In this document: positions 1 to 64,000 of the stretch, in pieces
Numbering within the stretch: position 1 is the stretch's first letter
Layout of the letters: the number at the start of each line of letters is the position of its first letter
Origin: Chelatococcus caeni
Lineage (GTDB): Bacteria > Pseudomonadota > Alphaproteobacteria > Rhizobiales > Beijerinckiaceae
Reading direction: 5' to 3'
DNA length: 64,000 nt
Assembly: GCF_014196925.1 (NCBI RefSeq)
Contig: NZ_JACIEN010000005.1
Span: forward strand, 248,001-312,000
Notes under the pieces: model-generated
Databases searched by the model: none
The model's input: only the letters and a program-made list of their open reading frames with translations
Told to the model about the DNA's origin: nothing
Position numbers and translations under genes: made by a program

Positions 1-642
1 GCGCGGAGCCTCGGCGCGCGCGTCGAGCGCTCGCGCGCGACAGGGTTCGCCCTGTCCGGCACGCGCCTTGCCGCCGTCATCACCGAGACAGGTGAGATCG
101 CCTGCGACAAGGCGGTGATCGCGGCCGGCGCCTGGTCGGGGGCGCTCGCCCGCCAGGCGGGCGATGCCGTGTCGCTCGAGACGGAGCGCGGCTACCACGT
201 CGTGGTGCGCGATCCGGAATATGTGCCCCGCCACCCGATCATGACGAGCGACGGCAAGATGGCGGTGACGATGACGCGGGCCGGCCTGCGGGCCGCCGGG
301 CAGGTCGAGCTCGGCGGCCTCGCCGCGCCGCCGGATTGGCGCAGGGCCGACATCCAGCTCGCCTATCTCAACCGCGTCTTCCCGGCCCTGTCGGCGCGGC
401 CGGACGAGGCGCGCCTGTCGCGCTGGATGGGCCATCGTCCCTCGACGCCGGACGGGCTGCCGAGCCTCGGCCGGGCCTCGGCCAGCCCCGACATCGTGCA
501 CAATTTCGGCCACGGCCACACCGGCGTGTCGATGGCGCCGGCAAGCGCCCGCCTCGTCGCCGATCTCGTCGCCGGCCGGCCGCCGGCCATCGACCCCACC
601 CCCTATGCGCCGCAGCGCTTCAGCCGCCGCCGTGGCGCCTGA
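1..642 (+). CDS. FAD-dependent oxidoreductase, DadA-like (C-terminal part)
   Basis: The frame is open from the first base, so only about 213 C-terminal residues are present and the N-terminal FAD-binding Rossmann segment lies outside. The last 75 residues carry the signature of DAO/DadA-family amino-acid oxidases: a W-x-G-x-RP-x-TPDGLP stretch, then NFGHGHTGVSMAP and a closing pattern of the form AxLVxGxPPxIDxxPYxPxRF. Such enzymes oxidise D-amino acids or N-substituted glycines to imino acids. It lies 12 bp upstream of an ornithine cyclodeaminase-family gene and is probably in the same operon. The substrate cannot be told from this fragment. Confidence 0.85.
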   Translation, partial: ARSLGARVERSRATGFALSGTRLAAVITETGEIACDKAVIAAGAWSGALARQAGDAVSLETERGYHVVVRDPEYVPRHPIMTSDGKMAVTMTRAGLRAAGQVELGGLAAPPDWRRADIQLAYLNRVFPALSARPDEARLSRWMGHRPSTPDGLPSLGRASASPDIVHNFGHGHTGVSMAPASARLVADLVAGRPPAIDPTPYAPQRFSRRRGA

Positions 643-654
643 CGAGGTGAAGGG

Positions 655-1605
655 ATGACAGGACGCACCTTCCTCTATCTCGACGAGGCCACGGTCTCCA
701 CCTTGATCGGCGATGTCGCAGCGGCGCGCGAGGCGGTCGCCGCCGCCTTCGCCGCCCACCGGGTGGAGCCGGCCCTGACGCGGCCCAAGCTGTCGCTCGA
801 CGTGCGCCCGGGACACGCCTTCCAGTCGATGTGCGCCGCCTCGCCGACGCTCGGGCTCGCCGTCAACAAGTGGTACGGCTTCACCGAGCACGGCATCGAC
901 GCCAGCCTGTCGCTCAACGACCTCGCCAGCGGCCGCCTGCTCGCCTTCATGGACGGCAACGCCTTCACCGGCGTGCGCACGGCGGCGATATCGGCTGCCG
1001 CGGCCGTGCATCTTGCCCCGTCCGACAGCCGCACCATCGGCTTCGTCGGCTGCGGCCTGCAGGCCGAGAGCCATCTTGCGGCGCTCGGCTCCGCCGTGCC
1101 GTCGCTCAGCGCCGTGCGGGCCTTCAGCCGCACGCGGGCTTCGGCGGAGCGCCTCGCGGAGAAGGCGCACGCCATGGGCCTCGACGCCGTCGCCACCGAG
1201 GACTGCGCTGCCCTCCTGGCCGAATGCGACATCGTCGTCACCAGCGTGCCGATGCGGCCGGGCTTCCAGCCGTTTCTCGACGCGCAGCTCTTGAAGCCGG
1301 GTGCCTTCGTCGCCGCCGTCGATGTCGGCCGCAGCTGGATCGGCGAGAGCCTCGCCGCCTTCGACACGCTCGCCATCGATGATCGCAGCCAGGCGGGTGA
1401 CTATGCCGGCCTCATCGCAGGACGGCCGGCGCCCGGCTATGACGCCGATCTCGCGGCGCTGTGCGCCGGGGAGGGCGAGCGCCCGCGGCCGGGCGAGCGG
1501 TCGATGTTTCTCTTCCGCGGCTTTGCGCTCGCGGATCTCGCGGTCGCGGCGCTCGTCTACAGGCGGGCGATCGAGAGCGGCGCGGGCGTGCCGCTCGGCA
1601 GGTAG
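655..1605 (+). CDS. ornithine cyclodeaminase / mu-crystallin family protein
   Basis: At 316 residues this is a normal length for the OCD/mu-crystallin family, NAD(P)-dependent enzymes that deaminate ornithine or reduce cyclic imines. The nucleotide-binding turn is seen as GFVGCGLQAESHL near residues 128-140, preceded by the family stretch GNAFTGVRTAA. The catalytic region that is usually GADxPGKxEL reads VDVGRSWIGE here, which argues against a true ornithine cyclodeaminase and for a ketimine reductase or other side-branch member. An AGGTGAAGGG ribosome-binding site precedes the ATG. It follows the DadA-like oxidase, so the pair could oxidise an amino acid and reduce or process the imine. Confidence 0.85.
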   Translation: MTGRTFLYLDEATVSTLIGDVAAAREAVAAAFAAHRVEPALTRPKLSLDVRPGHAFQSMCAASPTLGLAVNKWYGFTEHGIDASLSLNDLASGRLLAFMDGNAFTGVRTAAISAAAAVHLAPSDSRTIGFVGCGLQAESHLAALGSAVPSLSAVRAFSRTRASAERLAEKAHAMGLDAVATEDCAALLAECDIVVTSVPMRPGFQPFLDAQLLKPGAFVAAVDVGRSWIGESLAAFDTLAIDDRSQAGDYAGLIAGRPAPGYDADLAALCAGEGERPRPGERSMFLFRGFALADLAVAALVYRRAIESGAGVPLGR

Positions 1606-1690
1606 GGGCCCTGCGCAGGCCGTGACAAGGCCGGTCCTTCGTGAGAAGAGGGCATACCTGCCGCGCGACCTGCGATAACAGCCAGGGGCC

Positions 1691-3070
1691 ATGTTCCGCG
1701 TCCTCGCCGTCTGCCTCGCTGCCGTCTTTGTCCATCTGGCCCTTCCGGCGACGGCGGCCGGGCCGGACGCACGCCCCGTCCGGGTCCTCACCTCCTTCCC
1801 GCCGCAGTTCCTGGAGCCGTACAGGCGGGCCTTCGAGGAGCGCCACCCCGGCAGCACGATCGAATTCGTGCAGCGCAAGACGACGGCGGCGGTGGCCGGC
1901 ATCGTCGGCGGCCGGCAGAGGGCGGACGTCTTCTGGGCCTCGGCGCCCGATGCCTTCGAGATCCTGAAGGCGGCCGGCCGGCTGGCGCGCCTCAAGCCGC
2001 GCCCGACGGGCGCGCCGGAGCGCATCGCCGGCTATCCGGTGAACGACCCGGACGGCGCCTATCTCGGCTTTGCCTTGTCGGGCTACGGCTTCGTCTACAA
2101 TCCCGACTACTTGGCCGAGAAGGGCTTGCCGGTGCCGCGCGCCTGGTCGGACCTCGCGGCGCCGATCTATGCCGGACACATCGGCATCAGCGCGCCCTCG
2201 CGCTCCGGCACCATGCACCTCATGGTCGAGGCCATCCTGCAGGTCTACGGCTGGGAGCGCGGCTGGGGCCTGTGGTCCGAGATCGGCGGCAATCTCGCCA
2301 CCGTCACCGCGCGCAGCTTCGGCGTTTCGGCAGGCGTTGCGGGCGGGCGCTTCGGCGTCGGCCCCTCCATCGATTTCCTCGCCAACCAGGACAGCCTGCC
2401 CAGGGGCTCGACCGCCTTTGCCCTGCCGGAGGAGACGCTGTTCGTGCCGGCGAGCATCGCGGTGCTGCGGGATGCGGACAACCGCGAGGGCGCCGAGCGG
2501 TTCGTCGATCTCGTGCTCTCGCCCGAGGGGCAGGCGATCCTGCTCGAGCCCGCCATCGCCCGGCTGCCGATCTCCCCGGCCGCCTATCCCGCCGGGGAGA
2601 CGGCGCCGGACAGCCCCTTCCGCCGCGAGGGCCTGTTCGCGCACGGGCTGTTCGATCCGCGCCTGTCGGCCGCCCGCTACGAGCTCGTCAACATCATCTT
2701 CGACGAGATGATCACCTTCCGCCGTGCCGAGCTCGCGCGCCTCTGGCGGTCGGTGCGGACGGTGGAGGCGGCGCTGGTACGGCGCGGCGATGCGGAGGCG
2801 GCGCGCCTGGTCGGCGAGGCGCGCGACGCCCTCACGCGCCCGCCCGTGGGCGCGGACGAGGCCATGGACCTCGAGCGCTGGCGGACGCTGGAGCGCGTGC
2901 GCCGCGGCGTTCCCGCTCCCGAGCCGCAGGCGCGGCTCGAAGCGCGCATCAAGGCTGCGATCGACGACAACCTGCGCCGGGCCGCCCGGGCCGTGGCCGA
3001 GGCGGCCGCCCGGCTCGACCCACGCGCCGCAGGTGGCGGCGCCTCCGGTGCGGAGGCCTTGCCGCCATGA
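1691..3070 (+). CDS. periplasmic substrate-binding protein, PgtC-like (no own permease)
   Basis: 459 residues with a signal peptide (hydrophobic run from residue 5, cleavage probably after PATAA near 22). It belongs to the iron/organophosphate branch of family 1 solute-binding proteins and shares with the later binding protein at 6510-7832 the stretches FWASAPDAFE, APSRSGT-x-HL and RSFGV. It has no transporter beside it. Its stop overlaps the start of the histidine kinase by ATGA. In the PgtC-PgtB-PgtA system of Salmonella a binding-protein-like PgtC works with a kinase and a sigma54 regulator, so a sensing role is inferred. The extended Ala/Arg-rich C-terminus (about 100 residues) is probably helical. 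Confidence 0.8.
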   Translation: MFRVLAVCLAAVFVHLALPATAAGPDARPVRVLTSFPPQFLEPYRRAFEERHPGSTIEFVQRKTTAAVAGIVGGRQRADVFWASAPDAFEILKAAGRLARLKPRPTGAPERIAGYPVNDPDGAYLGFALSGYGFVYNPDYLAEKGLPVPRAWSDLAAPIYAGHIGISAPSRSGTMHLMVEAILQVYGWERGWGLWSEIGGNLATVTARSFGVSAGVAGGRFGVGPSIDFLANQDSLPRGSTAFALPEETLFVPASIAVLRDADNREGAERFVDLVLSPEGQAILLEPAIARLPISPAAYPAGETAPDSPFRREGLFAHGLFDPRLSAARYELVNIIFDEMITFRRAELARLWRSVRTVEAALVRRGDAEAARLVGEARDALTRPPVGADEAMDLERWRTLERVRRGVPAPEPQARLEARIKAAIDDNLRRAARAVAEAAARLDPRAAGGGASGAEALPP

Positions 3071-4970
3071 GCCGCAGGGCAAGGCTCGGCATCGGCGGGC
3101 GCCTCCTCCTCGCCTTCCTCGGCGTCGGCGGGCTGGCGGTCGGGGCCTGCATCGTCGGCTGGCTGTCCTATGCGCGCCTCAGCGAGGAGCTGAACGCCGT
3201 CGCGACCGATCACCTGCCGGCGCTCGCCTTTTCCGCGCGCCTGGCGGAGGCGGGCGCCAACGTCATCGCCAGCACGCCCGACCTTGCCGTCGCCGAGCGG
3301 CGCGAGGCCTATGATGCGACGCGCAAGGTGCTCGTCGGGCGGCTCGCCGTGCTGCGCTCCGTGCTCGATACGCGCAGCAGCGAGGATTCATTGCCGCCGG
3401 AACTCATCGTCGTGACCGAGGGCATCGAGGCCAATCTTCAGGCCATCGACCGGGTGGCGGAGCTGCGCTTTCCGCTCGGCGAACGGGCGCGGGAGATGAG
3501 CGAGGAATTGCGCTGGCTGCAGGCGGACCTCATCGAGGAGGTCGAGCCGCTGATCGACGACGCCCGGTTCAACATGGAATCGGCCATCGGCCGCGTCGGG
3601 CCGGGCGAGGCCGCGGAAGCGGGACGCCGCACGCTGCGCGAGGAGAGCCGCAAGAGCGAGGCGCTTCTCACGATCAACGCCCACGCCAACCTCGTCGTCG
3701 GGCTCCTGGGGCGGCTCGCGACCGTGCCGACCGTCGAGGACCTCGACGAGACGAGCAATTTCATCGGCGAGATCGCCGATCAGCTCGACATCGAGACGAA
3801 GGCGCTCGCGAGCTGGACCGACACCATCACGGTGAGCCAGATCGTGGCGCGCCTGCTCGCCGTCTCCGATAGCAAGGCCGGCCTTGCCGCCCTCAAGCGG
3901 GCGGAGCTCGCCGCCATTGCCGAGGCACAGGCGCTGCTCGCCGAGAACAGGCGTCTCGTCACCCAACTCGGCGCGCTCGTCTCGCAGGAGGTCAGCCGCA
4001 CGGAGGTGATCGCGCGGCGGGCGGCCGAGCGCTCGGCCGCCGCCATCGTGGTGGGCCGCAACCTCCTCCTCGCCATCGCCGTTGCCTCGCTCGCCATCGC
4101 CATCGTCGTGGGCTGGTTCTACGTGCGCCGCAGCCTCGTCGCGCGCCTCGAGGGCCTGACGCTCGCCGCGACGACGATCGCGAGCGGGCCGACCATGCCG
4201 GTGCTGCCGCCGCCGACCGACGATGAGCTCGGCGACCTTGCGAAGGCGCTCGCGGTGTTCCGGCAGACGCGGGACGACCTCGTCCAGGCCGCCAAGCTCG
4301 CCGCCCTCGGCCAGATGGCGGCGGGCATCAGCCACGAGCTCAACCAGCCGCTCGCCGCGATCCGCTCCCACGCGCACAACAGCGCCGTCATCATCGCGCG
4401 CGGGCGCATGGACGAGGCGCGGGCGAGCCTGGAGCGGATCCAGGGCCTGACGGCCCGGATGGCCGAGCTCATCCGCCATCTCAAGCGTTTCGCCCGGCGC
4501 CCGGCGCCGACGCTCGAGCCGGTGGACCTGAAGGCCGTGGTCGATGGCGCGCTCAGCCTCTTCGCGCAGCGCCTCGACGAGGAGCGCGTCGATGTGCGGC
4601 TCGAATTCCCCGAGGGTCCCGTGACGGTCGAGGCGGAGGAGATCCGCCTGGAGCAGGTCGTCGTCAATCTTGTCTCGAATGCGCTCGATGCGCTCGACCG
4701 GGGCGAGGAGCGGCGCATCGCCATCGGTGCGGAGGTGAAGGGCGGGCGCGTGCTGCTGTCCGTCAGGGACAGCGGCTCGGGCATCGACGCGGAGGCGCAC
4801 GCCGCCGTCTTCGATCCGTTCTTCACCACCAAGCCGGCGGGGCTGGGGCTCGGCCTCGGCCTGTCGATGTCCTACAACATCGTCAAGGACTTCGGCGGCG
4901 ATCTCTCGCTGGCTGAGACGGGGCCGGCGGGCACGACCTTCGTGGTCGATCTTGCTGCAGCGGGGCGGGC

Positions 4971-4974
<4 letters not shown>
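3067..4974 (+). CDS. DctB/PgtB-like sensor histidine kinase
   Basis: The ATG at 3067 overlaps the preceding stop (ATGA) and leads straight into a membrane helix, giving 635 residues. Layout: TM1 about 10-35, a periplasmic sensory region to about 335 that is alpha-helical in character, TM2 (LLLAIAVASLAIAIVVGWFY) near 338-357, a HAMP-like linker, then HisKA with the phospho-acceptor His423 in GISHELNQPLAA, and the ATPase domain with N box NLVSNALDAL, G1 DSGSGI and G2 GLGLGLGLSM. This is the DctB/PgtB kinase class that feeds sigma54 activators. Its partner is the overlapping response regulator. The upstream binding protein may present the ligand to the periplasmic domain. Confidence 0.92.
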
Positions 4975-6332
<1,358 letters not shown>

Positions 6333-6381
6333 TGTTACCCACCTGACCCATCGGTCGCCGGCGTTGTTACCCGCCTGACCC
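6333..6381. promoter_or_regulatory. tandem upstream activator sites (two 17-bp direct repeats)
   Basis: TGTTACCCACCTGACCC at 6333 recurs as TGTTACCCGCCTGACCC at 6365, differing at one base. The 32-bp spacing is close to three helical turns, so both copies face the same side. They lie about 55 bp upstream of the -24 element of a sigma54 promoter. That placement is typical of enhancer sites for NtrC-class activators, so binding by the adjacent response regulator is inferred. Confidence 0.75.
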
Positions 6382-6435
6382 GTCCGCGGGGGCCGTCGTC
6401 TGCGCAAGCCCTTGCAGCGTGCCGTTTCCGGCATC

Positions 6436-6451
6436 TGGCCCGCTTGTTGCT
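6436..6451 (+). promoter_or_regulatory. sigma54 (-24/-12) promoter of the transporter operon
   Basis: TGGCCCGCTTGTTGCT matches the RpoN consensus TGGCACG-N4-TTGC at 14 of 15 positions, with GG and GC separated by exactly 10 bp. The -12 GC is about 60 bp before the ATG of the binding-protein gene. Confidence 0.85.
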
Positions 6452-6509
6452 GGAAAGGGCGTGCTGCCTTCGGGTGGCCCAGCAGAACAGCCCATTCGGG
6501 AGGAAAAAG

Positions 6510-7832
6510 ATGCCACGTCATTACGCCGCCGCCGCGGCGCTGATCGGTGCTGCCCTGTTCACGGGTGTCGCCTTTGCCCAGACCGGCAAGGTCACGGTCG
6601 TGACCTCCTTCTCCAAGGACGTGACGGACCCGTTCAAGCAGGCCTTCGAGAAGGCCCATCCGGGCGTCACGCTCGACGTGCAGAACCGCAACACCAATGC
6701 CGGCGTGAAATATCTCGAGGAGACGAAGGCCAACAACCAGGTCGACCTGTTCTGGGCCTCGGCGCCCGACGCCTTCGAGGTGCTGAAGGGCAAGGGCCTG
6801 CTCGAAGCCTACAAGCCCAAGGCCGAGGGCATCCCCGACAAGATCGGCTCCTATCCGATCAATGATCCGGCCGGCTTCTATTCGGGCTTTGCCGCCTCCG
6901 GCTACGGCATCATGTGGAACGAGCGCTACGCCAAGGCCAACGAGCTGCCCGAGCCGAAGGACTGGCAGGACCTCGCCAAGGCGGTCTACTTCGACCATGT
7001 CGCCATGGCGGCGCCGTCGCGCTCGGGCACGACGCACCTGACCATCGAGACCATCCTGCAGGGCGAGGGCTGGGAGAAGGGCTGGCGCACGCTCAAGGAG
7101 GTGTCCGGCAACTTCCGCCAGATCACCGAGCGCTCCTTCGGCGTGCCCGAGGCCGTCAATTCCGGCCAGGTCGGCTTCGGCATCGTCATCGACTTCTTCG
7201 CCTTCTCCTCGCAGGCTTCCGGCTTCCCGGTGAAATTCGTCTATCCGACGGTGACGACCATCGTGCCGGCCAATGTCGCGGTCGTCGCCAATGCGCCGAA
7301 CAAGGCAGGCGCCCAGGCCTTCGTCGACTATCTCATCTCGCCCGCCGGGCAGGAGGTGCTGCTCGAGCCGAGCATCCGCCGCCTGCCGGTCAACCCGGCC
7401 GTCTATGACAAGGCCCCGGCCGACTATCCCAACCCCTTCAAGGATCCCTCCCTCGGGGCGCGGGTGAAGTTCGACGTCGAGGTGTCGGAGAAGCGCTCCA
7501 ACGTCGTCGACGTGCTCTACGACCAGACCGTCACTTTCCAGCTCGACGCCCTGAAGGCGGCGACCAAGGCCATCCATGACGCCGAGGCGGCCCTCGCGAA
7601 GAAGGACAACGCCGAGGCCCGGGCCCTCGTCAGCGAGGCGCGCGACCTCGTCGCCGCCATGCCCATTACCGCGGAACAGGCCGCTTCACCCGAGATCACC
7701 GGCGCCTTCACCGGCGGCAAGGAGAAGGGCGCCCGCCAGGCCGAGCTCGAGCAGCAGTGGTCCGCCTTCGCCAAGGAGCGCTATGCGCAGGCGCAGGCCA
7801 AGGCCGAAGAGGTGCTCAAGCGCGCGCGCTGA
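6510..7832 (+). CDS. ABC transporter substrate-binding protein, AfuA/FbpA type
   Basis: 440 residues. The ATG at 6510 is chosen because a GGAGG-type site sits just upstream and a signal peptide (ALIGAALFTGVAFAQ) follows. The mature protein is a family 1 solute-binding protein sharing FWASAPDAFE, AAPSRSGTTHL and ERSFGV with the orphan binding protein upstream. The C-terminal 110 residues are helical and Ala/Glu/Lys-rich, longer than in ferric binding proteins. It is first in an operon with permease and ATPase genes. Ferric iron is the usual database label for such proteins, but AfuA homologues bind sugar phosphates, and the two-component control here favours an organophosphate ligand. That is inference. 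Confidence 0.9.
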   Translation: MPRHYAAAAALIGAALFTGVAFAQTGKVTVVTSFSKDVTDPFKQAFEKAHPGVTLDVQNRNTNAGVKYLEETKANNQVDLFWASAPDAFEVLKGKGLLEAYKPKAEGIPDKIGSYPINDPAGFYSGFAASGYGIMWNERYAKANELPEPKDWQDLAKAVYFDHVAMAAPSRSGTTHLTIETILQGEGWEKGWRTLKEVSGNFRQITERSFGVPEAVNSGQVGFGIVIDFFAFSSQASGFPVKFVYPTVTTIVPANVAVVANAPNKAGAQAFVDYLISPAGQEVLLEPSIRRLPVNPAVYDKAPADYPNPFKDPSLGARVKFDVEVSEKRSNVVDVLYDQTVTFQLDALKAATKAIHDAEAALAKKDNAEARALVSEARDLVAAMPITAEQAASPEITGAFTGGKEKGARQAELEQQWSAFAKERYAQAQAKAEEVLKRAR

Positions 7833-7847
7833 TCCCGCGCCACGACC

Positions 7848-7873
7848 GGGCGGCTCCCCGGCGGGGCCGCCCC
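7848..7873 (+). terminator. intercistronic hairpin after binding-protein gene
   Basis: GGGCGG..CCCC pairs with GGGGCCGCCC around a short loop, with no T-run behind it. Its place between the binding-protein and permease genes suits an mRNA-stabilising or partial-termination element that favours binding-protein output. Confidence 0.5.
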
Positions 7874-7904
7874 CACGGTTTCATGTCCATTCGGGGGAGC
7901 GTCC

Positions 7905-9644
7905 ATGGCTGACGCCACGACCGCCGGGCGTGCGCATGCGCCGTCCGGACCTTTCCGGCATTTCATGACGTCCGCGACGCCGGGGCAGCTCGCCCTCGCC
8001 CTCGCGATCACCGTCTTCCTCGCCCTCTTCCTCATCATCCCGGTGGGGACGGTGATCTACGTCGCCTTCACGGAGAAGGGCACGGGCACCTTCACGCTCG
8101 TCAATTTCGTCGACTTCGCGCGGACGGACCTCTTCATCCGCTCCTTCTGGAACTCCGTCTATGTCTCGGCGATGTCGGTGGTTCTCGCCTCGATCTTCGC
8201 CCTGCCGCTCGCCTATATCACCACGCGCTTCGACTTCCGCGGCGCGATGCTGATCCAGACGCTGGGCTTCCTGCCGCTGATCATGCCGCCCTTCGTCGGC
8301 GCGGTCGCGATGCTGCTGCTCTTCGGGCGCAACGGCACGGTGAACCTCCTGCTCAACGACTGGTTCGGCTTCCGCATCCCCTTCATGGAGGGGCTGAACG
8401 GCGTCATCTTCGTGCAGGCGGTGCACTATTTCCCGTTCATCCTCATCAACCTGTCGGCGGCGTTGCGCAACATCGACCGGGCGATGGAGGAGGCGGCGCA
8501 GAACCTCGGCTGCTCGGGCTTCCGCCTGTTCCGCCGCATCGTCTTCCCGCTCGCCATGCCCGGCTACATCGCCGGCGCCTCGCTCGTCTTCGTCAAGGTC
8601 TTTGACGACCTCGCGACGCCGCTCCTCCTCAACGTCAAGGACATGCTGGCGCCGCAGGCCTATCTGCGCGTCACCTCCATCGGCATCGCCGATCCGATGG
8701 GCTACGTCATCTCGGTGGTGCTCATCGTGATGTCGATCCTCGCCATGTGGGTGTCGGCGCGGGCCATGCGCGGCAAGGACTACGCCACGGTCCAGCGCGG
8801 CGGCGGAGGCCTCGCCAGGCGGCAGATGCGGCCGTGGGAGAGCGTCGCGGCCTATGCGGCCGTCTTCCTCATCCTTCTGCTCGTGCTCGCGCCCCACATC
8901 GGGCTCCTGCTCCTGTCCTTCGCCACGATCTGGTCCTTCAGCCCGCTGCCCGACGGCTTCACCCTCGCGCATTACGGCCGCGTGTTCGGGGAGAGCTTCG
9001 TCTACGTCAAGAACACGCTGATCTATGCCTCGCTCGCCGGGCTCATCGACGTGGTGCTCGGCACGGCCATCGCCTATCTCGTGCTGCGCACGAAGCTCAT
9101 CGGCCGGCAATGGCTCGACTGGGCGGCGACGGCGGCGCTCGCCATTCCCGGCGTCGTGCTCGGCATCGGCTATCTGCGCACCTTCTACGGCGTGCAGCTG
9201 CCGGACGGGACGCCGCTCGCCACGCTGTGGATCGTGATCGTCCTGGCGCTCGCCATCCGGCGCCTGCCCTATGCGCTGCGCGCCTGCTACGCCGCGCTCC
9301 AGCAGATCTCGGTGTCGCTGGAGGAGGCGGCCGAGAACCTCGGCGCCACCAAGGTGCGCACCGTGCGCCGCATCGTATTGCCGCTGATGGCCGGCGGCAT
9401 CCTCGCGGGCTTCGTGACGAGCTTCGCCACGGCGGCGGTTGAACTGTCGGCGACGCTGATGCTCGTGCAGTCGAACGCGGATGCGCCGCTCGCCTACGGG
9501 CTCTACGTCTTCATGCAATCGGCCGCCGGGCGCGGGCCGGGGGCGGCGCTCGGCGTCATCGCCGTGCTGCTCGTCGCCCTGTGCACCTTCGCCTCGCACC
9601 TCATCATCGAGAAGAGCCAGAAGGCCAAGGGGGCGGGGCACTGA
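7905..9644 (+). CDS. ABC transporter permease, fused two-domain AfuB/FbpB type
   Basis: 579 residues with two consecutive permease domains and about 12 membrane helices. Each half carries an EAA loop for docking the ATPase: EEAAQNLGCSGFRLFRRIVFP in the first and EEAAENLGATKVRTVRRIVLP in the second (each shown one residue long of the core). Such fused permeases serve FbpABC/AfuABC importers, where one polypeptide replaces the usual homo- or heterodimer. A GGGGGAG ribosome-binding site lies before the ATG. It lies between the binding-protein gene and the ATPase gene and should form their membrane channel. Confidence 0.93.
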   Translation: MADATTAGRAHAPSGPFRHFMTSATPGQLALALAITVFLALFLIIPVGTVIYVAFTEKGTGTFTLVNFVDFARTDLFIRSFWNSVYVSAMSVVLASIFALPLAYITTRFDFRGAMLIQTLGFLPLIMPPFVGAVAMLLLFGRNGTVNLLLNDWFGFRIPFMEGLNGVIFVQAVHYFPFILINLSAALRNIDRAMEEAAQNLGCSGFRLFRRIVFPLAMPGYIAGASLVFVKVFDDLATPLLLNVKDMLAPQAYLRVTSIGIADPMGYVISVVLIVMSILAMWVSARAMRGKDYATVQRGGGGLARRQMRPWESVAAYAAVFLILLLVLAPHIGLLLLSFATIWSFSPLPDGFTLAHYGRVFGESFVYVKNTLIYASLAGLIDVVLGTAIAYLVLRTKLIGRQWLDWAATAALAIPGVVLGIGYLRTFYGVQLPDGTPLATLWIVIVLALAIRRLPYALRACYAALQQISVSLEEAAENLGATKVRTVRRIVLPLMAGGILAGFVTSFATAAVELSATLMLVQSNADAPLAYGLYVFMQSAAGRGPGAALGVIAVLLVALCTFASHLIIEKSQKAKGAGH

Positions 9645-9687
9645 TGCGCCCCGCCGCCAAGCGCGCCGGCCCCAAGGGAAAAAGCCA

Positions 9688-10785
9688 ATGAACCAGCCCC
9701 TTTCCGTCTCCACGCTCGGCGCCCAGGCCGTCGACGTGGATATCCGCAGCGTCGATCTCTCCTACGGCACCAACCATGTCCTCAAGGGCATCGACCTCCA
9801 CATCCGGCCCGGCGAGTTCTTCGCCTTCCTCGGCCCGTCGGGCTGCGGGAAGACGACGTTGCTGCGCCTGATCGCCGGCTTCAACCGCGCCGACGGCGGC
9901 GAGGTGCTGGTCGGCGGGCGGGAGGTGTCGCACCTGCCGCCGTGGAAGCGCGACGTCGGCATGGTCTTCCAGTCCTATGCCCTGTGGCCGCACATGAGCG
10001 TGAAGCGCAACGTCGCCTTCGGCCTCGAGGAAAGGAAGGTGCCCAGGGCCGAGATCGAGCGGCGCGTCGCGGCCGCGCTCGAGCTCGTCGGCCTCGCCCA
10101 TCTCGCCGACCGCCGCCCCTCGCAGCTCTCCGGCGGCCAGCAGCAGCGCGTCGCCGTGGCGCGGACCATCGCCATCGAGCCCAAGGTGCTGCTGCTCGAC
10201 GAGCCCCTCTCCAACCTCGACGCGAAGATGCGCGTGCAGGTCCGGCGCGAGCTGCGCGATCTGCAGCAGCGGCTCGGCCTGACGACGATCTTCGTCACGC
10301 ACGACCAGGAGGAGGCGAACACGATCTGCGACCGCATCGCCGTCATGAACGACGGCGCGGTGCAGCAGGTCGGCTCGCCCATGGAGCTCTACGAGAAGCC
10401 GGCCAACCTGTTCGTCGCCAGCTTCCTCGGCACGGCCAACATCGTGCCCGGCCGCGTGATCGAGGAGGGCGGGGCGCGCCTCTTCGAGATCGACGCCGGC
10501 GTGCGCCTGCCGATTCCGGCCCATGTCACGGTGCTGGAGGGAGCGAAGCTCGTCTTCCGCCCGCAGCATGCCTCGCTCGGGGCCGACGGCGCCCGCGACG
10601 TATCCCTGCCGGGCACCGTCCTGCACAGCGAGTTCCTCGGCTCGACGGTGCGTTACGGGGTCAAGGTCGGCTCGGCCGAGGTCTCGATCGACGTGCCCTT
10701 CCAGTCGGGCGAGGCCATCCACAAGCCGGGCGCTGCCGTCGAGGTGGGTCTGTCGCTGAATTCGGCGGTCTGGCTTGCATCCTGA
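9688..10785 (+). CDS. ABC transporter ATP-binding protein, AfuC/FbpC type
   Basis: 365 residues from the ATG at 9688, which follows an AAGGGAAAAA ribosome-binding site. The frame is open further upstream inside the permease gene but that part is not conserved in character. Walker A is GPSGCGKTT, the Q-loop is VFQSYALWPHM, the signature [14 protein letters not shown], Walker B LLLDEPLSNLD and the switch His is in VTHDQEEA. A C-terminal TOBE-like regulatory domain (from about residue 245) contains VFRPQHASL. It powers import through the fused permease. Confidence 0.93.
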   Translation: MNQPLSVSTLGAQAVDVDIRSVDLSYGTNHVLKGIDLHIRPGEFFAFLGPSGCGKTTLLRLIAGFNRADGGEVLVGGREVSHLPPWKRDVGMVFQSYALWPHMSVKRNVAFGLEERKVPRAEIERRVAAALELVGLAHLADRRPSQLSGGQQQRVAVARTIAIEPKVLLLDEPLSNLDAKMRVQVRRELRDLQQRLGLTTIFVTHDQEEANTICDRIAVMNDGAVQQVGSPMELYEKPANLFVASFLGTANIVPGRVIEEGGARLFEIDAGVRLPIPAHVTVLEGAKLVFRPQHASLGADGARDVSLPGTVLHSEFLGSTVRYGVKVGSAEVSIDVPFQSGEAIHKPGAAVEVGLSLNSAVWLAS

Positions 10786-10809
10786 AGGGATGTGCAGCGG
10801 TCCGCCGCG

Positions 10810-10825
10810 TGGCATATGCCTTGCG
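10810..10825 (+). promoter_or_regulatory. second sigma54-like promoter, before the phosphatase genes
   Basis: TGGCATATGCCTTGCG keeps the invariant GG and GC at the exact 10-bp spacing and matches TGGCACG-N4-TTGC at 13 of 15 positions. The -12 lies about 80 bp before the HAD phosphatase ATG. The inner GGCATATGCC is also a palindrome, so a repressor site is an alternative reading. I saw no clear copy of the 17-bp activator repeats nearby. Confidence 0.6.
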
Positions 10826-10879
10826 GTGGTCTCCTTGCGCGGCGGTGTCCTTCCCGCCGCGTAGAGCCGCTCCACATTC

Positions 10880-10905
10880 GAGCTTCCCAATCCGAGAGCT
10901 TCCCA
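10880..10905 (+). repeat. 10-bp direct repeat in the phosphatase leader
   Basis: GAGCTTCCCA occurs twice with a 16-bp period, the second copy ending on the first base of the ATG. It replaces a normal purine-rich ribosome-binding site and could affect translation initiation. It may also be chance. Confidence 0.4.
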
Positions 10906-11573
10906 TGACGCCGCCCAAGGCCATTCTCTTCGACCTCGACGGAACGCTCGTCGACAGTGCCCGCGACCTGACCGACGCGGTCAACGTTCTTCTCGTCGAG
11001 GAGGGGCTGCCGCAGGTGAGCCTCGCGGCGGTCAAGTCGATGATCGGCGACGGGGCGGCGAAGCTCGTGGAGCGGGCGCTCGCCGCGACGGGGGGCGACC
11101 TGTCCCGCCTGCCCGCCCATATCGCGCGTTTCCTCGCCATCTACGAGACGGGCGCCGCCCGTCACACGGTGGCCTATCCCGGCGTGCCGGAGGTCCTCCA
11201 CGAGCTCAGGCAGCGCGGGCTGAGGCTCGCCGTCGTCACCAACAAGCCCCATGCGGCGACCATGGATATCCTCGAGGCGCTCGGCCTCGCCGGCTTCTTC
11301 GGCGCGGTGATCGGCGGCGACAGCCTGCCCGAGCGCAAGCCGCACCCGGCGCCGCTCCAGGCCGCGCTGGCGCGCCTCGAGGTCTCGCCCGAGGCGGCGA
11401 TCATGGTCGGCGACAATTATCACGACGTGGAGGCAGCGCGGGCCGCCGGCGTGCGCGCCTTCGCCGTCACCTACGGCTACAGCCACCGGCCGCATACGGA
11501 GCTCGGCGCCGACCGCCTCCTCGACACCATGTCCGAGCTGCCGCCCCTCCTCGACGAGGCGGTCGCCGCCTGA
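10905..11573 (+). CDS. HAD-family phosphatase, phosphoglycolate phosphatase-like
   Basis: 222 residues starting MTPPKAILFDLDGTLVDSARDL: the FDLDGT motif holds the nucleophile and acid Asp. Motif II Thr is in AVVTNKPH, motif III Lys in ERKPHPAPL, and motif IV is MVGDNYHDVEAA. The alpha-helical cap between about residues 18 and 85 is of the Gph type. It hydrolyses small phosphate monoesters such as 2-phosphoglycolate. Its place behind a transporter of likely organophosphates, and a sigma54-like promoter of its own, suggest it releases phosphate from an imported compound. There is little sign of a normal ribosome-binding site. Confidence 0.88.
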   Translation: MTPPKAILFDLDGTLVDSARDLTDAVNVLLVEEGLPQVSLAAVKSMIGDGAAKLVERALAATGGDLSRLPAHIARFLAIYETGAARHTVAYPGVPEVLHELRQRGLRLAVVTNKPHAATMDILEALGLAGFFGAVIGGDSLPERKPHPAPLQAALARLEVSPEAAIMVGDNYHDVEAARAAGVRAFAVTYGYSHRPHTELGADRLLDTMSELPPLLDEAVAA

Positions 11574-11590
11574 GCCTCAGGACCCATCCC

Positions 11591-12220
11591 ATGCGACTGA
11601 TCCTCGTGCGCCACGGCGAGACGGTGTGGAACGCCGAGCGCCGCCTGCAGGGCCACGCCGACGCCCCCTTGTCGGAGCGCGGCATCGCCCAGGCGCGGCG
11701 GGCGGCCGCCTTCTTCGCGGCGGAGCCGGCGCCCGGCCTCGCCGTCTCCTCCGACCTCGGCCGCGCGCGCCGCACGGCCGAGATCCTCGGCTTTCCCGAC
11801 GCCGTGACGGATCCGCGCCTGCGCGAGATGGACCTCGGCGACTGGACGGGTCGCCATATTGCGGAGATCGAGGCCGAGGACCGGCACGCCTATCGCGACT
11901 GGCGGCTCGGCATCCATACGCCGCCCGGCGGCGAGACGTGGCAGGCGTTCCGCACGCGCGTCGGCGCGGCGATCGCGGACATCCTCGCCCGCGCGTCGGG
12001 CGATGCGGTCGTCGTAACGCACGAGGGCGTCGTGCGCGCCGCCTGCGATGTCCTGGTCGGGCTCGCGCCCGAAAGCCTCGCCCCACTCGTGCCGGGCGCC
12101 ATCACCGTCTTCGCCGTGAACCGCGCCGTCTCGCCGGCCGCAGCGCGCCTCCTGACCTTCAACTACGTTTCATCGCCCGACGACCTGAAGATCCGCGGCC
12201 TCGACCACGCGCCGGTCTAG
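11591..12220 (+). CDS. histidine phosphatase family protein (phosphoglycerate mutase-like)
   Basis: 209 residues beginning MRLILVRHGETVWNAERRLQ; the RHGE motif carries the catalytic His9. The second His lies in VVVTHEGVVRA, and Arg/Glu residues of the pocket appear in LREMDLGDWTG. This is the small, cofactor-independent-length branch containing GpmB, CobC and broad phosphatases rather than glycolytic dPGM, which is longer. It follows the HAD phosphatase by 17 bp and is probably co-transcribed. Its stop abuts, with no gap, the stop of the convergent ATPase gene. Confidence 0.88.
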   Translation: MRLILVRHGETVWNAERRLQGHADAPLSERGIAQARRAAAFFAAEPAPGLAVSSDLGRARRTAEILGFPDAVTDPRLREMDLGDWTGRHIAEIEAEDRHAYRDWRLGIHTPPGGETWQAFRTRVGAAIADILARASGDAVVVTHEGVVRAACDVLVGLAPESLAPLVPGAITVFAVNRAVSPAAARLLTFNYVSSPDDLKIRGLDHAPV

Positions 12221-13042
12221 CTACCGCACGAAACCCATGGGCTCGCCGGTGTCGGGGTGGCGCATCACGCCCATGGCGATGCCGTAGATGGTCTCGAGCT
12301 GCGGCGGCGTCATGATCGCGTCCGGCGTGCCGCGGGCGAGCAGGCGGCCGCCGCGCAGGGCGACGATCTCGTCGCAGAAGCGCGCCGCCATGTTGACGTC
12401 GTGCAGCACCACGATGACGGCGAGGCCGCGCTCGTGGGCGAGGCGGCGCACCAGCGCCAGCACCTCGACCTGGTGGGCGACGTCGAGGGCGGAGATCGGC
12501 TCGTCGAGCAGCAGGCATTCGGTATCCTGCGCCACCAGCATGGCGAGCCAGGCGCGCTGGCGCTCGCCGCCGGACAGGGTGTCGACCAGCCGGTCGGCGA
12601 AGATCTCGACATCGGTGAGCGCCATCGCCTCGGCGACCTTCTCCCGGTCCGTGGCGGAGAAGCGCCCGAGCGCGCCGTGCCAGGGATAGCGGCCGAGCGC
12701 CACGAGCTCCTTCACCAGCATGCCCGTGGCGGGCGGCGTCTGCTGCGGCAGATAGCCGACCTTGCGGGCGAAGTCCCGGTCGCCCCATTTCGGCAGCGGC
12801 CGGCCGGCGAAGCGCACGGTGCCGGCCGACGGCTGCTGCTGGCGCGCCAGCAGCTTGACCAGCGTCGACTTGCCGGAGCCGTTGTGGCCGATGAGGCCGA
12901 CAACGCGCTTGGCCGGCAAAGTCAGCGACAGCGGCCCGAGCAGGGTGCGCTCTGGCAGCGCGAAGGCGACGTCGTCGAGCGCGAAGAGCGGGCCGGTCGT
13001 GCCGGATGCGGCTTCGGTCGGGCGGGTCAGGAGGTCGAGCAT
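12221..13042 (-). CDS. ABC transporter ATP-binding protein, FhuC/FecE-like
   Basis: 273 residues. Walker A GHNGSGKST, signature LSGGERQRAWLAML, Walker B LLLDEPISALD and switch His in VLHDVNMA identify the siderophore/heme/cobalamin-type ATPase. The AWLAM variant after the signature is typical of FhuC. No binding protein or permease for it is present in this window, so it is an orphan here. It is 11 bp downstream of the exporter gene on the same strand and the two are probably one operon, an unusual pairing of an importer-type ATPase with an exporter. Confidence 0.88.
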   Translation of the reverse strand: MLDLLTRPTEAASGTTGPLFALDDVAFALPERTLLGPLSLTLPAKRVVGLIGHNGSGKSTLVKLLARQQQPSAGTVRFAGRPLPKWGDRDFARKVGYLPQQTPPATGMLVKELVALGRYPWHGALGRFSATDREKVAEAMALTDVEIFADRLVDTLSGGERQRAWLAMLVAQDTECLLLDEPISALDVAHQVEVLALVRRLAHERGLAVIVVLHDVNMAARFCDEIVALRGGRLLARGTPDAIMTPPQLETIYGIAMGVMRHPDTGEPMGFVR

Positions 13043-13053
13043 CGGGAGCCTCG

Positions 13054-14811
13054 TCAGGTGCCGACGGTGAGCGGGAGGAGGTCGGCGGCGGCCGCCGGCT
13101 GCATGGCCTGGGCCTCGTGCAGCCGGCGATAGACGCCGCGCGCGGCGAGAAGCTCGTCATGCCGCCCCTGCTCGGCGATGCCGTCCTCGGTGATGACGAC
13201 GATGCGGTCGGCATGGCGAATGGTGGCGAGGCGATGGGCGATGACGAGCGTCGTGCGTCCCTCCGCCAATTCGTTCAGCGACTGCTGGATCGAGCGTTCG
13301 GTCGCGGTGTCGAGCGCCGAGGTCGCCTCGTCGAGGATGAGGATGGGCGGGTTCTTCAGGAAGATGCGGGCGATGGCGAGCCGCTGCTTCTGGCCGCCCG
13401 ACAGCTTGACGCCGCGTTCGCCGACGACGGTGTCGAGCCCGTCCGGCAGGCTGTCGATGAGCGGGCCGAGGCGGGCGCGCTCGGCCGCGGCGCGGATCTC
13501 GTCCTCGCTCGCCTCGAGCCGCCCGTAGGCGATGTTGTCGCGGATGGTGCCGCCGAACAGGAAGACATCCTGCTGCACGATGCCGATCTGCCGGCGCAGC
13601 GAGGCGAGCGTCATGTTGCGGACGTCGATGCCGTCGATGGTGATGCGCCCGGCCGTCACCTCGTAGAACCGCGGCAAAAGCGAGATCAGCGTCGTCTTGC
13701 CGGCGCCCGAGGGGCCCACGAAGGCGACCGTCTCGCCCGCGGCGATGGCGAGGCTCGTGTCGCTGAGGATGGGGCGGGCCGGGTCGTAGCCGAAGCCGAC
13801 GCCCTCGAAGCGGATGTCACCCCGGAGCGCCGGCGCCTCGATGGCGCCGGGCCGGTCGACGACGTCCGGCTCGGTCGCGAGCAGCGCCTGGTAGCGCTGG
13901 AAACCGGCGATGCCCTTGGGATAGGTCTCGATGACGGCGGCGATCTTGTCGAGCGGGCGGTAGAAGACGCCGACGAGGAGGAGGAAGCCCACGAAGCCGC
14001 CGATGGAGAGGCTGCCGCCGACGACGAACCACGTGCCCGCCAGCATGACGAGGATCTGCACCAGGCGCATGCCGACATAGTTGAGCGCCTGGCTCGCCGC
14101 CATGATGCGGTAGGCCTCGAGCTTCGTCTGCCGGTAGAGGCGGTTGTCGCGCGCGAACAGGCGCCGCTCGTGCTCCTCGTTGGCGAAGGCCTGCACCACG
14201 CGGATGCCGCCGATGTTCTCGACGATGCGGGCGTTGAAGGCGCCGACGCGCCCGTATTGCGCGCGCCAGTTGGTCGTCATGCGGCTGCCGTAGCGCGCGA
14301 TGACCCAGCCGGTCATCGGCACGATGAGCGCCGTGATCAGCGCGAGCGGCACGTGCACGTAGAGCATCAGCGCGAAGGCGCCGATGAAGGTCATGAGCGC
14401 GATGAAGAGGTCCTCGGGCCCGTGGTGGGCCACCTCGCCGATCTCCTCGAGGTCCTTCGTCACCCGCGCCACGAGATGGCCGCTCTGCTCGTTGTCGTAG
14501 AAGCGGAAGGAGAGCTTCTGCAGATGGTCGAAGGCCCGGCGCCGCATCTCCGTCTCGATGTTGATGCCGAGCACGTGACCCCAGTAGGTGACGACCGCCA
14601 TGAGGCCGGTATTGGCGAGATAGACTGCCGTAAGGCCTGCCGCCGCGAGCAGGATCAGCGGCCAGTCGCCGCCCGGCAGCAGCACGTCGACGAAGGCCTT
14701 CACCGCCATCGGGAAGCCGAGCTCGAGCAGCCCGGACAGGACGGCGCAGCCGAAGTCGAGGAAGAACAGCGCCCGGTGGGGGCGGTAGTAGGCGATGAAG
14801 GCTTTCAGCAT
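13054..14811 (-). CDS. ABC exporter, fused membrane and ATPase domains (MsbA-like)
   Basis: 585 residues: an N-terminal six-helix exporter domain (about 1-300) and a C-terminal ATPase with Walker A GPSGAGKTT, Q-loop IVQQDVFLF, signature LSGGQKQRLAIARI and Walker B ILILDEATSALD. Half-transporters of this layout export lipids, peptides or siderophores as homodimers. With the FhuC-like ATPase behind it, a role in siderophore efflux next to uptake is possible but not shown by the sequence. Confidence 0.9.
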   Translation of the reverse strand: MLKAFIAYYRPHRALFFLDFGCAVLSGLLELGFPMAVKAFVDVLLPGGDWPLILLAAAGLTAVYLANTGLMAVVTYWGHVLGINIETEMRRRAFDHLQKLSFRFYDNEQSGHLVARVTKDLEEIGEVAHHGPEDLFIALMTFIGAFALMLYVHVPLALITALIVPMTGWVIARYGSRMTTNWRAQYGRVGAFNARIVENIGGIRVVQAFANEEHERRLFARDNRLYRQTKLEAYRIMAASQALNYVGMRLVQILVMLAGTWFVVGGSLSIGGFVGFLLLVGVFYRPLDKIAAVIETYPKGIAGFQRYQALLATEPDVVDRPGAIEAPALRGDIRFEGVGFGYDPARPILSDTSLAIAAGETVAFVGPSGAGKTTLISLLPRFYEVTAGRITIDGIDVRNMTLASLRRQIGIVQQDVFLFGGTIRDNIAYGRLEASEDEIRAAAERARLGPLIDSLPDGLDTVVGERGVKLSGGQKQRLAIARIFLKNPPILILDEATSALDTATERSIQQSLNELAEGRTTLVIAHRLATIRHADRIVVITEDGIAEQGRHDELLAARGVYRRLHEAQAMQPAAAADLLPLTVGT

Positions 14812-15127
14812 GACGGTCCGGTGGTCGCCAGCGCCCCGCCATCGGGCGACGATGGATTGCCCGAGCGCCGGGGCGTCGAAATCCGGCGGACGGCACCGTC
14901 GAATACGCCCGCAAAAGGGGGTTGTGCAATGGGCAAGGCGTGAGGAACGGGCATTGTGCGACCGATTTGCGGCATCTGTTGCGTTTCGGGATCGCTTTCC
15001 GGCCGCCTGCCGTCTCCGGAGGCCGTGGCAGTGCGCCGGAGGGTTGCAGGCGTCCGGCCTCTCGTGGCGTTTGCGAGTCCAGCAGCAGTAACGTTGAGTG
15101 TTCGCTGGGACCGCTTATCTTGGCGAG
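14812..15127. other. intergenic region between divergent genes
   Basis: This stretch must hold promoters for the minus-strand exporter and the plus-strand phosphotransferase gene. It is GC-rich, and I see no clear -35/-10 pair, palindrome or small gene in it. Confidence 0.4.
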
Positions 15128-16153
15128 ATGATTTCATCTCAGGCAATGGAGTTCGCGCTCGATACAATTCGCACCGTGGCGGGCGAATTGCCGGCGGAAG
15201 CAGCCGTCGAGTGCCGTCGATTCCCGGGTGGATTGGAATCCTCCCGGGTTGGCGAAGTAACCGTCAGGTTCTGCGATCGGCATGGCCGACCGAGACTGCT
15301 CCGCACGGTCTTGAAGGAGCTCGACGGCTGGATGGTGCGCGAAGCCTCGATTTACCGGAACCTGGCAACCAAATACGCGCGCGAGCTGTCGCCGCAGCTG
15401 CTGGGCGTCATGCATCCTGAACCGGGCAAGGTGTTTCTGTGCATCGAAGCGATACGACGCGCGAAGGCCTGGCCCTGGCAGGATGTGGAACTTGCCGGGG
15501 ACCTTCTTCGGTGGCTTGCGCGGTTCCATCTCGAGGCAAAGCAGGCACACATCGCGGTGCCGTGTTGGGACTTCGAGGCGCGTCTCGAGGAAATGGCGTA
15601 TCTGACACAGGCGGCGGTCGCGGGCTGCCGGAAGGATCCGGACCTGCAGCCGCTCGCCCGGAGCCTGCCCGCGATCCGACGGTTGATACTGCAGCAGAAA
15701 CGGCTGCGCGAGCAGCTCTGCGGCGAGGCGCCGTTCGGGGAGGGCCCCATCCACGGCGATGTTCATTCGGGCAACGTGCTCATCCGCCATCGGCAATCGC
15801 GCTTGAGCCCCATCCTGCTGGACTGGGGACGAGCCCGGGTCGGTTCGCCGATCGAAGACATCAGCTCGTGGCTGCAATCCCTCGGCTGCTATGAATGGGA
15901 AGCGAAGCGGCGCCACGACAAGCTGCTTTGTGATTATCTTTCGGAAATCGGCCAGGAGCGGAAGATCACCTCAAGCCTTCGTGCAGCCTACTGGGTTGCG
16001 GGCGCCCGAAACGCCCTTGCCGGTGCGCTGCTCCACTTCATATGTGCTGTCAAGGACGAGAAACGGAACAAGCGCGAGCGTGCCGAAGCCTTCCGCGCAG
16101 CACAGAACTGGACCCGTGTGATCCTCCGCGCGGACGCCTATTCGCGCGCCTAG
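15128..16153 (+). CDS. aminoglycoside phosphotransferase-fold family protein
   Basis: 341 residues from the ATG at 15128; a GTG at 15098 and an ATG at 15146 are alternatives and no start has a convincing ribosome-binding site. The kinase core is clear: Brenner motif HGDVHSGNVLI with catalytic Asp211, then LDWGRARVGSPIEDISSW carrying the metal-binding Asp. This is the APH/choline kinase/CotH-like phosphotransferase superfamily, not specifically an antibiotic-resistance enzyme. The target could be a sugar, an amino alcohol or a protein. It sits at the edge of the exopolysaccharide region. Confidence 0.75.
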   Translation: MISSQAMEFALDTIRTVAGELPAEAAVECRRFPGGLESSRVGEVTVRFCDRHGRPRLLRTVLKELDGWMVREASIYRNLATKYARELSPQLLGVMHPEPGKVFLCIEAIRRAKAWPWQDVELAGDLLRWLARFHLEAKQAHIAVPCWDFEARLEEMAYLTQAAVAGCRKDPDLQPLARSLPAIRRLILQQKRLREQLCGEAPFGEGPIHGDVHSGNVLIRHRQSRLSPILLDWGRARVGSPIEDISSWLQSLGCYEWEAKRRHDKLLCDYLSEIGQERKITSSLRAAYWVAGARNALAGALLHFICAVKDEKRNKRERAEAFRAAQNWTRVILRADAYSRA

Positions 16154-16344
16154 CTTTCAGCTGCCGCAGCGATTGCGTACGGGTTGACCGCGCCGGCGAG
16201 CCGGAGCCTGGCGACGACCATCTCGCTTGCTGCGTTGGGCCTGAGGATCTCGACCTCCGGTGCAGCGCGGCGGAATGTGCGCGGCAACGCTCGAAATGCC
16301 GCCCGGCTGCTGGGCTCACCGCCCATGCGGTCATGGAAAAACAA
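16150..16344 (-). pseudogene. possible remnant of a LysR-type regulator (effector domain)
   Basis: The minus strand encodes a 64-residue open frame with the run FRALPRTFRRAAPEVEI followed by a SEMVVARL stretch. That order resembles the start of a LysR effector-binding domain (xxLPxxLxxFxxxxPxVxL...). The homology stops after about 35 residues and no DNA-binding domain is found upstream. It overlaps the end of the phosphotransferase gene by four bases. This is pattern resemblance only. Confidence 0.25.
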
Positions 16345-16910
16345 GCAGAAAAACAGGCTATTTCAGGAGTCATATTGTCGCCATAAAACCCGTCAAATTG
16401 TAATTAATCAGCATGAACTGCTGGTTGCAATTACCAAACGCAACAATGGTCTAGGTTGCTTTCGGGCAATTCAAGGCTGTTCTCGGCATGAGAATGTTGT
16501 CCTCTCCCCATGCGTAAGACGAATGGTGAAGGCGGCAATGGCAATACATGCCGGTGCGGTTTCGATTGAACGGAATACAGGCCGGCTTATTCCGTCTCCA
16601 TCAGCGGAGGAGATCCCGTGACACTCCCGGCAATTCACGATGACGTCGATCAGTAGCATGTGGTCGCTTCGGGCCACGACCCCCAGCCTTGCCACTGCCG
16701 GCACGCCCGCCGGCCAATAAACGCTCCCGCCGCGGAACAGCCGCGTCCGAGGCGAGAGAGCCATCATCCCATTCGCCGGAAGGGGCCGCTCGCCCCAACA
16801 ACGGCAGCTCCGACATCCTTGCGCTGAACCGGCCCGCACCGCCGCTCGGGAGCGGAGCCTTGGCCGCGCCGCACGAGGAGCCGGACATGTTGCGGAACGT
16901 CTGACAGGTC
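16345..16910. other. intergenic region with an AT-rich block
   Basis: About 16340-16480 is distinctly AT-rich compared with its surroundings (for example AATTGTAATTAATCAG near 16396), then GC content rises again to the next ATG. Open frames here lack coding character. It probably carries the promoter of the type I secretion operon; I do not see a terminator or a defined operator. Confidence 0.45.
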
Positions 16911-18698
16911 ATGCAAACCCGAGATCCCTCCGCGCTTGCGAGCGCCTTCCGGCAAATCCGCCCCGCCTTCGTCGCAGCGGGAACACTGTCGCTGTTCATG
17001 AACCTGCTCATGTTCGTGTCGCCGATCTACACCTTGCAGATCTATGATCGGGTGCTGACGAGCCGCAGCGGCATGACCCTGGTGATGATCTCCTGCATCG
17101 CGCTCGTCCTGCTCGTGAGTTTCGCGGCGCTGGAGCATTTCCGCAGCCGCATCCTGCTGCACGCCGGCGTCCAGTTCGACCGCCTCCTCGCCGGAGAAAG
17201 CTTCGAGGCAGCCCTGGCGTCGGCCTCGCAGACGCGAGGCGTCCATCACGTTCACATCCTGCGCGACCTCGACACGTTGCGCGACGTGTTCTCGGGGGGC
17301 ATGGTCACGGCACTCATGGACGCGCCGTGGACGCCGATCTTTCTCGGCGTGTGCTTCCTTCTGCATCCGCTCATCGGCCTGGTGGCGCTGGTCGGCGGCC
17401 TCGCCATACTGGCCCTGGCCTTCGTGAACGAGCGCGTCACCAAGGCCTCCCTTGTGGCGGCATCCCTCAAGAACCACCAGGCGCTCGACCACCTGACCGC
17501 CACGTTGCGCAATGCCGACGCGATCCGCGGCCTCGGCATGGCACCCCAGGTGCGGGCTGCCTGGGCCGAAACGCGCGACGAGGCCCTGCACTTCGGTGTC
17601 AGAGCCGGAGAGCGCGGCGTGACGCTTCTCGCGATTTCCAAGTTCCTGCGCATGGCCATTCAGACGGGGGTCATGGGTGTCGGTGCCTATCTCGCCATTC
17701 GCCAGGAGATCTCGGGGGGCGTGCTCTTCGCCGCCTCGCTGATCATGGGGCGCGCGCTCGCCCCGATCGAGGGGATCGTCGGGCAGTGGCGCAGTTTCGT
17801 CGCTGCCCGCACGGCTCACGCGCGCCTCGAGAACACGCTCAAGTCCCAACCGGCCAGGAAAAAGCCGATGCAGTTGCCGCGCCCGACCGGCGCCATCTCG
17901 GTCGAGGGGCTCACCGTCGTGGCGCCCGGCGGCGCGACGCCGGTCGTCGCGGACGTGACGCTCAAGCTCGAGCCCGGCGAAGTCGTCGCCATCATCGGAC
18001 CGACGGGATCAGGCAAGTCGTCGCTCGCCCGGGCTCTGGTCGGCGCCTGGTCGCCTGTCCACGGCTGCGTGCGACTGGACGGTAACGACCTGCGCCATTT
18101 CGATCCGGATCAACTCGGGCGGGCGCTCGGCTATCTGCCGCAGGACGTCGAACTTTTCGCCGGCTCCATCCGCGACAATATCGCCCGGTTCCGGGACGAC
18201 GCGCCCGACGAGGCCGTGGTCGAGGCGGCCATGCTTGCCTCCACCCATGCCATGATCCAGCGGCTGCCCAAAGGCTACCAAACCGAGATCGGCGAGGATG
18301 GGGCCGGGCTCTCGGGCGGCCAGCGCCAGCGGATCGGCCTGGCGCGCGCCCTCTTCGGCAAGCCCGCCTTCGTCGTGCTGGACGAGCCCAACGCCAATCT
18401 CGACAGCGACGGCGACATGGCGCTCGCCCAGGCGATCCGCAATCTCCGCTCGGAGGGGGTGACGATCGCGATCGTCACCCACCGGCCGAATCTCCTCTCG
18501 ATCGTGGACTGGATCATCCTCATGCACGAAGGCCGTGTCGCGCGCGTCGGCACGCGTGACGAGCTCCTGCCGTTGCTCCTCGGCCAGAATGTCGCTGCGG
18601 CGGGACCACGGCGCACGGCCGCGGGCGACAGCCCGGCCGTGCAGGACGAGCGGCCGCCGCTCGCCTCGCATCGGCCGGCCCAGGCTGCCGGACTGTGA
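16911..18698 (+). CDS. type I secretion ABC transporter, PrtD/PrsD-like
   Basis: 595 residues. The N-terminal exporter domain has six predicted helices and no C39 peptidase domain, as in PrtD/PrsD. The ATPase has Walker A GPTGSGKSS, signature LSGGQRQRIGLARAL, Walker B FVVLDEPNANLD and switch His in VTHRPN. The Asn-Ala-Asn form of the D-loop region (DEPNANLD) is characteristic of the PrtD branch. It should form the inner-membrane channel with the adaptor encoded 13 bp downstream. No TolC-type outer membrane gene is in the window. A likely client is the signal-less GH16 enzyme at 41452-42843. Confidence 0.92.
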   Translation: MQTRDPSALASAFRQIRPAFVAAGTLSLFMNLLMFVSPIYTLQIYDRVLTSRSGMTLVMISCIALVLLVSFAALEHFRSRILLHAGVQFDRLLAGESFEAALASASQTRGVHHVHILRDLDTLRDVFSGGMVTALMDAPWTPIFLGVCFLLHPLIGLVALVGGLAILALAFVNERVTKASLVAASLKNHQALDHLTATLRNADAIRGLGMAPQVRAAWAETRDEALHFGVRAGERGVTLLAISKFLRMAIQTGVMGVGAYLAIRQEISGGVLFAASLIMGRALAPIEGIVGQWRSFVAARTAHARLENTLKSQPARKKPMQLPRPTGAISVEGLTVVAPGGATPVVADVTLKLEPGEVVAIIGPTGSGKSSLARALVGAWSPVHGCVRLDGNDLRHFDPDQLGRALGYLPQDVELFAGSIRDNIARFRDDAPDEAVVEAAMLASTHAMIQRLPKGYQTEIGEDGAGLSGGQRQRIGLARALFGKPAFVVLDEPNANLDSDGDMALAQAIRNLRSEGVTIAIVTHRPNLLSIVDWIILMHEGRVARVGTRDELLPLLLGQNVAAAGPRRTAAGDSPAVQDERPPLASHRPAQAAGL

Positions 18699-18711
18699 CG
18701 GGCGGATCGGC

Positions 18712-20208
18712 ATGATCAGCAAGATGAAGCTGCTGTCGAAGATGTTTCGCCACCGCCTTGCGCAGGCTTTCGCCGGCCGTCCGAGGGGGGCATTCCCTGC
18801 CGACGCCCGGCTTGCCGCCATGGGAGCTGTTCTCGCTGTGGTGACGGCTCGGGCCGCCGGCGTGCTTGCGCGGCTGCAGGAGGCTTTCGAGCGGGACGAT
18901 CAGGCCGGCAAGGGAAAGACCCTGATCGGCGACTGGCGCACGCCGGCCCGACGCGGGCTCGGCGTGGTGGTCCTCACCTTCGGCGTGCTCGGGGGATGGG
19001 CGTCCATCGCACAGATCGACAGCGGCGTGGTCGCATCGGGCTCCGTCGTCGTCGAGAGTGATCGCAAGGCCGTTCAGCACCTCGAAGGGGGGATCGTCAA
19101 GGACCTCCTCGTGACCAATGATGCCCACGTCGAGGAGGGGCAGGTGCTGATCCGTCTCGACGCGACCCAGGTCCGCGCCCAGGAGGACATGGCCCGCTCG
19201 GCCTTCTATTCGGCGCAGGCCGAGGAGGCGAGGCTCGAAGCCGAGGCCGAGGCTTTGGACGCGGTCAGCTTCCCGCCCGAACTCGTGCAGCAGATGGCGG
19301 ATCCCGCGGCCCGGCGGGCGGCCGACGATGAACTGAGGCAGTTCAGGGAACACCGCTCCGCCCGCAAGATCCAGGTCTCGATCCTGGGGGAGCGGATCGC
19401 CCAGGCGAAGGGTCAGATCCGCGGGGCCGTCGCCCAGCGCGACGCTGCGCAGTCGCAGCTCGCCAGCGTCGACCGGGAATATGCGAAGCTGAAGCCGCTG
19501 GCCGAGAAGGGGCTGGTCCCGGTCTCCCGCGTTGCCACGCTCGAGCGCTCGAAGGCCGAACTGGAGGGGCGGGTCGGCAGCCTCGAAGCCGATATGGCCA
19601 GGCTGGAACGAACGATCGAGGAGGCGCGCCTGCAGATTGCCCAGGTCGAGCAGAAGACCGCCGAGGACGCTTCCGTCAAGCTGGCGGAGACGCGTGCCCG
19701 GCTCGCCGATGCCCGCGAGAAGCTGGGCGTGGCGGTCGACCGATCGAACCGTGTCAATGTGCGCGCGCCGAGGGCCGGGCGGGTTGTCGGGCTCAAAGTC
19801 CACACGATCGGTGCGGTCGTGCGGCCGAGCGACACTCTGATGGAAATCGTGCCGGACGACGACAGGTTGATCGTATCGGCGAAGATGTCGCCCCTCGACG
19901 TCAATCACGTGCATGTGGGGCTGCCGGCGGAGGTGCGGTTGCCGTCCTTCAAGGCGCGCACCACGCCGATCGCCATCGGCGAGGTGCGGTCCGTGGCGGC
20001 GGACGCGCTGCGCGACGAACTGACCGGTCAGACCTATTATGAACTCAAGGTCTCGGTGCAGGTTGCGCAATTTCCGGAGGACGTTCGCGAAAAGCTGAAG
20101 CCCGGCATGCCGGCCGACGTGCTCGTGGCCACGGGGGAACGGACGGTCTTCGCCTATCTCACCCAGCCGCTGATGGATGCGGTGCGTCGCGGCATGCGCG
20201 AAAATTGA
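18712..20208 (+). CDS. HlyD/PrtE-like membrane fusion protein of type I secretion
   Basis: 498 residues from the ATG at 18712, although the frame is open upstream inside the ATPase gene. A single membrane helix (GLGVVVLTFGVLGGWASIAQ) sits near residues 84-103, later than in PrtE (usually near residue 30), so there is an N-terminal cytoplasmic extension of roughly 50 residues. The periplasmic part has split lipoyl halves (SGSVVVESDRKAVQHLEGG; RVNVRAPRAGRVVGL), a long helical hairpin between them, and a C-terminal beta-barrel domain. It bridges the ATPase to an outer membrane TolC-like pore. Confidence 0.9.
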   Translation: MISKMKLLSKMFRHRLAQAFAGRPRGAFPADARLAAMGAVLAVVTARAAGVLARLQEAFERDDQAGKGKTLIGDWRTPARRGLGVVVLTFGVLGGWASIAQIDSGVVASGSVVVESDRKAVQHLEGGIVKDLLVTNDAHVEEGQVLIRLDATQVRAQEDMARSAFYSAQAEEARLEAEAEALDAVSFPPELVQQMADPAARRAADDELRQFREHRSARKIQVSILGERIAQAKGQIRGAVAQRDAAQSQLASVDREYAKLKPLAEKGLVPVSRVATLERSKAELEGRVGSLEADMARLERTIEEARLQIAQVEQKTAEDASVKLAETRARLADAREKLGVAVDRSNRVNVRAPRAGRVVGLKVHTIGAVVRPSDTLMEIVPDDDRLIVSAKMSPLDVNHVHVGLPAEVRLPSFKARTTPIAIGEVRSVAADALRDELTGQTYYELKVSVQVAQFPEDVREKLKPGMPADVLVATGERTVFAYLTQPLMDAVRRGMREN

Positions 20209-20563
20209 GGTCGGCATCGGCGGGGGAGGCTCCGCTTCGGCCCTGACGCCGCGATGCCCTGCCGGGGGCTGGGCCGGCTGACTCGCCCTCGCCGGCGTAG
20301 CGGCAACGCTGCTGCGGCGGATCCTGGGGATCGGCAGGGCCGCGGGCGCTGTCTCCCGCCGGGCGGGCACCGTCGTCCTGCGGCTGGCTGTCCGTTCCAT
20401 CGTGGAGACGGTTACGGAGGGCGAGCAATGCCGCCGCGATCGCCACCGCAAGGCTGCCTCCGATCGGAGCGCATACCAGCGCGGCAGGGAGCCCCCAAGG
20501 CCAGACGGCCACCATCGTGAGCACGCCTCCCAGGATGGCTACGAGCGTGAGGACGACGACCAT
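20159..20563 (-). CDS. small putative membrane protein
   Basis: 134 residues. The first 53 form two hydrophobic segments (VVVLTLVAILGGVLTMVAV and LVCAPIGGSLAVAIAAALLA) ending in LRNRLHDG; the rest is polar, Pro/Gly/Arg-rich and probably disordered. Its 3' end overlaps the adaptor gene on the other strand by 50 bp and no clear ribosome-binding site precedes the ATG, so it may be an artefact. The membrane-protein-like N-terminus is the reason for listing it. No function is proposed. Confidence 0.45.
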   Translation of the reverse strand: MVVVLTLVAILGGVLTMVAVWPWGLPAALVCAPIGGSLAVAIAAALLALRNRLHDGTDSQPQDDGARPAGDSARGPADPQDPPQQRCRYAGEGESAGPAPGRASRRQGRSGASPADADLNFRACRDAPHPSAAG

Positions 20564-20895
20564 GGGCGTGCGCTCTGATTGAACCGGCCGCCTCAGGAGA
20601 GCAGGGCTCGAGACCCGGAGCCATCTCGTCCGGATTGTCGGTATGCTGTGTGCTCCTGGCGGCGGGCCACCAATGTCATCCGGCGGCTCTTGTTATGCCA
20701 CGGGGCCGGGTTCGGCAACCGCCTGTATGGCGGGATTTCGATCGGTACTGAAGGACCGCGGGATAGCTCAGGCCTTGCCGCAGTCCGGCCGCGCCTCATC
20801 GCCAGGATCGGGCGAAGCTCGGACTGGCGCTCGATGACGGCCTTCGAACGGCGTCGCGGCGGTGCATGACGTGAAACGCGACGGAAAGGACGGGG
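20564..20895. other. intergenic region
   Basis: The stretch lies between the small minus-strand gene and the end of the flavoenzyme gene. Several open frames exist but none has coding character, and I see no repeat or hairpin. Confidence 0.35.
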
Positions 20896-22098
20896 TCATC
20901 TCACCAGCGACAGGCTGGACAGGGGCGGGATCTTGTCGGCCGGCCGGTAGGTATCCGGCTGCCACAGGCAGTGGGGATCAAGCTGGTCAATGCGCGTGCA
21001 CCCGATCTGGCCCAGGACGACGTCGATCTCATTCTGCAAGATGGCGATTGCCCGCGCCACGCCCGCAGTACCTGCTGTTGCCAGGCCGTAGAGCGCCGCC
21101 CGCCCGATGAAGACGAAGGATGCTCCGAGACAAAGCGCGGTGACGATGTCGGAGCCCCGTCGGATGCCGCCGTCGAGCATGACTGCGGCGCGATTGCCGA
21201 CGGCCGCCTTGACAAAGGGCAGCACTTCAAGCGGCGGCGGGGCACGGTCGAGCTGGCGCCCGCCGTGGTTCGATACGATGATGCCGTCAGCGCCGAGCTC
21301 CACGGCGCGGATGGCGTCATCCGGGCTGATGATCCCCTTGAGAATGAGCGCGCGCGGCCACATCTTGCGGTACCGCTCGAATTCGCTCCATGTCTGCTTC
21401 GATCGTATCGGCGCGTATTCGCGGCCGAACATCGCATCGAGATCGCGCCGGGTGGCTCCGCGCGGCGCATAAGGGATTAGGTCCTCCAACTTTGGCTTCT
21501 TCCGAAGATAATCGGCAAGCCAGGCCGGGTGGCGAAGGGCCTCAAGGATGAGCCACGGGTTGGGATGCCCGGACGATCGGTTGCGCATGCTGCGCAATCT
21601 CAGGCCCTCGACCGGCAGATCCGCCGTGATCACCAGGGCCGTGGCTCCGGCATCGCTGGCCCTCTCGATGAGGCGCTCGACGATCGTGCGGTCGTTAGAG
21701 GGGTATGGCTGATACCAGAAATGCTCCGGCGCAGCTGCGGCGACGGTCTCCAGGCACGTCGTCGTCAATCCCGACAGGACATAGGGAATGTTCGCCGCAT
21801 TGGCGGCCTTGGCCATCATCAGCGCGCCGTTGCGGCGGATGAGGCCCTGCATGCCTGTCGGTGTGAGCCCGAACGGGCTCGCATAGGTCCTGTCGAACAG
21901 GTGCGTCGCCTGATCACGATCCGACACGTCACGCATGTAACGGGGCAGGAACCGGTAGCGGCCGAAGCTCTCCAGGTTCGCGCGCAGAGCGGCCTCGTCC
22001 CCGGCACCTTCTTCGATCCAGTCGAAGATGATGCGCGGCAAGTGCCGCCTGGCCATGCGTCTCAAATCGTCGATTTCAAACGCCCGCGATAGGTTCAT
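20896..22098 (-). CDS. FMN-dependent alpha-hydroxy acid oxidase/dehydrogenase (LldD family)
   Basis: 400 residues, the family's usual length, folding as a TIM barrel around FMN. The catalytic His lies in SNHGGRQLD, the FMN-contacting Lys in LILKGI, the substrate Arg and FMN-phosphate loop in LDGGIRRGSD, with GRAALYG after it. Members oxidise L-lactate, mandelate, glycolate or similar 2-hydroxy acids. The N-terminal FxYxxGGAxDExT motif reads FDWIEEGAGDEAAL, replacing the usual Tyr by Trp, and the segment around the second active-site Tyr reads FWYQPYP. The substrate is therefore uncertain. It is divergent from the CelD-like gene. Confidence 0.88.
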   Translation of the reverse strand: MNLSRAFEIDDLRRMARRHLPRIIFDWIEEGAGDEAALRANLESFGRYRFLPRYMRDVSDRDQATHLFDRTYASPFGLTPTGMQGLIRRNGALMMAKAANAANIPYVLSGLTTTCLETVAAAAPEHFWYQPYPSNDRTIVERLIERASDAGATALVITADLPVEGLRLRSMRNRSSGHPNPWLILEALRHPAWLADYLRKKPKLEDLIPYAPRGATRRDLDAMFGREYAPIRSKQTWSEFERYRKMWPRALILKGIISPDDAIRAVELGADGIIVSNHGGRQLDRAPPPLEVLPFVKAAVGNRAAVMLDGGIRRGSDIVTALCLGASFVFIGRAALYGLATAGTAGVARAIAILQNEIDVVLGQIGCTRIDQLDPHCLWQPDTYRPADKIPPLSSLSLVR

Positions 22099-22453
22099 GA
22101 GACCGCCTTGGTCGATCGTGCTCGCGCAGGCATTGCTGCACTATCTACTCTGCGGCCGCCCAATCCCGCATAAAACGGGGCAGGAGTTGTATGGCCGCCT
22201 CCTAACGGGCTACCCCGCGGACGGATGACGACGTCGGCTTCCCGCCCCGGAGGTGACGTGTCGCTGCGTCGTCACGGTCCTTGGGAAGCGCGGCAGGGTG
22301 GCGGGGCCCATGGCCGGGAGCCGATGTCCGGCGCCGAAGCGCCGCTCCGGATGCGTTACCCCGATATTCCACGCAGGGGTATCCCGATCCTCCATGCGGC
22401 CGTGAATGGCTTGTCGCTAGCATGGCCGCCTCACAGCGAACCGTTGGCTGCCG
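22099..22453. other. intergenic region between divergent genes
   Basis: It should contain promoters for the LldD-family gene on the minus strand and the acyltransferase gene on the plus strand. No convincing palindrome or promoter hexamers stand out. Confidence 0.35.
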
Positions 22454-23560
22454 ATGACCATCACATCAGCCGTTGCCGATACCGCCGTGGCGGCCCGAGC
22501 CGCCCAGCGCCTGCAAGGATTGCACGTGCAAACGATGCAGTCGGAAGAAGCGGTCGCCGCGGTGGGCGACGCGTGGAAACGCCTGCAGCTCGCCCATGGG
22601 AAAGTGCCGTTTACCGACCCGGCGCTGATCGAGGCCTGGTGGCGCCTGCGGGGCAGAAAGAACGGCTACAGACTGCATGTCACGACCGTGACAAGAGATG
22701 GCAATCTCGTCGCCGTCGCGCCGCTCGCCGTATGCAGGCGCAACGGCGTGCGCGTCCTGCGCTGGGCGGGAGGTGAGCTGTTCGACTACTGCGACGTCCT
22801 GACGGCGGACGATAGCTTGAATGCCTTCCTGTGGGATAGCGTCCGCCGCGGTGGCGGCTACGACATTGCGCTGATCAAGACGGTTCATCGCGCCACACCG
22901 ACCCATCGCTCGTTGTGCGCCATCGGCAGAAACATCAGGAGCAATACCATCTACGCCGTTCAGACGTGCGGCGCATTATCCGGTGGGGCGCCCGAAGATC
23001 GGGGGCCGCTTCCCGATATTGCAAAGCACATACGGCGCCTCGAGAAGGTGGAGAAGAAGCAGAATATCGAATTCGAAGTGGATACGGATCTCGCGCCGGC
23101 TGATGTGCTTGCGGCCTTGTTGCAGCAGAAGACAAACTGGACGACGCAACGCGGCGAGAAGGGACTGTTCAACGATCCGGAAGAGGCGGCGGGCGTCGTG
23201 CATGCGCTGGCCGCGGCCTTACGACAAATGGGTATCCTGCACCTTTCCTGGCTCCGATGTGGTGATCAGATCATCTCGGTTCACCTGGGCTGTGTATTCG
23301 GGGGGAAGCTATACTATTACATGCCGAGCTATGACGCGGCGTGGTCGAAATATTCTCCTGGTCGGCACCTGATGATCAGGCTCATCGATTGGGCTTCGTC
23401 CAACGGTTTGAAAGAAATGGATCTCCTGCGTGGAGATGAAGGATACAAGGCGCAGATGGCCAATATGCAATATGGAGTCGACGATTTCTCATTCGCAGGT
23501 TCCATATTTGGTAAAACAATTATTTATTTTGCAAATTTACTCCTGTCTAATCGGCGCTAG
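22454..23560 (+). CDS. CelD/BcsL-family GNAT acyltransferase
   Basis: 368 residues. The C-terminal GNAT half carries the family-typical sequence YSPGRHLMIRLIDWA, then MDLLRGDEGYKAQMA, as in CelD/BcsL proteins of cellulose and exopolysaccharide loci; the N-terminal half is the degenerate GNAT copy of this duplicated fold. Such proteins are thought to acetylate polysaccharide units or precursors. GC content falls noticeably towards the 3' end (TTTGCAAATTTACTCC near 23530), suggesting a different origin from the flanking metabolic genes. It begins a run of exopolysaccharide genes. Confidence 0.8.
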   Translation: MTITSAVADTAVAARAAQRLQGLHVQTMQSEEAVAAVGDAWKRLQLAHGKVPFTDPALIEAWWRLRGRKNGYRLHVTTVTRDGNLVAVAPLAVCRRNGVRVLRWAGGELFDYCDVLTADDSLNAFLWDSVRRGGGYDIALIKTVHRATPTHRSLCAIGRNIRSNTIYAVQTCGALSGGAPEDRGPLPDIAKHIRRLEKVEKKQNIEFEVDTDLAPADVLAALLQQKTNWTTQRGEKGLFNDPEEAAGVVHALAAALRQMGILHLSWLRCGDQIISVHLGCVFGGKLYYYMPSYDAAWSKYSPGRHLMIRLIDWASSNGLKEMDLLRGDEGYKAQMANMQYGVDDFSFAGSIFGKTIIYFANLLLSNRR

Positions 23561-23604
23561 CTCGCACGGGAACGGCATTCGGGGCATGGCTGCTTCAGCT
23601 GAAC

Positions 23605-24462
23605 ATGTGGGGATGTCGCATGTGCACTCTATTGAGCAGGTCTGCCGGCCGGACAACCGACCCTAACCAGGCGGCCTATCGCGCCCGGAGCGTCGTATCC
23701 CGCTATCGCAGGGCGGAGGAACTGCAACCGGCGGAGGCCGAGGTCCTGGAAATGCTGCGCGATAGGATCAGCAACAAGCGGATACTGGACATCGGCGTGG
23801 GTGGAGGACGAACGACGCCATATCTGCTGGATATCAGCAGGGACTATATCGGCATCGACTATTCGCCGGAAATGGTGCGCATGTGCCGGGAGGCCTTTCC
23901 CGGCGTTTCATTTCAGCTGCGGGATGCGCGCTACATGGATGATTTCGAGGAGGGGTCGTTTGACTTTATACTGTTCAGCTTCAATGGCATCGATTATGTG
24001 GACCACGAATCCAGGTTAATGATACTCAGAAATTGCCATCGTCTCCTGTCAATCGATGGTTCATTTGCGTTTTCAACCCATAATCGCCGGGCCGATATCC
24101 GGAAGGCATGGGACATCACCCGGTTTCGCCGCGAGCGCTTCAGGAATCCCCTTGCGGCGGCGAAGACCCTCGCCGCCTATGTCGCTGGCATGACATTTCA
24201 CATGGCGCGTGCCCGCCACGAGGAATTTCATCAGACATATGCAATCATCAACGATCAGGCGCATCTATTTCGGTTGATGACATACTACATTGCCATCGAA
24301 GATCAGATCACTCAGCTGCACTCCGTCGGGTTTGACCGTGTGCTTCCGTTCGGGATCGACGGGAAGGTCGTGCCCGAGGCTGATTACGAACATTGCCGAG
24401 ACAGATGGATTTATTATCTTTGCCGTCGAGCGCTCCTGTCTCCTCCACATTCGGCGCATTGA
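23605..24462 (+). CDS. class I SAM-dependent methyltransferase
   Basis: 285 residues. The SAM-binding motif I is ILDIGVGGGRTTPYL (around residues 59-73), motif II acidic residue in YIGIDYSPEM, and a motif-IV-like FDFILFSFNGIDYV follows. The beginning is uncertain: ATG at 23605 has no strong ribosome-binding site and the first 20 residues look atypical. AT content is higher than in the flanking catabolic genes. By context it may methylate a sugar of the exopolysaccharide or a biosynthetic intermediate. Confidence 0.82.
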   Translation: MWGCRMCTLLSRSAGRTTDPNQAAYRARSVVSRYRRAEELQPAEAEVLEMLRDRISNKRILDIGVGGGRTTPYLLDISRDYIGIDYSPEMVRMCREAFPGVSFQLRDARYMDDFEEGSFDFILFSFNGIDYVDHESRLMILRNCHRLLSIDGSFAFSTHNRRADIRKAWDITRFRRERFRNPLAAAKTLAAYVAGMTFHMARARHEEFHQTYAIINDQAHLFRLMTYYIAIEDQITQLHSVGFDRVLPFGIDGKVVPEADYEHCRDRWIYYLCRRALLSPPHSAH

Positions 24463-24977
24463 ATATTCGCCGCTCCAGAACCGGTTTACGGCGGTGCAGG
24501 GCCTGCGGGATGCCTGTGGCACGTCGGCGCTGCGGAGTGGCAGTCTCTCGCCGCGGGGGACAAGGGGAGCATGGCGGCCGACGCCTCGGCCGCTGCCAGG
24601 AGCGCCGCTCGCCTACACGGGCTTTCTGAAATCACGATCTCATGCGGCTCGGATCCGGTCGGGGTTTCTTCGACCGGCTCGGACGCTTGAACCACGGCTG
24701 TCCCCGGCCGTGTGGTCCGCCCCGGCCGGTCGCGTCGGAACGCCATCCAGCCTGGTTTCCATTGGTCTCGAACAGGTGCGGCACCTGTCTCGCTGCGGGC
24801 GCAGTGGGCCGATGGGGCACGAGATTTCAGGAAGTACCTCAAAAGGTTATTACGAGGAAATCACCATCAGTAGTAAGATTATGAAGTGTGGCCTGCGTGC
24901 AGAGGAGAAGAGAAGGAGCCCGGGAGAGAGGTGCGCTCTGTTCAACTGATCAGTTGAATCCATCTAGGGGGACGTCG
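24463..24977. other. intergenic leader of the exoY-like gene
   Basis: About 500 bp without a credible gene. The last 140 bp are purine-rich and comparatively AT-rich, and contain a perfect 18-bp palindrome 20 bp before the exoY-like ATG. A strong AGGGGG ribosome-binding site lies at about 24966-24971. Confidence 0.5.
24941..24958. promoter_or_regulatory. perfect 18-bp palindrome, probable operator
   Basis: TTCAACTGATCAGTTGAA reads the same on both strands. It has no loop and no T-run, so it is better read as a dimeric repressor or activator site than as a terminator. It lies between the probable promoter and the ribosome-binding site of the initiating glycosyltransferase gene. Confidence 0.65.
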
Positions 24978-25655
24978 ATGTCGTGGAGCGTGTCGCGTGA
25001 TCTGGATAGCAGGTCTTACTCGCCTGATTCCAAGATCCCTCATCGCATTCAGTTTGCACCGATGTGGTCGGATGCCGCCAAGCGCATCATCGACATCATT
25101 CTGTCGACCATCGGCCTGCTGCTGCTGATCCCCCTTTTCCTCGTCCTGGCGTGCGTCATCCGATGGGATTCCAGGGGCCCCATCATCTTCAGGCAGACGC
25201 GCAGGGGCCGGGGCGGACGGCCGTTCGAGATCCTGAAGTTCCGGACCATGACGGTGCTCGAGAACGGTGCAACGATCGAACAGGCAAAGCCGCAGGACCC
25301 CCGCATCACCCGTGTCGGCCGGCTGTTGCGCAAGACGAGCCTGGACGAGCTCCCGCAACTGATCAATGTCCTGCGGGGCGAGATGTCGCTCGTCGGGCCG
25401 CGCCCCCACGCGATCGCGCATGACGAATACTATGGGCGCCTGATCGAAGGCTATGACATTCGCCAGAGGGTCAAGCCGGGATTGACCGGTTGGGCGCAAA
25501 TCAACGGTTCCCGCGGGCCGACACCGGAACTCAGCGACATGGCCCAGCGCGTCCGGCTGGATTCCTGGTATGTCGAGAACCGATCGCTGTCTCTCGACGT
25601 CATCATCATAACCAAAACGGTCCTCGGGGCAGCCTGGGGGCGAGGAGCGTTGTGA
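24978..25655 (+). CDS. undecaprenyl-phosphate sugar phosphotransferase, ExoY-like
   Basis: 225 residues, the length of rhizobial ExoY rather than of the longer WbaP/WcaJ. It has one membrane helix (IIDIILSTIGLLLLIPLFLV) followed by the catalytic cytoplasmic domain with GRPFEILKFRTM, TSLDELPQLINVL, MSLVGPRP and KPGLTGWAQINGSRG. These enzymes transfer a hexose-1-phosphate from a nucleotide sugar to undecaprenyl phosphate, the first step of repeat-unit assembly. Its TGA overlaps the next ATG by one base, so it is translationally coupled to the WecG-type gene. Confidence 0.92.
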   Translation: MSWSVSRDLDSRSYSPDSKIPHRIQFAPMWSDAAKRIIDIILSTIGLLLLIPLFLVLACVIRWDSRGPIIFRQTRRGRGGRPFEILKFRTMTVLENGATIEQAKPQDPRITRVGRLLRKTSLDELPQLINVLRGEMSLVGPRPHAIAHDEYYGRLIEGYDIRQRVKPGLTGWAQINGSRGPTPELSDMAQRVRLDSWYVENRSLSLDVIIITKTVLGAAWGRGAL

Positions 25656-26464
25656 TGTCTACGGCAAGGCTCGAGCCGGATGGCTCCGGACCACGCGTCC
25701 CCGTTCTGAATGTCGGCGGCATTCCCACTGCCTGCCTCACCAGAGCCGAACTGATCGGACGGATGATCGAGGATTGCTATGCTGCGCGACACGGCGCCGT
25801 GCTGCCAAAGCTCGTTTTCGCATCGAACGGCTCGGTGATCGCCCGCTATCACCGCGATCCCGATTTCCGTACCCTGATGGATCAGGCCGACATCATTGAT
25901 GCCGATGGCATGCCGCTGGTTTTGGTCTCGCGCATGATGAGCACCGTCCCGCTCCCTGAGCGCATTGCGACGACGGACCTGATCCTCGATGCTTCGCGGG
26001 CGGCGGTATCGGCTGGACTGCGCTTCTTCTTTCTCGGCAGCCGCGCCGGCGACAACGAGCGGGCCATCGCCTATTTCAGGCAGGCCTTTCCGGGCCTGCA
26101 GCTGATCGGCGGCCGGGACGGATATTTTGCGAAGGAAGAGGAAGAAGACATCTGCGAGACGATCCGCTCCCAGGCTGTCGACGTGCTGTGGGTGGGTCTC
26201 GGCAGCCCCCTGCAGGAGAGTTTCGCCGTTCGCAACCGGACACGGCTGCAGGGTGTAGGCTGGATCCGCACCTGTGGCGGAATGCTCGATTTCTATTCCG
26301 GGCGGGCGCCGCGGGCTCCCTTCTGGATGCAGAGGATCGGCCTGGAGTGGCTGTTTCGTGCAGGTCAGGAGCCGCATCGCCTGGGCGCACGCTATCTCAA
26401 GACCAACATTCCGGCGCTCTACCACCTCTTCACCAAGACGGCGGGCATGCCAGTCTATCGGTGA
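25655..26464 (+). CDS. WecG/TagA/CpsF-family glycosyltransferase (GT26)
   Basis: 269 residues from the ATG overlapping the previous stop. Diagnostic stretches are IIDADGMPLVLVSR, RFFFLGSRAGDNERA and the VGLGSPLQESF motif that corresponds to the GxPxQE signature of the family. GT26 enzymes add the second sugar (for example ManNAc or Glc residues) to a lipid-linked first sugar, which fits the position immediately after the ExoY-like transferase. Confidence 0.9.
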   Translation: MSTARLEPDGSGPRVPVLNVGGIPTACLTRAELIGRMIEDCYAARHGAVLPKLVFASNGSVIARYHRDPDFRTLMDQADIIDADGMPLVLVSRMMSTVPLPERIATTDLILDASRAAVSAGLRFFFLGSRAGDNERAIAYFRQAFPGLQLIGGRDGYFAKEEEEDICETIRSQAVDVLWVGLGSPLQESFAVRNRTRLQGVGWIRTCGGMLDFYSGRAPRAPFWMQRIGLEWLFRAGQEPHRLGARYLKTNIPALYHLFTKTAGMPVYR

Positions 26465-26528
26465 CGACCATACGCACCCCGAGCCGGGCACCGCGGCGGC
26501 GCTTCCCGCCCGGTCCGACCCCGACCCA

Positions 26529-27704
26529 TCACGGAACGGGTGTGCTCCCGAGCGGCGCGGTCAGGGCGGGACCAACCACCGGGTCGATGGTCTCGCGGCT
26601 GCCGGTGCGACGCACGAAGCCGAAGCCATCGGCATATTCCCAATGGGTCCAGCCGATGCAGTACCGTTCGGCGGCAGTGCGGACCGCTCGGATCCACGCC
26701 GCCCGCGATTGCGGGTCGGCCCTGAACGAGAGCACGCCGAACTCATTGACGATGACCGGCCGCGCGTGCGACGCGGCCCAATCGGCCACCCCGGCGAAGA
26801 TCCGGTCGATCGTCTGCGGCGTCCAGGGTTCACGGAACTGCTCCGACAAGCTCTCCGCCGCTTCGGACTGGCCCTGTTGCTGCAACCTGCGGATCAACGG
26901 CTCGATATCGGCGAGGCCGGCCGGGAACGGTATGCGGCCGACGCTCGGCGGCGGATCGCGCCCCCAGGTCTGTCCTTGATGCGTGAACGCCATCGGATCG
27001 TAGAAGTGAAATGCGTAGACGATGTTCGGGTCCGCCAGCGGGGTGAGCGCCTGCAGGGCCTCGTAGCGCTGGTAGAAGGCCGGCCCGTAGATGATGGTAT
27101 GGTCCGGAGCGGCGCGCCGCACGATCGCGACGATCTGGGGGCCCTGCTCCAGCCAGATGGGGGAGGGAACGGACGGCTCGTTCAGGATCTCGAAGAAGAT
27201 GCGATCCGGGGCGGTATTGGCATAGCGTGTTGCGAGCCGTTGCCAGACTTCTGCGAGAATGGCGAGCCCTTGGTCGGGCTCCGCCTGATGAAGCTCTTGG
27301 AACCGTTCCGCCGGGTGCATGTCGAGCGTCACGGCGTAGCCGAGCTGCAGCAGGATCTCGACGGCATGGTCGGTCTGCTGGAGCGACTGCGCAATCACCG
27401 CCGGGCCGCTGAACGCGGGAGAGAGCCTCTCGAGGAGCAGGGGCAGCCGGACATGAGTCAGTCCCATCGTGCGCAACTGCGCCAGCATTCGCTCGTCGGG
27501 AGCGCGGGGCGGCCATCGGTCCGTCCAGCCTGGCAGCGAGAAGCCGCGGGCGATAGCCCGCAGCCGCGCGACCGGGACGCCGGTCTGATCCTCATTGTTG
27601 CATGAGCTCGCGGCGGCCACCGCGGCGGTCGCCTTATCTTCCGCCGGAGCGGGAGAGGGAATGCCGGTGAGCGCCGCGGAAAGCAGCAAGATCACCAGCT
27701 TCAT
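26529..27704 (-). CDS. secreted GH5-family glycoside hydrolase (endoglucanase-like)
   Basis: 391 residues. The start at 27704 is chosen over an upstream in-frame ATG at 27860 because a signal peptide begins directly there (MKLVILLLSAALTGIPSPAPA). GH5 hallmarks are the acid/base Glu in FFEILNEPSVPS and the nucleophile Glu in VIVNEFGVL, with conserved His/Tyr in YAFHFYDP. It would cut beta-1,4-glucan-type chains in the periplasm or outside. In polysaccharide loci such enzymes trim or release the polymer. It faces the biosynthetic genes in the opposite direction. Confidence 0.87.
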   Translation of the reverse strand: MKLVILLLSAALTGIPSPAPAEDKATAAVAAASSCNNEDQTGVPVARLRAIARGFSLPGWTDRWPPRAPDERMLAQLRTMGLTHVRLPLLLERLSPAFSGPAVIAQSLQQTDHAVEILLQLGYAVTLDMHPAERFQELHQAEPDQGLAILAEVWQRLATRYANTAPDRIFFEILNEPSVPSPIWLEQGPQIVAIVRRAAPDHTIIYGPAFYQRYEALQALTPLADPNIVYAFHFYDPMAFTHQGQTWGRDPPPSVGRIPFPAGLADIEPLIRRLQQQGQSEAAESLSEQFREPWTPQTIDRIFAGVADWAASHARPVIVNEFGVLSFRADPQSRAAWIRAVRTAAERYCIGWTHWEYADGFGFVRRTGSRETIDPVVGPALTAPLGSTPVP

Positions 27705-27936
27705 CAGCGGCCGGCGTTCGCGGATCGTCTTGGCGGATCGCGCGCTCAAAGCTTCCGGCGCCGCAAGGCAGGAGCAAGCACGGCCTGCCCGGCCATGGCA
27801 ACGTGCAACGCCCGTCCTCAAGGCAGGCCTCACGTCTTCCCAGATGCTGCCTCGTGTCATGCGGGCCTACGATAGTCATCAGGAACCGGATTGATGCGCG
27901 GGCAGGACGGGTTCGAGAAAAAGCGGTCCGCTCTGT

Positions 27937-29088
27937 TCAGTCCGCCACGTTCGACAGTATTGCGGCCAAGCCCAGCCATGACAACTTCACCGACCGCACC
28001 GCGTGTTCATGCAGGAAGGATCCGAGCACCGGTGCGGGGTCCCTGAGAATGCTCATGATATCCCGGCTCGCGCTCTTGAGGGAATAGGCGTGGGAGGAGA
28101 CCAGCTTCAGACCGGGACGGCTGAAGAGATCCCGGGCCGAGAGGTGGCGGCCTTCGGTGAGGCTCGTCGGCTGGTCTGCCGCGAGCCCCATCGCGGCAAG
28201 GCCAGCCGCAACGAAATCGAGGCCACAGTTCCGCCCGGCCTCGACACGCCGGAAGAAGCGCGGGTTGCACTCGAGGAACAGAAGCCGGCCCGACTGCGGG
28301 TCGAAACGCGCGTCGAAATTGGCAATCCCCGTGAACCTGGTGTGGGCGATGATGGCTCTCCCGGCTTCGAGCAAACCTGGAATATGCGCGAACTCGGTAG
28401 ACCAGTGGCCATCACAATAGAAGCTCGCCCAGTTCTTGATCTCGCCATCCTGCGCGAAAACGCTGAGCCCGACGTCACGCCCGGCTATATACTCTTGGAC
28501 GAGCAGCCCGTCGTGCAGGTATTCGGCCGCCGACGACAAGGCGGCGTTCAGCTCGGCTTCGCCGTGGACCACGTTCACGCCGTCACCTCCGGAGGCGCTG
28601 ACGGGCTTCAGGACGCAGGGAAACGCGATCTTGGTGCGGATTTCGGCCGGTCGCAGCTCCGTCTGGCTGCGATAGAACAGCGTCGGCGGCGTCGGCACGC
28701 CGCACGCCGCGCAGATGTCGGCAAACTTCAGCTTATGATTGAGAATCTCGAGCGTCGGCAGGTCCGGCATCGGGAACACGGGAGCGCGGATGCGATCGCG
28801 TATCTCGGCCAGCAACTTCAAGCCTGGAACGGAGCTCGCGAGAACAACATCGACACCTTGGCGCCCGACCTCCGCATTGATGGCGTCTGCAACCATGTGC
28901 GGATCCTGGAACGCCTGTGAATGCGTCAGGAGCGTCCTGGTCCTGTAGCGGGAAAGACGGATTGCCGATCGCGGCTGACAAACGAGAAGTGTGCTGGAAC
29001 CCAACGTGGCGAGACTGCGAAGCACGATGTACCCGAGATCGCCTGGGGGCGACAGAAGGACGACGCGGATATTTCTCGAGGACTCCAT
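27937..29088 (-). CDS. ATP-grasp family carboxylate-amine ligase-like protein
   Basis: 383 residues from the ATG at 29088, which has an AGAGG site 7 bases upstream; a TTG at 29127 is an alternative. The ATP-grasp fold shows as FPCVLKPVSASGGDGVNVV (Lys and Gly-rich loop), LLVQEYIAGRDVG and the metal-binding LLFLECNPRFF. The family joins a carboxylate to an amine or thiol through an acylphosphate. In a polysaccharide cluster it might amidate a uronic acid or attach an amino acid to a sugar. The partner substrate is unknown. Confidence 0.8.
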   Translation of the reverse strand: MESSRNIRVVLLSPPGDLGYIVLRSLATLGSSTLLVCQPRSAIRLSRYRTRTLLTHSQAFQDPHMVADAINAEVGRQGVDVVLASSVPGLKLLAEIRDRIRAPVFPMPDLPTLEILNHKLKFADICAACGVPTPPTLFYRSQTELRPAEIRTKIAFPCVLKPVSASGGDGVNVVHGEAELNAALSSAAEYLHDGLLVQEYIAGRDVGLSVFAQDGEIKNWASFYCDGHWSTEFAHIPGLLEAGRAIIAHTRFTGIANFDARFDPQSGRLLFLECNPRFFRRVEAGRNCGLDFVAAGLAAMGLAADQPTSLTEGRHLSARDLFSRPGLKLVSSHAYSLKSASRDIMSILRDPAPVLGSFLHEHAVRSVKLSWLGLAAILSNVAD

Positions 29089-29454
29089 GGGTGGTGCCTC
29101 TACTCTACCAAACTCGATACGATCCAAGCATATGCTTCACGCGAGGAGCTCTCTTTCTTCTTAAGCTCTTGCATGATGATTGAACCTCTGCAAGGGCATG
29201 TTTCGCCACTTCTGTCGCCTTGCATAAGGTATTTCAAAGCTTTGGACCGGGGCAACTTCTTCTATGTATATTCCGTCGGTCTTAGGTGGTAGCCCTGTTT
29301 CGCGTAAGCAGGGGCTCGCCGCGCGGTTAGAACAGCACTGAACCCGCTCCCATCAGGTTGAATCCGCCTGATCCGATCCGGCCCCGGCAGCGGTTGCGAA
29401 GCTTTTGATGCCTCCGCCGGCCCGTGACAGGCCCCTCCCGGATGCGCCTTCCGC
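29089..29454. other. intergenic region with two inverted repeats
   Basis: CTTGCA and TGCAAG flank 15 bases near 29167-29193, and ATCAGG...CCTGAT spans 29352-29372. Neither has a T-run, and which gene they might control is unclear because both neighbours are on the minus strand. No gene is seen. Confidence 0.35.
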
Positions 29455-30189
29455 TCAGGCCAGCTGCCGATGCGGAACGGGCGGGGCTTCCTCGCGCAGC
29501 ACTTCGGCGCCCCGATCCGGAATGCTGTTCGCCATCGCCCAGATGGCGGCCTGTGTCCGGTTGCGCACGCGAATCTTGCGAAGGATCGCCTTGACATGAA
29601 CCTTGACGGTCGCCTCAGCGATATCGAGCTGGCGCGCGATGTGCTTGTTCGAATCTCCGTGCACCAGAGAGCGAAGGATGCTCACTTCCCGACCGGACAG
29701 ATGCGGCCGGGTCGGATCGGCGCCGCTCGGCATGGCGGGATCGGCCTCCGGCAACGACACGTCACTGCCGTCGGGCTCGCTCTCCCACAGATTGAACAAC
29801 ATGGCCGCCGGAACCACGCTCATGTTCAGCATGATCAGCTCGAGAGACTTGATGATGGCCTCCGGAGACATGGTTTCGCAAAGATAGGCACTTGCACCAT
29901 ACTGAGCCAATTCGCGCATCCTGGTTGAATCGTGGCCCCTCGCCAATATAACGATGCGTGCGTCCGGGTGCTGCTGCTGCAGCTCGCCGAATACATTCGA
30001 AACATCTTCCGGTGCCGCGTCCGCGCTCACAATGATCAGCGTGGGGTGGTGCTTCGCCCTGAGGCGCAACTCACCGAGGGAGGCTACCGCCGCGATCACC
30101 TTGAACTGCGTTCCGTTCAGAAGCTTACAGAGGCCTGCGCGCAGAAGAACGTTGGGCTCCAAAACGACCGTCTCGATACTCGACATCAT
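29455..30189 (-). CDS. LuxR/NarL-type regulator with a degenerate receiver domain
   Basis: 244 residues from the ATG at 30189, which has AAAGGA upstream. The C-terminal LuxR helix-turn-helix is intact (LSGREVSILRSLVHG, then IAEATVKVHVKAILRK). The N-terminal 120 residues have the receiver fold pattern, but the acidic pair is E11-P-N, the phospho-acceptor position in LIIVSADAAP is Ser55 (Asp57 is displaced by two), the usual Thr is Ala in VILARGHD and the invariant Lys is Glu in YLCETMSPE. It is probably not switched by phosphorylation. Its location inside the polysaccharide locus suggests it regulates these genes. Confidence 0.85.
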   Translation of the reverse strand: MMSSIETVVLEPNVLLRAGLCKLLNGTQFKVIAAVASLGELRLRAKHHPTLIIVSADAAPEDVSNVFGELQQQHPDARIVILARGHDSTRMRELAQYGASAYLCETMSPEAIIKSLELIMLNMSVVPAAMLFNLWESEPDGSDVSLPEADPAMPSGADPTRPHLSGREVSILRSLVHGDSNKHIARQLDIAEATVKVHVKAILRKIRVRNRTQAAIWAMANSIPDRGAEVLREEAPPVPHRQLA

Positions 30190-30902
30190 TGTCGGATCCT
30201 TTGAACTAGTCCGTAGTGCTATTCGCAAGCTTAAGGGGCCGCTGAGATATCTCTGGCTCGGGAATCTCCTTGGTATGACTGGCCGATATGTTGGCTAGAG
30301 CGCCAGGCTCCCGCCTGAAATCATCGAGCGTACCCACAACGGGGCGAGCAGCGATAATATACGGCAGCTGGTGTCCATATCCAGCAAAAGGGCGACGGGC
30401 CCACCTCGTCGGACTACTTCAGATGGATTATCCGAGTCTCCGATATTGAATGCCGCCCGTGTTGACGCGGCAGGCTGCGCTGCGGCAGAACGGTTTGCGC
30501 GACCGGTCCGCTCGCACCGGCTGGGGAGCGCGAAAGCGCCTTGCACCGGGCGCGCCCCTTGCCGGTCGATCGCTGGCGCAAGGCGCTGCAGCGTCTTGCC
30601 AGCAGGCGAAGCGCACCACTTCCAGGAGATATTCGACGTCCCCCCGCGCCAGCATGCGCGGCCTGGCGAATACCATAGGTGTAATTCAATATTGCCTTGA
30701 CATAACACCGGAGCAGTCGGACGCGTGCCTCGACAATGCGCAGCTTCAGTGGGACACTTCGACAGTTGACCAAGCGTTATTGAGCAATTCGCCCTTTAGC
30801 GGAGCGAATAGTGTGATGCAGAGTGATTCCGCGGTCATTGGTCCTGTTCACCGCGCTCCATCGGAGGTCAGGACATGTCGTAAGCCGACTGCGGATGGGG
30901 GG
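30190..30902. other. long intergenic region between the regulator and the glycosyltransferase
   Basis: About 700 bp between divergent genes. The ends are AT-richer than the middle. A TTGACC hexamer near 30763 could be a -35 element for the plus-strand gene. The plus-strand frame of the glycosyltransferase is open throughout but is not protein-like before about 30816. Confidence 0.4.
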
Positions 30903-32018
30903 ATGCGTGTGCTCCTCCTGCAGACGCAGGCCGAAAATGCCGGCGCGCAGGAGATTGCCCGGCTTCTCGCAGCGGGGTTGGCAGACCGCGGGCACGATAT
31001 CCGGCAGATCTTCTTCTATCGCCGCACGGCGGCCTTCGACGGGGATGAGAGAACGGTGTTCTGCGCCACCGCCCGCCCGACGGGGCCGCGTGCCCTTGCG
31101 CGTCTTCTGTGGGGACTGGGGCGCGAAATCCGGCGCTTCCGGCCCGATGTCGTCCTCTGTTTCCAGCACTACGGCAATGTGATCGGCGCACCGCTCGCCC
31201 GGCTTGCCGGCGTGCGTCACGTCATCGCCAACCAGAACTCGGCGGGCGCCGTCGTGGCAGCGCCGGTGCGCACCGCCGACCGCTGGCTCGGCTGCCTTGG
31301 CGTCTACAGCCGCATCGTGGCGGTGTCGGGCGAGGCGGCAGCCGAGTTCAAGGACCACCCTCGCGCCTACCGGAGCCGCCTGATGCGGATTGACCACGGC
31401 GTGGCGGTGAAGCGCAGTCTCCTCGACCGAAAGGGCGCTCGGATCCGGTTCGGTCTGCCCGTCCGCCCGACAGTCCTTGGCTGCGCCGCGCGGTTGCATC
31501 AGACCAAACAGCTCGACGCCGCCGTCAGGCTGCTGCCGTTGAACCCGACCTGGCACCTGGCCCTGGCAGGACAGGGGCCGGACGCCGCGCGGCTGAGAGC
31601 ACTGGCACGCGATCTCGCCTGTGCCGAGCGCCTCCATCTTCTTGGTGAACTCGGTGCCGAGGACATCGCCGACTTCTTTGCCGCCCTCGACGTCTTCGTC
31701 TTCCCGTCGCTGGCCGAAACCTTCGGAATCGCGGCAGTGGAGGCGGCGCAAGCCGGCGTTCCGGTCGTGGCGAACCATCTGCCGGTGCTGCGGGAGGTGC
31801 TTTCGGTCGCCGGCGAGCCCTGTGCGGTTTTCGTCGATGCCAGCGATCCGGCGGCATTCGGGGCGGCCGTGGCAGGCCTCGTGGCGGCTCCGGGGCGTGC
31901 TGCCGAAATGGCCGCTCGCGGCCGGCGCCTGGCTGCGCGATATCCGGTCGACGCGATGGTGGAGGCTTACGACAGCCTCGTTCGCGATCTCGGCGCGAAG
32001 CAAGCGGCGGCGCCATGA
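30903..32018 (+). CDS. glycosyltransferase family 4-like protein
   Basis: 371 residues from MRVLLLQTQAENAGAQEIAR, a typical GT-B beginning; an ATG at 30816 with a GGAG 11 bases upstream would add 29 low-complexity residues. The C-terminal nucleotide-sugar domain shows FPSLAETFGIAAVEAAQAG, the E-x7-E region of GT4 enzymes, and VPVVANHLPVL. It should transfer a sugar from a nucleotide donor to the growing lipid-linked unit. The last four bases overlap the next gene (ATGA). Confidence 0.87.
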   Translation: MRVLLLQTQAENAGAQEIARLLAAGLADRGHDIRQIFFYRRTAAFDGDERTVFCATARPTGPRALARLLWGLGREIRRFRPDVVLCFQHYGNVIGAPLARLAGVRHVIANQNSAGAVVAAPVRTADRWLGCLGVYSRIVAVSGEAAAEFKDHPRAYRSRLMRIDHGVAVKRSLLDRKGARIRFGLPVRPTVLGCAARLHQTKQLDAAVRLLPLNPTWHLALAGQGPDAARLRALARDLACAERLHLLGELGAEDIADFFAALDVFVFPSLAETFGIAAVEAAQAGVPVVANHLPVLREVLSVAGEPCAVFVDASDPAAFGAAVAGLVAAPGRAAEMAARGRRLAARYPVDAMVEAYDSLVRDLGAKQAAAP

Positions 32019-33517
32019 CCTCCCTCATCGTGGATAGACGGCGGCTGAGACGCTGGCACGTCGACTTCGCGTCCCGGCTGGCGTCCGGGCGAGCGGCATC
32101 CCTCGTCGTGACAGACGGTGCCACACTGCCGACCGCCGTCGAGCTCCTCCTCTCCCTGGAGCAACTGGTCCGCGGACTGCCGGGGCCGCGCCCGAGCGAC
32201 CGCGTCTCCGCCGCTTCGGGCTGCCCGCTGCCCGCGGGCCCGGTGCTCGACCTCAGCACCGCCGGCGCGGGCGGACCGGGTGCGCTGCGTCTCCTTTACG
32301 ACGGCGTGCCGGACGAGGCTGCGCTGTTCGGGGCGCTGCTCGCGGGGCGTACACCGCTCCTCGAGATCGCCGAGGCGGGCAGTTCCCGCATCCTCGCGCG
32401 TGCCTTGCCTTCCATCGAGACAGCCGAAAGCCTGGTCGAAGCCTACGAATGCATCGTCGCGCGCGTGCAGACGCTCGCGCTCTCGGCCCTGTCGCAACCG
32501 GGGCAGTGCGTGCGGCCCATGCCCCGGGCTGCCGCTCCGGCGAGCGCAACGGCGGCGGTGCGCTACGCGGTCGGTGACCTCGCCTTCTCGGCATTGCGGC
32601 GATTGTACCGGCTGTGCACGCGAGCACCGCACTGGCGGGTCGGATGGCGGTTCGTCGACGACGAGGCCGATGTTCTCGACCGTCGCGATCTCGGGGGCAC
32701 GCCGTGGCGCGATGTTCCCGATCCGGGCCTGCGCTTCCTGGCCGATCCGTTCCCCGTCGTCTGGCGCGATGAGACCTGGATCATGGTCGAGGATTTCGAC
32801 CACCGTCAGCAGAAGGGTATCATCGCGGCGATCCCGTTCGGACCGGATGGTCCGACCGGCGCAGCCCGACCGGTGCTGGAGACGCCCTGGCACTTGTCCT
32901 ATCCATTCCTCATGGTTGACGGTGGCGAGATCTGGATGGTTCCGGAAAGCTCGGCTGACCGCTCCGTCCGCCTGTACCGCGCCGATCCGTTTCCCACCCG
33001 CTGGGTGGAGGAAGCCGTGCTGCTCGAGGGCATCGAAGCCAGCGACGCGACGATCGTCCGCCATGGCGGGCGCTATTGGATGTTCGTCGCCACCCGCGAC
33101 GGCGCCGGTGCGCCCTCCGATACTCTGTCCCTGTTCATGGCGGATGCGCTGGTCGGGCCGTGGCGGCCGCACCCGGCCAATCCGGTCCTGATCGATGCGT
33201 CCGCTGCGCGTCCCGCCGGCAATATCGTGTGCCGCAACGGGCGGCTGTGGCGGCCGGTGCAGGATTGCCGCAGCGGCTACGGGCGGGCGCTGGGCCTTGC
33301 CGAGGTGACCCGCCTCGATGAGGAGGAATTCGCGCAGACCGTCCGCACGATCCTTGCTCCCGGCCCGGACTGGCCAGGCCGCCGCATCCATACGCTCAAC
33401 CGGGCCGGGCGGCTCGAATGCATCGACGGTTCGGCGGTGTCGTGGAGGATCCCGCTGCCAATTCCGGGCCTGTCGGCCCGCGTGCAACCCGATTGCGCGG
33501 TTCGTCCGATCCCGTGA
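32015..33517 (+). CDS. GINT1-like (glucosamine inositolphosphorylceramide transferase N-domain) protein
   Basis: 500 residues. From about 215 to 480 there are repeated beta-propeller-like units with FLADPFPVVWRDETWIMVED, HLSYPFLMVDGGEIWMVPE, ATIVRHGGRYWMFVA and NIVCRNGRLWRPVQD. This pattern is found in the GINT1 N-terminal-type domain (related in fold to GH43/GH32 five-bladed propellers), often in bacterial surface polysaccharide clusters and sometimes fused to a formyltransferase-like N-terminus. The first 180 residues here have weak character. Catalytic activity is unknown; a sugar-processing or transferase role is inferred. Its stop directly abuts that of the convergent wzy-like gene. Confidence 0.72.
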   Translation: MTSLIVDRRRLRRWHVDFASRLASGRAASLVVTDGATLPTAVELLLSLEQLVRGLPGPRPSDRVSAASGCPLPAGPVLDLSTAGAGGPGALRLLYDGVPDEAALFGALLAGRTPLLEIAEAGSSRILARALPSIETAESLVEAYECIVARVQTLALSALSQPGQCVRPMPRAAAPASATAAVRYAVGDLAFSALRRLYRLCTRAPHWRVGWRFVDDEADVLDRRDLGGTPWRDVPDPGLRFLADPFPVVWRDETWIMVEDFDHRQQKGIIAAIPFGPDGPTGAARPVLETPWHLSYPFLMVDGGEIWMVPESSADRSVRLYRADPFPTRWVEEAVLLEGIEASDATIVRHGGRYWMFVATRDGAGAPSDTLSLFMADALVGPWRPHPANPVLIDASAARPAGNIVCRNGRLWRPVQDCRSGYGRALGLAEVTRLDEEEFAQTVRTILAPGPDWPGRRIHTLNRAGRLECIDGSAVSWRIPLPIPGLSARVQPDCAVRPIP

Positions 33518-35089
33518 TCAGGCCGCGCTGCCGGGCTGTCGCAGCTGCGACCAATCCGCTGGCCGGAAGGACGCGCTTCGGCCATGGACAGGCTGGCCGG
33601 AGGTGGCGGGCTGCGCAGCAAGCACAAGGCCGATCATGAAGAACAGCAGTCCGGCGCTCGAGGGAGAAAACAGTGCTTCCTCCTGCAGGACGCCATTCGC
33701 GATGAGACCGATGGCGGCCGTCGCGAGAACGATGTGCAGCGGATCTCTCGCGACGATCAGCTGCCGGATGACCAGGATGGCCAAGAGGAAATAGACCGCA
33801 CTGAACGCGCCCAGCTGATCGAGCATCACGCCGACGGCACTCTCGATGCCGCGATCAGCACTGCCGGCATGCTGCATGGCGACCCAGTCGATCCGGCCAT
33901 TGACGCCCGTCTCCGTCAGATTGCCGCTCGTTCCCACGCCATGGCCGAGAGGTTTTGCGACGAAGGCCTTCAGCCCGCCCAGGAACCCAAGCACATGGAA
34001 ATCCCCATGCCGGAGCCCGAGAACGATCCCCGCGGCCGTGGACATAGCCCAGACCGTCACCACGGCCAGGGCACGAAGAATGGACGGCATCGACAGCAGG
34101 ATTCGCACACCGAGGCGCGCCCCCGCACAAGCGAGGAAGAGGAGTACGGCGCCCTTCGAGTTGATCCCGTACTGAAGAGGAGCCTGCAGCAGCAGCACCG
34201 TCAAAGGTGCTCTGGCGAGGAGAGGCAAGGAGGTGATGACCAGAGCATAGCCGAAGCTGATCGGATGCGCGGTCGGACCCTGCAGGCGGATGATGGAGAA
34301 CGCATCGAGGTTCGGATCATTGAACAGGGCGGTTTGCTGCGCATTCAGATATTGCGAGAAACCGAGGAACAGTCGGTACTGGATGTCGGCTGAGCGTTCA
34401 GAGGTCCTGAGCATGAACCGGTCGAAGCCGACAAGGGGATACAGTTCCTCGCGGAAAGCCATCTCGACGTAGCCGAACACGAGCAGGACGACGAACGCCG
34501 CACTGAACCACCGTAGGCTGCCGGTGCCGTTCCGGGGCTGGCACAGCAGGCCGAGCGCCAGGGCGATCGGCAGCAGGCTGATGTTCCTGGCATAGGCCGC
34601 AGCGCCGTTGAGGCCGGCGGTGGGGATACCCAGGGCGGTCTGGCCGCCGATGACGACAAGGACGATCCACGACAGCCACACGAGATGAACATGACAACGG
34701 GCGACGCGCTGCCGTGCGGCGATGGCTCCGATCGATACCGCGGCAAACAACGAGACCATCACCAGAAAGCTGAGGGCCCGGGCGGTGCTGATCTGGCCGA
34801 CGGTGGAGCTTTCCTCAACCCAGAAGGCGATTGCCACGTTCTGGAAAATGGCCGTTGCGATCAACAGGGCAGGGATGCTGTCCCGAAAGACGAAGAAGAA
34901 AACGACGGCGAAAATCGCCGGCAAGGCGAGCATCGGCGCGCCGATCGAAAGGAGAAGACCGGGGCATATGATCAGGAACAGGAGGGCGGCAACGGCTCCG
35001 ACTATCGGCGCAGCCTGGCGCTCGCCGAACCCGGGGGCTGCAAGCCCGAAAGGGTTCGCCCTAGCAGCGCTTTGAGCGATCGAAGACAT
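33518..35089 (-). CDS. Wzy/O-antigen-ligase-like polysaccharide polymerase
   Basis: 523 residues with about ten to twelve membrane helices, for example IVGAVAALLFLIICPGLLLSI and ALAVVTVWAMSTAAGIVLGL, and a long loop between late helices (roughly 345-430) as in Wzy and WaaL. Such proteins polymerise repeat units at the periplasmic side of the inner membrane. The start overlaps the end of the Wzz/ExoP-like gene by 29 bp. Sequence conservation in this family is low, so the call rests on topology and neighbours. Confidence 0.8.
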   Translation of the reverse strand: MSSIAQSAARANPFGLAAPGFGERQAAPIVGAVAALLFLIICPGLLLSIGAPMLALPAIFAVVFFFVFRDSIPALLIATAIFQNVAIAFWVEESSTVGQISTARALSFLVMVSLFAAVSIGAIAARQRVARCHVHLVWLSWIVLVVIGGQTALGIPTAGLNGAAAYARNISLLPIALALGLLCQPRNGTGSLRWFSAAFVVLLVFGYVEMAFREELYPLVGFDRFMLRTSERSADIQYRLFLGFSQYLNAQQTALFNDPNLDAFSIIRLQGPTAHPISFGYALVITSLPLLARAPLTVLLLQAPLQYGINSKGAVLLFLACAGARLGVRILLSMPSILRALAVVTVWAMSTAAGIVLGLRHGDFHVLGFLGGLKAFVAKPLGHGVGTSGNLTETGVNGRIDWVAMQHAGSADRGIESAVGVMLDQLGAFSAVYFLLAILVIRQLIVARDPLHIVLATAAIGLIANGVLQEEALFSPSSAGLLFFMIGLVLAAQPATSGQPVHGRSASFRPADWSQLRQPGSAA

Positions 35090-36890
35090 GGCTCAAGACC
35101 ACTCCGGCCACGCGTTTCTCGTTTCCTCGGATGGAACGGAAGAACTCGCTGATCTGGCCGACGGTGAGCCGCCCCGCCTGACCGACCAGCACGAGGTCGT
35201 CCAGGGCATCGATCGCATAGTGGGCGTCGGCGGATTCGAGGCACTCGGGCATCGCGACGATGATCAAGGGATAATTGTCCCGCGCCTGGGAGATCGCCGC
35301 CGCGATCCAGTCAGGAAAGCGGATGGCCTCGGCCGGCTCCGGCCGGGAGGGGAAGCGGCTCGGCAGGAACTGCATCCCGGTCGTCTCGTCCGTGTAGAGA
35401 GCCGTTTCGATCGTGCTCTTCTTGGCCGCGATGTCGATCCCGCCGCAGGCGGCACCGGGCGCGAGACAGCGGGTCAGTGCGGCCGCATGCCGGTCGGCAT
35501 CGATCAGGAGCGTCTTGCGCCCCAAGCCGGCGGCCAGCATTGCAAGGTTCGATGCGACGATCTCGTGCGACAGGCGGTGCCCGACGGGTGCGATGCCGAT
35601 GACAGCCGAGCCCGTGTCCCTCAGCCGGGTTTCGAGGCGGGAGAGGAGCAGGCCGATCGCGCGGGAGAACTCGGAGCCAGGGTCTTTCACGACCTGTCTC
35701 AAAGCGTCCGTGTCCGGCCGTGTCGCACACAGCCGCGCGCCCGCTTCACCTGGCGAAGCCGCGGGCCGCTGCGAGCGCATTTTGCGGGGAGAAGACGGTA
35801 TCTGCGGCATGGCTGCCACGCATGTCAGGCCCGTCGATGCTTCCAGCTGATCCGGCGTGTGGATCGTCCGGTCGAGGCGCTCCTTCGCCGCCGCTATCAT
35901 CAGGCCGAGGACGATCCCCCCGAGGGCGGCGATCGCCAGGATGGCGGTATTCGACGGCCCGTCGGGTCTCGACGGCGGGGATGCGACCGTCAGGACGCGG
36001 ACGTCGGAGATCGGAAAGGAGAGCTGCTGGGCGGTTTCGGCATAGCGGTGCACGAAACCCTGGTACAGCGTCTGGTGGTTCTCCAGGGCGCTCAGCAGTT
36101 CGCGCAGCATGAAGGCGCGTTGGGCCGGATCGCTGGGCCCGCTGCCGGCCTTGAACTCCTGCAGCCTCTGGGCCGCTTCGAGGGTCTGTTGCCGCAAGGC
36201 TTCGATCCGCTGCTCCAGCCAGGTGATTGCCTGTTGCGTCAGACGCATGCCGGCGGCCGATTGGCCGGCCAGATAGCTGCTCACCAGCGCGTTGGCGATT
36301 TCGGCGGCCTTATCCTTGTTGCGCGATGAGAAATTGACCTCGATCACTTGCGAGGTGCCGATGCGCTGCACGACGAGCGCCTGCCGCACATGTTCTGCCG
36401 CACTGCGCAAACGCGCGGCTGCGCTGTCTGGAGGCTGCCGGGGGCAGGGAAGCCATGCCGCGCTCGGGCAAAGTCGCGCAATGCTGGCCCGCCAGTCCAG
36501 CATTCCGTTGAATTCCGGATCGTCGTCGAGATGGAGCTGGGTGACCGTATTCTCGATCGTCAGGGCCGATTGCAGCACTACGACCTGACTTTCGATATAG
36601 CCGATCTCGGCGACGTTGTTCGGGATCGCATCCTGATCCTGAACAGCCCGCGGCTTCTTGACGTCGAGAAGCACGGTTGTGCGCGCTGTGTAGTAGGACG
36701 TGGAAAAGGCAAGATACGAAATGCCGACGGCCATGCACAGGATCGTGCAGACCAAAATGGTCCCGAGGTTTCTCCGGGCGAAAGCGGCAAGGGCTGCAAT
36801 GTCGGCAAGTTCGACATCGGGCACGCCTCCATGTGCCGCAACAGGCACGTCCCGATTACCGGCGTCGTGCTTATGGGGAACCTGAAGCAT
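35061..36890 (-). CDS. Wzz/ExoP-like polysaccharide co-polymerase with degenerate BY-kinase domain
   Basis: 609 residues. The Wzz domain has TM1 near 42-64 and TM2 near 315-335, with a periplasmic coiled-coil stretch (about 215-250). The cytoplasmic part follows the ExoP/Wzc kinase layout, but Walker A (normally GEGKS) reads IGIAPVGHRLSHEI at about 431-443, lacking the Gly-Lys-Ser/Thr, and Walker B reads YPLIIVAMPE at 540-549 with Asp replaced by Ala. Only the Walker A' piece LLIDADRH is kept. There is no C-terminal tyrosine cluster. It is probably a chain-length regulator without kinase activity. It overlaps both neighbours. Confidence 0.85.
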   Translation of the reverse strand: MLQVPHKHDAGNRDVPVAAHGGVPDVELADIAALAAFARRNLGTILVCTILCMAVGISYLAFSTSYYTARTTVLLDVKKPRAVQDQDAIPNNVAEIGYIESQVVVLQSALTIENTVTQLHLDDDPEFNGMLDWRASIARLCPSAAWLPCPRQPPDSAAARLRSAAEHVRQALVVQRIGTSQVIEVNFSSRNKDKAAEIANALVSSYLAGQSAAGMRLTQQAITWLEQRIEALRQQTLEAAQRLQEFKAGSGPSDPAQRAFMLRELLSALENHQTLYQGFVHRYAETAQQLSFPISDVRVLTVASPPSRPDGPSNTAILAIAALGGIVLGLMIAAAKERLDRTIHTPDQLEASTGLTCVAAMPQIPSSPRKMRSQRPAASPGEAGARLCATRPDTDALRQVVKDPGSEFSRAIGLLLSRLETRLRDTGSAVIGIAPVGHRLSHEIVASNLAMLAAGLGRKTLLIDADRHAAALTRCLAPGAACGGIDIAAKKSTIETALYTDETTGMQFLPSRFPSRPEPAEAIRFPDWIAAAISQARDNYPLIIVAMPECLESADAHYAIDALDDLVLVGQAGRLTVGQISEFFRSIRGNEKRVAGVVLSHVFDRSKRC

Positions 36891-38178
36891 AGTGTTTATC
36901 CCCAGCCGCAGTTGATTGACGGGTTTGCGCGGACTCGGCCGTCACTGGAGTGGCGCGCAGCGTCACGAAAACGGTATCGCCGGGAAAGAGCTCCGTGTCC
37001 TCGCTGCTTTCCATCTCGCGGTTCTCGGCAGCCCGGTAGACGACGAATTCGGGCTGGCCGCCGGTGCCCCTTATGAGCTGCGATTGCAGCGTGCTCGTGT
37101 AAAGCAGCTTCTCGCCGACACTGCGCAGCCGTGCCGTGACCTGAGCGACGCGCACGTTGACGTCCTGCAGCTCCCGCAGGAGTTCGATCCGACGCTGGTC
37201 GTCGAGCCTGGTCAACAGCCTCTGATACTCCGTGCGTTGCCGTTCGATATTGTTGATCTCGACGATCGTCTGGAGCACTTGCGTCGACGACATGAGCATG
37301 GCGCGGCGGGCTTCCGACAGCCGCACGTTGGATGCCATGCCGCGCTGGAAGTAATCGCGGACCTTGTCGAATTCGTTGCTGTCGGCGCGATGGCCATCCT
37401 CGTCGTTCTTTCGTTTCCCGGCCAGAATGGTGAGGTGCGTCGTCGCGGCGTCGATCGCGCCTTGCAGATGGGCGCGTTCCTTGTCCTGATCGGCCATTCG
37501 CGCCGCGAGCTGCCGCTCCTCATTGGAGCGCAGCTGCTGGAGCAGGTCCGGTGCGATCGGGAGATTGGCCGGATCCGGCGAGACCGCATCCCCGAGTTCC
37601 GTGCGCAGGCGCCACAGATGCGCCTGTTCCCGCGCGTAATCCGTCCACAGCGATTCATATTCTGCCCGCAGGTCGGCCGATTCCAGGATGGGATTGTTCA
37701 TCCGGAACCGCATGATGTCGTACCCGCCGGCGACTGCGACCGCCTGGCGGACTGTGAGGCCCGGCCGAAACGGCTGCTCGCCCGGTCTCGTCACGTCTCC
37801 GTTCAGGTAGATCGGCCTGTACTCGACGATCGACAGCGTGACTTCTTCGGGGAGGACGACATGCGAGACCTCGCGCCCGTCGCTCGTTCGCTGCTGGTAG
37901 ATCTTCGAAGCGAGGATGTTGAGGAGCCTGGCTCTGAGATCGGCGACGGACAGGCCGCCGGCCCTAACGTTTCCGACGAGCGGGAATGCAACCTCGCCGT
38001 CGATCCCGACCGTCGAACGCTGTCGCAGCTCCGGCACGCCGGCAACCGCCAGTTCAAGAACATCGCCCGATTGCAAGCGGTAGGCCGCCCATGCGGGACC
38101 ATGCGGCCACAGCAATGCGGCGAGAAGGACGGCGATTGGCGCCAGCTCCCTCAGGCGAAACGAGAAGGAGATGCTCAT
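36871..38178 (-). CDS. ExoF/Wza-type polysaccharide export protein
   Basis: 435 residues from the ATG at 38178, which has GGGAAGG 6 bases upstream; an ATG at 38220 is also in frame. A signal peptide (APIAVLLAALLWPHGPAWA) precedes the poly-export domain YRLQSGDVLELAVAGVPEL and an SLBB-like domain GDVTRPGEQPFRPGLTV. The remaining 230 residues are largely coiled coil, as in ExoF, which bridges the periplasm rather than forming a short Wza-like octamer. It probably works with the overlapping Wzz/ExoP-like protein in polymer export. Confidence 0.88.
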   Translation of the reverse strand: MSISFSFRLRELAPIAVLLAALLWPHGPAWAAYRLQSGDVLELAVAGVPELRQRSTVGIDGEVAFPLVGNVRAGGLSVADLRARLLNILASKIYQQRTSDGREVSHVVLPEEVTLSIVEYRPIYLNGDVTRPGEQPFRPGLTVRQAVAVAGGYDIMRFRMNNPILESADLRAEYESLWTDYAREQAHLWRLRTELGDAVSPDPANLPIAPDLLQQLRSNEERQLAARMADQDKERAHLQGAIDAATTHLTILAGKRKNDEDGHRADSNEFDKVRDYFQRGMASNVRLSEARRAMLMSSTQVLQTIVEINNIERQRTEYQRLLTRLDDQRRIELLRELQDVNVRVAQVTARLRSVGEKLLYTSTLQSQLIRGTGGQPEFVVYRAAENREMESSEDTELFPGDTVFVTLRATPVTAESAQTRQSTAAGDKHYASGSP

Positions 38179-38692
38179 GGGCACCTTCCCTATGTTCGAT
38201 GGCGACCAGCGCAGCGGCATGACGTCTAAAATCTGTCAGGGTCCAAGTCTGTCGGACTCGGGGAATATATTATCGGAACTATGCAGTGCGGGTCGGGACA
38301 TCCTGAGGTAGTTCGGCATTTCGGGAGTAGATACCATAGAGCGTATTGACTTTCCGAGATAAGCCTCCATACCGGACCGGCTAAGCTTGAGGGCGGAGCA
38401 CGACTGCCGGGCATTTGCGCCGAAGCACCGCCGGCGGCCCCGGCAAATACCCGGATTGGCGTTGCTCGATGCCGCCGGATCTCTCGCCCGCCAGACGGGA
38501 AGCCAGCCGCCCCGCTCGCACCGGTTGCGCCGTGAGGTGCAGCAGCCGAGGGGCGGTGTGGACGGCCGGGGCCGTGCTGCGCCCGCCTATCACCTCGGAT
38601 TAGTTCGCAATCGCTCACCACGATCCGTCTACAGCGATGGTCTGCGCCGGCAGCACTATTAGACTGCTATTGTAATTGTTGCTTTGGGGAGG
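38179..38692. other. intergenic region between divergent export and hydrolase genes
   Basis: The stretch next to the ExoF-like gene (38225-38370) is AT-richer, with TTGACT near 38348 as a possible -35 element. The middle part is GC-rich without clear structure. It should hold divergent promoters for the wzy-wzz-exoF run and the hydrolase-wzx run. Confidence 0.4.
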
Positions 38693-39643
38693 ATGCATTT
38701 GCTGCGTTATGCACGAACGATCGCCTCCCTCAGGGGGATTGCGGCAGGGATAGCCGGGGCAATCCTCATGGTGCCCATGGTGATGGTCTTGGAGGGCCGG
38801 AGCACGGCGCAGAATGATCTTGCGGCGGGAAGAGATGTCTTGCGGTATTTCGAGCCGGCGGGCGTTACGCCCGGTCCCATGGATGTCTTCATTCACAAGC
38901 CGGCTGCCTGGCGCCCGCAGGACGGGCGCCTGCTCGTTGTCCTGCATGGCGCCGACCGGAACGCGACGCTCTTGCGGGACACCTGGCGCCCGATTGCCGA
39001 GAGGTACAACCTCCTGCTGATCGTGCCCGAGTTCAGCGAAGCCAAGTTCCCGGGCACCTTGTGGTACAACCTTGGTAATGTCACCGATGCGGCCCGCCGG
39101 CCCCAGCCCAAGGCAGCCTGGACCTTCCATGCGCTCGATCGGGCCGTCGATGCGGTTCGCCAGGCGACCGGCGCGGTGAAGGACCGCTTCCAGCTCTACG
39201 GATTCTCCGCCGGAGCGCAGTTCGCGCATCGATACCTTCTGCTGACCGGCGCACCACGAGTCGACCTCGTCGTGGCCGACAGCGGGGGGTGGTACACCCT
39301 GCCTGATCCGACGCAGGACTATCCCTGCGGTCTCGGCGGCGCGGCTCCGGACGAGGAGGCGCTCCGCTCCGCCCTGGGCCACCCGCTCGTCGTCGATGTC
39401 GGGCAGCACGATACGAAATCGACGGATTACTTCGGGGCCGACGGATACGAGGCCTGCGCCGGCCGCCAAGGTGTAAACCGCGTCGCTCGCGGGCAGTTCT
39501 TCATCGCTTTCGGCAAACGTCAGGCCGAGCGTCTCAAGACGGAGTTCGCCTGGCGCCTCATCGAAGCTCCGGGTGTCGGTCATTCCCAGGAAGAGATGGC
39601 GGAACACGCATCCAATGCGCTGTTCGCGCACATGAAATGGTGA
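38693..39643 (+). CDS. exported alpha/beta hydrolase (esterase/PHB-depolymerase-like)
   Basis: 316 residues. A GGGGAGG site lies directly against the ATG at 38693, so a TTG six bases later (38699) is a realistic alternative start. A hydrophobic signal/anchor (GIAAGIAGAILMVPMVMVL) is followed by an alpha/beta hydrolase domain: oxyanion region VVLHGADRNA, nucleophile Ser in GFSAGAQFAHRY, and a late His in GVGHSQEEM. It could remove acyl groups from the polymer or its units. The final bases overlap the flippase start. Confidence 0.75.
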   Translation: MHLLRYARTIASLRGIAAGIAGAILMVPMVMVLEGRSTAQNDLAAGRDVLRYFEPAGVTPGPMDVFIHKPAAWRPQDGRLLVVLHGADRNATLLRDTWRPIAERYNLLLIVPEFSEAKFPGTLWYNLGNVTDAARRPQPKAAWTFHALDRAVDAVRQATGAVKDRFQLYGFSAGAQFAHRYLLLTGAPRVDLVVADSGGWYTLPDPTQDYPCGLGGAAPDEEALRSALGHPLVVDVGQHDTKSTDYFGADGYEACAGRQGVNRVARGQFFIAFGKRQAERLKTEFAWRLIEAPGVGHSQEEMAEHASNALFAHMKW

Positions 39644-41178
39644 GCGGACCCAAGTCGCCCGCTCAGCGAGTGCTCCAGTCCAATATTGGAGATAGGCTCT
39701 TGCAGACCAGAGAGAAGAAAGCGCTGCTTTGGACTTTCATGGATGTCGTGGGGGGCCAGGGAATCCCGTTCCTCGCATTCCTGATCATCGCGCGCCTGAT
39801 CGGACCGGAGCAGTACGGCGTATTTGCGATCGCGATGGCGCTGATCGGCCTGATGAATGTGGTTCTCTATCACGGCATAGCGGATGCTCTCATCTGGGTG
39901 GAGGATCCGGGGCCGTCGCGCACATCGACGGTATTCTGGATGAACCTGCTCCTGGCAGCGGCCATTTTTCTCGCGATCCAGGGACTCGCCGGCTGGCTCG
40001 CAGCGGTCTACCACGCTCCCATCATAGAGCCCGTGCTGAGGTGGATCGCCTTCCTCGCACCCCTGCAGGCGCTGATGAGCGTCCAGATCGCGCTCTTCCT
40101 GCGCAACCTGGACACGGCCGTCCTGGCGCGGCGCACCATTGTCGGACGGATCGCAGGCGTCGTCGTCGGCATCGCGCTGGCGGCCGCGGACTGGGGCGTT
40201 TGGTCGCTCGTCGCCCTGCAGTTGACGCAGACTGTCGTTTCGGTGGTCATCCTGTGGACGGCGACCTCATGGCGGCCGCGCTTCATATTCAATCTCAAGC
40301 AGGGCCGTGAACTGGCGCGTTTCGGTTTCTGCTTCATGGGGGGAAGCTTTGCGACCGCGCTCAGCAACAGCGTCGACAGCCTGATCGTCGGCCTGTTCTT
40401 CCCGCCCGATGCGGTTGCCTGTTACGTGCTTGCCTCACGCCTCCTCGATATGGCGAGCACCGTCCTGCTGACGCCGATGCGCATGCTCGTCATGCCGATC
40501 CTGAGCCGCAACACCGCTCACCGCGGCGTTTTCACAAGCTCCTACGACATGATGGTGCGGTCCACCCTGGCCATCTGGATGCCCATGCTCCTCGCGCTCG
40601 GCATCGGGGCGGAGGTGTTCGTCCTGGCGCTACTCGGGCCGCAATGGTCGGGCGCCGTCGGCATCCTGCAGGCCATGTGTCTGGTCGCATTCACCTTGCC
40701 GCTGTCCTTCTTCGCAGGCTCGGCGCTGTCGGCGGCCGGACGGCCGGACCTGTTCTTCAAGCTGGCCACGGCGAAACTGCTGACGGTTTCCATCTTCATC
40801 GTCATCGGCGCCCAGTTCAGCCTCACGGCGGTCGGTTTCGCGTGGTCCGGCGCCTTTGCCTGCATCGTCCCGCTATGCCTGTTCACGCTGCAGAAAGCGT
40901 GCGGCGTCAACTGGACCGTGGGAACCAAATCGGCATTGCGGATCGCGGCCGCCGGGCTCGGCTTTGCCGTTTGTGCGCTCGTCACGATCAACTGGATGGC
41001 CGCCTACGATTGGCCAATGCTGCTCTCGCTGTTGAGCGGCATCGGCCTGGGGTTCGTCGTCTATGCGGTCCTGCTCGAATATGTCCTGCTGCCCGGTTTC
41101 GTGAGGACGGCGCTGAAGGAAATCAGGATCTTCTTCGTCCGGGCGGCGCCCGAGACGGAACGGGCGAGCGGGGCCTGA
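39637..41178 (+). CDS. Wzx-type polysaccharide flippase (MOP superfamily)
   Basis: 513 residues with about 12-14 membrane helices and the opening typical of oligosaccharide flippases: IARLIGPEQYGVFAIAMALIG. It carries lipid-linked repeat units across the inner membrane. Its start lies inside the end of the hydrolase gene (7 bp overlap), giving translational coupling. Together with the Wzy-like, Wzz-like and ExoF-like proteins it completes a Wzx/Wzy-dependent pathway. Confidence 0.9.
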   Translation: MVSGPKSPAQRVLQSNIGDRLLQTREKKALLWTFMDVVGGQGIPFLAFLIIARLIGPEQYGVFAIAMALIGLMNVVLYHGIADALIWVEDPGPSRTSTVFWMNLLLAAAIFLAIQGLAGWLAAVYHAPIIEPVLRWIAFLAPLQALMSVQIALFLRNLDTAVLARRTIVGRIAGVVVGIALAAADWGVWSLVALQLTQTVVSVVILWTATSWRPRFIFNLKQGRELARFGFCFMGGSFATALSNSVDSLIVGLFFPPDAVACYVLASRLLDMASTVLLTPMRMLVMPILSRNTAHRGVFTSSYDMMVRSTLAIWMPMLLALGIGAEVFVLALLGPQWSGAVGILQAMCLVAFTLPLSFFAGSALSAAGRPDLFFKLATAKLLTVSIFIVIGAQFSLTAVGFAWSGAFACIVPLCLFTLQKACGVNWTVGTKSALRIAAAGLGFAVCALVTINWMAAYDWPMLLSLLSGIGLGFVVYAVLLEYVLLPGFVRTALKEIRIFFVRAAPETERASGA

Positions 41179-41279
41179 GCCCGCGCCCGGTCCGATCGGG
41201 CTCTCGGCAGGCGACGCCATTTGCGGTGTTCGGGCGCCATGGACCGTCTCCCAAGCCGGTCGTGCCGGCCCCTGCATGA

Positions 41280-41296
41280 GAACGTCAGCAACGTTC
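41280..41296. promoter_or_regulatory. inverted repeat upstream of the GH16 gene
   Basis: GAACGT-N5-ACGTTC forms a symmetric site about 155 bp before the GH16 start. Its form suits a dimeric regulator. Chance occurrence is possible. Confidence 0.35.
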
Positions 41297-41327
41297 CGTA
41301 AGCGCCAGATCAGGCAGCCGTTTTGAT

Positions 41328-41367
41328 GATGAGCCGCGCGGCCGCCAAGCCGAGCGTGCGGCTCATC
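41328..41367 (+). terminator. 10-bp inverted repeat with long loop
   Basis: GATGAGCCGC pairs perfectly with GCGGCTCATC over a 20-base loop. It could end the flippase transcript or form a leader structure of the GH16 mRNA. No T-run follows. Confidence 0.4.
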
Positions 41368-41451
41368 TGTGCGGGCGCCATATTGCTGCCACGTTGACCT
41401 CCAACATCACCCTCGCGCCGATGAATAACAACCACGATAACGGAGGCACTA

Positions 41452-42843
41452 TTGGCTATAGATCCCAACAACCTAGCCGCAACAGCTCATCTAACCTTCA
41501 GCGATGAGTTCGATGATCTTTCCATTCGGCATAATCACGCCGGTTCTGGCACGTGGAATACGACGCATGACTACGCGCCGGACGGATACTCGGCCGGAAC
41601 CACATGGTTCGTGAGTGCCGACAATCCCAGCACGTCCGGCGTCCGTCCGTGGACAGTCGACGATGGCGTTCTGAACATCACGGCTCAAGCGGCCCCGGAT
41701 GGCCTGCGTGAGCCGTACACCTCTGGGCACCTCGATACGCAGGGCACCTTCTCGCAAACCTATGGGTATTTCGAGATGAGCGCCAAGATGCCCGCGACGG
41801 GCACGATCGCCGATGGCGGCAACGGCAGCGGGGCCGGCGGCGGTGCGTTCTGGCTTCTCCCCACGAGCGGCGCCTGGCCGCCGGAGCTGGATGTCTTCGA
41901 GTCCAATTCCTGGGGTGGCGTGTTCACCGCCCACACCGGGGTCGGCGGGCACTCGGCCGACAGCACCTGGCTCGAGATTCCGGATCTGTCGACCTCGTTC
42001 CACCGCTACGGCGTGGCTTGGGAGCCCGATAAGATCACCTGGTACCTCGACGGCCAGCAGGTCTATCAGGCTGCGACACCGGCGGACATGCACGACCCCA
42101 TGTACCTGCTGCTCAATCTCTACACCAATGATGGCGGCGGGTCCGGCCCGTCGACGATGGAGGTTGATTACGTTCGCGTCTATGCGGAAGGTGCAGGCGA
42201 CGGCATCACGGATCCGTCGGTGACGGCGTCCACGTCCTCCAGCTCGTCCACGAGCGCGACGACCGAGAGCGCGGCTGCGGCCGAGGCGTCGGCGACGCAG
42301 GGCTCGATTGAAGCTGCCGATGCTATCGAAGCAGCCGATGCCGATGCGTCTGTCACCGTCGAGGCGGATGCCGACGTTTCGGCTGATGCCAATGGTGGAT
42401 CGGGTGCGACCGACGGCTCGGCTGCGACCACCGAGACGGCTTCCGCCACCTCGGGCGAGGAGAGCCTCGTCGCCGATGTGAGCGCGAGCCAGGCCCAAGA
42501 CGCCACCGCCGCGGTGGATCCCGCGCCGGACCTGGTGCCTGCGCCGGATCTGGTGCCTACGCCGGACCTGGCGGGCGATTCCAGGCCCGGTCATCATGGC
42601 TGGTGGCATCAGGGTGGGAGCGATGCGGCCCGATGGGGCGGGATCGACTTCTCGCAACTCCTGGACCATGGCGCGCGGGCGGGATCGTTCTCGCCCTCCA
42701 AAATGGGAAGCGACTTCCAGTCCCATGCCGCGGCCGCCAGTGACGCGTTCACACCGACGGACCATATCGATCTGTCGAGCGTCTTCGGGGCCATGCAAAG
42801 CCACGATCAGGCCTTCCAGGACCATCACCACTGGTGGGGCTGA
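41452..42843 (+). CDS. GH16-family glycanase, probable type I secretion substrate
   Basis: 463 residues starting at a TTG, chosen because GGAGG sits five bases upstream and the next residues (AIDPNNLAA) fit. Residues 15-245 are a GH16 jelly-roll with the catalytic ELDVFE: Glu145, Asp147 and Glu150. There is no signal peptide. After 250 comes a Ser/Thr/Ala/Asp-rich acidic segment, then a PDLVPAPDLVPTPDLAG triple repeat, then a C-terminus rich in His, Trp and Gly. No RTX nonapeptides are seen. By analogy with PlyA/ExsH, exported by PrsDE in rhizobia, it is probably sent out by the pair at 16911-20208 to cut the exopolysaccharide. Confidence 0.85.
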   Translation: MAIDPNNLAATAHLTFSDEFDDLSIRHNHAGSGTWNTTHDYAPDGYSAGTTWFVSADNPSTSGVRPWTVDDGVLNITAQAAPDGLREPYTSGHLDTQGTFSQTYGYFEMSAKMPATGTIADGGNGSGAGGGAFWLLPTSGAWPPELDVFESNSWGGVFTAHTGVGGHSADSTWLEIPDLSTSFHRYGVAWEPDKITWYLDGQQVYQAATPADMHDPMYLLLNLYTNDGGGSGPSTMEVDYVRVYAEGAGDGITDPSVTASTSSSSSTSATTESAAAAEASATQGSIEAADAIEAADADASVTVEADADVSADANGGSGATDGSAATTETASATSGEESLVADVSASQAQDATAAVDPAPDLVPAPDLVPTPDLAGDSRPGHHGWWHQGGSDAARWGGIDFSQLLDHGARAGSFSPSKMGSDFQSHAAAASDAFTPTDHIDLSSVFGAMQSHDQAFQDHHHWWG

Positions 42844-42855
42844 TCCCTTGATCCT

Positions 42856-42880
42856 GGTCCCGGCGCGTTGCGCCGGGACC
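42856..42880 (+). terminator. terminator-like hairpin after the GH16 gene
   Basis: GGTCCCGGCGC and GCGCCGGGACC form a perfect 11-bp stem around a GTT loop, starting 12 bp after the stop. Only two T follow, so termination may be partial. It can serve either strand. Confidence 0.75.
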
Positions 42881-43039
42881 TTCCGGTAACCCTGCACGGT
42901 CCGACCGGCGGGGCTATCCTGCGCTTTCAGACCGGTCCCGATGGGCCGGAAAATGGGCTGAACGCGCGCACTGCGGCTTCGTCGACACTTCGCTGCCCCG
43001 TCGTGGCGCGGGCTCAGGGAGTGGTCGCCGCGCCAAGCG

Positions 43040-44437
43040 TCAGTCGAAGACGGGCGGCCGCCGCGGCGCTCCGAGGGCGTCGCCGAGCCAGCGCATGTCC
43101 GGGTCGCCCCCGAGGTCGAGAACCCCGGCGACGAGGCGCTCGACGGCGGGGGCCGGCAGCGCCATGCCGCACAGCCCGCGCACCTTGTCGAAATAGGCCG
43201 CCTCGCCCACCGGATTGGCCGGCGAGCCGAGCGGGCTCGTCACGCGGGTCTCGAACGAGCGCCCGTCCCGCGCCGCGATCCGAACGAAGGGCTCGTCGGT
43301 TGCCGGGATGGCGTCGTCGGCGGTGAGCGCGATGCGGTCCATGGCTGCGCGCAGCAGGGGATCGGACCGGCGGACAGCGCGATAGGCGTCGAGCCCCGCA
43401 TGGCCGAGCACGAGGCGGGCCGCGAGCGCATAGGGCAGGCTCATCTGCGCCTCGGGCAGGGTATCGACCGTCCGCCCGCCGCACATGTCGAGGAGGAAGC
43501 GGCTGAGCCGCACCTCGATGCGTTCGACGTCGCCGCCGTCAAGGCCGTTGTCGTCGAGAAGAAGGCCGAGCGCGTCGATGGAAGAATGCGTGCCACGGCA
43601 CGACGCATAGGGCTTGAGCGACACGCGCTCCATGCGCCAGCGTTCGCCGAGGCCGATGGTCAGCGCTTCCGGCCGGGCGGAGGACTGGGCGAAGGTGGCG
43701 AGAAAGCCGCCCCAGCGATCCTCGAAAACGGCCGAGGGGCCCGTGACGCCGGCGCCGGCGAGCATCGCCGCGAGCAACCCGCCTTCGGCGGCGCGGCCGG
43801 CGTGGACGCGCTTCGTCTGGCTGCCGTCGTGGATGAAGGCCCACAGGCCGCCGCTGAAGCTCGCCGCATGGCCGAGGGCATGGGCCATGCGTGTCACATC
43901 GAGCTGCATCAGCCGTCCGGCCGCCACCGCGGCGCCGAAGGTGCCGCAGGTCGCGGTCGAGTGCCAGCCGGCGTTGTTGTGCGGCTCGTAGCCGCCGCAG
44001 GCCTCGAGCACCCGCCGGGCGACGTCATAGCCGAGGGTGACCGCGAGGATGAATTCGTCGCCGGAGATCGCGCGCTCGGACAGCGCGACCGCGGCCATGG
44101 CTGCCGGCACGACGACGGCGCCGGAATGGTCGCAGCCGCCGGTGTCGTCGAGCTCGAAGGCGTGGCAGGCGATGCCGTTGACGAGTGCGGCCGAGCGGGA
44201 GGCAAGGCGCCGGTCGGTGCCCCAGGCCGGGGCGGGGCCGGGCTCCTCCGTCGCCTCGACAAGGTCAAGGCAGGCCTGCGCCTCGCGCGAGGCGGCGCCG
44301 GCGATGCCGCAGGCCAGCGTATCGAGGATGTGCCGGGCGCTCTTGTCGCGGATGGGCCGGGGCAAGTCGTCGGGCGAAGCATGCACGACGAAGCGGGCAA
44401 GCGCGGCGGCGCGCAGGTTGTCGGCACTGGCTGTCAT
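43040..44437 (-). CDS. MmgE/PrpD family protein, possible iminodisuccinate/EDDS epimerase
   Basis: 465 residues, the family's usual length. Typical stretches are HILDTLACGIAGA, HAFELDDTGGCDHSGAVVV, GWHSTATCGTFGAA and SLKPYASCRGTHSSIDA. The family includes 2-methylcitrate dehydratase PrpD, cis-aconitate decarboxylase and iminodisuccinate epimerase of Agrobacterium tumefaciens BY6. No methylcitrate-cycle genes are nearby. It is the last gene of an operon that starts with an ArgH-like lyase and includes a polar amino-acid importer, which fits epimerisation of an N-substituted aspartate before lyase cleavage. That assignment is inference from context. Confidence 0.85.
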   Translation of the reverse strand: MTASADNLRAAALARFVVHASPDDLPRPIRDKSARHILDTLACGIAGAASREAQACLDLVEATEEPGPAPAWGTDRRLASRSAALVNGIACHAFELDDTGGCDHSGAVVVPAAMAAVALSERAISGDEFILAVTLGYDVARRVLEACGGYEPHNNAGWHSTATCGTFGAAVAAGRLMQLDVTRMAHALGHAASFSGGLWAFIHDGSQTKRVHAGRAAEGGLLAAMLAGAGVTGPSAVFEDRWGGFLATFAQSSARPEALTIGLGERWRMERVSLKPYASCRGTHSSIDALGLLLDDNGLDGGDVERIEVRLSRFLLDMCGGRTVDTLPEAQMSLPYALAARLVLGHAGLDAYRAVRRSDPLLRAAMDRIALTADDAIPATDEPFVRIAARDGRSFETRVTSPLGSPANPVGEAAYFDKVRGLCGMALPAPAVERLVAGVLDLGGDPDMRWLGDALGAPRRPPVFD

Positions 44438-44462
44438 GGGGACCGCGGTGGAAGGGAAAGGA

Positions 44463-44485
44463 CGCCGGGCGGAGGCCGCCCGGCG
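44463..44485 (-). terminator. intercistronic hairpin after binding-protein gene
   Basis: CGCCGGGCGG and CCGCCCGGCG form a perfect 10-bp stem with a 3-base loop in the gap between the binding-protein gene and the MmgE/PrpD gene. No T-run follows. It probably protects the upstream mRNA or reduces read-through. Confidence 0.7.
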
Positions 44486-44514
44486 CAGTCGAGGGGAGAA
44501 CCTGGAGCGGAGGC

Positions 44515-45348
44515 TTACTTAGCCTCGCCGTTGATCATCAGCTTGTCGAGCTTGGCGTCCTGAAGCTCCCACTTCTTCAGCACCTCCTCGTACGTGCCGT
44601 CGGCGATCATCTCCTTGAAGGCGTGGGCGACGGCGTCGCGCAGCTCCGTGTCCTTCTTGGCGAAGCCCATGCCCTGGTAGACGGAGGTGAAGGGCTTGCC
44701 GACGATGGCGTAGGTGTTGGGCTCGAGATTGAGCAGGTAGGGAAGCGTCTCGCTGCCCTGCACGGCGGCGTCGAGGCGCTTCTGGCGCAGCTGCGTGCGG
44801 GCATCGGCCGAGCCCTCGGTGCCGACGATCTTGAGCGCCGGCTTGCCGTTGGCCTCGCAGGTCGTCTTGCTCCACTTCTCCATCTCGGCGGGGAAGGACG
44901 TGCGGCGGCTCGCGCCCACGGTCTTGCCGCAGAGATCTTCCGGCGCCCTGTACTCGGCGGCGCGGTCGGCCGTCGTGTAGAACTGGGCGCCGGATTCGAG
45001 ATAGTCGACGAAGTCGAGCGTCTCGCGGCGGCCGGGCAGGTCGCTCATGCCGCTCAGGATCATGTCGGCGCGGCCGGTGGTGAGCGCGCTCACCATCTGC
45101 TCGAAGCTGATCTCCTCCCACTTGATCTCAACGCCGAGCTTCTTGGCGAGCGCATTGCCGAGGTCGATATCGAGGCCGGTCAGAGTGCCGGTCTTCGGAT
45201 CCTTGAACTCGAGCGGGGGATAGTTCGGCACGTTGGCGACGACGATCTGCTTCTTCGTCATGATGCGCTCGGGCAGCGCCTGGGCCATCGCCGCGCCGCC
45301 GGCAAGGGCGAGCGCGAGTGCGGAAAGGACGAGGGTACGTGTCTTCAT
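44515..45348 (-). CDS. polar amino-acid ABC transporter substrate-binding protein (family 3)
   Basis: 277 residues with a signal peptide (LVLSALALALAGGAAMAQA). The mature protein has the family 3 pattern: PNYPPLEFKDPKTGTLTGLDIDL near the start, MVSALTTGRADMILSGMSD, and a late KKDTELRDAVAHAF. Two cysteines (in EDLCGKTVGA and KTTCEANG) may form a disulfide. It captures the ligand in the periplasm for the permease and ATPase encoded just upstream. The operon context suggests an aspartate-derived dicarboxylic or polycarboxylic amino acid. Confidence 0.9.
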   Translation of the reverse strand: MKTRTLVLSALALALAGGAAMAQALPERIMTKKQIVVANVPNYPPLEFKDPKTGTLTGLDIDLGNALAKKLGVEIKWEEISFEQMVSALTTGRADMILSGMSDLPGRRETLDFVDYLESGAQFYTTADRAAEYRAPEDLCGKTVGASRRTSFPAEMEKWSKTTCEANGKPALKIVGTEGSADARTQLRQKRLDAAVQGSETLPYLLNLEPNTYAIVGKPFTSVYQGMGFAKKDTELRDAVAHAFKEMIADGTYEEVLKKWELQDAKLDKLMINGEAK

Positions 45349-45382
45349 GGCAGTTGGCTCCGTTGCTCCAGAAGTGATTGTC

Positions 45383-46195
45383 TTACTTGTGAACGGCGGA
45401 AATGAAGGCGCGCGTGCGCGCCTGTTGCGGATCGGTCAGCACCTTACGGGCGTCGCCGATCTCGACGAGCTGGCCCTGGTCCATGAAGGCGACCCGGTTG
45501 CCCACCTCGCGGGCGAAGCCGAGCTCGTGGGTGACCACGATCATCGTCATGCCGGAGCCGGCGAGGTCGCGCATCACGCCGAGCACCTCGCCGACGAGTT
45601 CCGGGTCGAGTGCGGAGGTCGGCTCGTCGAAGAGGAGGAGCTCGGGGCGCATGGCGAGCGCACGGGCGATGGCGACGCGCTGCTGCTGGCCGCCGGACAG
45701 GTGCGCAGGGTAGGCGTCGCGCTTGTCGGCGAGGCCGACGCGCGCCAGAAGCGCCTCGGCGCGCTCGCGGGCCTCGGCCGGCTTCTCGCCAAGCACCTGC
45801 ACCGGGCCCTCGATGATGTTCTCGATCGCGGTGAGGTGGGGGAAGAGGTTGAAGCGCTGGAAGACCATGCCGATGCGGCGCCGCTGGCGCGCGATCTCGG
45901 CATCGGTCAATTCGTGCAGGAAGTTGCCGTCGCGCCGGTAGCCGACGAGCTCGCCAGCAACCCAGATGGCGCCGCCGTCGATGCGCTCGAGCTGGTTGAT
46001 GCAGCGCAGGAAGGTGCTCTTGCCCGAGCCCGAGGGGCCGATGATGCAGACCACCTCGCCCTTCGGCACCGCGATGTCGATGCCCTTCAGCACCTCGTTG
46101 TCGCCGAAGCGCTTGCGCACATCTGCGGCGACGACGAGCGGGGCGGCCGGGGAAAGGTTCTGGTCGTCGGCTGCGGCGGTGGTGCGGATGTCCAT
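45383..46195 (-). CDS. polar amino-acid ABC transporter ATP-binding protein (GlnQ/HisP type)
   Basis: 270 residues from the ATG at 46195; the frame is open further upstream inside the permease gene. Walker A GPSGSGKST, Q-loop VFQRFNLFPHL, signature [15 protein letters not shown], Walker B LLLFDEPTSALDPE and switch His in VTHELGFA are all present. An insertion of about 15 residues between Walker A and the Q-loop (VGYRRDGNFLHELTDAEI) is common in this subfamily. It drives the importer of this operon. Confidence 0.93.
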   Translation of the reverse strand: MDIRTTAAADDQNLSPAAPLVVAADVRKRFGDNEVLKGIDIAVPKGEVVCIIGPSGSGKSTFLRCINQLERIDGGAIWVAGELVGYRRDGNFLHELTDAEIARQRRRIGMVFQRFNLFPHLTAIENIIEGPVQVLGEKPAEARERAEALLARVGLADKRDAYPAHLSGGQQQRVAIARALAMRPELLLFDEPTSALDPELVGEVLGVMRDLAGSGMTMIVVTHELGFAREVGNRVAFMDQGQLVEIGDARKVLTDPQQARTRAFISAVHK

Positions 46196-46209
46196 GGCCA
46201 GTCCTCCCG

Positions 46210-47130
46210 TCACTTCGTATCGGCGGCGGGAGCCGCACCCTTGGAATAGTACTTCTCGATGCGCCCCTGGATGAGGCTGAGCGCCGTCACGACGATGAGG
46301 TACCAGAAGGCGGCGACGATCAGCAGCTCGATGACGCGCGAGTTGGCGTAGTAGATGTTCTGCGCGCTGTGCAGGATCTCGGCATACTGGATGACGCTGG
46401 CGAGCGAGGTGAGCTTGACCATGCCGATGAACTCGTTGCCCACCGGCGGGATGATGACGCGCATGGCCTGGGGCATGATGATGCGGCGCAGCATCTTGAG
46501 CCGCGTCATGCCGAGCGTCTGGGCCGCCTCGTACTGGCCGCGGTCGACCGAGAGAAGGCCGGCGCGCACGACCTCGGCCGTGAAGGCGCCCTGCTGGATG
46601 CCGAGGCCGAGGAGGGCGGCGACGAAGGGCGTCATCACCTCGACCGTCGGCACCGAGAAGAGGCCCGGAATGCCCATGGTCGGGAAGATGAGGGCGAGAT
46701 TGAACCACAAGAGCAGCTGCAGCAGCGCCGGAACCGCGCGGAACAGCCAGATGTAGCCGAGCGCCGTGTAGGACAGCACCGGATTGTCCGACAGCCGCAT
46801 GATGGCGAAGACGACGCCGAGCACGATGCCGACGACCATGGCGAGGATGGCCATGACGATGGTGTTGACGAGGCCGGTCATGATCGCCGGCACCGTCAGG
46901 AACTCGCCGACGTAGCTCCACTCGATCTGCCCGACGACGAAGGCGTGGGCGATGGCGGCCAGCGCCGCCAGGACCAGGGCGGCGGCGACCATCCGCCCAT
47001 AGTGCCGCCGGGGCACATGGACGAGATGGCTGATCTGGTAGACGGTGTCGGTCATCGGCTTTGCTCGTTCTCCTGATCCCGCCGCGGCATCTTCGGCCGT
47101 CGGCAAGGGATCGTTCCTGGCATCGTCCAT
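46210..47130 (-). CDS. polar amino-acid ABC transporter permease (HisM/GltJ type)
   Basis: 306 residues if begun at the ATG at 47130, which has GAGG five bases upstream; a second in-frame ATG at 47055 (MTDTVYQISH) would give 281 and has only a distant AGGAG. About six membrane helices are visible, and the EAA loop reads YEAAQTLGMTRLKMLRRIIMP. A single permease gene is present, so the channel is presumably a homodimer. It lies between the lyase and ATPase genes. Confidence 0.9.
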   Translation of the reverse strand: MDDARNDPLPTAEDAAAGSGERAKPMTDTVYQISHLVHVPRRHYGRMVAAALVLAALAAIAHAFVVGQIEWSYVGEFLTVPAIMTGLVNTIVMAILAMVVGIVLGVVFAIMRLSDNPVLSYTALGYIWLFRAVPALLQLLLWFNLALIFPTMGIPGLFSVPTVEVMTPFVAALLGLGIQQGAFTAEVVRAGLLSVDRGQYEAAQTLGMTRLKMLRRIIMPQAMRVIIPPVGNEFIGMVKLTSLASVIQYAEILHSAQNIYYANSRVIELLIVAAFWYLIVVTALSLIQGRIEKYYSKGAAPAADTK

Positions 47131-47177
47131 TGGGCCCTCGGCGCCGATGACGATGCTTTCCCCGGAAGTGTGCGCGC

Positions 47178-48587
47178 TCAGGCGCTTTCCGCCCAGCGCC
47201 GCTGCGCCTCGACAGTCCTCTTCAGCCGCTCGATCTGCTCGCCGACCCGCGCCGGCGAGGTGCCGCCATAGCCGCTGCGCGCGGCGACGGCCGCCTCGGG
47301 CGTCAGCCTGGGCAGAACGTCGGCACCGAGCCGTGCATCGACGGCGGCAAGGTCCGCCGGCGTCAGCTCCGACAGGTCGATGGCCATTTCCTCGCAATAG
47401 CGCACCAGCGACCCGGTGATCTCGTGCGCCTCGCTGAAGGGCACGCCGTTCTGCGACAGCCAGTCCGCGACCTCCGTCGCAAGGGTGAAGCCCTCGGTCG
47501 CCTGTTCGGCGAGGCGCTCGCGGTCGACCGCCATGGTGGCGATCATGCCGGCCATGGCGGGCAGCACGAGGTCGAGCGTGTCGATGGCCTCGAAGCTCGC
47601 CCACTTGTCCTCGGAGAGGTCGCGGTTGTAGGCGAAGGGCAGGCCCTTGAGCGCCACCAGGAGGCCGTTGAGGCTGGCGATGAGGCGCGCCGCGCGCCCG
47701 CGCGTCAGCTCTGCGATGTCCGCATTCTTCTTCTGCGGCATGATGGAAGAGCCGGTGGCATAGCCGTCGTCGAGGCTGACCCAGCGGAACTGCTTCGAGG
47801 ACCAGAGGAAGACTTCCTCGGCGAGCCGCGAGAGGTTGACGCCGAGCATCGCCGTGACGAACAGGAACTCGGCCACGTGGTCGCGGCTGCCGACGGCATC
47901 GATCGAGTTCTCGCACGGGGCGTCGTAGCCGAGTTCCTTGGCCGACAGCTCGGGATGGAGCGCGATGGCGGAGCCGGCGAGCGCGGCGGCACCGAGGGGC
48001 GAGCGTGCGGCGCGCCGGTCGAAGTCGCGGAAGCGCTCGACGTCGCGCGAAAAGCCCTGGGCATGGGCGAGGAGCTGGTGGGCGAAGGTGACGGGCTGGG
48101 CCGGCTGCAGGTGGGTGAAGCCGGGGCAGAGCGTGTCGCGATGCTGTTCCGCCTGCGCGATCAGCGCCCCCTGCAGGGCGAGCACCTGGCTGGCGAGCCG
48201 GCGGGCGGCGCTGCGCAGGTGGAGCTTGAGGTCGTTCGCCGCCTGGTCGTTGCGCGAGCGGCCGGCCCGGAGCTTGCCTCCCAGCGCACCGAGCCGGTCC
48301 TTCAGCATGCGCTCGAGGAAGGTGTGCACGTCCTCGTCGGCCGGGGAGGGGGCGATGCGCCCGGCGCGCCAGTCTTCCCCGATCGCCTCGAGGGCGGCAA
48401 TGATCTCGCCCGTCTCGGCCTCGGTCAGGATGCCGGCGCGCATCAGTTCGCGCGCATGCGCCACTGAGGATTGCAGGTCTTCCGGCACCAGGCGGAAATA
48501 GTTCGCCGGCGCCCGCGACAGATTCATCAGCGCCTCGGACGGCGGCGAGCGAAAGCGCGCACCCCACAGTCTCACCGGTTCGGTCAT
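47178..48587 (-). CDS. ArgH-like C-N lyase of the aspartase/fumarase superfamily
   Basis: 469 residues from the ATG at 48587, which has AGGAGG seven bases upstream. The superfamily signature loop is intact: TGSSIMPQKKNADIAELTRG (usual ArgH has KNPD). The substrate region normally GKLHTGRSRND reads GKLRAGRSRND, and the N-terminal KIDFD-type stretch is replaced by APANYFRLVPEDL. These differences and its place in a transport operon with an MmgE/PrpD gene argue against arginine biosynthesis. EDDS lyase of Chelativorans belongs to the same branch and releases fumarate from N-substituted aspartates. That function is inferred here. Confidence 0.85.
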   Translation of the reverse strand: MTEPVRLWGARFRSPPSEALMNLSRAPANYFRLVPEDLQSSVAHARELMRAGILTEAETGEIIAALEAIGEDWRAGRIAPSPADEDVHTFLERMLKDRLGALGGKLRAGRSRNDQAANDLKLHLRSAARRLASQVLALQGALIAQAEQHRDTLCPGFTHLQPAQPVTFAHQLLAHAQGFSRDVERFRDFDRRAARSPLGAAALAGSAIALHPELSAKELGYDAPCENSIDAVGSRDHVAEFLFVTAMLGVNLSRLAEEVFLWSSKQFRWVSLDDGYATGSSIMPQKKNADIAELTRGRAARLIASLNGLLVALKGLPFAYNRDLSEDKWASFEAIDTLDLVLPAMAGMIATMAVDRERLAEQATEGFTLATEVADWLSQNGVPFSEAHEITGSLVRYCEEMAIDLSELTPADLAAVDARLGADVLPRLTPEAAVAARSGYGGTSPARVGEQIERLKRTVEAQRRWAESA

Positions 48588-48688
48588 CCGCAATCCTCCT
48601 GTCACAATCGATGCTGGCACCGGCCCCGAAACTGGACAATTGAATAGATTTCCGAAACACTAGTCCAAAATGGAATAGGAGAGGGGGC
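48588..48688. promoter_or_regulatory. divergent promoter region of lyase operon and LysR gene
   Basis: 101 bp, AT-rich in the middle. GGAC and GTCC flank the segment from about 48635, giving a spaced dyad with TTGAATAGATTTCCG inside. A LysR protein commonly binds such divergent regions and controls the neighbouring operon. Confidence 0.55.
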
Positions 48689-49627
48689 ATGACGCGCCCG
48701 CATCTGCCGACGACGACGGGGCTGCGCGTCGTGGCGGCGCTCGCCCAGCACGGCACGGTCTCGGCCGCGGCCCAGGCGCTCAACCTCACGCAGAGCGCGG
48801 TCAGCAAGCAGCTCAAGGCGGTGGAGGACCTCGTCGGCCTCGCGCTCTTCACGCGCACGAGCCGCGGACTGGCGCCGACCGAGGCCGGCGTCATCTACAT
48901 CGCCCAGGCGCGCGTCGCCCTCGGCGCGCTGGAGACGGCGGCAGCCCGGGTTGCGGGCCTGCGCTCCTCGCGGCCGGCGCTCAGGCTGCACGTGCTGCCG
49001 ATCCTGGGGGATCGCTGGTTCATGCCGCGCTTCTCGCGCTTCGTCGAGGCGCATCCCGATATCGAGGTGCAGTTCAGCACCTTCGCCGCCAGCGACACGG
49101 TGGAGGAGGCGGACATCGTCTTCCGCTTCGGTGACGGGCACTGGCCCGGCTGGCAGGCGGATTATTTCCTCGGCCGGGAGGTGCTCCTTGTCGGCGCACC
49201 GCAGTTCATCGCCCGCGGCGGCGGCATCGATGCGCCGGAGGATGCATGGCGCTTCCCGATTTTGGAGCATCGGCAGACGCCGCTCCACTGGAGCGACTTC
49301 GCCGCGAGCCACGGCATCGGCGATGTGCGACCGGAGCGGATGGTGCGGCTCGGCTATTATTCGCTCGTCATCCGCGCGGCCATCGCGGGACAGGGCCTGG
49401 CGCTGGTGCCGCGCAGCCTGATCCTCGACGAGCTCGCCGGCGGGCAACTCGTCAATCCGGCGGGGCTCGGCTACTCGAGCACCAATTGCTACTGGCTGAC
49501 GACGCCGCTCGACCGGCCGCGGCATGCCGACCTCGCCACCTTCTGCGACTGGGCGCTGGCGGAAGCGCGCGAGACGGAAAGTACAGCGGCGGCTCAGGCG
49601 CCGCTCGCTGCCTCGCAGCGTTCGTAA
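48689..49627 (+). CDS. LysR-family transcriptional regulator (GcvA-like)
   Basis: 312 residues with AGGAGAGGG before the ATG. The N-terminal winged helix-turn-helix is clear (HGTVSAAAQALNLTQSAVSK, then LFTRTSRGLAPTEAG). The effector domain follows, with SLVIRAAIAGQGLALVPRSL. It is divergent from the ArgH-like operon and likely controls it in response to a substrate or intermediate. Its last 34 bp overlap the convergent deacetylase gene. Confidence 0.92.
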   Translation: MTRPHLPTTTGLRVVAALAQHGTVSAAAQALNLTQSAVSKQLKAVEDLVGLALFTRTSRGLAPTEAGVIYIAQARVALGALETAAARVAGLRSSRPALRLHVLPILGDRWFMPRFSRFVEAHPDIEVQFSTFAASDTVEEADIVFRFGDGHWPGWQADYFLGREVLLVGAPQFIARGGGIDAPEDAWRFPILEHRQTPLHWSDFAASHGIGDVRPERMVRLGYYSLVIRAAIAGQGLALVPRSLILDELAGGQLVNPAGLGYSSTNCYWLTTPLDRPRHADLATFCDWALAEARETESTAAAQAPLAASQRS

Positions 49628-50463
49628 TGGTCGGCGATGTCGCGGCCCGTCGCCCACCAGACGTCGTCGAAGCACGCGACATGGGTCAGGAATTCGTCGA
49701 GCAGGCGATGGCGCATCGGCCGTCCCGACACCTGCGGATGCAGCATCATGGTGGTGACGCCGCCCCAGGCGTGCGTCTGCTCGAATTCGTCGCGCCAGAT
49801 GGAGAGCACGGCCTCGCGGCCGAAGAGCGCGCGCGGGCTCATGCGGTGCGTGATGCCGAAGTTCCAATCGTCGAGGCTGTAGTTGACCGGGATCTCGATC
49901 GGCCCCGGCCCGTCCGGCAGCAGGTGGCGGTAGGGCCGGATGTCGTCTCGCCAGGAGCTGGAATAGCGGATGCCGCGCTCGCGCAGCATCTTGAGCAGCG
50001 CGACGCAGCTTTCGCCCGACGGCGCGCGGTAGCCCACGGGCACGACGCCGAGGACGCGCTTCAGCGCCTCGAAGCCCCGCTCCACCTCCTCGCGCATCAC
50101 CTCGTCGTCGCCCGGCTCCGGCCGCAGGTGCCAGTAGCCGTGGTGGGCGATCTCGTGCCCCGCCTTCAGGATGGCCTCGCAGGCGGCGGGATGGGCGTCC
50201 ACCGTCCAGCCGGTGACGAAGAAGGTCGCCTTGGCGCCGTGGTGGGCGAGCAGCTCGAGGAGCTTCGGGATGCCGACGCGCGCCTCGTAGCCGCCGTAGG
50301 ACATGGTGACGAGGCGCTCGGCATTGCGCCGGTCGATGCCGAGCCAGACCGATTCGGCATCGACGTCGAAGCCGAGGAAGAAGGCGGACTGCTTGCCGTC
50401 GGGCCAGGGAAAGTCCGGGGCGGGCGGCGCGGGATTGGCCGGGCGGGGCATGTCGGCTGGCAT
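49594..50463 (-). CDS. polysaccharide deacetylase family protein, PuuE-like
   Basis: 289 residues from the ATG at 50463 with GAGGAGA upstream. There is no signal peptide, so it acts in the cytoplasm. NodB-fold motifs: FDVDAES (catalytic/metal Asp pair), GHEIAHHGYWHLRPE (metal His), GYRAPSGES and MLHPQVSGRP. Cytosolic members of this branch are annotated as PuuE-like allantoinases or amidohydrolases acting on small molecules rather than polymers. The neighbouring amino-acid genes favour a small C-N substrate, but none can be named. Confidence 0.82.
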   Translation of the reverse strand: MPADMPRPANPAPPAPDFPWPDGKQSAFFLGFDVDAESVWLGIDRRNAERLVTMSYGGYEARVGIPKLLELLAHHGAKATFFVTGWTVDAHPAACEAILKAGHEIAHHGYWHLRPEPGDDEVMREEVERGFEALKRVLGVVPVGYRAPSGESCVALLKMLRERGIRYSSSWRDDIRPYRHLLPDGPGPIEIPVNYSLDDWNFGITHRMSPRALFGREAVLSIWRDEFEQTHAWGGVTTMMLHPQVSGRPMRHRLLDEFLTHVACFDDVWWATGRDIADHYERCEAASGA

Positions 50464-50554
50464 GATCGTCTCCTCTTGCGGCCGATGCTGCCAGCCGGCG
50501 GGAAAATGCCAATTGAAATGATTTCCATGCCGCCAGTCGGCGATGGAATAGCCT

Positions 50555-51067
50555 CTATGAGGCCTCGGCGGCGAGCGCTGCGAGCTGCTCGCCCGGCAGG
50601 GTGTAATAGACCTTCTCCACCGCCCGCGCGCCGAGCGCGGCATAGAGCCGCTGGGCGCCCTCGTTGCCCCGGTCGGTGGTGAAGTCGATGCGGCCGATGC
50701 CGTTGTCGGCGGCGAAGCGCGCGATGAAGGCCATGAGGCCACGGCCGAGCCCCCGGCCCCGCGCCGCCTCGACGACGAAGAGGTCCTTCAGGTAGACGAG
50801 CCCCTTGAGGTCGCGGCCGGGCCGGATCACGGCGATGCAGGCGAGCCCGAGCGGCGCGCCGTCCGCGCCGCTGGCGAGCACGAAGCGCGTGCCCTCCCGC
50901 TCTCCGAGCGTCGCCGCGACCATCGCGCGATAGTCGCCCGCCGGCGGCAGCGCCTCGCCCGGGCGATAATGCGCATCCATGGCCGCGATGAGCGCTGCGA
51001 CCGTCGCTGCATCCGCCGGCGTGGCGAAGGCGATGGAGACGGCGGATGCGGGAGCGGTGGCGGGCAT
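50555..51067 (-). CDS. GNAT-family N-acetyltransferase
   Basis: 170 residues from the ATG at 51067; a longer frame begins at 51157 but lacks family character there. The acetyl-CoA loop is VVEAARGRGLGRGLMAF (R-x-x-G-x-G/A pattern), after LVYLKDLFV, and a late RLYAALGARAVEKVYY. The acceptor is unknown. It is 91 bp upstream of the deacetylase gene on the same strand, so the two could be an acetylation/deacetylation pair or just neighbours. Confidence 0.82.
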   Translation of the reverse strand: MPATAPASAVSIAFATPADAATVAALIAAMDAHYRPGEALPPAGDYRAMVAATLGEREGTRFVLASGADGAPLGLACIAVIRPGRDLKGLVYLKDLFVVEAARGRGLGRGLMAFIARFAADNGIGRIDFTTDRGNEGAQRLYAALGARAVEKVYYTLPGEQLAALAAEAS

Positions 51068-51253
51068 TCCTGAGCGACCGGCGTTGAGGCGACGACGCGC
51101 GACCTTTGCCACGGCCGCGGCGAAAGGCAAGCGGGCATGAGCGCGACGGGTTCGCACTTGAAGGCCCGGCGACGGGGCGGAATAGTGGCGATCTCATTCA
51201 TCCGGGCGGTCGAGCGCCGGTCGGCGCCGCCGTTTCTTCACCGCGAGGCCCGC

Positions 51254-51919
51254 ATGACCGTGACCCTCGGCATCATCCACACGTCCGTGGCGACCCTCGA
51301 CGTCTTCCCCGGCCTGATCCGCGCCGAGGCGCCCGAGCTCCGCATCATCAACATCCTGGACGATTCGATCCTGCCGGAGCTGCGCGACAACGGCGGGCGC
51401 CTCGAGGCCGTGCTGCCGCGCTGGGCCGGCTATTGCCGCACGGCGAAGGATCAGGGGGCGCGGCTCCTCCTCAACGCCTGCTCGTCGATCGGCGCGCTCG
51501 GCGCCACGGTTTCGTCGCAGGTCGGCATCCCGATCCTGCGGGTCGATGCCGGCATGGCGCGCGCGGCGGTGCGGCGCGGCCGGCGTATCGCCGTCATCGC
51601 CACCTTGCCCACCACGCTCGAGCCGACCACGGCGCTCGTCGAGGAGACGGCCCGGGCCGAAGGCGTCGAGGCCGATGTCGAGGCCGTGCTGGTGGAGGGT
51701 GCCTATGACGCCCTGATGGCGGGCGACCGCGACGGGCACGACCGGCGCCTCGTCGACGCATTGGGGGAGGTCGCGGCGCGCAGCGATGTCGTGGTGCTGG
51801 CCCAGGCCTCGATGGCGCGGGTGGTGCCGGCGCTCGCGGAGGAGGAGCGTGGCAAGGTGCTGGCGAGCCCGCCCTTCGCCGTGGCGGATGTCGTCGCGGC
51901 CCTCGCGCGGATCAGCTGA
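51254..51919 (+). CDS. Asp/Glu racemase superfamily protein with one catalytic cysteine
   Basis: 221 residues from the ATG at 51254, which has GAGG six bases upstream; a longer frame from 51137 lacks family character. The first catalytic Cys is kept (Cys76 in LLLNACSSIG). The second, normally in VLGCT, is replaced: VVVLAQASMARV near 180-191. Two-base racemases need both, so this is likely a one-base enzyme such as a decarboxylase, isomerase or lyase of the superfamily. It is convergent with the DeoR gene 12 bp away. Confidence 0.8.
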   Translation: MTVTLGIIHTSVATLDVFPGLIRAEAPELRIINILDDSILPELRDNGGRLEAVLPRWAGYCRTAKDQGARLLLNACSSIGALGATVSSQVGIPILRVDAGMARAAVRRGRRIAVIATLPTTLEPTTALVEETARAEGVEADVEAVLVEGAYDALMAGDRDGHDRRLVDALGEVAARSDVVVLAQASMARVVPALAEEERGKVLASPPFAVADVVAALARIS

Positions 51920-51931
51920 TCAGAAGAGGTC

Positions 51932-52732
51932 TTAAGCCCGCTTCTTCTCGAGCGCAGGCTCCGCCTCGGCGATCAGCAGCTCGCAGCGCGCCTCCTCGAT
52001 CATCGCCTTGATCGCTCCGACGGGCCGCCTGTCGGTGACGAGCACGTTGAAGTCGCGCAGGTGGGCGAGGCGCGCCATGGCGACCCGGCCGAACTTGCTG
52101 TGGTCGGCGAGCAGCACCCGGCGCCGGGCGTTGCGCAGCATGCTGCGCCCGACGATGACCTCCTCGTCCCGGTATTCCAGCAGGTTGCCCTCCGCATCGA
52201 TGCCGCCGATGCTCGTCACCAACAGGTCGCAGCGGTACTGCTCGACGAATTCGGCGGCGAACATGCCGCAGACGGCACCGTTGTATTTCGTCCACCGGCC
52301 GCCGGTGACCTGGATCGAGACATCCGGGCAATCGGCGAGGATCGTGGCCGCCGAGATGCTGTTGGTGACGATGCGCAGACCGGCCGGCTGACATCTGGCG
52401 AGCGCCCGCGCAAAGGCGTCGACGGTGGTGCCGGGCGTCAGGAAGAGGGAATTGCCCGGCTTGACGAGGCGCGCCGCGGTCTCGGCGATCGCGGCCTTTT
52501 CCGCCGCGGTTTCCTCGTAGCGCAGGCTGTAGGCGGCATTCGCCGTGCTGCGGTTGACGCTCGCGCCCCCGTGGTGACGGCGCAGAAGCCCCCGGTCGGC
52601 GAGATCGCGAATGTCGCGGCGGATGGTCTGCGGCGACACGGCGAACATGTCCGCCATCTCCTCGATGGTCAGGTAGCCCTGCACCTCGAGGGTTTCGAGA
52701 ATCCGGTCGTGGCGGGTGATCAGCGCAGCCAT
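51932..52732 (-). CDS. DeoR-family transcriptional repressor
   Basis: 266 residues. The N-terminal DeoR helix-turn-helix is complete: GYLTIEEMADMFAVSPQTIRRDI, of which the last part is the recognition helix, then LRRHHGGA. The C-terminal sugar-phosphate-sensing domain (DeoRC) has FLTPGTTVDAFARAL and DLLVTSIGGIDAEG. Such repressors respond to phosphorylated sugars. The kinase gene diverges from it across a region with candidate operators, so it probably controls the sugar locus up to 58775. Confidence 0.93.
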   Translation of the reverse strand: MAALITRHDRILETLEVQGYLTIEEMADMFAVSPQTIRRDIRDLADRGLLRRHHGGASVNRSTANAAYSLRYEETAAEKAAIAETAARLVKPGNSLFLTPGTTVDAFARALARCQPAGLRIVTNSISAATILADCPDVSIQVTGGRWTKYNGAVCGMFAAEFVEQYRCDLLVTSIGGIDAEGNLLEYRDEEVIVGRSMLRNARRRVLLADHSKFGRVAMARLAHLRDFNVLVTDRRPVGAIKAMIEEARCELLIAEAEPALEKKRA

Positions 52733-52769
52733 GATCTTGCCATAGCGCGCCCCGGCGGCGCCCGCAATG

Positions 52770-52810
52770 CTCGAAAAAGAAAACAGGCTTGCGGAAACGA
52801 AAACGGAATG
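52770..52810. promoter_or_regulatory. candidate DeoR operator cluster (CGAAA repeats)
   Basis: TCGAAAAAGAAAAC and GGAAACGAAAACGGAA are spaced about two helical turns apart in the region between the DeoR gene and the kinase gene. DeoR-family repressors often bind repeated TCGNAA/ACGAAA elements. Confidence 0.5.
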
Positions 52811-52949
52811 CTCATCATGGAGGGCGCCTCATCTGCCGGGCAGGGACCGTCTGCCGGCCAGCCGGCGCCGAAGAAGAACATGCGGGCCGCATGAGCGGAA
52901 CCGAACAGCCGTCGCAACGACGGCCCTTCGTGGGGGGACGTGGCGCGCC

Positions 52950-53882
52950 ATGATGAGGATCGTCTGTGTCGGCAATCTCGTCCACGACGAAGTCTTCCGG
53001 GTCGGCGCGCTGCCGTCGTCGGGCATCAAGACGGGGGTGCTCGACTACGAATCGCGCTTCGGCGGCCCCGCCGCCACCGCGGCCGTCGCCATTGCCCGGC
53101 TCGGCGGCCGTGCCGCCTATTGGGGCCGGGTCGGCCAGGATGATGCCGGGCGCGAGGCGCTGCGGCTGATGCAGGCGAGCGGCGTCGACTGCAGCGGCGT
53201 CGCGCAGCTTCCCGCCGGCCGCACGCTGCGCGCCATCGTGCTCGTCGACGCGCGCGGCGAGCGCAGCATCGTCTCCGATCGGCGCAGCCTCGCGCCGGAT
53301 CCCGCGGTGCTGCCGGACGATCCGCTCGACGGCACGGCGGCCGTCCTCGTCGACAGCCGTTGGCCGGCGGCGGCGGAGGTGGTGCTGGACCGGGCGCGCA
53401 AGCGCAGGGTTCCGACCATCTTCGACGCGGACGGCGGCCTGGCGGCCGACGGCGAGCGGTTGCTCGCCAAGGCTGATCACATCGTCTTCTCCAGCGAGGG
53501 TCTGCGCGACTATGCCGGCGAGGGGCCGCCCGAGCAGCTGCTGCGCCGGTGCGCCCGGGCGGCGCCGGGCCGGATCTTCGCCGTCACCCGCGGGGCGGAG
53601 GGCAGCCTGTGGCTGGTCGACGGCGACATCGTGCCCGTGCCGGCCTTCAGTGTCGCCATCGCCGACAGCACGGGTTGCGGCGACGTCTTCCACGGGGCCT
53701 ATGCGCTCGGGTTGTGCGAGGGCATGTCGCCCGTCGTGGCGGCCCATTTCGCGGCTGCCGCGGCGGCGCTCAAGGGGGCGCGCGGGCGCGGCTGGGACGG
53801 CATGCCCGACCGGGCCGCCGTCGTGCGCCTGCTGACGGACGGCGAGCGGTCGCGCACCGAGGTCGCGCAGCTTGAGTCATAA
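52950..53882 (+). CDS. PfkB-family sugar kinase
   Basis: 310 residues from the first of two adjacent ATG codons; GGGGGGAC is upstream. Ribokinase-fold motifs: FGGPAATAAVAIARLGG near the N-terminus and the catalytic DSTGCGDVFHGAYALG with the base Asp in the GCGD anion hole. The usual DTTGAGD reads DSTGCGD, a variant also found in fructokinase- and inositol-kinase-like members. It phosphorylates a sugar or sugar phosphate, probably producing the substrate of the aldolase-like protein encoded next. Confidence 0.9.
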   Translation: MMRIVCVGNLVHDEVFRVGALPSSGIKTGVLDYESRFGGPAATAAVAIARLGGRAAYWGRVGQDDAGREALRLMQASGVDCSGVAQLPAGRTLRAIVLVDARGERSIVSDRRSLAPDPAVLPDDPLDGTAAVLVDSRWPAAAEVVLDRARKRRVPTIFDADGGLAADGERLLAKADHIVFSSEGLRDYAGEGPPEQLLRRCARAAPGRIFAVTRGAEGSLWLVDGDIVPVPAFSVAIADSTGCGDVFHGAYALGLCEGMSPVVAAHFAAAAAALKGARGRGWDGMPDRAAVVRLLTDGERSRTEVAQLES

Positions 53883-53950
53883 ATCGAAAATCGAATGTTG
53901 CGATTACGAAAGGAAAATGCCTAACTGGTGATCGAAAACAATCACGAACC
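53883..53950. promoter_or_regulatory. second CGAAA repeat cluster, before the aldolase-like gene
   Basis: ATCGAAAATCGAAT, TTACGAAAGGAAA and ATCGAAAACAATCACGAAC follow each other at roughly 20-26 bp spacing in an AT-rich stretch right after the kinase stop. They resemble the elements near 52770-52810, suggesting a second DeoR-controlled promoter inside the locus. Confidence 0.5.
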
Positions 53951-54113
53951 ACGACGGGAGGAGGCGATGCGCCGGCATGACCCGTTCCGTTGCAGCGGTG
54001 TCCGCGGCGGGCCGAAGGCCGGCACTGCAGCGGCGGCGATGACGGGCGGCATCCCAGCGAGGCCCCTCCGGCGCCGTGATGCGATCCGATCATCATCCGG
54101 GAAGGTATGACCC

Positions 54114-55514
54114 ATGGGCTGTTCCACCGTTGCCGCGCTTGCCGAGGATCTCCGCAGCATCGACGTCGATCTCGCCAGGGGCGGGGATTTCTCGGCGAGC
54201 CGCCGGCCGCCGGCCGACATGATCGACCGCTGGGCGGAGACGGCCGCGCTGGGCGAGCCGGAGGCGCGGGCCCTCGCGATCTGGGCCATCCGCGAGGCGG
54301 CGCTGGCCGCCGGCATCGTGCCGGCGTCGGTGCAGGAGCTCTATCTCGCGCGGGCCGCGGGGCGCTGGGAGGGACGCACGGTTCCGGCCATGAACCTGCG
54401 CGGCTGGAGCTATCAGACCTGCCGGGCCGTCTTCCGCGCGGCGCGGGAGATGGATGCGGCGCTGTTCATTTTCGAGCAGGCGGTCGCCGAGGCGCTCTAT
54501 GCCGCGCAGCCGCCGGTGGAATACACCGCCGCCGTGCTCGCCGCCGCCCTGCGCGAGGGGCACGAGGGGCCGGTCTTCCTCCAGGCCGACCATGACCAGG
54601 TCAATGCCGCCGCCTATGCCCGGGATGCGGCCGCCGAGATCGAACGGCTCGAGGCGGTGATGCGCGAGCAGGTGGCGGCCGGCTTCTACAGCATCGACAT
54701 CGATGCCTCGACCGTCGTCGATCTGTCGCTGCCGACCGTGCGCGACCAGCAGCGCCTCAATGCGGAGCTGACCGCCCATTTCACGCGCTTCGTGCGCTCC
54801 ATCGAGCCCGAGGGCGTGACAATCTCGCTCGGTGCCGAGATCGGCGAGGTGGGCCACGAGAACACCACTCCGGAAGAGCTGCGCGAGTTCATGGCCGTCT
54901 ACCGGGAGGTTCTCGCCGCCGGGGACGGGGAGGTCGCGCCGGTCAGCAAGATCAGCATCAATTCGGGCACGCATCACGGCGGCAAGATGCTGCCGGACGG
55001 GACGCTCGCCGCCGTCGAGGTCGATTATGCCCTCGTCAGGACGATCTCGGACCTGTGCCGGTCCGAGTTCGGCATGGGCGGCGCGGTGCAGCACGGGGCC
55101 TCGACCCTGTCGGGCGAGCAGCTCGCCCGCTTCCCGCGCACGGGCGCCATCGAGATCCATCTGGCGCTCGGCTTCAACAACCTCATCTTCGACCATCCGC
55201 GCCTGCCGCAGGCGGTGAAGGACGAGATCAGGGACTACACCTTCGCCCATCATGGCGCCGAGCGGCACCCGGACGAGAACGACGTGCAGTTTCTCTACAA
55301 CACCCGCAAGAAGGCCTGGAAAGTCATGAAGAAGCGCTTCTGGGAGCTGCCGCAGGACGTGCAGGCGGACATCATGGCCTCGCTTCAGGAGATGTTCCGC
55401 AACATGTTCACCTGGATGAACGTCGGCGAAACGCGCGCTCTGGTGCGCGAATATGCCCGCCCCGTGAAGGTGCACGCCACGAAGCCCGAGGCGATCACGC
55501 GATTGGCCCGCTGA
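54114..55514 (+). CDS. class II aldolase-like (FbaA/KbaZ-like) TIM-barrel protein
   Basis: 466 residues, longer than FbaA (about 350), with GGAAGG seven bases before the ATG. The class II aldolase pattern is recognisable: ALFIFEQAVAEALY, a metal-site stretch FLQADHDQVNA, SIDIDASTVVDLS, an ISLGAEIGEVGHENTT segment like the SxExExGxxGG loop, INSGTHHGGKM with possible zinc His residues, and IEIHLALGFNN. The N-terminal 90 residues and the C-terminal 70 residues are extra. It likely cleaves a ketose phosphate made by the PfkB kinase. The exact sugar is unknown. Confidence 0.75.
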   Translation: MGCSTVAALAEDLRSIDVDLARGGDFSASRRPPADMIDRWAETAALGEPEARALAIWAIREAALAAGIVPASVQELYLARAAGRWEGRTVPAMNLRGWSYQTCRAVFRAAREMDAALFIFEQAVAEALYAAQPPVEYTAAVLAAALREGHEGPVFLQADHDQVNAAAYARDAAAEIERLEAVMREQVAAGFYSIDIDASTVVDLSLPTVRDQQRLNAELTAHFTRFVRSIEPEGVTISLGAEIGEVGHENTTPEELREFMAVYREVLAAGDGEVAPVSKISINSGTHHGGKMLPDGTLAAVEVDYALVRTISDLCRSEFGMGGAVQHGASTLSGEQLARFPRTGAIEIHLALGFNNLIFDHPRLPQAVKDEIRDYTFAHHGAERHPDENDVQFLYNTRKKAWKVMKKRFWELPQDVQADIMASLQEMFRNMFTWMNVGETRALVREYARPVKVHATKPEAITRLAR

Positions 55515-55606
55515 CGAGAAGAACGGGTTGATGACGAGAAGGGAGCCCGGCCGGGCCGAGAGCTCCCCGAAGACAGAGGAAACGCCACCATCTGAGGAGG
55601 ACGATC

Positions 55607-56887
55607 ATGAACAACAGACGCGGATCCGTGTGGTTGACCGCGGTCGCGACGACCCTTGCGGCGTCGCTCGCCATGTCGACATCGTCTGTCGCCCAGCAGC
55701 GCGAGGTGCGCTGGAACCAGTGGAAGGGCACGGAGGTCGGCGAGAAGTTCATGTCCGAGCTCAAGGCGGCCTTCGAGAAGGACCATCCGGACATCACGCT
55801 CGTGTCGGTCGATGCGCCCTTCACCGGTTTCCACGATCGCGCCATCGTGCAGCACCAGGCCAACAAGCTCGCCGACGTGCTGATGGTGCAGGTCGACTGG
55901 GTGGCCGAGTTCGCCGACCTCGGCATGATCGAGCCGCTCGACGACCTCATCGCCAAGGAGCCGCCGGAGTTCTTCGGCAATATTCCCTCCGCCTTCCACC
56001 AGAAATGGCGCGGCAAGCAATATTACCTGCCCGTCGAAAGCGGCTCGGTCGCGCTGTTCTACAATACCGACCTGTTTGCGGCCGCCGGCCTGTCCGACCC
56101 GCCGAAGACGTGGGACGAATTCGCCGAGATGGCGCGCAAGCTCACCGACCCGGAAAAGCGCCAGTTCGCGGTGACCGCCACGCTCCAGTCGGAGCCGCCG
56201 ACGAACATGACCTACGACATCTATCCGCTGATCCTGCAGGCGGGCGGCACGCTCATCGACGCCGAGACCAACAAGGCCGCCTTCAACAGCCCCGAGGGTG
56301 TCGCGGCGATCGAGTGGTATGTGGAGCGCGTCAACAAGGACAAGATCAGCGTGCCGGGCGTCCTCAGCAACGGCGAGAAGGAGAAGCGCGCGAACTTCGC
56401 CTCCGGCAACATCGCCATGATGTTCGAGGGGCCGTGGGGCATCGCCATCCAGCGCCAGCTCAACCCCAACCTCAACTACAAGATCGCCCCGCTGCCCGAG
56501 GGCAAGACCACCGGCACCATGGTGCGCGGCTCGCTCAACACCCTGACCGCCCAGGCCAAGGACAAGGAGGCCGCCTGGACCTTCCTCAAGTGGCTGTCCG
56601 GCCCCAGGGGCATGGCGATCTGGTCCAAGGGCACCGGCGCGCTGCCCGCGCGCACCGATGTCATGAACGAGGAGTGGTTCAAGGAGAAGACCGAGTTCGC
56701 CGCCTTCGTCTCGCAGATGGAGCGCCCCACGGCCCAGTCGCCCTTCCTCGTCATGCCGAACGCGGTGCAGATGAACAAGATCATGACCACGGAAGTGCAG
56801 AACGTCGTGCAGGGCAAGAAGAGTGCGAAGGAGGCCCTCGACGACGCCGCGGCCGAGTGGAACAAGATCTTCGCCGCGACGAAATAG
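55607..56887 (+). CDS. sugar ABC transporter substrate-binding protein (MalE/UgpB type)
   Basis: 426 residues with AGGAGG seven bases before the ATG and a signal peptide (WLTAVATTLAASLAMSTSSVAQ). Family 1 features: AAFEKDHPDITLVSV, VDWVAEFADLGMIEPLDDLI, YYLPVESGSVALFYNTDLF, and GNIAMMFEGPWGIA. It binds a sugar or glycoside for the two permeases downstream. A strong hairpin separates it from them, consistent with higher expression. Confidence 0.92.
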   Translation: MNNRRGSVWLTAVATTLAASLAMSTSSVAQQREVRWNQWKGTEVGEKFMSELKAAFEKDHPDITLVSVDAPFTGFHDRAIVQHQANKLADVLMVQVDWVAEFADLGMIEPLDDLIAKEPPEFFGNIPSAFHQKWRGKQYYLPVESGSVALFYNTDLFAAAGLSDPPKTWDEFAEMARKLTDPEKRQFAVTATLQSEPPTNMTYDIYPLILQAGGTLIDAETNKAAFNSPEGVAAIEWYVERVNKDKISVPGVLSNGEKEKRANFASGNIAMMFEGPWGIAIQRQLNPNLNYKIAPLPEGKTTGTMVRGSLNTLTAQAKDKEAAWTFLKWLSGPRGMAIWSKGTGALPARTDVMNEEWFKEKTEFAAFVSQMERPTAQSPFLVMPNAVQMNKIMTTEVQNVVQGKKSAKEALDDAAAEWNKIFAATK

Positions 56888-56903
56888 GCGCACGGCTCCT
56901 CTC

Positions 56904-56923
56904 GGGCCTGCTCCGGCAGGCCC
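56904..56923 (+). terminator. intercistronic hairpin after binding-protein gene
   Basis: GGGCCTGC and GCAGGCCC form a perfect 8-bp stem with a four-base TCCG loop, 16 bp past the stop. No T-run follows. It is in the same position as the hairpins after three other binding-protein genes in this window. Confidence 0.65.
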
Positions 56924-56998
56924 CTGCCGACCTTCCCTCTTGTTCAGGGGGCCGCGTCGCCGCATGGCGGCCGGCCCCCGACAACGGCCGGGTGAGCC

Positions 56999-57889
56999 AT
57001 GCCCTCGTTTCGAAACCGCTTTCACGATGAAATTCTGGCCTATTCCTTTCTCTGGCCATCGCTCCTGATCCTCGTCGCCCTGCTCATCTATCCGCTCGGC
57101 GAGGTCATCCGCCTCAGCTTCTACGACAGCAACCTGCAGCGGGAGACCTGGGTCGGCCTCGGCAATTATGCGGCGTTGATGGACGACCCGCTCTTCTGGC
57201 AGGCCTTCGGCCAGACGGTGGTGTTCACGGCGGCGAGCGTCGCGCTGCATCTCGTCATCGGCCTCGGGCTCGCCCTCCTGCTCAACATGCAGCTCAACGA
57301 GACCTTCCGCTCGCTGGCGCGGGGGCTGCTCATCGTGCCCTGGCTGCTGGCGCCGACCGTGGCGGGCATGATCTGGGTGCTGATGCTCGCGCCCTTCGGC
57401 GTGTTCAACGGCCTTCTCGCCCGCCTCGGGTTCATCGACATCAATTTCGCCACGTCCTGGCTCGGCGATCCCGCGACGGCGCTCGGCTCCGTCACGGCCA
57501 TGAACGTGTGGCGCGCCTTTCCCTTCTTCATGGTCATGCTGCTCGCCGGGCTGCAGGCCATCCCGAAGCATCTCTACGAGGCGGCCGACATCGACGGCGC
57601 CTCCGGCCTGCAGAAGTTCTGGCACATCACCCTGCCGCAGCTGCGCGGCGTCATCACCACGATCGTGCTGCTCGATTCGATCTGGACCTTCCGCGCCTTC
57701 GACCCCGTCTTCGTCATGACCGGCGGCGGGCCGGCCCATTCCTCCGAGGTGCTGGCGACCGTGATCTATTTCGACGGCTTCCAGAAGCTGCGCTTCGGCT
57801 ATGCCTCGGCGGAGGCGATGGTGATGTTCATCGTCCTCTTCGTCGTCAGCGCCATCTACGTGCGCCGCACCATGAGCAAGGAGCACTGA
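56999..57889 (+). CDS. sugar ABC transporter permease (MalF/UgpA type)
   Basis: 296 residues, six membrane helices starting with LILVALLIYPLGEVIRLSFYD. The EAA loop reads YEAADIDGASGLQKFWHITLP and the segment FVMTGGGPAHSSEVL is typical of the MalF/UgpA group. It pairs with the permease encoded one base after its stop. The ATPase for this transporter is not in the window. Confidence 0.93.
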   Translation: MPSFRNRFHDEILAYSFLWPSLLILVALLIYPLGEVIRLSFYDSNLQRETWVGLGNYAALMDDPLFWQAFGQTVVFTAASVALHLVIGLGLALLLNMQLNETFRSLARGLLIVPWLLAPTVAGMIWVLMLAPFGVFNGLLARLGFIDINFATSWLGDPATALGSVTAMNVWRAFPFFMVMLLAGLQAIPKHLYEAADIDGASGLQKFWHITLPQLRGVITTIVLLDSIWTFRAFDPVFVMTGGGPAHSSEVLATVIYFDGFQKLRFGYASAEAMVMFIVLFVVSAIYVRRTMSKEH

Positions 57890-57890
57890 G

Positions 57891-58775
57891 ATGCTGATGC
57901 CTGCGACCGAACCGGCCGTCGTCTCTCCCTATTACCTCGGCCTGCGCAACCGCGAGCGGCTGATGCGGCTCCTCGCCTATGGGCTGCTCATCCTCGCCAT
58001 CGTCATCGTGTTCTTCCCCCTCGCATGGATGGGCACCGTCTCGGTGCGGCCCAACCTCGAAGTGACGAAGATGCCGCCGGACTGGGTGCCGGAGGTCTTC
58101 ACGCTCGAGCCCTATGCCAAGATCTTCTCCAGCCCGCGTTATCTCGTCGTCTTCGCCAACACGATGATCATATCGCTCGTGGTCACGGCCCTGTCGCTGG
58201 TGCTCGGGGCGACGGCGGCCTATGCGCTGGCACGCTTCCGCTTCGCCGGCCAGCGCGCCGTGCTGATGTTCCTGATCACGACGCAGATGTTCCCGCTCGT
58301 GCTCCTGTGCATCCCCTATTTCCGCATCTTCATCACGTTCGGCCTCTACGACACGCGCACGGCGCTCGTGATCGTCTATCTCACCTTCACGCTGCCCTTC
58401 TGCATCCTCATGCTGCGCAGCTATTTCCTCAACATCCCGCGCGACATCGAGGAGGCGGCGATGGTCGACGGCTGCTCCCGGCTCGGCGCCATCTTCCGCA
58501 CCTTGGTGCCGATGTCCTATCCGGCCTTCATCGGCGCGGGTCTCTACACGTTTCTTCTGGCCTGGAACGAGTTCCTCTTCGCGGTGGTGCTCATCGAATC
58601 CTGGGGCAACCGCGTGCTGACCATGGCGATCTACAGCCTGATGGCCGAGTTCGTCACCGAGTGGAACATGATGATGGCCTTCTCCGTCCTCGCCAGCCTG
58701 CCGCTCGTCGTCGCCTTCATCTTCCTGCAGAAATACATGGTGCAGGGCATGACCGCCGGCGCTCTGACCTCCTGA
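57891..58775 (+). CDS. sugar ABC transporter permease (MalG/UgpE type)
   Basis: 294 residues with six membrane helices. The EAA loop reads IEEAAMVDGCSRLGAIFRTL, preceded by MLRSYFLNIPRD; LAWNEFLFAVVLI is typical of MalG. It forms the heterodimeric channel with the preceding permease. No MalK/UgpC-like ATPase follows; the transcript appears to end at the inverted repeat at 58843-58879. Confidence 0.93.
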   Translation: MLMPATEPAVVSPYYLGLRNRERLMRLLAYGLLILAIVIVFFPLAWMGTVSVRPNLEVTKMPPDWVPEVFTLEPYAKIFSSPRYLVVFANTMIISLVVTALSLVLGATAAYALARFRFAGQRAVLMFLITTQMFPLVLLCIPYFRIFITFGLYDTRTALVIVYLTFTLPFCILMLRSYFLNIPRDIEEAAMVDGCSRLGAIFRTLVPMSYPAFIGAGLYTFLLAWNEFLFAVVLIESWGNRVLTMAIYSLMAEFVTEWNMMMAFSVLASLPLVVAFIFLQKYMVQGMTAGALTS

Positions 58776-58842
58776 ACGGGGCGGCCGCCGACACCTGTCT
58801 CGCCTGCTGCGCAGCGGGCGAGCAAAGCATAGAAAGCTCACC

Positions 58843-58879
58843 AGTAATGCGCCCCGAAAAGCTTTCAGGGCGCATTACT
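58843..58879. terminator. perfect 12-bp inverted repeat after the sugar transporter genes
   Basis: AGTAATGCGCCC and GGGCGCATTACT flank a 13-base loop containing AAAAGCTTT. The tail is ATTTGTGG, not a clean T-run. It most likely terminates the sugar operon, but the AT/GC mix is also compatible with a protein-binding site. Confidence 0.6.
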
Positions 58880-59116
58880 ATTTGTGGGCAAATAAACACC
58901 GTTCGCGAGCCGGCTTGTTATCGATAATGCTCTGCGCTAGATTTTGAGCGTTGCAGAAAAGTGTTTCAGCTTTGGCGTTCCTCCAGCCCGACGCCAACGA
59001 CTTCCGGCCCTGAGTGGCTCTCATCCCCCCAAATTCCGACGGCCTGCTCAGGGTCGTTTCCTTTTGTGCCGTGGTCGGCCCGGAGGCCAGCGCGCGCTCA
59101 ATCCCGACATCCGGAA

Positions 59117-59132
59117 ATGACAACGTTGTCAT
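59117..59132. promoter_or_regulatory. LacI-type operator 1
   Basis: ATGACAACGTTGTCAT is a perfect 16-bp palindrome with a central CG, the usual form of LacI/GalR-family operators. It lies 55 bp before the D-amino-acid enzyme gene. No LacI-family gene is in the window. Confidence 0.75.
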
Positions 59133-59148
59133 CGATCGAAATTCCTCT

Positions 59149-59164
59149 ATGGTAACGTTGTCAT
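59149..59164. promoter_or_regulatory. LacI-type operator 2
   Basis: ATGGTAACGTTGTCAT repeats operator 1 with two changed bases. Centre-to-centre spacing is 32 bp, about three helical turns, so both can be bound on one face. The ATG of the next gene is 23 bp downstream. Confidence 0.72.
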
Positions 59165-59187
59165 AGCGAGTCGAGCGGTGGGGGAAC

Positions 59188-60480
59188 ATGCAGCGCGCCG
59201 ATGCCGTGTGGGGTGAGGTCGACAGCCGTTTCCGCGGCATTCCCGTGGAATGCGGCGCCGTCGGGCTCGATGCCGTTGCGGCCTTCGGCTGGCATCCGGC
59301 GGCCGGGGACATGGCGTTGCCGGTATTGACCCTGGACGAGGTGGCCTTTGCCGGCAATTGCGAGCTGATGTTCGCCTATGCCCGCTCACACGGCGTCCTC
59401 ATCGCCCCCCACGCGAAAACGCCGATGTCGCCGCACCTCGCGCGCACCCTCGTCGCCCGCGGCGCCTGGGGCGCGACGGTCGCGAATGTGCAGCAGGCTT
59501 CGGTCATGGCCCATGCGGGCATCGAGCGTCTGCTGCTCGCCAACGAGATCGGTGGCCGCTCCGGTGCCCGCCAGCTCGGCGCCTTCCTCAAGGCCTGGCC
59601 GGGCGTCGACCTGCGCGCCTTCGCCGATTCGCCGGCCTGCGTCGCGGCCCTTGCCGAGGCCGCGCGCCTTGCCGGGCGCGTGCTGCCTGTCCTCGTCGAG
59701 GTGGGCGGCGCGCGGGCCGGCGCGCGGGACCTCGCTGCGGTCGAGGCGATCGTCGCCGCCGTCGCCGAGGCGGACGGCAGCCTCGTGCTCGACGGTGTCG
59801 CCGCCTATGAAGGCGCCGTGGCTGGCGCCGATGCCGCGGCGACGCGTGACGCGATCGGCGCCCTGATGGCGCTTGCGGGGGAGGCCTTCGCCCGCGTGCG
59901 CCGGGCCGCGCCCGGCCGGCCGCTGATCGTCACGGCCGGCGGCTCGTCTTACTTCGACAGGGTGGTCGCGGCGCTCGGGCCGCTGGTGCGTGCGGACGGC
60001 AATGCCGCCCTCATGCTGCGCAGCGGCGCCATCTTCTTCCACGACCACGGCGTCTATGCCCGCGCCCTTTCGGGCCTCGACGCGCGCAACGGCTTTTCGA
60101 TCGATGGCAAGGTCGTGAAGGCGGCCGAGGCCTTCCGCCCGGCGCTGCGGCTGTGGGCGGAGGTGCTGTCGCGGCCGGAGCCGGGCCTTGCCATCTGCGG
60201 CATGGGCATGCGCGACGTCTCCTTCGACCAGGGCGTGCCGGTGCCGCTCGAGGCGTTTCGCGATGGCGCGCCGATCGGCAGCCTGTTAGGCGCCGCCGTC
60301 GTCAAGCTCAACGATCAGCACGCCTTCCTGCAACTGCCGGACGATGCGTCGCTCGCGGTCGGCGACATCGTCGCCTTCGGCATCTCGCATCCGTGCACCT
60401 GCCTCGACCGCTGGCGCCTCGTGTTCGGCCTTGGCCCGGACGGGCGGGTGGCGAACGCCTATCCGACGTTCTTCGGCTGA
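59188..60480 (+). CDS. PLP-dependent D-amino-acid dehydratase/aldolase (DSD/D-threonine aldolase family)
   Basis: 430 residues, GGGGGAA before the ATG. The alanine-racemase-like barrel has the PLP Lys77 in IAPHAKTPMSPHLA, the family PHAKT signature. The C-terminal domain has ISHPCTCLDRWR: His401 and Cys403 form the His-x-Cys metal site of eukaryotic-type D-serine dehydratases, whereas D-threonine aldolases use His-x-Asp. So a zinc-dependent D-serine dehydratase or related D-amino-acid deaminase is favoured. It leads an operon with an amino-acid importer and RidA, which deals with the enamine/imine product. Confidence 0.88.
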   Translation: MQRADAVWGEVDSRFRGIPVECGAVGLDAVAAFGWHPAAGDMALPVLTLDEVAFAGNCELMFAYARSHGVLIAPHAKTPMSPHLARTLVARGAWGATVANVQQASVMAHAGIERLLLANEIGGRSGARQLGAFLKAWPGVDLRAFADSPACVAALAEAARLAGRVLPVLVEVGGARAGARDLAAVEAIVAAVAEADGSLVLDGVAAYEGAVAGADAAATRDAIGALMALAGEAFARVRRAAPGRPLIVTAGGSSYFDRVVAALGPLVRADGNAALMLRSGAIFFHDHGVYARALSGLDARNGFSIDGKVVKAAEAFRPALRLWAEVLSRPEPGLAICGMGMRDVSFDQGVPVPLEAFRDGAPIGSLLGAAVVKLNDQHAFLQLPDDASLAVGDIVAFGISHPCTCLDRWRLVFGLGPDGRVANAYPTFFG

Positions 60481-60488
60481 GGCACGCC

Positions 60489-61154
60489 ATGACGCTGAAC
60501 TTCAGCCAGCTCTGGCGCTACGACGACCTGCTCCTGCACGGGGCGCTGCTGACGCTGCTCCTGACGGTGATCGCGGCGGTCGCGGGCACCCTGATCGGCG
60601 TCTGCGGGGCCGTGCTGGTGCGGGGCGGGCCGCGGCCGGTGCGCTGGGCCATCCGTGGCTATATCGAGGTCATCCGCAACACGCCGGCACTGATCCAGCT
60701 CTTCATCATCTTCTTCGTGCTGCCGAGCCTCGGGTTGCGCCTGCCGCCCTTTGAGGCGGCGGCGGTGGCGCTGAGCATCTATTTCGGGGCCTATGCCATC
60801 GAGATCATCCGCGCCGGGCTCGACGCCATCCCGCGTGCCCAGCTGGAGGCCGGCGAATGCCTCGGGCTCACGCGCTGGCAGGTCTTCCGACACATCGTCT
60901 TCCTGCCGGCGCTGCGGACCATCTATCCCTCCTTCACCAGCCAGTTCGTGCTGCTTCTGCTCGGCACCTCGCTCGCCTCACAGGTCTCGGCCGAGGAGCT
61001 GTTCCACACCGGCGGCTTCATCGACAGCCGCACCTTCCGCAGCTTCGAGGTCTACGCCGTCGTCTGCGCCATCTACTTCGCGCTCGTCATGGCCTTCAAG
61101 CTCGTCTTCGCCGGGCTCCAGAGGCTCATGTTCCGCTGGCCGGTGCGGCGCTGA
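60489..61154 (+). CDS. polar amino-acid ABC transporter permease 1
   Basis: 221 residues from the ATG at 60489, eight bases after the enzyme stop. HisQ/HisM-type permease with about five helices; the early stretch [20 protein letters not shown] is diagnostic and the EAA-like loop reads [21 protein letters not shown]. It is likely to form a heterodimer with the following permease. Confidence 0.92.
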
Positions 61155-61162
61155 GGGTTCCC

Positions 61163-61813
61163 ATGCGCACGTTCAACGAAGCCGATCTCATCTCGCTGTT
61201 CTCGGCCCTGCGCTGGACGGTGGTTCTCGTCGCCCTGGCGCTCGCCTGCGGCGGCCCGCTGGCGCTGCTGCTCGCGCTCATGCGCTCGAGCCGGCTCGCG
61301 CCGCTGCGCTGGCTGGCAGCCGGTGTCCTGCAGCTCGTGCAGGGGGTGCCGCTCCTCGGCCTGCTCATGTTCTTCTATTTCGGCATGCCGGTGTTCCTCG
61401 GCATCGAGGTGCCGTCCCTCGTCGCCGTCGGCGTCGCCTTCACGGCCTATACCGCCGTCTTTCTCGGCGAGATCTGGCGTGGCGGCATCGAGGCGGTGAA
61501 GCAGACCCAGTGGGAGGCGGCGGCCTGCCTCGGGCTGACGCGCTGGCAGCAGTTCCGCTACGTCGTCGGGCCGCAGGCCTTCCGCATGGCGCTGCCGCCG
61601 ACGGTCGGCTTCCTGGTGCAGCTCATCAAGAACACCTCGCTCGCCTCGGTCGTCGGCTTCGTCGAGCTCGCCCGCGCCGGACAGATGGCGAGCGCCGCGA
61701 CCTTCCAGCCGCTGCTCGTCTACTCGGTGGTGGCGGCGATCTATTTCACGCTGTGCCTGCCGCTCACGGTCTGGTCCCGCAAACTGGAGGCCCGTCTCAA
61801 TGGCGCTCGTTGA
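61163..61813 (+). CDS. polar amino-acid ABC transporter permease 2
   Basis: 216 residues from the ATG at 61163, eight bases after the first permease. It shows [20 protein letters not shown] and the EAA loop [19 protein letters not shown]. Its 3' end overlaps the ATPase gene by 14 bp, indicating translational coupling. Confidence 0.92.
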
Positions 61814-62528
61814 AATTCGCGACGTCCACAAGAGCTTCGGCGACGTCGAGGTGCTGAAGGGCATCACGCTCGATGTCGAGAAGGGGGACATCGTCACCAT
61901 CATCGGTCGCTCGGGTTCGGGCAAGTCGACGCTGCTGCGCTGCATCAACGCGCTGGAGACCATCAACGGCGGCGAGATCCGCATCGAGGGCGAACGGATC
62001 GCCGCCGACATGCCCAACCTCAGGCAGCTGCGCCAGCGGGTGGGCATCGTCTTCCAGGCCTTCAACCTGTTCCCGCACCTGACCGTCGAGCGCAACATCA
62101 CGCTCGCTCCGGTGCTGACCGGCAAGATCGCCAAGGACAAGGCGCGGGACCTGGCGCGTGACGTGCTCGCGCGCGTCGGCCTGGCCGAGAAGATCGACGC
62201 CTGGCCCGAGCAATTGTCGGGGGGCCAGCAGCAGCGCGTGGCGATTGCCCGCTGCCTCGCCATGTCGCCGCATCTGATGCTGTTCGACGAGGTGACGTCG
62301 GCGCTCGATCCCGAGCTCGTCGGCGAGGTGCTGAAGGTGATGGAGGACATGGCGCGCCAGGGCATGACCATGATCCTCGTCACGCACGAGATGGGCTTTG
62401 CCCGCACCGTCGCCACCAAGCTCGTCTTCATGCACCAGGGCAGGGTCTGGGAGCAGGGCAAGCCCGCCGAGCTCTTCGCCGACCCCAGGACCCCCGAGCT
62501 CAGGAACTTCATCAGCTCCGTCAAATAG
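61800..62528 (+). CDS. polar amino-acid ABC transporter ATP-binding protein
   Basis: 242 residues, the GlnQ size. Walker [10 protein letters not shown] (Arg at the second position instead of Pro), Q-loop [11 protein letters not shown], signature [15 protein letters not shown], Walker [15 protein letters not shown] with Val where Pro is usual, and switch His in VTHEMGFA. It completes the importer with the two permeases and the binding protein that follows. Confidence 0.93.
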
Positions 62529-62571
62529 GCGCAACGGTGAGCGCCCAAGGAGAAGTCAGAGGAGAACGAGG

Positions 62572-63360
62572 ATGAGGATTTTCGCAACACTCGCCGCCGC
62601 GGCGATCGCCTGCGCGACGCTCGCCATGCCGGACGCCGCGCGCGCCGACAAGCTGCAGGACGCGATCAGCGCCGGCAAGCTGCGCGTCGGCGTCCTGATG
62701 GATGTCGCCCCCTGGGGCTTCAAGGACGAGAAGGGCGAGGCCACCGGCCTCGACATCGATCTCGCCAAGCTGCTGGCCGCCGACATGGGCGTGAAGCTCG
62801 AGCTCGTGCCGGTGACGGGCGCGAGCCGCATCCCGAGCCTGCTCGCCGACAAGGTCGACATCCTGATCGCCGCCGCCGGCGCCACGCCCGAGCGCGCCCA
62901 GCAGGTCATGTTCTCGCAGCCCTATGCGGCGGTGAACCTCGGTGTCTACGGCGCCAAGGACATGCCGGCCGCCAAGGCGGCCGACGAGCTGAAGGACCGC
63001 ACGGTCGCCGTCGCCAAGGGCACGACGCTCGATGTCTGGCTCACCGACAATGCGCCGGGCGTCAAGCTGGTGCGCTTCGAGGACGCGCCGTCCGCCGTCG
63101 CGGCCTATCTCGCCGGCCAGGCCCAGGCCTTCGCCGAGAACAGCGCCATCGCGCTCAAGGTGTCGGACGACAATCCCGGCAAGGAGGTGGAGCTGAAGTT
63201 CCTCATCCGCCAGTCGCCCGCCCATGTTGCCGTGCGCCAGGGCGAGCAGAACCTGCTCAACTGGATCAACACGGCGCTCTTCTACAACCGCATGAACGGC
63301 AAGCTCGCCGAGCTGCAGAAGCGCTGGTTCAAAGAAGCGCAGGACCTGCCGCACATGTGA
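62572..63360 (+). CDS. polar amino-acid ABC transporter substrate-binding protein (family 3)
   Basis: 262 residues from the ATG at 62572 after AGAGGAGAACGAGG. Signal peptide [20 protein letters not shown]. The mature part has [51 protein letters not shown] and late [17 protein letters not shown], the family 3 layout. Operon context suggests a D-amino acid or small neutral amino acid as ligand. Confidence 0.92.
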
Positions 63361-63366
63361 CGCCAA

Positions 63367-63392
63367 GTGGCGGCGCGGGCCCGCGCCGCCAC
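63367..63392 (+). terminator. intercistronic hairpin after binding-protein gene
   Basis: GTGGCGGCGCGGG is followed directly by its reverse complement, giving a 26-bp perfect palindrome with no spare loop. It lies six bases past the stop and has no T-run. Confidence 0.65.
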
Positions 63393-63422
63393 CTCACCCG
63401 CAGCAAGAAGAGAGATCAGAAG

Positions 63423-63767
63423 ATGATCCAGCGTTATCAGGCCGGCAAGCGCATGAGCCAGGCCGTCGTCTACAATGGCACCGTCTATATCGCCGGCCAG
63501 GTCGCCGACGACCCGAAGGGCTCGCTCGAGGCGCAGACCCGTTCCGTGCTCGCCAAGATCGAGGCGCTGCTCGCCGAGGCCGGCTCCGACAAGTCGAAGC
63601 TCGTGGCCGTCAACGTCTTCCTGCCGCATATCACCGATTTCGACGCCATGAACGCGGTCTACGACGCCTGGATCGACCCGGCCAATCCGCCGGCCCGGGC
63701 CTGCGTCGAGGCGCGCCTCGCCAATCCGGACCTGCGCGTGGAGATGACGGCGGTCGCCGCGCTCTGA
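63423..63767 (+). CDS. RidA-family enamine/imine deaminase
   Basis: 114 residues from the ATG at 63423. RidA/YjgF features are VVYNGTVYIAGQVADDP near the start, LVAVNVFLPHITDFDAMN, and the substrate-binding Arg in PARACVEARL. RidA hydrolyses 2-aminoacrylate and other enamines formed by PLP enzymes acting on serine or similar amino acids, which fits the D-serine dehydratase-like enzyme at the head of this operon. Confidence 0.92.
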   Translation: MIQRYQAGKRMSQAVVYNGTVYIAGQVADDPKGSLEAQTRSVLAKIEALLAEAGSDKSKLVAVNVFLPHITDFDAMNAVYDAWIDPANPPARACVEARLANPDLRVEMTAVAAL

Positions 63768-63778
63768 GCCCTGCTCGA

Positions 63779-63800
63779 GGCCACGGCCATGGCCGTGGCC
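63779..63800. terminator. 22-bp perfect palindrome after the ridA-like gene
   Basis: GGCCACGGCCATGGCCGTGGCC, extended by GAG...CTC at the edges, can form a strong hairpin. It contains an in-frame ATG (63789) for the next gene, which would be buried in the stem, so the later start at 63840 is preferred. Confidence 0.6.
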
Positions 63801-63839
63801 GCCTCGCGGGCCCCTTGCCCGCCCATCAAGGTCCGCTTC

Positions 63840-64000
63840 ATGCACACCGGCCTCATCCATTCGATCGATTTCGACGCCGACGGCAAGCAGTCCGGCCATC
63901 TGCGCCTGCCGTATTCCATCGACCGCTCGCCCTATTTCCACATCCACGTCCCCATCTGCCGCATCCGTAACGGTGCCGGGCCGCGGGTGCTGCTGATGGC
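63840..64000 (+). CDS. succinylglutamate desuccinylase/aspartoacylase family protein (N-terminal part)
   Basis: 53 residues before the window ends. The start at 63840 has AAGG eight bases upstream. The stretch SIDFDADGKQSGHLRLPYS followed by a FHIHVPICRIRNGAGPRVLLM-like end is the typical opening of the zinc-dependent deacylase family (M14 fold) that removes acyl groups from amino acids, including DoeB-like enzymes. The zinc-binding residues lie outside the window. It is probably the next gene of the D-amino-acid operon. Confidence 0.75.
   Translation, partial: MHTGLIHSIDFDADGKQSGHLRLPYSIDRSPYFHIHVPICRIRNGAGPRVLLM

Follow-up and report, generated by a model that had tools for sequence, protein, structure and literature searches.

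The yxe (scm) locus of Bacillus subtilis and its 2SL variant are described in PMC9706529 as systems for the breakdown of S-(2-succino)cysteine. Two further enzymes are relevant here, the EDDS lyase, described in PMC12363623 as having Gln159 where argininosuccinate lyase (ASL) has a His, and iminodisuccinate (IDS) epimerase, for which the account in PMC7347537 gives a two-base pair formed by His99 and Tyr145. In Sinorhizobium meliloti, a published transcriptome of a tolC mutant reported values of -20.7 (array) and -4.5 (qPCR) for argH2 and of -10.3 to -17.5 for SMb21095-97. The nitrate and glutamate synthase genes and the agmatinase gene speB2 fell along with this operon, while arginine synthesis was up and the other urea-cycle genes except arcA2 rose, as did another agmatinase gene, speB.

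The window, i.e., the whole 64-kb stretch of DNA that was analysed, contains a minus-strand run of five genes (43040-48587) and a divergent LysR gene, all six lying where an earlier sequence-only reading had placed them (Table 1). Pfam and NCBIfam searches identified the operon proteins as SBP_bac_3, ABC ATPase, BPD permease, LysR, MmgE/PrpD and Lyase_1 plus ASL_C2. The gene order is the same on plasmid pCO-6 of Chelatococcus sp. CO-6, where the product of AL346_RS22160 is 100% identical to the window lyase. The ORF caller also returned a longer form of the permease, extending upstream of the chosen start. An Asp/Glu racemase-like gene (51137-51919) was dropped as a part of the system; it recurs in 1 of 80 loci, that of Chelatococcus composti. 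No tRNAs and no Rfam matches at gathering score were found in the 64-kb window. The search for a sigma-54 site upstream of the lyase gave nothing above chance (2/82 at p <= 0.05), and thus a sigma-54 promoter was rejected as a direct sign of NtrC control.

Table 1. Genes of the operon and its flank in the window.
Feature	Position	Strand	Remarks
ArgH-branch lyase (fumarase/aspartase superfamily), first gene of the run	47178..48587	-	469 aa, ATG start
Amino-acid-type ABC permease, single permease gene	46210..47055	-	281 aa; start follows length in CO-6 annotation
ABC ATPase	45383..46195	-	270 aa; start follows length in CO-6 annotation
Family-3 periplasmic binding protein (SBP_bac_3)	44515..45348	-	
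MmgE/PrpD-fold protein of a distinct subfamily, proposed epimerase	43040..44437	-	
Divergent LysR regulator, GcvA-like	48689..49627	+	
PuuE/NodB-like (CE4) hydrolase beyond LysR	49594..50463	-	start follows length in CO-6 annotation
GNAT acetyltransferase	50555..51067	-	start follows length in CO-6 annotation

The best 80 of at least 569 confirmed lyase matches were taken as related loci, among which the binding protein, ATPase and permease genes were found in 69, 70 and 72 loci, respectively; given these counts, the gene run is not a chance arrangement. The 11 loci of these best 80 without a binding protein gene were three short contigs (L080, L088 and L091) and eight Pseudomonas loci, the latter having the lyase and no importer (8 of 81). 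The operon with its importer is kept across alpha-, beta- and gammaproteobacteria. Neighbours were counted over 81 loci from the genes of a codon-usage caller, and since the called genes beyond the lyase span less than 7 kb in 13 of the 81, gene absences are upper bounds. On this basis the PrpD gene is absent from 43 loci. A PuuE-like hydrolase, left out of the sequence-only reading, occurs in 36 of the 37 related loci with PrpD and in none without it, and therefore belongs to the system; in Gemmobacter and Sinorhizobium it directly follows PrpD. The GNAT cluster does not track with the PrpD or PuuE-like gene, being present in 32 loci and not found in 49, and on the strength of these 32 occurrences it is probably associated with the operon. 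The row sets (89 lyase rows, 103 clade rows in the tree, 50 PrpD rows and 106 binding-protein rows) contain repeats and are not all independent: L136 = L048, L138 = L041, L145 = L093 and L150 = L074 are genomes counted twice, further repeats are L009/L150, L008/L152, L010/L151 and L011/L149, the window's own lyase appears as L002 and L006, and a single genome may underlie L007 and L036. The PrpD rows were reduced from 52 to 50 by dropping two at 31% identity.

The window lyase scored 510.7 bits against the argH model TIGR00838, above the curated cut-off of 279.5. A separate argH, which the sequence-only reading had suggested looking for, is present on contig C2 of the same genome and outscores it (608.5 bits), confirming that the window lyase is not the genome's biosynthetic ArgH. 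The lyase scored 453 bits to ASL and 200 bits to EDDS lyase, and the tree grouped the window clade with ASL: the clade joins the ASL of Mycobacterium tuberculosis with a support of 0.996, while the split between the two has a support of only 0.057, with a single actinobacterial ASL included. At the place of Gln159 of EDDS lyase, 89/89 clade rows keep the His, and the earlier proposal of an EDDS-like lyase was thus abandoned.

The SSIMPQKKN catalytic loop is present, as had been noted. Catalytic and fumarate-side residues are identical across the 89 clade rows and 25 ArgH rows with two exceptions, namely Thr158, which is Ser in one clade row, and window Lys287, which is Arg in 20 of the 25 ArgH rows. 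Two motifs that had been read as departures from ArgH lost that meaning, since M. tuberculosis ASL carries RLRAG in the place of KLRAG, and KNAD is not diagnostic, with Pro at that position in 45 of the 89 clade rows. The substrate-side departures that hold are at window residues 24-29, 325 and 329. Residue 325, Ser in the window and Ser, Ala, Val or Ile in 89/89 clade rows, is Gln in 24/25 ArgH rows, so that the conserved substrate-side Gln of ArgH is found in none of the 89; the residue corresponds to human ASL Q326, which has a role in substrate binding. Three distinct lyase lineages were found beside the same PrpD subfamily, which suggests that PrpD goes with C-N cleavage. Alignment to the distal pocket of the window lyase is poor for the lyases of L140 and L141, and that of L140 differs even at window positions 112-113.

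The PrpD protein has MmgE/PrpD N and C domains (205 and 88.5 bits) and the subfamily motifs ELDDxGGCDHSGAVV and HNxxGWHSTxTCG. Methylcitrate dehydratase PrpD, its sole NCBIfam match, was rejected, the score of 19.8 bits lying far below the cut-off (950). Among solved structures, those nearest to the protein are IDS epimerase (135 bits) and the B. subtilis homologue 7bra (129 bits), in agreement with the earlier view that the protein is no methylcitrate dehydratase. YxeQ is an MmgE/PrpD protein, and 7bra is presumed by its length to be YxeQ, a name absent from the structure paper. The expected likeness to IDS epimerase broke down at the active site: His99 and the WH, TK and HxG positions are kept, while Tyr145 is replaced by Asn and the Arg of RGHP is missing in 50/50 rows, both residues being common to IDS epimerase and 7bra. 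Epimerisation by this protein is uncertain, because the second base of IDS epimerase is lost. The PuuE-like protein scored 82.7 bits against the curated allantoinase PuuE model, below the cut-off of 424.6, and its nearest solved chain, 3rxz (194.8 bits), is named only as a polysaccharide deacetylase. The binding protein has Gly at the site of an Asp in the ancestral amino-acid binder AncQR. In family-3 binding proteins that Asp binds the ammonium group of the ligand; Gly occurs at the same site also in four binding proteins of other ABC loci.

Analysis of the neighbouring genes revealed one cluster of guanidino-acid hydrolases (ureohydrolases) that, in at least 20 of the 81 loci, from about eight genus-level groups, lies no more than about 8 kb from the lyase; 61 loci lack it. 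By chance, about 1 of 81 loci would be expected to have such a neighbour, given a PF00491 density of about 0.65 per Mb (70 matches in 19 genomes, of the 21 with a window-type lyase or PrpD; G003 and G510 were left out). The nearby enzymes form two subfamilies, one guanidinobutyrase-type and the other guanidinopropionase-like. A gene of the first lies directly upstream of the lyase in eight Herbaspirillum/Duganella loci, and the ureohydrolase of L066 scored 523 bits against P. aeruginosa guanidinobutyrase; the second occurs in Microvirga, Azospirillum and others (e.g., L039). In Gemmobacter an agmatinase-family gene adjoins the PuuE-like gene, and genes for arginase and ornithine cyclodeaminase adjoin the operon in one further genome. 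No PF00491 gene lies near the operon in 14 of the 19 surveyed genomes; the window's genome has six matches, the nearest 172 kb away and five on other contigs. The recurrent ureohydrolases and PuuE-like hydrolase speak for chemistry on guanidino or cyclic-amide groups.

We tentatively favour the view that the operon scavenges nitrogen by importing and cleaving a guanidino compound related to argininosuccinate. What the ABC importer takes up would be an N-(1,2-dicarboxyethyl) (N-succinyl) guanidino compound, from which the ArgH-branch lyase would release, by beta-elimination, fumarate and a guanidino acid. The latter may be arginine or, more likely in view of the changed distal pocket, an acid without the alpha-amino head such as 4-guanidinobutyrate, and would be handed on to enzymes that release urea; the genes for these lie in the cluster in some lineages, and Chelatococcus has them elsewhere in its genome. 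The PrpD-fold protein would most likely invert the aspartate carbon, making both epimers usable, and the PuuE-like hydrolase may open a cyclic amide (anhydride) form. This reading is favoured by the unchanged fumarate side and altered distal pocket of the lyase, the separate true ArgH, the excess of nearby ureohydrolases, the pairing of three lyase lineages with one PrpD subfamily, the Gly of the binding protein and the expression of the S. meliloti operon. Against it speak the loci and genomes, that of the window included, with no ureohydrolase nearby, the 43 loci lacking PrpD, the Pseudomonas loci lacking the importer, the lost second base of the PrpD protein, the Gly of binding proteins from other ABC loci, the rise of speB in the tolC mutant, the negative sigma-54 result and the poorly aligning lyases of L140 and L141. 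A more specific and rather unlikely version is that the compounds are salvaged in an extracellular form, having cyclised spontaneously to the anhydride and undergone racemisation at the aspartate carbon. Ring opening would then fall to the PuuE-like hydrolase, the PrpD-fold protein would epimerise the aspartate carbon with a mechanism unlike that of IDS epimerase, and fumarate and a guanidino acid would be formed by the ArgH-derived lyase. Importer, hydrolase and epimerase would be a module that has combined with three or more distinct lyase lineages.

A narrower case of the favoured reading, with argininosuccinate itself as substrate and the lyase acting as a second, catabolic ASL that releases arginine, is unlikely. 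The argH score above cut-off, the junction with M. tuberculosis ASL and the one genome with arginase and ornithine cyclodeaminase are consistent with this, whereas the distal-pocket Gln is replaced in every clade row and residues 24-29 differ, changes that would be puzzling in an enzyme still reading the arginine head and so count against argininosuccinate; moreover, guanidinobutyrase, not arginase, heads the Herbaspirillum operon.

The YxeP family is unrelated to CE4, the family to which the deacylase would belong in a yxe-style salvage of fumarate adducts, where the GNAT enzyme acetylates an N- or S-succinyl amino acid, the lyase frees fumarate and the CE4 protein deacetylates. This route is doubtful, even with the GNAT gene in 32 loci and the PrpD protein at 129 bits to 7bra, since that gene is not found in 49 and does not follow PrpD or the PuuE-like gene, the Tyr and Arg common to IDS epimerase and 7bra are missing from the PrpD subfamily, and expression in S. 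meliloti follows nitrogen genes. The same functional parts (ABC importer, lyase, YxeQ, acetyltransferase and deacylase) do appear in the yxe locus as described in PMC9706529.

The sequence-only reading had proposed import, epimerisation and cleavage of IDS, EDDS or an aspergillomarasmine-like metallophore. Its general chemistry, an imported N-substituted aspartate split to fumarate, is still the likeliest, but the IDS/EDDS specifics are improbable and the operon is not clearly a chelator-degradation route. In their favour, IDS epimerase is the best solved match of the PrpD protein, EDDS lyase is the nearest match (225 bits) of the L141 lyase, whose gene adjoins that of a PrpD protein from this subfamily, and EDDS lyase is described as accepting many amines (PMC12363623). 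Against them stand an ASL-like window lyase, the lost epimerase residues and the gene company, i.e., recurrent ureohydrolases with the PuuE-like hydrolase and, in L134, hydantoinase-type genes. As for a metallophore, no recurrent siderophore, metal or receptor gene was seen in the neighbourhoods examined, among the part of the neighbours to which an identity was assigned. A reading of the lyase as a redundant isozyme of biosynthetic ArgH, with an unrelated amino-acid importer next to it, as the public annotation as argH would have it, is very improbable and already largely refuted by the genome's own true argH, the conservation of the importer operon over three proteobacterial classes and S. 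meliloti expression opposite to arginine synthesis.

A literature search of open-access papers found none on the function of this cluster, and its substrate may nevertheless have been published. The operon is widespread: many soil and plant-associated bacteria carry it, among them the model symbiont S. meliloti, and the public records examined give its first enzyme as argininosuccinate lyase/argH. Should the proposed reading hold, one class of argH genes would need a new annotation for nitrogen scavenging, a role open to testing could be assigned to the PrpD and PuuE-like partners, and a so far overlooked nitrogen compound of soil or rhizosphere would come into view; S. meliloti allows a direct test.

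Among known systems, ArgH, especially of the M. tuberculosis type, is the closest family to the window lyase by sequence and tree and shares the full catalytic set, but the window clade differs in the distal-pocket Gln and neighbouring residues and in its catabolic gene company. EDDS lyase of Chelativorans sp. BNC1 shares the superfamily, the SSIMPQKKN loop and N-substituted aspartate chemistry, and differs in having Gln159 instead of the catalytic His of ASL and the window lyase. IDS epimerase of Agrobacterium tumefaciens BY6 shares with the window protein the PrpD fold, His99 and the WH/TK/HxG positions, at 135 bits only and with Tyr145 and the RGHP Arg lost in the latter. The yxe/scm locus, as far as its description goes, has in common a clustered ABC importer, YxeQ, acetyltransferase and deacylase and, in the 2SL variant, a fumarate-releasing lyase of the same superfamily; the window operon departs from it in its ArgH-branch lyase, CE4 hydrolase and PrpD residues (2SL, YxeL and YxeP being compared by description), and window-type operons have ureohydrolases instead of cysteine recovery and, in S. 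meliloti, nitrogen-linked expression. The pSymB genes argH2-SMb21095-97 of S. meliloti, matched by gene order and the argH2 name, are the same operon, with the lyase (61% identity to that of the window), permease, ATPase, binding protein, PrpD, PuuE-like hydrolase, LysR and GNAT genes all shared, and with the PuuE-like gene downstream of PrpD rather than beyond LysR as in the window.

The composition and the catabolic sense of the gene run that the sequence-only reading had described were both borne out. Gene starts in the table were set from gene lengths on plasmid pCO-6 of Chelatococcus sp. CO-6, which encodes a lyase 100% identical to that of the window. Several other genes lie close by. 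The Asp/Glu racemase-family gene adjoining the GNAT gene stands beside the operon again in one of the best 80 of at least 569 loci, that of Chelatococcus composti. Exopolysaccharide-type genes adjoin the operon on its other side. The CO-6 annotation would also place a second amino-acid ABC importer in the window; together with RidA and a gene of the alanine racemase family, it resembles a locus for uptake of a racemised amino acid.

Features of the lyase operon and of its surroundings in the window
Feature	Position	Strand	Remark
Exopolysaccharide-type genes	39637-42843		adjoin operon
Flippase, exopolysaccharide-type	39637-41178		
GH16 protein	41452-42843		long low-complexity Ala/Ser/Asp tail
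MmgE/PrpD protein	43040-44437	minus	
Family-3 binding protein	44515-45348	minus	
ATPase	45383-46195	minus	
Permease	46210-47055	minus	
Lyase	47178-48587	minus	
LysR gene	48689-49627		divergent
PuuE/NodB-like (CE4) hydrolase	49594-50463	minus	beyond LysR
GNAT acetyltransferase	50555-51067	minus	beyond LysR
Asp/Glu racemase-family gene	51137-51919	plus	666 bp in CO-6 annotation
Second amino-acid ABC importer	~59200-63600		two permeases, ATPase, binding protein; position from CO-6 annotation

The genome carries a second and better ArgH on another contig (608.5 vs 510.5 bits for the window lyase), and thus the lyase is not the biosynthetic argininosuccinate lyase (ASL). In a set of 60 genomes, consisting of the window's own and its relatives, a window-type lyase of 62-100% identity was found in six (its own, G003, G002, G013, G024, and G014), while the best match in most of the remaining ones was ArgH-type, near 38-46%. 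The proposal of an EDDS-like lyase was not upheld by the tree of 136 rows, in which the window clade (103 rows) was joined with the Mycobacterium tuberculosis ASL at a support of 0.996 and was remote from EDDS lyase; the split between the clade and this ASL, the one actinobacterial sequence in the tree, had a support of just 0.057. Comparison of 89 clade rows with 25 alphaproteobacterial ArgH rows revealed the same catalytic and fumarate-side residues in both sets (Ser111, Arg112, Asn113, Thr158, His159, Ser280, Ser281, Lys286, Asn288, Asp290, Tyr320, and Lys328), apart from one clade row with Ser for Thr158. Residue 325, the counterpart of the substrate contact Q326 in the human enzyme, is Gln in 24 of the 25 ArgH rows vs Ala (49), Ser (33), Val (6), or Ile (1) in the clade; residue 329, Glu in all 25 ArgH rows, is varied in the clade, and residues 24-29 also differ. 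These changes, together with the conserved fumarate side, suggest that the presumed leaving-group half of the pocket has changed and the succinyl half has not. The Pseudomonas members of the clade (L098, L107-L112, and L114) lack the importer, and in seven of these eight loci the genes that follow on the other strand belong to clusters of 3-hydroxyisobutyrate dehydrogenase, methylmalonate-semialdehyde dehydrogenase, and an MFS transporter.

The best reading, to which we give slightly less than an even chance, is that the operon acts on an N-succinyl guanidino compound, argininosuccinate itself being one case. The importer would take up this compound, which would then be cleaved and serve as a nitrogen source; we infer the enzyme steps from protein families and gene neighbors. 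The main rival is the salvage of adducts in the manner of the yxe system (PMC9706529).

The guanidino link of the preferred reading comes from ureohydrolases. In Herbaspirillum and Duganella, such a gene lies directly upstream of the lyase in all eight loci; the L066 member scored 523 bits to the guanidinobutyrase of P. aeruginosa, and the remaining seven are 92-96% identical to it. The Microvirga ureohydrolase (L039) is nearest to guanidinopropionase (282 bits), L138 contains an arginase (305.7 bits, cut-off 227.6) and an ornithine cyclodeaminase (556 bits, cut-off 350), and in Gemmobacter an agmatinase-family gene adjoins the PuuE-like gene on the opposite strand. In 19 of the 21 genomes found to encode a window-type lyase or PrpD (~108 Mb), 70 matches to PF00491 were counted, of which eight were near the 21 lyase or PrpD loci vs about 0.3 calculated by chance. 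The eight are spread over five of the 19 genomes (G519, G572, G428, G646, and G682); the first two of these carry L048 and L041, respectively, and L048 recurs in the set of 20 loci with the ureohydrolase cluster described below. Fourteen of the 19, the window's own genome included, have no match nearby.

Among the best 80 of at least 569 loci, the permease of the window had a homologue in 72, the ATPase in 70, the binding protein in 69, LysR in 55, PrpD in 37, the PuuE-like protein in 36, and GNAT in 16. None of these 80 had the PuuE-like gene without PrpD, and the sole PrpD locus without PuuE-like was L047, on a contig of 7,999 bases. Gene clustering of 81 loci, the window included, gave PrpD in 38, PuuE-like in 37, and GNAT in 32; a cluster of ureohydrolases was present in 20. 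In three Paraburkholderia/Burkholderia loci (L075, L081, and L105), a LysR gene stands between the lyase-ABC run and a separate run made up of PrpD, two PuuE-like genes, and a further binding protein. Tandem, divergent PuuE-like proteins occur in L065, L070, L075, L079, L082, L084, L086, and L042, with the HGxxH motif kept in the first and mostly absent from the second, which suggests a two-subunit enzyme; the window, in contrast, has a single PuuE-like protein. Near the lyase operon of Caballeronia and Burkholderia (L071, L072, L093, L096, L097, and L156:2613-6604) lies an oxidase/dehydrogenase set of soxA-like and ThiO/soxB-like FAD proteins with its own binding protein and, in some, a 2Fe-2S protein, which we take to resemble opine or secondary-amine oxidases. 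The locus recorded as Mycobacterium sp. KBS0706 (L051) is laid out like that of Inquilinus limosus (L053), and this genome is possibly misnamed.

In 105 of 106 binding proteins, Gly occupies the position of an Asp in the ancestral amino-acid binder AncQR, the ammonium ligand in this family, and the carboxylate Arg is kept in 105 of 106. The Gly is a weak sign, since it is shared by four of the 106 rows that belong to other ABC loci.

The PrpD query gave matches with E <= 1e-70 in nine of 297 genomes of the order, and eight neighborhoods of such genes were inspected (L134-L141). PrpD stood beside a window-type lyase in three (L135, L136, and L138), a 38-39% ArgH-like lyase in two (L137 and L139), and a 33% lyase in two (L140 and L141), that of L141 being nearest to EDDS lyase. 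In L134, no lyase was found beside PrpD, which is accompanied by a dihydropyrimidinase, a hydantoinase/carbamoylase-family protein, a ureohydrolase, ABC genes, and a PuuE-like gene. The company of C-N lyases of several lineages and of ring-opening hydrolases would fit a protein that acts on N-substituted aspartate in its open or cyclic form.

Compared with known systems, the nearest solved chains to the PrpD protein are iminodisuccinate (IDS) epimerase (135 bits) and B. subtilis 7bra (129 bits). PMC7347537 suggests that IDS epimerase works with two bases, His99 and Tyr145, and states that every active-site residue of this enzyme recurs in the B. subtilis protein. All 50 rows of the window subfamily retain His99, have Asn in place of Tyr145, and lack the Arg of RGHP; given these losses, an epimerase role is only a lead. 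EDDS lyase differs from the clade in having Gln at the position of His159. The IDS, EDDS, or metallophore route of the sequence-only reading thus finds no support in detail. The same gene cluster is found on the large plasmid of S. meliloti. A scan of 82 regions upstream of the lyase gave no sigma-54 site above chance. In a tolC mutant of S. meliloti (PMC2912261), the lyase counterpart argH2 was down (20.7-fold by array, 4.5-fold by qPCR), as were SMb21095-97 (10.3 to 17.5-fold), alongside genes of nitrate transport, glutamate synthase, histidine degradation, and the agmatinase speB2; other urea-cycle genes, arcA2 excepted, and another agmatinase gene, speB, were up.
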